Of a DNA stretch of 22,048 nt, positions 1 through 22,048 are shown piece after piece. The notes under the pieces were generated by a model. It was not told where the DNA came from, made no database searches, and was given only the letters and a program-made list of their open reading frames with translations. A program made the translations under genes and the position numbers. The stretch comes from a virus: the IMG/VR virus record IMGVR_UViG_3300032289_002506, positions 1-22,048 of that record; one strand, written 5' to 3'. Positions within the stretch are counted from its first letter, which is position 1, and each line of letters starts with the position of its first letter.

Positions 1-87
1 ATTAAAGATCCTATTTTTGATTTTACTGCTGGAATTAAGATTTATATACCACCACTTGAAACCTTGAGACCTGCACTGGGGTTATAA
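1..87 (+). CDS. C-terminal end of an upstream baseplate protein (partial, possibly gp53/LysM-like)
   Basis: The window opens inside an open frame that ends with TAA at 85-87, one base before the next start codon. The 28 visible residues end in GIKIYIPPLETLRPALGL. A Gly followed by a hydrophobic strand and Ile-Pro-Pro is the usual way LysM-like and tail-protein-X-like domains finish. In T4-like phages the wedge protein gp53, which has such a domain, is encoded next to the hub genes. The coding assignment follows from the open frame and tight spacing. The gp53 identity is inferred from this short tail and from position only. Confidence 0.5.
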   Translation: MKDPIFDFTAGIKIYIPPLETLRPALGL

Positions 88-88
88 A

Positions 89-2776
89 ATGAGTGAATCT
101 CAAAACATTTTAAACAACTATAGGTCTTTTACCTATAATTTTACTTTGGCAGGGTTGAGCAAGACTGAAGTAAATGATCCTTCAACATACCGAGATTCTT
201 CTTTGAATTTCGTAATTTTAAAATCAGGTGGAACTGGTGGAAAAAATTTGAGCGGCGGGAAATCCACAAATAGTTTGGTAAATTCTTTCAATTCTAGTGG
301 TAGTTCTGGCAAATATGACATGTTTATTAATGATGTTCGTATTAATAACATCATGGCTTTTACTAAAGAAAACAATAACTCTCTTGCTACTGGTATTGCA
401 TTTACAGTATACGAACCTTATGGGGTAAGTGGTTTTTTAGAAGCATTGAATGTAGCAGCAGTAGCATCTGGATATGAATCTTATATGAGTGCTAGTTTTG
501 TTTTAAAAATGGAATTTATTGGATATAAAGATACTGAATTAATACCTAATGCTGAAATAATTGATGCTAAAAAAGCAACTAGGTATTACACTTTTATTTT
601 TACCAGAATTGATTTAGACATAACAGAAAAAGGAACTCAGTATACTTGCGAAGGGGTCCCTTGGCACGAAAAAGGTTTTGGAAATGCTAATAGACTAAAA
701 TTACCAATTAACATATCTGGGAAAAAAGTTAAAGATATTTTAAAAAATCTCATGGATGGTGTTAATAGTCAATTAAAGGATTCGGCTAAGCAGTCAAAGG
801 CCTCTAGTTCTGCTGACAGTGATATCTATGAAGTGCAATTTAGAAAATGGGATCCCAGTCAAGGATTTATAAAAGATGATAATTCGCCCATCGCTGATTC
901 AGATGTTAGTGAACTGGATATAGGTGTTAGTAAAATTTACAAGTTTCCAGATAATACAGAGGCTGCTGCCAAAGGAGAGAAGGTGCCCTTAACCAGTCTC
1001 GATTCTGCAGTTCAATTTCAGGAAAATACCAATATCAGCGACTGTATTACTTCTATAATTCGAGACAGCACCTTTAGTAAAAAAATATTAAAAAATGTAG
1101 AAACACTCGGTAATGGGGCACTGGATTCTCAAGGATATTTTGATTATTTTATGGTCAATATGATTGTAGAAAATCAAGATAAAATAGACAAAACTAGTGC
1201 TAAATTTTTTAAAAAATTTATCTATGTAGTACACCCTTTTAAAGTTCATTTTTCTATGATACCTGCTAATGCTAGGACTAAAATTGACGTTAAAAAACTT
1301 CAAAATAGACTTTTAAGAAAATACAATTACATTTATACCGGTAAAAATACAGATATTAAAAGTTTTAAACTGCAGTATAATACTACTTTTTTTGAAGCCG
1401 CTTCTTTTAATCAAGGCATTGACGATCAAGTTCCTTCAGGTATCGGCCCTACAAACAGTACTAATCAGGTGTTAAAAGACCAGTCATATGAAAGCGGAGG
1501 AAATTTTATACCGGAAATGTCCTCGAATCCAGTGTTTAATAGATCTCAAGTTGACAATCAACCTTCGGGTAATCAACCACAATCTGATCCTTATAAGACT
1601 ATGGCATCTGCTATGCATCAGTCTATCATTAATCCCAAAGGTAGTATGCTTACTGGTGAAATTGAAATTTTAGGAGATCCTGTATTTTTAGTTACTAACG
1701 GCTTATCAAATTATTATGCCAAGCCGGCGTCTTCTGGGAATGTAATTGAAACTCAGGACGGAGAGGCCAATCATTTATATTCTGATTGTTTAATATCAAT
1801 AGATTTTAGGAACCCTACAGATATAAAGCCTCTTAATGAGGGCGGACTAATGGATTTCCGTCCCGAAAAACCAAAATTTGCAGGGATATATAAAGTTGCT
1901 TTAGTGACAAGTACCTTTAAGGACGGGGTATTCTTGCAAAAATTAGAAATAATTAGAATGTCTGGTCAAATTGACACCCCTACTCCTGCACCGACTAACG
2001 TTGCAGTCACTAACGAAGTTTCTGATCCCGAGTCTGCAGGAACTCCTGATACTAGTAAGGCTGCTCCTGCAGGAGGTCCTAGAGCATCGTTAGATTCTAT
2101 TCAGAAGATAGTTGCTAGAATTGGAGGGTCAGCATCATCGATTCCTGCAGCAGCAAGATTAAGTTCTGGTCTTTCTCTTTTATCAAACGCAGGTAAATCG
2201 ACTGGCGCTTCTGCTATTTCAGATTCGTTAGGTTCTGCTGCTGATGCACTAACAGGTAAATCTTCCGACAGTTCCGGAATTAAAATGACAGCCGGGGTTA
2301 TTGGTACAAATTTAGTAGAGGCTGGCCTAGCCGCAAGCCCTGCAGGCTCGGTCTTAGCAGCCGCTGATGTTGGCAGTAAGACGTTGAATCTTTTGACCAG
2401 TTTGAAAAATAAGTTCCCTTCAAACTTTGATCTATCGAATGCTCCGGGCTTATCATTATCCAATATACCGGTGAGTAAATTTAACAATATACCAGGAACA
2501 CCGGTATTCAGAACAGCGCCTCAGCCGGAGCCCGACAAAGTTTTTTTGTCTACTCTAGACTCTAAGGGGATTGCCGATTCTTTTGGTGTAAGTGATCCCT
2601 CGAAAATTCCTAACGGATTTGGCGCAACACTTAGTTCATTAAAGACTAAAATTGGATCTAGGGTATCAGGTTTATCTGCAAACAAGGTGTTTAGTGTTTT
2701 TCCAGGCAATTCCTCGGCTGTAACAGATACTCTTAAAAAATCAGTTTCTGATGTCCTTGGTAGCAAATCTAATTAA
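89..2776 (+). CDS. Putative baseplate hub protein (gp27 position) with low-complexity C-terminal tail
   Basis: This 895-residue protein probably forms part of the central baseplate hub to which the gp5 spike is attached. The start at 89 has a GGGG stretch at 78-81 as a weak ribosome site. Residues 1-630 look like an ordered tail protein. Seen there are YEPYG at 108-112 followed by a SGFLEAL segment, a long conserved-looking beta region to about residue 200, and GEIEILGDPVFLV at 523-535, a hub-like strand and loop also found in gp27/gpD-type proteins. From about 640 to the end the sequence is rich in Ser, Ala, Gly and Pro, with few aromatic residues and a higher G+C content than the rest. T4 gp27 is about 390 residues, so this one is more than twice as long. 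The gp27 role rests on its place directly before the gp5 gene and on the overall pattern, not on a clear family signature. A generic virion structural protein is the alternative. Confidence 0.6.
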   Translation: MSESQNILNNYRSFTYNFTLAGLSKTEVNDPSTYRDSSLNFVILKSGGTGGKNLSGGKSTNSLVNSFNSSGSSGKYDMFINDVRINNIMAFTKENNNSLATGIAFTVYEPYGVSGFLEALNVAAVASGYESYMSASFVLKMEFIGYKDTELIPNAEIIDAKKATRYYTFIFTRIDLDITEKGTQYTCEGVPWHEKGFGNANRLKLPINISGKKVKDILKNLMDGVNSQLKDSAKQSKASSSADSDIYEVQFRKWDPSQGFIKDDNSPIADSDVSELDIGVSKIYKFPDNTEAAAKGEKVPLTSLDSAVQFQENTNISDCITSIIRDSTFSKKILKNVETLGNGALDSQGYFDYFMVNMIVENQDKIDKTSAKFFKKFIYVVHPFKVHFSMIPANARTKIDVKKLQNRLLRKYNYIYTGKNTDIKSFKLQYNTTFFEAASFNQGIDDQVPSGIGPTNSTNQVLKDQSYESGGNFIPEMSSNPVFNRSQVDNQPSGNQPQSDPYKTMASAMHQSIINPKGSMLTGEIEILGDPVFLVTNGLSNYYAKPASSGNVIETQDGEANHLYSDCLISIDFRNPTDIKPLNEGGLMDFRPEKPKFAGIYKVALVTSTFKDGVFLQKLEIIRMSGQIDTPTPAPTNVAVTNEVSDPESAGTPDTSKAAPAGGPRASLDSIQKIVARIGGSASSIPAAARLSSGLSLLSNAGKSTGASAISDSLGSAADALTGKSSDSSGIKMTAGVIGTNLVEAGLAASPAGSVLAAADVGSKTLNLLTSLKNKFPSNFDLSNAPGLSLSNIPVSKFNNIPGTPVFRTAPQPEPDKVFLSTLDSKGIADSFGVSDPSKIPNGFGATLSSLKTKIGSRVSGLSANKVFSVFPGNSSAVTDTLKKSVSDVLGSKSN
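119..137 (+). other. Short hairpin near the start of the hub gene
   Basis: TATAGGT at 119-125 and ACCTATA at 131-137 form a perfect 7-bp stem with the 5-nt loop CTTTT, 30 bases after the start codon. A stem this short is expected by chance in AT-rich DNA. It is listed because stronger hairpins occur early in two later genes. Confidence 0.25.
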
Positions 2777-2793
2777 TATTAAAAAATAAAATT

Positions 2794-4386
2794 ATGGGAG
2801 AATTTGATAATAGATTTAGGCCAGCACTTCCGGGGTCTGGTCCATTTATAGCAGAAGTTGTTAAGGTTAACGACCCCACTCTTATGGGAGGAATGCAGGT
2901 TGCTTTAATAAAAAGCATAAAGGTTCCTAACGCATCCCAGTACGGTCATCTTACAGTTAGGTATCTCAGCCCCTTTTTTGGAACTACAAGTCGAAGATTT
3001 GAAGGAAATAATAGCGGAGATTTTAACGACGTTCAAAAAAGTTACGGGATGTGGATGGTCCCTCCTGACCTTGGAACTTTTGTTATGGTAATTTTTATTG
3101 ACGGAGATACAAATCAGGGATATTGGATAGGATGTGTCCCTCAAAATTTTCAAAATCATATGGTTCCAGGTATTGCTGCTAGCACCTATTCTTCTTTAAC
3201 ACCGATACAAAGTAAAAAATATGGAGGGATGACAAATTTACCTGTTGCAGAAATACATAATAAAAGCCAACTTAAAGAAAATCCAAATATTGATTCATTA
3301 AAAAAAGCAGTACATCCTTTTTCTGAAAGACTATTGGCACAAGGATTGCTGAATGACAATATTCGTGGGACTACATCCAGTTCGGCAAGACGAGAAGCAC
3401 CTAGTCAAGTATTCGGAATCAGTACTCCTGGTCCGTTAGATACTGGTTCGGGTGCTCCTCGAAAATCTTTAGATCCTTCTATACCAGTTGCACCTGTTAG
3501 TAGACTGGGCGGAACTACATTTGTTATGGATGACGGTGATGCCAAAGGGCAAAATGAGTTGGTGAGAATTCGTACTAGAACTGGTCATCAAATTTTGTTG
3601 CATAATACACACGATTTGATTTACATCGCTAATAGCCGCGGGACATCTTGGATAGAATTAACCAGCGATGGAAAAATTGATATCTATGCCAAGGATTCGG
3701 TAAGCATTCACACTCAAAATGATTTTAATTTTAGAGCCGACCGAGACATTAATTTAGAAGCAGGCAGAAATATCAATATTCGATCGATTAAAAATATGGA
3801 AACAAATATAGGAGGTCATTATCGGTTTGTAGTGGATAAAGAAGCCAAACTACAATTCAAAAGTACCAAGGACGAAGTTATAGACGATGCTAGTAAAATA
3901 AAAGTTGGTAAAGAAATGAATTTATCAGTATTGGCCGGTCTTAATATTCAGTCAGCAGAAAACATGAATATATTATCAAAAAAAGATATCAAACAAAAAT
4001 CTGAGAACAATTTTGATATTTCAGCCGGCGCTATTATGAGTCAAGGGTCGGGTAAAAACTTTAATATAGCAGTTGATGGAGTGTTAACTGCCAGTGCTCC
4101 TAGTTTGATTAGTTTGGGCGCAGCAGTTATAAATCTTGCAGGAGGCAAGGCTGCAAAACCTACCGACGCAGGGCAAGCCAAAGCAGCTGAACCTCCGACT
4201 ATCCTGTCTCTTTTCAAAGTTCCTAACATTGATACTGAAAAAGGATGGGCAAGTGGTAATTTTTATAAAACAGATGATATTGAAACTATTATGAAAAGAG
4301 TTCCAACACATGAGCCATGGCAGCATCATGAAAGTATTGATTCAACAAAATTCACTCCGTCAAATACAGATTCTTCTGCCAAATAA
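2794..4386 (+). CDS. gp5-like baseplate central spike/hub protein, no lysozyme domain
   Basis: This 530-residue protein is the likely central spike of the baseplate, the trimer that punctures the host envelope. Residues about 16-116 form the OB-fold of the gp5/VgrG family: GPFIAEVVKVNDPTLMGG opens it, and PPDLGTF (90-96), DGDTNQGYW and IGCVP close it. Residues about 120-235 are a linker containing TSSSARRE and FGISTPGPLD. At about 238 GGTTFVMDDGD begins the C-terminal part, followed by a segment with TGHQILLHNTHD. From WIELTSDGKIDIYA (start 286) onward, short repeats such as DINLEAGRNINIRS suggest the triple-stranded beta-helix of the needle. T4 gp5 (575 residues) has a lysozyme domain between OB-fold and helix. 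Here the linker is too short and no Glu/Asp/Thr lysozyme pattern is visible. No Shine-Dalgarno sequence precedes the ATG. The gene is 17 bases behind the hub gene, as expected for partners. Confidence 0.9.
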   Translation: MGEFDNRFRPALPGSGPFIAEVVKVNDPTLMGGMQVALIKSIKVPNASQYGHLTVRYLSPFFGTTSRRFEGNNSGDFNDVQKSYGMWMVPPDLGTFVMVIFIDGDTNQGYWIGCVPQNFQNHMVPGIAASTYSSLTPIQSKKYGGMTNLPVAEIHNKSQLKENPNIDSLKKAVHPFSERLLAQGLLNDNIRGTTSSSARREAPSQVFGISTPGPLDTGSGAPRKSLDPSIPVAPVSRLGGTTFVMDDGDAKGQNELVRIRTRTGHQILLHNTHDLIYIANSRGTSWIELTSDGKIDIYAKDSVSIHTQNDFNFRADRDINLEAGRNINIRSIKNMETNIGGHYRFVVDKEAKLQFKSTKDEVIDDASKIKVGKEMNLSVLAGLNIQSAENMNILSKKDIKQKSENNFDISAGAIMSQGSGKNFNIAVDGVLTASAPSLISLGAAVINLAGGKAAKPTDAGQAKAAEPPTILSLFKVPNIDTEKGWASGNFYKTDDIETIMKRVPTHEPWQHHESIDSTKFTPSNTDSSAK

Positions 4387-4393
4387 ATAAATT

Positions 4394-4822
4394 ATGCCTT
4401 ATAAAAATTTAGAAATTTCGACATCTGAAAACGTAAAATATCAGTCTATAAAAACTGAGCATTTTTATAAAGGGTTTAGTTCAACAGTTCCTGATGGACT
4501 AGGCAGCCGCCTTTATGATTTGGAATTAGTAAAGCAAGATTTAATCAATCATTTTAACACTCGTAAAGGTTCAAGGGTAATGAATCCTAACTTTGGATGT
4601 ATTATTTGGGATCTTTTGATGGAGCCTTTAACAGAAGAAGTAACTGAGGCACTAAGAAATGACATTACTAGAATTTGCAATTCTGATTCTAGAGTAACTC
4701 CTTTACAAATAGATTTATATGAATATGACAGCGGATATATATTAGAACTTAGTTTACAATTAGCCGCAACTGATCAATCTACGCAGTTAGTTATAAAATT
4801 TGACCAACAATTAGGGTTGTAG
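4394..4822 (+). CDS. gp25-like baseplate wedge protein / sheath initiator
   Basis: This 142-residue protein belongs to the GPW/gp25 family, close to the 132 residues of T4 gp25. It sits in the inner wedge and supplies the first strands onto which the contractile sheath polymerises. The family pattern is visible: an N-terminal variable part, LYDLELVKQDLINHFNTRKG, then GSRVMNPNFGCIIWDLL, then MEPLTEE with the conserved Glu-Pro, then a helix ending in TRICNSDSRV and two C-terminal strands (ILELSLQLA, TQLVIKFDQ). It starts 7 bases after the gp5 stop, with no Shine-Dalgarno sequence in the AATAAATT leader, so translational coupling is plausible. Gene order gp5, gp25, gp6 is compact and typical of contractile injection machines. 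Confidence 0.92.
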   Translation: MPYKNLEISTSENVKYQSIKTEHFYKGFSSTVPDGLGSRLYDLELVKQDLINHFNTRKGSRVMNPNFGCIIWDLLMEPLTEEVTEALRNDITRICNSDSRVTPLQIDLYEYDSGYILELSLQLAATDQSTQLVIKFDQQLGL

Positions 4823-4842
4823 ACTGAACCATAACTATGATA

Positions 4843-4870
4843 TATCAATAATATACATAGATTATTGATA
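4843..4870 (+). other. Perfect inverted repeat in the gp25-gp6 gap
   Basis: TATCAATAAT at 4843-4852 and ATTATTGATA at 4861-4870 are exact reverse complements, giving a 10-bp stem with an 8-nt loop. It lies in the only intergenic gap longer than 20 bases, about 20 bases after the gp25 stop. The stem has only two G:C pairs and no U-run follows directly, so a classical intrinsic terminator is unlikely. A binding site for a dimeric protein, an RNA processing site or an mRNA 3' end stabiliser would fit. Confidence 0.55.
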
Positions 4871-4871
4871 C

Positions 4872-4879
4872 AATAAATA
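4872..4879 (+). promoter_or_regulatory. Candidate T4-type late promoter upstream of the gp6-like gene
   Basis: AATAAATA at 4872-4879 matches seven of eight positions of the T4 late promoter box TATAAATA, which is the only element needed when the phage late sigma factor is used. It would place the transcript start near 4884-4888, leaving a leader of about 10-14 nt before the ATG at 4898. A perfect TATAAT also lies at 4883-4888. It has no good -35 at 16-18 bases and would start transcription almost on the ATG. The late-promoter reading is preferred but rests on one short AT-rich motif. Confidence 0.4.
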
Positions 4880-4897
4880 CGGTATAATAAAAAAAAT

Positions 4898-7800
4898 ATG
4901 ACTATACCTTCAACTAATACCAAATTGCTAATAACAGAAGATTGGAAAAAAATCTACCAATCATTTCGTAATGCTGATTTTAAAAGTTATGATTTTGATA
5001 CACTGCGTCGTGTAATGATTCAGTATCTTCGGGAAAATTATCCCGAAGATTTTAATGATTATACAGATAGTAGTGAATATATTGCATTGATAGATCTAAT
5101 TGCTTTTATGGGGCAAAATTTAAGTTTTCGAATAGATCTTAATGCTCGTGAAAATTTTTTAGAAACTGCACAACGTCGAGATAGTATTCTTAGATTGGCT
5201 CAACTAGTTAGTTATGTTCCTAAAAGGAATGTACCAGCAAGTGGTTTTTTAAAGTTAGTGTCAATCTCTACTACTGACTCGGTTATTGATAACAATGGAG
5301 TTAATTTAGCCAATTCTGCAATTGGGTGGAGTGACAATACCAATCCTAATTGGTATGGACAATTTATTGCAGTTTTTAATTCTTGTTTACCTGATGTTAA
5401 ACTATTCGGGTCTCCTAATGAACGGGCTACTATAAATGGTGTTTTGTGCGAGCAGTACCAGATTAATAGTAGTAATACTGATCTTCCAATTTATGGATTT
5501 TCAAAAAGTATCGACGGAACATCGATGAATTTTGAAATAGTTCCAACGTTTTTTTCTAATCAAACAACTATCCAGGAACAACCTCCGCTACCTGGGAGTA
5601 ATTTTTCTATCTTATATAAAAATGATAATGGTGGTGCTAGTAGCTCTAATACAGGATTTTTTGCTCATTTTAAGCAAGGGGCGATTTCTTTTGTTGATTT
5701 TACTGTTGATATTCCGACTTCAAATCAAATTATAGGTGTTAATACCACTAACATTAATGATACTGATGTTTGGTTGTGGAATTTGGGTCCCTCAGGAAAC
5801 TATTCTACCCTATGGACTAAAACTGACAGTCTAGTAGGAAATAATATTATCTATAATAGTTTAAACAAATCTGTGAGGAATATTTATAGTGTTTCTTCAA
5901 GGGATCAAGATCAGATAGATTTAAATTTTGCAGACGGAGTTTTTGGTAATTTACCTTCCGGTAAATTTAGATTGTTTTACAGACAAAGTAATGGATTGAC
6001 ATACATTATTAAACCTGAACATATGTCTGGTATTGTAATTGATTTGCCCTATAGAAATAAAATTGGTCAAAATCACACATTAACACTAATTTTTGGATTA
6101 CAATATATTGTGAATAATAGTTCGAGTGCAGAATCAAATTCAAGTATTCAATCTAATGCCCCACAATCTTATTATTTGCAAAATAGAATGGTTACTGCAG
6201 AGGATTATAATATTGCTCCTCTTACTAAGTGTGCAGGTATCCTGAAAGTTAAAAGTATTAATCGAGTATCTAGCGGAGTTAGTAAATATTTTGATCTTAG
6301 TGATGTCAGTGGAAAATACAGCAAAACCAATATCTTTGCCTCAGACGGGATTTTATATAAAAATTCTTATGAAGAAATATATGAATTTAATTTTGTTAAC
6401 AGTAATGATGTTTATCGAGTTATAAAACGCGAGTTGCCTAGGATTTTAAAAATTCCATCTTTAAAATCTTTCTATCTGGACAAATATGATAAAATATCTT
6501 TAGAGGGGTTGCAACTAGAGTGGGTACAATCAAATAGGATATCTGGCCAAGGACGAGGTTATTTTACAATTAATAAAAGTGCACAAAGTGTAGGAACATA
6601 TTCTGCAAATAATTTACGATATATAACTGCTCAGTCATTAATTAAATTTGTTCCCCCGGCTGGAAAATACTTTTTACCTAACGGGACTATTGTTCCTACC
6701 CAATCCAGTAAAACATTAAATTATATTTGGGTAAAAGTAATTAATGTAGTCGATGATGGATCTAATTTTGGGTCTGGTACATTGGATGGCGGTGTCGGTC
6801 CGATTGTTCTAAGTGGGTATATTGATTCTACTGCCAGACCAGTTTCTGTAATTCCAAAATTTATCAATGTTTTTTCATCGGCTTTTGAAGACGAGTTAAT
6901 TTCTTTTACTGCTAATAAACGAAATTTTGGAATAACAATTGATCAATATTTAAGAACTTGGAATATTATTGAAGATTTTAATGTTGATTTAATAAGCCCT
7001 TGGAGTTTAAGAAATCAGAGAAATACAGAAAGATTAAACAGAGATTCTAGTTGGATAATTGCATTTTCGTGGACTGGTGTAAATTATAAAATAAGATATC
7101 GATTGGTAGATTTTATTTTTGAAAGTGAAAAAGAAACTGCTTTCTTTATTGATTCTAATTCTGTAAATTTTGATTTTACTTCAAATAAAGTAATTAAAGA
7201 TCAAATAACAGTTTTATCATTTAATTCTTCCTATGATCCTCCGTCCTCAATTAACACCTATACTTTAGGAAGTTTAGGTGGAGACTACCTATGGCAAATT
7301 GACAGTGGATTTATAGAAACGGATGGATACGTGGAACCTGGAAAAGTAAAAATTAGTTTTTATGATTATGATAATATTGGCCAGGTTTTAGATCCTGACG
7401 CATTTAATCGAATTATAGAACCTTTAACAACCAGCACCGTTACTGGATATTACGATAAGTTTGTATATTTTGAAAAATCAGCAGACGGCCGATATCAGTT
7501 AACAGATAGTGAAATGTTTAAATCATATCCTTCTCCTGAGATTGTTCCGGAAGATATGAGAATTGATGGTGACTTGTATTATTTTTATAATGATGAATAC
7601 AATATAGTTACTCGTTATTTGTCTTCAGATGCAACTGATAGTATTAGGTCTCCATGGATATATGAATCAAATTACATTGCATTTCCTGGTAGGAGTAATT
7701 TAAAGTTCCATTACATACACAATAGCTCACAAGAACGACGTCTTGATCCTGGTAAAAGTAATATCATAGATATCTATCTTTTAACTTCATCTTACAATAG

Positions 7801-8335
7801 CAGTTATAGAACTTGGATAAGCACACAGGTAGGTAATGAGCCATTACCTCCCACTATTTCAGAGTTGGAAAGCAATTATTTTGAAACTCTTCAACCAATT
7901 AAAACAATTAGTGATGAGATGGTTTTCCATCCTGCACAATATAAACTTTTATTTGGTTCTTCTGCAGTACCTGAACTGCAGGCTACATTCAAGGCTGTAA
8001 AAAATCCAAATAGAATTATTGGTGATAATAATCTTAAAACAAACATTTTGTCAGCAATTCAACAGTTTTTTTCATTAGACAATTGGGATTTTGGGCAAAG
8101 TTTTTACTTCAGTGAATTATCTACTTATGTAATGAATTTGATGACTCCTGATATTACTAATTTTGTTATAGTTCCGAAGTTTTCTTCAAACAGATTTGGG
8201 AGTTTATACGAAGTTACGTGTTTGACCTATGAAATTTTTATTAGTGGAGCAGGTATAAATGACATTGAAATTATTGATGCTATTACATCAACACAAATAA
8301 AATCTGATTCGATTGTAACAAGTAGTTCTTCATAA
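4898..8335 (+). CDS. gp6-like baseplate wedge protein (baseplate J family), enlarged
   Basis: This 1145-residue protein is the wedge component whose dimers form the inner baseplate ring around the hub. The N-terminus carries the gp6/gpJ signature: NYPEDFNDYTDSSEYIALID, then AFMGQNLSFRIDLNARENFL, then SILRLAQLVSYVPKRN. The J-family hallmark LNFADGVFGNLP is at 342-353, corresponding to the usual FGDG.FG..P. NRMVTAEDYN at 429-438 is the second hallmark. The C-terminal domain typical of T4-like gp6 begins near 1045, with FFSLDNWDFG at 1057-1066, then FYFSELSTYV and FVIVPKFSSNRFG. T4 gp6 has about 660 residues, and the excess lies mainly between about 450 and 1040. No Shine-Dalgarno is seen before the ATG. 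It starts 75 bases behind gp25 and ends 2 bases before the giant gene. Confidence 0.9.
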   Translation: MTIPSTNTKLLITEDWKKIYQSFRNADFKSYDFDTLRRVMIQYLRENYPEDFNDYTDSSEYIALIDLIAFMGQNLSFRIDLNARENFLETAQRRDSILRLAQLVSYVPKRNVPASGFLKLVSISTTDSVIDNNGVNLANSAIGWSDNTNPNWYGQFIAVFNSCLPDVKLFGSPNERATINGVLCEQYQINSSNTDLPIYGFSKSIDGTSMNFEIVPTFFSNQTTIQEQPPLPGSNFSILYKNDNGGASSSNTGFFAHFKQGAISFVDFTVDIPTSNQIIGVNTTNINDTDVWLWNLGPSGNYSTLWTKTDSLVGNNIIYNSLNKSVRNIYSVSSRDQDQIDLNFADGVFGNLPSGKFRLFYRQSNGLTYIIKPEHMSGIVIDLPYRNKIGQNHTLTLIFGLQYIVNNSSSAESNSSIQSNAPQSYYLQNRMVTAEDYNIAPLTKCAGILKVKSINRVSSGVSKYFDLSDVSGKYSKTNIFASDGILYKNSYEEIYEFNFVNSNDVYRVIKRELPRILKIPSLKSFYLDKYDKISLEGLQLEWVQSNRISGQGRGYFTINKSAQSVGTYSANNLRYITAQSLIKFVPPAGKYFLPNGTIVPTQSSKTLNYIWVKVINVVDDGSNFGSGTLDGGVGPIVLSGYIDSTARPVSVIPKFINVFSSAFEDELISFTANKRNFGITIDQYLRTWNIIEDFNVDLISPWSLRNQRNTERLNRDSSWIIAFSWTGVNYKIRYRLVDFIFESEKETAFFIDSNSVNFDFTSNKVIKDQITVLSFNSSYDPPSSINTYTLGSLGGDYLWQIDSGFIETDGYVEPGKVKISFYDYDNIGQVLDPDAFNRIIEPLTTSTVTGYYDKFVYFEKSADGRYQLTDSEMFKSYPSPEIVPEDMRIDGDLYYFYNDEYNIVTRYLSSDATDSIRSPWIYESNYIAFPGRSNLKFHYIHNSSQERRLDPGKSNIIDIYLLTSSYNSSYRTWISTQVGNEPLPPTISELESNYFETLQPIKTISDEMVFHPAQYKLLFGSSAVPELQATFKAVKNPNRIIGDNNLKTNILSAIQQFFSLDNWDFGQSFYFSELSTYVMNLMTPDITNFVIVPKFSSNRFGSLYEVTCLTYEIFISGAGINDIEIIDAITSTQIKSDSIVTSSSS
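5025..5050 (+). other. Strong hairpin inside the 5' part of the gp6-like gene
   Basis: ATCTTCGGGA at 5025-5034 and TCCCGAAGAT at 5041-5050 are a perfect 10-bp inverted repeat with the 6-nt loop AAATTA. Half the pairs are G:C, which stands out in this AT-rich DNA, and the following bases are TTTAATGATT. It lies 127 bases into the gene, within codons for YLRENYPED. It could act as an attenuator or an RNA processing site, or be a by-product of the conserved protein sequence. Confidence 0.5.
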
Positions 8336-8337
8336 TT

Positions 8338-11300
8338 ATGACTAATAAAAAAATTAAAACATTGGATTTTTTACCGGAAATTTTTCAAACTGACAAAAAT
8401 AGTAAATTTTTGTCAGGGACTTTAGACCCGTTAATTCAACCTACACAATTAGAAAGAATTGATGGATACATAGGATCAAAAATCTCACCTAATTTTAAAT
8501 CAACAAGTGATTTTTATATTACTGAAATTTCATCTTTACGTAAAAACTATCAATTAGAGCCTGCAGTAATTATTAAAGATCAATCTGATAATATTAAAAA
8601 TGCAATATCATTTGATGACATAGTAAATGAAATTTCTCAATTAGGGGCAGATACTTCCAATCTTGATCGATTATTTAAATTTGAATATTATTCATATGAT
8701 CCTCATATAGATTGGGATAAGTTTGTAAATTATCAAGAATATTTTTGGTTACCTTTTGGGCCGCAGCCTGTTACTGTTTATAATTCTTCAACTACTGCAA
8801 CAAATGTTACCCAGTCAATAATTGGTCAAAAATTCTATCAGATTCCTAATTCTAGAGAATCATTATCGACTGGAATGAGGATTAAATTTTCAGGAAACAT
8901 TGTGCCTGCCTCTTATTTAAAATCAGAGTATTTTGTTGAGGGAGTAGGATCGAGTATCGAATTAATAGATGTTAATGATTTAACTGTTTATAAAAACGAA
9001 GGTATTTTGGGATATGATTTATTTGATTCTCGTAATTTTGATTTTTATTCTTTTGACAGTTATAAAAATATACCAATACAACCAGAATTTATTACAATTA
9101 ATCGTGCCAGTAGAGATAAAAACCCCTGGTCTCGATATAATAGATGGGTTCATTCTGATGTTATTATTAAAAGTGCAGAAATTAACGGAACCATTCCTGT
9201 TTTTCCTTTAAACAATCGATCTCCTAGACCAATTATTGAATTTAAATCTAATTTAAAATTGTATAATTTTGGTTATGCTGCATATACTTCTGTCGATCTT
9301 ATAGATGAAAAAGTTACAAATGTAATGTTTAACATTCAGGGATCTGATGGCTATTACATTGATGGTGTTTTACTAGATAAAGGTAACAGGGTTATTTTTA
9401 ATGCCGATACTGATCCTGATGTTTGCGGCAAAATCTTCGAAGTAAATTTTGTAAATGTTGGCGGTAAAACGGTAATGGTTTTAGAACCGCCGTCTGACCA
9501 TACACCTAATATTAATTATTCTGTTATAGTTTCTAAAGGAAACAAATATGGAGGCACTAGTTGGTGGTATAACGGAAAAAATTGGCAATTTTCTCAGCAA
9601 AAAACTAAAATAAATCAAGTCCCGTTGTTTGATTTATTTGATAATCAAGGCCGTAGTTACAGTGATCTAAATTTTTATTCATCTGATTTTCGGGGAAATG
9701 CAATTTTTTCCTACGAGATAGGAACAGGATCAAATGACAAGTATCTTGGATTTCCCGTAAAACGTAAAAATTCTAGCGGAACCGGAAGTTTTCTTTTTAA
9801 AAACTATTTTAACGCTGATTCAATTTCGATATCTGAATTACAAACTTTAACAAAAATAAACACATCTAGAACCTTTTGCAAATTTTCTAAAGTAACTGGC
9901 GATGAATTTGTTAATGTTTGGACCACATCATCGACCTATAGATTACCAATCTTACAACTTTATACAACTGATATTTCAACATCTACAATAGAAATTAATG
10001 CAATTGATAACCCTACCATCAATACATTTTCTGTTGAAGTGTTTTTAAATGCTAGCAGATCTTCTTTTGTAGATTATTATACTACTAGTTCAAATGGCAA
10101 AGTATTGGTCCAATTTCTAAATCCTCTTCCTGCCGATACTGATGTAGTTCTAAAAATAAAAACTGATGTTTCATCTAATTCAAATGGATATTATGAAATA
10201 CCACCGAATTTAACAAATAATCCTTTAAATGGTCTTCTGTCGGAGATTTCGTTTACAGAAATAAATGATCATGTCTGGTCAATTTACCAATCGGTTCCTA
10301 ATTTTAGTGGAAAATTTCCTGGAAAAAGTAATTTGCGAGATTTAGACACAGTAGGTAATCATGGAACCAAACTGATTTCAAATCCAAATTCACTAGCATT
10401 TTCTAGTATTTTTATTGGTAAAAAAGAACACAATTTTTTTGATGCTATTAAAAAATCTGCAGATCAATACAATCAATTTAAATTGTCTTTTCTACAATAT
10501 TTAATTTCACTTGATCAAGGAACTACCCCGTCAGATGCAGTTGATATAATATTAAAGGAAATAAATTTTAATAAAAATTTAAATTCAAATTACTATTTTT
10601 CAGATATGCTAGCATGTAGCATTGACTATGACGAAAAAATATGGACAATTCAAAATTCCCAGATAAAATACTATCCAATTAATTCTGTTTTTTATCCCAA
10701 TAAGTTATCTTACAGAACTATTTTAGTTTACTTAAATGCAAATTTATTAACTTTTGAAGTTGATTATGAATTTGATACAATTGATTCTCAAATAGTTTTA
10801 TTAACGAATATTTCAGTAGGTGATACTTTAACAATTAGAGATTATGCAGATTCTCGAGGATCCTATATCCCACCGACTCCGACAAAATTGGGATTATATC
10901 CAAAATTTGTTCCTAAAATTTTTATTGATAATACTTACAAAATAGATAAAACAGTAATTCAAGGGCACGATGGTAGTATAATGATCGCCTACAATGATTA
11001 CCGTGATAATATTATTCTTGAATTTGAAAAACGAGTTTATAATAATATTAAGGCAAGTTACAATTCAAAATTGTTTGACATAACATCTTTCCTTCCTGGT
11101 AAATTTAGATCTACTGCATATTCTACTACCCAAATAAATCAAATTTTAAAAAATAGTTTTATAGCATGGGCAGGTGAATATAAAATTGATTATCTGACAA
11201 ATAATTCAGTTGACGAAAATTCTCCATTTACATACAACTATTCGGTTTCAAATACCGGCAATTCTTTAGAGGTTACAGGTTCTTGGAGGGCAATTTATAA

Positions 11301-14300
11301 ACATTATTATGATACAGATCGCCCGCATACACATCCATGGGAAACGCTAGGGTTTTCTATGAAGCCTTTATGGTGGGATAGTCAATACGGACCCAATTAT
11401 TCATCTACTAATACCGCTCTTTGGAATGATCTCGAGCAAGGGAGAATTCGACAAGGTCCTAATGCTGGAATTAATAGTGTATATGCACGACCGGGATTAT
11501 CTTTAGTTTTACCGGTTGATACTTCGGGTAGACTACGAGATCCTATTACAATAGGATTGGCTAGACTTTCTAATGATATTTCTAGAAATTGGGAATTTGG
11601 CGAATTTAGTCCTGTAGAAGTATCTTGGCGTAAAAGTAGTTATTGGCCGTTTGTTGTTCAACAATTAATGGCATTACTAGCACCATCTATGTACCTATCT
11701 TACATGCATGATCCTATTAGGATTCGTAAAAATCTAGTAAATCAATGGGTGTATGATGATACTTCTTATTTCCCAACAATTCAAACAGCATTTATTCACA
11801 GGGAAAATGATCAACAAACCAGTGGATTTAGTGTTTTTATTAGTGAAATTGGTTGTCAAAGAGATGAAAATTACATTTCATCATTAAGATCTGATCTAAA
11901 TTATTTGAGTGTTAATTTATTTTATAAAGTAGGTGGTTTTGTAAGTAAAGATAAATTACAAATTTCAATGGATACCGGTAGCATCGGTTCGTTATCGTCT
12001 AACACAATTATTCCTAGAGAAGATTTTTCATTAATACTACATACAGGCACTCCAGTTAAATCAATTTCTATGTCTGGAATTGTTGTTGAAAAACATCTTG
12101 ATGGTTTTCTTGTAAGAGGATATGATAATTTAAATCCTTTTTTTAACATATATAATACTATTCGCAATGAAAATACTTCATTGTTAACAGTTGGCGGAAC
12201 AAGCGAGTCTTATGTTGTTTGGACCAATGGAGGGGACTCCGGAGTAGATTTAGGATTAAGTAGTGCTGATACAACTTCGGCTAGTTCGGCAGTTGTTGGG
12301 AAGTTTTATCAAGCAGGCCAACTTGTAAAATACGGAGATTCTTTTTATAGAGTTTTAACCAGTCATCAAGCCGGCTCATCCTTTGAGCCAAATTATTTTC
12401 AATTAGTTAGATCTGTTCCTATTACTGGTGGAATATCTGTTCAAATTTCTCCCAATTTTAACAAAGAAATAGTAAAAATATCATACGGGACCATACTTTC
12501 TACACCACAAGATATATACGATTTAATTGTAGGGTATGGTGCTTGGTTAAAAGATCAAGGATTTTCATTTAACGAATATAATCTAGATTTAAAAACAACA
12601 TTAAATTGGGAATTTTCTGCAAAGGAATTTTTATTTTGGGTGTTACAAAATTGGTCTTTAGGAAGTGTTATTGTTCTTAGTCCATTTTCTAATCGAGTTG
12701 AATTTGATTCTTCTTTCGCAATTTCTGATAGTTTTTTTAATAATCTTTACAATAACCTTATTCTTGATGCAACAGGTAATCAAATACCCAAAGTAAATCT
12801 TAATATAACAAGATCAGATAATAATTTACTAGTTGAAACTTCTAATTTTAATTTAGGAATATTTTTTATAAAAATCAATACTATACAAAAAGAACATGCA
12901 TTGATTTTTAATAAAACCACAATCTTTGGGGATTTCATTTACAATACTGAAACAGGATACCGGCAGAGCCGAATGAAATTAACTGGATTTAGGACAAAAA
13001 ATTGGAATGGAGATTATTTTAGTCCTGGATTTACCTACGATAATGTAACAATTTCTAATTGGACACAATATACGGATTACATCTCGGGAGATGTTGTTAA
13101 GTTTGGTAACGAATATTATAGTGCAATCGATAAGATTTTTGGAAATAGTACTTTTAACTTTGAAGAATGGAATAGGTTATCTTCAAAACCTGAAAAATTA
13201 TTGTTGCCCAATTTTGATTATAAAATAGGACAGTTTGAAGATTTTTACAGTCTTGATATTGATAATTTTGATGTTGCACAACAAAAAATGGCCCAGCATC
13301 TAATAGGATATACTCCTAGAACTTATCTTGATAATATTTTTCCTAACCCTATTAGTCAATATAAATTTTATCAAGGATTTATAAAAGAAAAAGGAACTGA
13401 AAGCGCTATTGATAAATTAAACAAGGTTGAAAATTTTGGAAGGCAAGGAGAAATTTCTTACCAAGAAGAATGGGCTTTTAGAGAAGGAAGTTATGGGTCT
13501 TTTCAAACATTTAATGAATTAGAAACTACTCTAATTGAAGGATCGTTTGTCGACAATCCTCAAATTATATCATTTGTTGATACAATTCCTAATTCTAATA
13601 AATTAATAAGTTACAGTACCTCTGGAAATTGGATAATAACACCGAGTAATTACATCGCATCGTCATCATTCCCTGTAACATCTTTTCCTTATTCTCAAGT
13701 TGATTTTAAATTAGAAACAGCAGGATATGTTGATATCGGTGATGTTAGTTTCACAGCATTCAACGAAAATAGTTTATTAGATATTGCAGATAATTCTACT
13801 ATTAATGAGGGAGATACTTTTTGGTTAGGTTTTTCAACTAATAATGATTGGGATGTTCTTAGATATACACAACTATCAAGTATTATAAATGATATTTCAA
13901 TCGCCGAGAATGGATCTTCTTTAGTAATTACTACCTCTTTGCCACATTATTTACTAGAAGAAGATATTATATCAATAATTCAATCTGATGCTTCAGTAAA
14001 TTCAATATACAAGGTAGAGTTTGTTTTAAATGAATATCAATTTTCAATAAGTACAACCGACACTATCCAAGAGTTGACCATTTCTAATTATGGCATACTT
14101 TTTAAGTTTTTTAGTTTTAAATTTGAAACTTTTGATCAAATTCTGGGCGACTATGATTTGATAAAATTGCCTGTCGGAACAAAATTTTGGATTAATAATA
14201 ACGATTTAGGTAAATGGGTAGTTTATCAAAAGTCTGATAACTATTCATATGTTTTCGAGAAGACTTACCCGGTTCCAGTTTTACATACCGGGCTAGGAAA

Positions 14301-17300
14301 AAAACTTTATAAAAATAAAAATTTTAATAGAATATTTTCTGGGTCCCCTCAATTCCAAAGTGATACAACGTATGGTAAGGTATATGTATATACCACTTTA
14401 CTTGATACGCCAGATTTGATTTCAAATTTTTCTTTTTCGTTAAACGATTTTATCAACATTTACACTTCCTCTACAACAACATCAACTGATTTTGGAAGTT
14501 CGATAGCATATGATCCTTCGCAAAGTTTAATTTATGTAGGTGCACCTTCGGCCGGATCTATGAAAATTAATACATCAGGGGCGGGTGTATTGCGATTTAC
14601 AACAGGAACTGAGTCAGTTTATTCGACTCTAACACAAGAAGGTGTTGTAAAAATTAGTGCATTAGATCCTACTAACAATGAAATTCCTAAACTTGGTTTG
14701 TTAAGTCCGTATTCAAAAAACTTTGAAAGATTTGGAGAAAGTGTTTTTGCACAACAAAATAACCTATTAGTAGGTGCACCGGGAACATTAACGACCGGCA
14801 CAGGCGCTGTTTACTTGTTTACTGTTACTACTACATCTACCACTGCTCCTCTTTATATAACATATGTTAACTCGTTAACTACTTCGACATTGTTAGTAGG
14901 TAGTCAATTTGGGTATAGCATTAGTGGAACTGCTGATTCGGGACTGGTTGTAATTGGCTCTCCTGGGTATAATTTAGAAACTGGAAAAGTTTATATCTTT
15001 ACAGGAACTAATGCGCAATTCTCTCAAACAATTGATTCACCATTTTCCATTAATTCTAGATTTGGCGAAAAAGTTTTTCTAACATACGACGGTAATTATT
15101 TGATGGTATCTGCTCCAACAGTAATTAATTCTGACAAATCTTATGGACAAGTAGCAATTTATAGTGCGACTAGTAACGGTTTTATTTTAGACCAAATACT
15201 ACCCAATCCAGTACCGGGATCTAATTTATATTTTGGTACTGATATCGGTTCTAATTCATCTGGTACGATTTTAGCCATTTCTGCAACAGGTAAGATAACC
15301 GGTGTTCGAACAGTGTTTGACGATGTTAGTCAACTGTTAGATACAACGACATTTGATTCTGTTTCTACAATTTTTTACGATGTAATCCTCGATTCCGGTA
15401 CAGTCTACATATACAATAGAAAACTAAGACGATTTGTTCTTTCGTCGGAACTTCCACCGCCTGTTAGAGATTCTAGCACTAATTATGGATCCAGCATTAT
15501 AGTAGAAGATGAAGCAATATATGTTGGGGCTCCTGCAAACGATGTAACTACATTAATTTCTCCACAACTTTTTCAATTTACTAAAGTAGATAAAAGTTTT
15601 GATAGTTGGGAAATATTACATCAACAACCAGATTTGGTGGTGGTTGATACTATTCAGAAGATATCATTAATTGATTCCGACAGTGAAAATGTTATTGAAT
15701 ATCTTGATGTTATTGATCCTTTAAAAGGAAAAATTGCAGGAATAGCCGAACAAGAATTGCATTATAAGTCTGCCGTTGATCCAGCAGTGTATTCAATTGG
15801 TATACCTGGAAATATTATTGACCCTGCCACTAATTGGCTTGATGAACATGTTGGAGAATTATGGTGGGATTTAAGTTCAATTAAATATCAATGGTATGAG
15901 CAAGGAGATTTAATAAAAAGAAAAAATAACTGGGGTAAGTTGTTTCCTGGATGTACGATTGACATTTATGAATGGGTAAAAACTCAATATTTGCCAAGCG
16001 AATGGAGTGCACTTGCTGATACAGCACAGGGGATAATTCAAGGTATAAGCGGGCAGCCAAAATTTACTGATGACACAGTGATCTCGGTTAGACAATCTTA
16101 TGATTCGATATCAAATACGACTAGTTTTGTTTATTATTATTGGGTAAAAAATAAATCTATAACTCCGGATGCTAAGAACAGAAGAATTAGTGCATTTGAA
16201 GTCAGTTCTATTATTACAGACCCTACAACATATGGATTAAAATTTGCTGCAATCTTGTCTAGCAATTCAATAGCCTTATCTAATTTAGGGGGTTATTTAA
16301 TAAATGACAGAATTAGCCTAAATATTTCTTTTGATTTAATTAATAATCCTATTTTAAAACATACCGAATGGATTTTACTACAAGAAAAATTTGCTAATAG
16401 TCGACCGTCTAGATTATTAGAAAAAAAACTTGTAGACAGTTTAATAGGAAAAGATGAATTTGGAAATTTAGTTCCCGATCCTAATTTAAATGGAAGGTCT
16501 AAATACGGAGTTGAAATTCGACCGAGGCAGACTTTTTTTAAAAATAGATTATCGGCTCTTCGAGAAATTATTACATTTACAAATAAAATATTATTATCGA
16601 ATCGTATTACAGGTACACATGATTTTAAAAATTTAAATCAAGAAGAAAAAATCTCTGATTTACTTTTAAATGAATATGATTTAATAGTAGAAGATACATC
16701 ATATCTTGAACTAATTGACTTGTTTAATGTCCAGGCACCTAAACTTGAATGCATTGTTGTTAACGGAAAAATTGTTGATGTGTCGATACCTTTATCAGGG
16801 AAGGGATATAAAACAAACCCAACAATTAAAATTATCAGCGACTCGGGATCGGGAGCAGTAGTTAAAACAAATATTAATGATGTTGGACAGATAGTTTCAA
16901 TTGAGATTGTTAATCCTGGTCAAGGTTATTCTGATGATAATCCCCCAGAGTTAGATGTTCGTCCATTTACAGTTTTAGTATTATCAGATATTTTTGGAAA
17001 ATGGTCTAAATTTATCTACGATATTCAAGAAAAGAAATGGGTTCAATCTCATACTCAAAAATATAATACCAAATTATATTGGAAATATGTAGATTGGGTC
17101 AGTCCATCATTTAACCGACAAATTAAATTTTCTACTATAATAAATTATTCCGCAGATGCAGTTTCTTCCAATATTTTACCGGGGCAATACGTTAAAGTTA
17201 AAAATGACGGTCTTGGCAATTATTTAATACTTGAAAAAACAGAACCTGGAAGTTGGGGTTCTTTTAGCGAAAACTTTAATATTGTTTATGCTGAAAATGG

Positions 17301-20300
17301 TACAATACAGATATTGGACGAAATTTGGAATTTAGAAATTTCTAACTATAATTGGGATCAAAATTTATCTTATGACATTGGACTTTATAGTCCAACTCCA
17401 GATGTAGAACTTAGGTATATTTTATCAGCACTAAAAAATGATATTTTTACTAATGAATTAAAAATTTATTGGAATTTACTTTTCTTTAATGCGGTAAAAT
17501 TTGCGTTAACTGAGCAGAAACAATTAAATTGGGCATTTAAAACTTCTTTTATTAGTGTAGTAAATACCGTTGGAGAACTGTCTCAACCTTATACTTATAA
17601 TTTGATTTCAGATGTTGCACAAGAAGAATATTTAAAAGAAATTAAACCCTTTCATACAAAAATTAGAAAATTTACTAACAACTATACAAAATTAGAAATT
17701 TCAAAAAATCAAATCATTGAAACTTGTCAACCTTCCATAACTTTAAAATTTGATAGAGTTGCTAATTTTAATCAAATAGGCGAAGATAAAGTTATTGATC
17801 GATTTATTCTTTCTTTATATCAAAATTCTGTTGTTTTAAATTGGATCGCTCATCCAGATAAATCTAAAATAAGAGTAACTCTTAATGGATTTTTGATTTT
17901 AGGATATCAATACAAGTTAGAATATTTTAGTAATGAATACAACGGTTATGATAAAAAATTCTCTAGAATTATTTTATTAGAAAATATTCCAGATACTAGT
18001 GGTCAAGTATTACAGGTTGAATACCAGAAACATATTGATTTAAAAACTTCATCGGAAAGAATTTTAAGTTATCATGATAATAAAAATTTAAATCAGATAA
18101 TAGGGGGATTTGTATATCCGAAAACTAAAATAGAAACTCTCCCATTGGTGCGATCTGTGAATTGGGATTCGAATAATATTGGTTTTGGTGATTTTAAATG
18201 GAATGATAATATTGATAGTTACACTGTGGCATATTTAACTAGTGCTACAATATCATTCGATATGGAATTGACCCTTAGCACTGTAACTGGTATTAAAGTT
18301 GGGGATTATATTAATGTAATAAGTAGGAAAACATCTTCCTTTTCTACTCTTACTGATATAATTGTTTCGTCTATTGATACTCTTACCAACACAGTGGGGT
18401 TGAATAGTCCTCCGATTGTTACGTTATCTTCTGGCACAATTGTAGAATTTTGGTCAAATAAGCCGTATGATACTACACTCGATAGTGTCATTGACGGAAG
18501 TACATTGGAAAATACATTAACTGAAATTCTTTTAGATGGTGATAAGTTTTACACCCCTAATACCAGTTATGCTCCTGAAGAATTTGTTCCCGGTCAGTCT
18601 TCTGACTCTATTGGAATTAATGTTTTTACAAAATACGGTAAATCTTCCCCTATTATAAATACTGGCGGTTTGTATATCACTAAAAATAGATCAACAAGTA
18701 CAGTAAAAATTCCCTTATCAGTAATACCTACGGTAAATGATGAAATTTCTGTTTTGTTTAATAATACATTTTTACCAAAATCATCAATTGCTATTAAGGC
18801 CGATTCAAACAATCAAGTCTGTATTTTTACTGAGTTGTCAACTTCGTCGTTTGGTTTAATCTCTTACACAGTTATAAATATTGGCGGAGGGTCGACTAGT
18901 AATAACGGGATAATTGATAAAGTTACTCTTTCTCAAACACTAACTGGTAATGATCCGGTAATGACACTCGAAAGTCTTTCGGACTATCGAACTGTTTCGA
19001 GTGCATATGTTTCTCTTGATGGGATAGAAGTTCCTCTTGAAGGCACAGTGCCTTCGTCCGCATTATCATATAATTTGACTTATTCTTTTTCTGGAACTAA
19101 TTACAGATCTGCAGTTAAATTTAATAATATTACACCGGGTCAACATTTGGGTCAGGCCTGGTTTTTTGATTCGTCATTTGATGATTTTAGTATCCTAAAG
19201 AATCAATCAGTTACTATTACATCTTCAACTCAAACTTCTATTCTTTTAACAAATCTTGTACCGGGGATAAATGAAAATCAACTTAGTTTAGTTACAGTAG
19301 AGCAAACATCTAACGGAGTTCTAAAAAGGCTACAACCACCTCGTATAACTCATTACATCGTATCTAATTCAAATTTAAATTTTTTAATTAGTAAAACTAT
19401 TGTTAGACCATCCGGAACTTATACACTATCTAATAATTTGATTAGGGTATATGTAGACAATAAAAAACTAATACCTGGACCTGAATTTCTAATTAATCAA
19501 ACGAATAATTCAATAATACTCTCGCCTTTCGTAGCAACCAATGGGAGTGAGGTAGCCATTGTTGATCTTCTTTCAACATGGGATTATGATGTTGTTGATA
19601 ATACTGTAAAATTATCATCGCCGGTTGTCCCGTCAACTCTCAATATTTTAACTTTTTTAAGTAATAGTAAAATGTCTACAACTATGGAAAGTTTTGATGG
19701 GAATTCAACTAATAGGTTTAAATTATACAAGTCTGTAAATAATGTTCGATATGTGTGGGTAAGTATAAATGGACTTCCCCTTGCCGCTGAAATAGACTTT
19801 AATATACTCGATGATGGGTCAACTGTTCAAATAAGTGATAATTTTAGAATTAGTCCTCAAGATAAAATTGTAATTCGAATAATAAGCGACCAGTCTGAAA
19901 TTTCCTCTGTTTTGGGCTATCGAATTTTTAATGATGTTGTTAATAAAACATCTTTTAAGAGAATATCGAAGAAAAATACTGCAAGATTAGTTGCACCATT
20001 AACTTATTTAGATACTGAAATTTTCTTAGATGATGCAAGTGTTCTTTCGATACCTGATCCTAGTGATAGATCGGCGGGACTAGTGATGATTAATGGTGAA
20101 CTTATTCAATATCAGAGGATTGATCGAAATGTACTTAAAGATTTAACCCGAGGGGTATTTGGAACATCACCGAGTTTGTATTCAGACGTGTCTACAAAAG
20201 TTATTGATCAAGGGCTAAACCAGACAATTCCATTTAGTGAAAACACACTGATACAAAAAATAAAAACTACTTCGACCGTAAATGTTTATACAATTTTAAC

Positions 20301-21132
20301 GTCGAGCACTATCGCCAATGACGGAATAATACTGTCCTCCGTATTGCCTTTAACTGATCAAGTTCAGGTAATTTATGGTGGGAGATTATTGAGAAAATCT
20401 GAAATGCTGTATCATGATACTACGCTATCTTATGATAGTCCTATAGCAAATATAAAAGGTAAAAGAGCGTCTATTAATGATTTTACCAATATCAATAATA
20501 TCGATCCGGCAAATTTAAATGATGCATATATTTTTACTTCCACTAATCAAGTTTGGGTATATACTAATTCGTCGGAAACAGATGCCATTAAAGGTTATGT
20601 TTATAGGGGATTGAACTATTCACCGCCTGAGTTTAATATTACTGTTGAATTTAACACAGCAACAGCAGCAATTTATGCTACTACTGCTACAATGATGGCA
20701 GTTGGGACAATATCACAGGATCTTAATTATGATCTAAACGGTGATGGGGTGGTTACCTTAACTGATGCTTTGGGATATTTAAAAATTTCTCTTAAAAAAT
20801 CTTCTGAGTCAATTCAAGATATTTTAGATTTTACTATTAATCCTCAGTCGAACTATCAAAACCTTATTTCTCAAAAAATTCTATTAAATATAGAAGGAGG
20901 AATAGATGATAACATTGATCTGATCATAATGAAAAAACAATTTAATTCTAATTCTTTATGGAATAATGGAGTGTCATTATTACAAAGTCAAACAATCCCG
21001 GCTAAGTTTTTGCAGGACGAACCTTCAGAATTGCCAGATATTACTTACTATGGTGGATATAAAAATCTTTCTCTTGATACAGGGTTTTATCTTACCACCA
21101 GTACCGATCAACCCCTACTAGTAGGACCTTAA
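8338..21132 (+). CDS. Giant 4264-residue baseplate/virion structural protein (gp7 position) with adhesion-type modules
   Basis: This single open frame has no stop or frameshift and encodes a protein of roughly 475 kDa. No Shine-Dalgarno is seen; the start is 2 bases behind the gp6 stop, so re-initiation is likely. The N-terminus (TLDFLPEIFQTDKNSKFLSG, then IDGYIGSKI) looks like a wedge-type attachment region. Modules seen in order are: aromatic GTSWWYNGKNW (407-416), a block PHTHPWETLGF...MKPLWWDSQYG (about 995-1017) that I recall from other giant marine phage proteins, CBM5/12-like motifs (1322-1357 and 1575-1614), FG-GAP repeats (2002-2399), a duplicated GxGY unit (2821-2874), a NGELIQYQRI...LTRGVFGTS unit (3919-3944), six 'NG..L' beta units, and a dockerin-like calcium loop (4132-4143). 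No enzymatic active site, signal peptide or membrane segment is apparent. T4 gp7 (1032 residues) links wedge parts, and equivalence is inferred from position only. A tape measure is unlikely because the protein is beta-rich and not helical. Confidence 0.8.
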   Translation: MTNKKIKTLDFLPEIFQTDKNSKFLSGTLDPLIQPTQLERIDGYIGSKISPNFKSTSDFYITEISSLRKNYQLEPAVIIKDQSDNIKNAISFDDIVNEISQLGADTSNLDRLFKFEYYSYDPHIDWDKFVNYQEYFWLPFGPQPVTVYNSSTTATNVTQSIIGQKFYQIPNSRESLSTGMRIKFSGNIVPASYLKSEYFVEGVGSSIELIDVNDLTVYKNEGILGYDLFDSRNFDFYSFDSYKNIPIQPEFITINRASRDKNPWSRYNRWVHSDVIIKSAEINGTIPVFPLNNRSPRPIIEFKSNLKLYNFGYAAYTSVDLIDEKVTNVMFNIQGSDGYYIDGVLLDKGNRVIFNADTDPDVCGKIFEVNFVNVGGKTVMVLEPPSDHTPNINYSVIVSKGNKYGGTSWWYNGKNWQFSQQKTKINQVPLFDLFDNQGRSYSDLNFYSSDFRGNAIFSYEIGTGSNDKYLGFPVKRKNSSGTGSFLFKNYFNADSISISELQTLTKINTSRTFCKFSKVTGDEFVNVWTTSSTYRLPILQLYTTDISTSTIEINAIDNPTINTFSVEVFLNASRSSFVDYYTTSSNGKVLVQFLNPLPADTDVVLKIKTDVSSNSNGYYEIPPNLTNNPLNGLLSEISFTEINDHVWSIYQSVPNFSGKFPGKSNLRDLDTVGNHGTKLISNPNSLAFSSIFIGKKEHNFFDAIKKSADQYNQFKLSFLQYLISLDQGTTPSDAVDIILKEINFNKNLNSNYYFSDMLACSIDYDEKIWTIQNSQIKYYPINSVFYPNKLSYRTILVYLNANLLTFEVDYEFDTIDSQIVLLTNISVGDTLTIRDYADSRGSYIPPTPTKLGLYPKFVPKIFIDNTYKIDKTVIQGHDGSIMIAYNDYRDNIILEFEKRVYNNIKASYNSKLFDITSFLPGKFRSTAYSTTQINQILKNSFIAWAGEYKIDYLTNNSVDENSPFTYNYSVSNTGNSLEVTGSWRAIYKHYYDTDRPHTHPWETLGFSMKPLWWDSQYGPNYSSTNTALWNDLEQGRIRQGPNAGINSVYARPGLSLVLPVDTSGRLRDPITIGLARLSNDISRNWEFGEFSPVEVSWRKSSYWPFVVQQLMALLAPSMYLSYMHDPIRIRKNLVNQWVYDDTSYFPTIQTAFIHRENDQQTSGFSVFISEIGCQRDENYISSLRSDLNYLSVNLFYKVGGFVSKDKLQISMDTGSIGSLSSNTIIPREDFSLILHTGTPVKSISMSGIVVEKHLDGFLVRGYDNLNPFFNIYNTIRNENTSLLTVGGTSESYVVWTNGGDSGVDLGLSSADTTSASSAVVGKFYQAGQLVKYGDSFYRVLTSHQAGSSFEPNYFQLVRSVPITGGISVQISPNFNKEIVKISYGTILSTPQDIYDLIVGYGAWLKDQGFSFNEYNLDLKTTLNWEFSAKEFLFWVLQNWSLGSVIVLSPFSNRVEFDSSFAISDSFFNNLYNNLILDATGNQIPKVNLNITRSDNNLLVETSNFNLGIFFIKINTIQKEHALIFNKTTIFGDFIYNTETGYRQSRMKLTGFRTKNWNGDYFSPGFTYDNVTISNWTQYTDYISGDVVKFGNEYYSAIDKIFGNSTFNFEEWNRLSSKPEKLLLPNFDYKIGQFEDFYSLDIDNFDVAQQKMAQHLIGYTPRTYLDNIFPNPISQYKFYQGFIKEKGTESAIDKLNKVENFGRQGEISYQEEWAFREGSYGSFQTFNELETTLIEGSFVDNPQIISFVDTIPNSNKLISYSTSGNWIITPSNYIASSSFPVTSFPYSQVDFKLETAGYVDIGDVSFTAFNENSLLDIADNSTINEGDTFWLGFSTNNDWDVLRYTQLSSIINDISIAENGSSLVITTSLPHYLLEEDIISIIQSDASVNSIYKVEFVLNEYQFSISTTDTIQELTISNYGILFKFFSFKFETFDQILGDYDLIKLPVGTKFWINNNDLGKWVVYQKSDNYSYVFEKTYPVPVLHTGLGKKLYKNKNFNRIFSGSPQFQSDTTYGKVYVYTTLLDTPDLISNFSFSLNDFINIYTSSTTTSTDFGSSIAYDPSQSLIYVGAPSAGSMKINTSGAGVLRFTTGTESVYSTLTQEGVVKISALDPTNNEIPKLGLLSPYSKNFERFGESVFAQQNNLLVGAPGTLTTGTGAVYLFTVTTTSTTAPLYITYVNSLTTSTLLVGSQFGYSISGTADSGLVVIGSPGYNLETGKVYIFTGTNAQFSQTIDSPFSINSRFGEKVFLTYDGNYLMVSAPTVINSDKSYGQVAIYSATSNGFILDQILPNPVPGSNLYFGTDIGSNSSGTILAISATGKITGVRTVFDDVSQLLDTTTFDSVSTIFYDVILDSGTVYIYNRKLRRFVLSSELPPPVRDSSTNYGSSIIVEDEAIYVGAPANDVTTLISPQLFQFTKVDKSFDSWEILHQQPDLVVVDTIQKISLIDSDSENVIEYLDVIDPLKGKIAGIAEQELHYKSAVDPAVYSIGIPGNIIDPATNWLDEHVGELWWDLSSIKYQWYEQGDLIKRKNNWGKLFPGCTIDIYEWVKTQYLPSEWSALADTAQGIIQGISGQPKFTDDTVISVRQSYDSISNTTSFVYYYWVKNKSITPDAKNRRISAFEVSSIITDPTTYGLKFAAILSSNSIALSNLGGYLINDRISLNISFDLINNPILKHTEWILLQEKFANSRPSRLLEKKLVDSLIGKDEFGNLVPDPNLNGRSKYGVEIRPRQTFFKNRLSALREIITFTNKILLSNRITGTHDFKNLNQEEKISDLLLNEYDLIVEDTSYLELIDLFNVQAPKLECIVVNGKIVDVSIPLSGKGYKTNPTIKIISDSGSGAVVKTNINDVGQIVSIEIVNPGQGYSDDNPPELDVRPFTVLVLSDIFGKWSKFIYDIQEKKWVQSHTQKYNTKLYWKYVDWVSPSFNRQIKFSTIINYSADAVSSNILPGQYVKVKNDGLGNYLILEKTEPGSWGSFSENFNIVYAENGTIQILDEIWNLEISNYNWDQNLSYDIGLYSPTPDVELRYILSALKNDIFTNELKIYWNLLFFNAVKFALTEQKQLNWAFKTSFISVVNTVGELSQPYTYNLISDVAQEEYLKEIKPFHTKIRKFTNNYTKLEISKNQIIETCQPSITLKFDRVANFNQIGEDKVIDRFILSLYQNSVVLNWIAHPDKSKIRVTLNGFLILGYQYKLEYFSNEYNGYDKKFSRIILLENIPDTSGQVLQVEYQKHIDLKTSSERILSYHDNKNLNQIIGGFVYPKTKIETLPLVRSVNWDSNNIGFGDFKWNDNIDSYTVAYLTSATISFDMELTLSTVTGIKVGDYINVISRKTSSFSTLTDIIVSSIDTLTNTVGLNSPPIVTLSSGTIVEFWSNKPYDTTLDSVIDGSTLENTLTEILLDGDKFYTPNTSYAPEEFVPGQSSDSIGINVFTKYGKSSPIINTGGLYITKNRSTSTVKIPLSVIPTVNDEISVLFNNTFLPKSSIAIKADSNNQVCIFTELSTSSFGLISYTVINIGGGSTSNNGIIDKVTLSQTLTGNDPVMTLESLSDYRTVSSAYVSLDGIEVPLEGTVPSSALSYNLTYSFSGTNYRSAVKFNNITPGQHLGQAWFFDSSFDDFSILKNQSVTITSSTQTSILLTNLVPGINENQLSLVTVEQTSNGVLKRLQPPRITHYIVSNSNLNFLISKTIVRPSGTYTLSNNLIRVYVDNKKLIPGPEFLINQTNNSIILSPFVATNGSEVAIVDLLSTWDYDVVDNTVKLSSPVVPSTLNILTFLSNSKMSTTMESFDGNSTNRFKLYKSVNNVRYVWVSINGLPLAAEIDFNILDDGSTVQISDNFRISPQDKIVIRIISDQSEISSVLGYRIFNDVVNKTSFKRISKKNTARLVAPLTYLDTEIFLDDASVLSIPDPSDRSAGLVMINGELIQYQRIDRNVLKDLTRGVFGTSPSLYSDVSTKVIDQGLNQTIPFSENTLIQKIKTTSTVNVYTILTSSTIANDGIILSSVLPLTDQVQVIYGGRLLRKSEMLYHDTTLSYDSPIANIKGKRASINDFTNINNIDPANLNDAYIFTSTNQVWVYTNSSETDAIKGYVYRGLNYSPPEFNITVEFNTATAAIYATTATMMAVGTISQDLNYDLNGDGVVTLTDALGYLKISLKKSSESIQDILDFTINPQSNYQNLISQKILLNIEGGIDDNIDLIIMKKQFNSNSLWNNGVSLLQSQTIPAKFLQDEPSELPDITYYGGYKNLSLDTGFYLTTSTDQPLLVGP
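8390..8416 (+). other. Perfect 11-bp hairpin near the start of the giant gene
   Basis: CTGACAAAAAT at 8390-8400 and ATTTTTGTCAG at 8406-8416 pair perfectly around the 5-nt loop AGTAA. The hairpin begins 52 bases after the start codon, in the codons for QTDKNSKFLSG. The C:G, G:C closing end plus a run of A:T pairs gives a moderately stable stem. Its place just inside the largest gene suggests a translational or transcript-level control element. Chance remains possible in AT-rich DNA. Confidence 0.5.
12301..12408 (+). other. First CBM5/12-like motif in the giant protein
   Basis: Residues 1322-1357 read FYQAGQLVKYGDSFYRVLTS followed by a Phe-Glu-Pro and NYFQL. This matches the skeleton of small chitin-binding type 3 (CBM5/12) modules: Y..G..V.y.g..Y.......p....W..l. 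The last aromatic is Phe instead of Trp and the leading Trp is absent, so binding is uncertain. Confidence 0.4.
13060..13179 (+). other. Second CBM5/12-like motif in the giant protein
   Basis: Residues 1575-1614 contain W1575, Y1578, Y1581, G1584-D1585, V1587, Y1593-Y1594, A1596 and a closing EEWNRL with W1611. This spacing, W..Y..Y..GDvV.fg..YY.A......(n).W..l, is the CBM5/12 pattern with both Trp residues kept. These modules usually bind chitin or related glycans. The motif is visible, and glycan binding here is inference. Confidence 0.5.
14341..15534 (+). other. FG-GAP repeat region, probable seven-bladed beta-propeller
   Basis: Within the giant protein, FG-GAP type repeats (as in integrin alpha chains) recur. 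FG/GAP pairs are at F2052-G2053 with GAP 2068-2070, F2132-G2133 with GAP 2146-2148, F2191-G2192 with GSP 2207-2209, F2242-G2243 with SAP 2258-2260, F2299-G2300 with SAT 2315-2317, and Y2383-G2384 with GAP 2397-2399. A further GSP at 2002-2004 followed by GKVYVYT fits the end of a first blade. Strands such as GKVYIFT, GQVAIYS and GAVYLFT follow the GAP positions, as expected. Seven units of about 50-80 residues fit a closed propeller. Confidence 0.7.
16798..16959 (+). other. Duplicated GxGY beta module in the giant protein
   Basis: GKGYKTNPTIKI (from G2821) and GQGYSDDNPPELDV (ending V2874) are 40 residues apart and flank GSGAVVKTNINDVGQIVSIE. This 'GxGY..~P.v.i....G.GA.a...v..G.v..i.v.n.GxGY' unit is common in phage tail-fibre and baseplate proteins and probably forms a small beta repeat. 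Confidence 0.6.
20731..20784 (+). other. Dockerin/EF-hand-like calcium loop near the C-terminus of the giant protein
   Basis: Residues 4132-4149 read DLNGDGVVTLTDALGYLK. This matches the dockerin type I / EF-hand loop D.N.DG.v...D with calcium ligands at D4132, N4134, D4136, T4140 and D4143, followed by the start of a helix ending in LK. A degenerate second copy may lie at 4182-4202 (NIEGGIDDNIDL, then IMKKQF) but lacks ligands at loop positions 1 and 12. Calcium binding is inferred from the motif. Confidence 0.6.
21114..21126 (+). promoter_or_regulatory. Shine-Dalgarno AGGA inside a 12-bp palindrome before the collagen-like gene
   Basis: AGGA at 21123-21126 lies 8 bases before the ATG at 21135 and supports that start. 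It overlaps the perfect palindrome CCTACTAGTAGG (21114-21125) at the end of the giant gene. Pairing between transcripts or within the palindrome could hide the ribosome site. The four preceding starts lack any such site. Confidence 0.45.
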
Positions 21133-21134
21133 AA

Positions 21135-22048
21135 ATGACACAAGCAAATCAATTACCATTTCTCCCGCCAACTTTTGCTACTTCTGACGTAAGTTTTATG
21201 GTAGTTAATGGCCTTCTTGTACAAAGAATGGAATTAACTACTTTGATTAACGCTGTTCTGCAAAATGCAATTGAACCTAGGCAAGGTGCAATCGGCCAAC
21301 AAGGAGCACAAGGAATTACGGGGTTTACTGGAGACAGGGGACAACAAGGAATACAGGGCTCACAAGGACGTCAGGGATTACAGGGACTTCAGGGACTACA
21401 AGGAGAACAAGGTCTTCAAGGGCAACAAGGACTGCAAGGATTACAAGGAGAACAAGGTCGACAAGGACTACAAGGCCAGCAGGGATTCCAAGGAGAAAGA
21501 GCCTCAGTACAAGGCTATCAAGGTCGTCAAGGACTACAAGGACTACAAGGAGATCGAGCTTCAGTACAAGGCTATCAAGGCTATCAGGGTCTTCAAGGAC
21601 TACAGGGATTACAAGGAGAACAAGGTCGACAAGGACTGCAAGTACAAGGTAGACAAGGTACTCAAGGCCGTCAAGGGCAACAAGGGCAACAAGGGTTATT
21701 GGGAAGACAAGGGGAATCAGGCCCCCAGGGATTTCAAGGAAGGCAAGGTATTAATGGATTGCAAGGAGAACAAGGAGAGCAGGGAGAACAAGGAGAACAA
21801 GGGTTTCAGGGGGATGCTGCTAGAGTCCAAGGATACCAAGGTATACAAGGACAGCAAGGACTACAAGGTATACAGGGGCGACAGGGACTTCAAGGTCTTC
21901 AAGGAAATGCTTCTAGAGTTCAAGGATATCAAGGACTGCAAGGCCGTCAAGGGTTACAAGGTCTACAAGGACTTCAAGGAAAGCAAGGCGAGCAAGGACT
22001 CCAGGGTCTGCAAGGACGGCAAGGTATACAGGGACGACAGGGATTTCA
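21135..22048 (+). CDS. Collagen-like Gly-X-Gln fibre protein (partial, runs off the window)
   Basis: The open frame starts 2 bases after the giant gene stop, behind AGGA, and stays open to the window end (304 full codons). Residues 1-50 ([20 protein letters not shown] and on to NAIEPRQ) are non-repetitive and include a short hydrophobic helix-like stretch, [11 protein letters not shown]. They may be the trimerising or virion-attachment head. From G51 on, Gly occurs every third residue with Gln as the usual third residue ([12 protein letters not shown]), giving a collagen-type triple helix with almost no Pro. The repeat is broken at five places. The missing C-terminus could hold a receptor-binding tip. 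Its place next to the wedge genes suggests a tail or baseplate fibre. Collagen-like repeats are known in phage fibres; the role here is inference. Confidence 0.85.
21285..22048 (+). repeat. 9-base periodic coding repeat (Gly-X-Gln codons)
   Basis: The DNA shows a 9-base period, GGN NNN CAR, from 21285 to the window end, encoding the collagen-like stretch. Units such as CTACAAGGA and GAACAAGGT recur many times. Synonymous changes between copies show the array is not a fresh expansion throughout, yet it remains prone to slippage and recombination. It continues beyond the window. Confidence 0.85.

Follow-up and report, generated by a model that had tools for sequence, protein, structure and literature searches.

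What does an integrin-like propeller do in the middle of a giant virion protein that is encoded beside baseplate wedge genes? The DNA analyzed here, called the window, is IMG/VR record IMGVR_UViG_3300032289_002506, which comprises 22,048 bases of an uncultured giant phage. Our preferred reading, to which we assign a probability of about 0.6, is that a Ca2+-free integrin-type propeller is inserted in the gp6-adjacent giant and forms a projecting head, for which attachment to a host ligand is the likeliest role.

Gene Order and Identity of the Giant Protein

The window contains a run of baseplate-like genes that leads into the giant protein:

89–2776, hub-like virion protein (phrog_11190)
2794..4386, plus strand, gp5/VgrG-like spike protein (phrog_13211, “baseplate hub subunit and tail lysozyme”, 2.7e-48)
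4394..4822, plus strand, gp25-like baseplate wedge protein (PF04965, 39.2 bits; phrog_43)
4898..8335, plus strand, gp6-like baseplate wedge protein (phrog_10646, “baseplate wedge subunit”, E 1.3e-277)
8338..21132, plus strand, giant virion structural protein with the propeller, 4,264 aa (phrog_10938, 1053 bits)

The spike gene (2794..4386) also gives weak Pfam matches to DUF2345 and Phage_base_V, and the gp6-like gene stops 2 bases short of the start codon of the giant. A collagen-like ORF (21135–22046) with glutamine-rich GXY repeats begins 2 bases past the giant and is incomplete at the window end; its product is possibly a fibre. No tRNA or Rfam RNA was found within the window.

Jumbo phages have few virion proteins as large as the gp6-adjacent giants. 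The giant belongs to PHROG 10938, “virion structural protein”, and its profile match is spread over four stretches. Its conserved region matches 60 phage records at about 22–31% identity, nearly all of them jumbo myophages of the RaK2/121Q/CBB/PA5oct/SCTP-2/Atu_ph07 type. The giant likewise lies after a gp6-like gene in the relatives inspected, with gp25 ahead of it where annotated, and the annotation of the PA5oct homologue, gp355, records its detection by ESI-MS/MS. On the grounds of the PHROG match, the gene order in relatives, and this annotation, the giant is accepted as a virion protein. No function for the gp6-adjacent giant family was found in this analysis.

Synteny makes the giant a likely component of the baseplate wedge. 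A reading made from the sequence alone (hereafter, the sequence-only reading) had placed the propeller in a wedge protein; the part that stands is a virion protein encoded after gp25- and gp6-like genes, but homology to T4 wedge proteins does not accompany it. Indeed, homology to T4 gp6, gp7, gp8, and gp10 was undetected in the giant (hhalign probabilities <1%; each target was a single T4 sequence). For the 170 conserved aa at the N terminus, Pfam, NCBIfam, and the PDB gave no match, and the AlphaFold2 (AF2) model of the N-terminal segment is of low confidence (pTM 0.33) and uninformative as to a wedge assignment. The candidate assignment of this segment as a gpI/gp7-like module was dropped for the same reasons.

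The giant could instead be a protein of the tail surface or of whiskers that is encoded beside gp6, in which case the propeller would be a tail decoration. The missing homology to T4 wedge proteins fits this explanation, as do the PHROGs category of family 10938, “head and packaging”, and the whisker-like structures of two related jumbo phages, CBB (PMC5259590) and Atu_ph07 (PMC6102473). Yet the window and its inspected relatives share the order gp25-gp6-giant, and we consider a tail decoration improbable.

Two further matches below the respective cut-offs were observed in the giant. A CBM_5/12-like stretch lies in its conserved part (window 12298–12390, aa 1321–1351; 22.3 bits vs a cut-off of 26.2), and a Dockerin-like/EF-hand motif (DLNGDGVVTLTD) lies near its C terminus (window 20728–20784, aa ~4131–4149; Dockerin_1 18.8 bits, under the 22.9 cut-off).

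FG-GAP Repeats and the Predicted Propeller Fold

The propeller occupies the middle part of the giant, with the following limits and blades:

14287..15627, plus strand, seven-bladed integrin-type (FG-GAP_2) β-propeller, aa ~1984–2430 (AF2, PDB fold matches, FG-GAP_2)
14287..14427, plus strand, blade 1, aa 1984–2030, leading GSP...GKVYVYT unit (blade HMM 10.3 bits; AF2 strands)
14485..14703, plus strand, blade 2, aa 2050–2122, with a ~32-aa loop after the second strand (blade HMM 10.5 bits; AF2)
14716..14877, plus strand, blade 3, aa 2127–2180 (blade HMM 31.9 bits; AF2)
14902..15036, plus strand, blade 4, aa 2189–2233 (blade HMM 42.6 bits; AF2)
15058..15204, plus strand, blade 5, aa 2241–2289 (blade HMM 43.1 bits; AF2)
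15226..15453, plus strand, blade 6, aa 2297–2372 (blade HMM 9.2 bits; AF2)
15487..15627, plus strand, blade 7, aa 2384–2430 (AF2 strands 455–498 of the model)

FG/YG...GAP-like pairs begin at giant residues 2052, 2132, 2191, 2242, 2299, and 2383, and they are interspersed with the strands GKVYVYT (2013), GAVYLFT (2156), GKVYIFT (2216), GQVAIYS (2270), and GTVYIYN (2354). The sequence-only reading had described six FG/GAP pairs and a leading GSP...GKVYVYT unit between residues 2002 and 2399, and all were found in their places. These limits are too narrow at both ends, as they leave out the initial strands of blade 1 and the final two of blade 7; the wider limits listed above follow the predicted strands, with closing strands at aa ~1957–1966 and ~2423–2431. 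A regular expression for the FG/GAP pair found six pairs in residues 2002–2399, and the ~3,750 aa of the giant beyond the domain contain none; shuffles of the region (n = 2,000) gave a mean of 0.18 pairs and a maximum of 3.

Profile searches identify the same repeats. The Pfam model FG-GAP_2 (PF14312) scores 29.6 bits on the isolated domain, above its 23-bit gathering cut-off, and 22.3 bits on the whole giant, slightly under it. Among the homologous segments, 32 of 34 are matched by FG-GAP_2 at E ≤ 0.01, with a best E value of 8.5e-27; PF01839, the other FG-GAP model, has no match in the window. A blade HMM derived from the family picks out six blades in register. Since its training drew partly on blades 3–5, blades 1, 2, and 6 are those with independent HMM support. 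Blade 7 is not significant by this HMM (−2.2 bits). A TTFD..ST.F hairpin in blade 6 is conserved in the alignment of relatives.

For aa 1932–2440, an AF2 model was made with an alignment, A2, in which the window segment and its IMG/VR homologues make up 34 sequences. The model has a mean pLDDT of 85.4 and a pTM of 0.88, and its secondary structure consists of seven successive four-stranded groups with the FG/GAP positions in register. When the model was searched against the PDB, the top 50 matches were all integrin α chains (best 9dia, E 1.6e-15), with TM-scores of about 0.58–0.68 (~0.65 by target for propeller-sized chains) and rmsd values of 5–6 Å. The A2 profile, a sequence-only query, likewise retrieved integrin α-4 at E 6.4e-17, followed by α-6, α-M, and α-IIb. 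An integrin-type seven-bladed propeller, as had been proposed from the repeats, is therefore borne out by both the predicted fold and the profile search against FG-GAP and integrin α families.

It is very improbable that these repeats form separate β domains, or fewer blades, in place of one closed integrin-type ring. The blade HMM does miss blade 7, and the TM-scores to integrins are moderate at the rmsd values given above. However, seven groups of four strands are predicted, and the model aligns to integrin propellers over its full length; neither separate β domains nor fewer than five blades, the outcomes named beforehand as speaking against a propeller, were predicted. The pTM of 0.88 and the full-length fold matches suggest that the ring closes.

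The likeness to integrins has a limit. In metazoan integrins three to four Ca2+-binding loops are present, and bacterial integrin-type propellers, which also exist, carry one per repeat (PMC3192720). No integrin-type Ca2+ loop (DxDxDG-type) was found in the window propeller, and across the 34 propellers there is one such motif, a dubious one. Because these loops are absent practically family-wide, the propeller resembles integrins in its fold and cage motif, not in metal binding. A Pfam scan of the full giant gave no integrin stalk (thigh/calf) domains; the sequence of the phage giant protein continues on both sides of the propeller.

Insertion Site, Clade Distribution, and Loss

The propeller sits between conserved blocks of the giant and separates two strands of one conserved domain:

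14206..14235, plus strand, host-domain entry strand KWVVYQKS, aa ~1957–1966 (sequence comparison; AF2 strands 30–34 and 38–45)
15604..15630, plus strand, host-domain exit strand SWEILHQQP, aa ~2423–2431 (sequence comparison; AF2 strand 493–498)

As a single-sequence query against IMG/VR, the propeller gave no match, and relatives were gathered instead with the flanking conserved regions as queries. The best 80 of 595 IMG/VR relatives were used; they were picked by similarity to the window giant, and the sample is biased accordingly. A tree was built from the conserved upstream region of the giant (77 rows). Within these best 80 of 595, an uncultured clade (SH-aLRT 98) has 66 members, and 65 of them carry FG-GAP blades at the site.

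The sole exception, locus L010, is sister to the propeller-bearing L007 with a support of 100. Here the whole ring is missing, and the strands KWVVYQK and SWEILHQQP are retained close together. Because L010 is nested among propeller carriers, it is read as a loss; most simply, the propeller was lost cleanly. No other FG-GAP gene is present in its 19.9 kb locus.

Cultured phages fall outside the propeller clade, and the giant is without blades in all cultured relatives examined. Apart from Atu_ph07 and Phosso, cultured relatives have 120–510 aa without blades at the site. Atu_ph07 (L020:14494–19134) and Phosso (L024:14530–19152) have ~1,530 aa of repeats there, of the type GxGY..P.V.x.GGG.

In 26 relatives (among the best 80 of 595), a further ~550–900 aa are nested in blade 2 behind its second strand, where the window has the ~32-aa loop. 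The carriers include L080, L071, L081, and L106 (e.g., L106:13499–17704), together with 22 other loci. In animals, α-I domains are inserted between integrin blades 2 and 3 (PMC3192720). The nested phage segment resembles an α-I domain in principle, but it lies inside blade 2 and in a different loop.

CBM5/12-like pieces occur within the propeller region of some relatives, most of those examined closely being under the cut-off, and the propeller interval of Salicola phage SCTP-2 (L019:16210–16995) has a weak LamG/concanavalin A-like match (15.3 bits, E 0.023, below the cut-off).

Proposed Role as a Binding Head

Most likely, the propeller ring would form a head of its own that projects from the scaffold of the baseplate, since its two ends adjoin and its loss leaves the scaffold undisturbed. 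One face of the ring would then attach, by its loops, to a ligand on the host surface, with a glycan or a surface protein as the probable partner; host attachment is the likeliest of the roles considered. As the insert is found in dozens of environmental relatives and was apparently lost in one, the propeller is probably a peripheral host-attachment head. Its location at the baseplate edge, its outward exposure, and its ligand binding are what we infer here.

The corresponding ring of integrins contributes to the recognition of ligands (PMC3192720). For most pairs of relatives, the phage propeller is more diverged than the scaffold and has more length changes, with identities for propeller vs scaffold of, for example, 45% vs 68% in L036/L038 and 38% vs 56% in L096/L107. 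This faster divergence may lend indirect support to a binding role, together with the CBM5/12- and LamG-like pieces, the Atu_ph07 protein gp320 described below, and the propellers of phi11 and PhiKZ gp131, which are placed where the phage meets its host (PMC4901313). The closest pairs behave differently, with propeller vs core identities of 76% vs 80% in L005/L012 and 99% vs 89% in L032/L033. The latter values may point to recombination of the propeller between close relatives. Such conservation in the closest pairs is unlike a fast-evolving receptor-binding tip and counts against a binding head.

The propeller might alternatively be an architectural platform, whose faces dock fibres or baseplate proteins, such as the collagen-like protein encoded just after the giant, with no host contact. 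In integrins this ring is also used as the interface to the β subunit (PMC3192720), the collagen-like ORF follows the giant closely, and in the closest pairs the propeller is conserved at a level equal to or above that of the core. Nevertheless, the clean loss in L010 and the absence of the propeller from the giants of cultured relatives show that baseplate assembly is independent of it, and in most of the more distant pairs the propeller outpaces the scaffold in divergence. We regard a platform as rather unlikely and retain the host-attachment head.

A more tentative extension, possible though doubtful, is that the giant offers a cassette site for adhesion heads. The propeller, carried at this site by one large uncultured clade and with the α-I-like nesting in a sub-clade, would in that case give the baseplate a built-in second head for receptor binding, separate from the tail fibres. 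A separable integrin-type head that is present in one clade and was cleanly lost once provides a concrete, testable idea of host contact.

Comparison with Known Propellers

The sequence-only reading knew of no description of such a domain. In literature on FG-GAP with baseplate, phage genomes, and cyanophages, no FG-GAP propeller inside a gp6-adjacent giant was described; for this setting the claim stands, but free-standing FG-GAP proteins and PhiKZ gp131 precede it. We found no description of a ring inserted in a gp6-adjacent giant, its clade-wide presence, its single clean loss, or the domain nested in blade 2. Novelty is limited by what is already known, namely free-standing integrin-type phage propellers and the baseplate propeller of PhiKZ gp131.

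Among members of the same family, RaK2 ORF070, 121Q gp582, and PA5oct gp355 (PHROG 10938) share family and gene position with the window giant, but they are shorter (~3,330–3,860 aa) and have no propeller at the site.

Free-standing propellers are found in related jumbo phages. Atu_ph07 gp320, annotated as “hemagglutinin”, adjoins a tail-sheath gene and matches the A2 profile with a probability of 98.2% (hhalign, E 6e-14). Hemagglutinin gp213 of Sinorhizobium jumbo phage AP-J-162 was reported in 2024 to be similar to human integrin 3VI3 (PMC11242549), and two FG-GAP proteins of ~400 aa (XYS97288 and XYS97289) are encoded by Sinorhizobium phage Phosso. These Polybotosvirus-type hemagglutinins carry a homologous propeller; unlike the built-in propeller of the window, they are separate ~400-aa genes in a tail gene cluster. 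The gp6-adjacent giants of Atu_ph07 and Phosso have no FG-GAP blades. Phosso also encodes two adjacent “hypothetical” giants of ~3,160 and ~3,690 aa (L122:1839–11327 and L122:11401–22479, minus strand) with ~35 or more FG-GAP_2 matches, which are apparently strings of several propellers. Since none of 50,697 phage records was matched at E 0.01 by tblastn with the window propeller or the propeller of one relative, the free-standing phage propellers were found only by profile or fold. A viral fold library contains further FG-GAP proteins, in uncultured Caudovirales and in many large eukaryotic viruses.

According to PMC4901313, the C-terminal seven-bladed propeller of PhiKZ gp131 (PDB 4GBF) lies at the baseplate periphery, and receptor binding has been suggested for it. 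PhiKZ is a jumbo myophage, and the window propeller is proposed to be, like that of gp131, a seven-bladed ring at the baseplate edge. However, gp131 belongs to another phage lineage and is another protein, and it is not among the sequence matches or top fold matches of the window domain. The receptor-binding protein of phage phi11 is trimeric, with a five-bladed propeller platform and proposed GlcNAc binding (PMC4901313). It is likewise a propeller within a baseplate host-recognition protein, but its five blades are closest to glutamine cyclotransferase, whereas the window propeller is seven-bladed and integrin-like.

The nearest fold and profile matches are the integrin α-subunit propellers, which are seven-bladed FG-GAP rings as well. 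They carry Ca2+ loops, whereas the phage propeller is devoid of them and lies mid-chain in a virion protein. With this propeller, a phage baseplate would be a further setting in which the fold of the integrin head has been reused.
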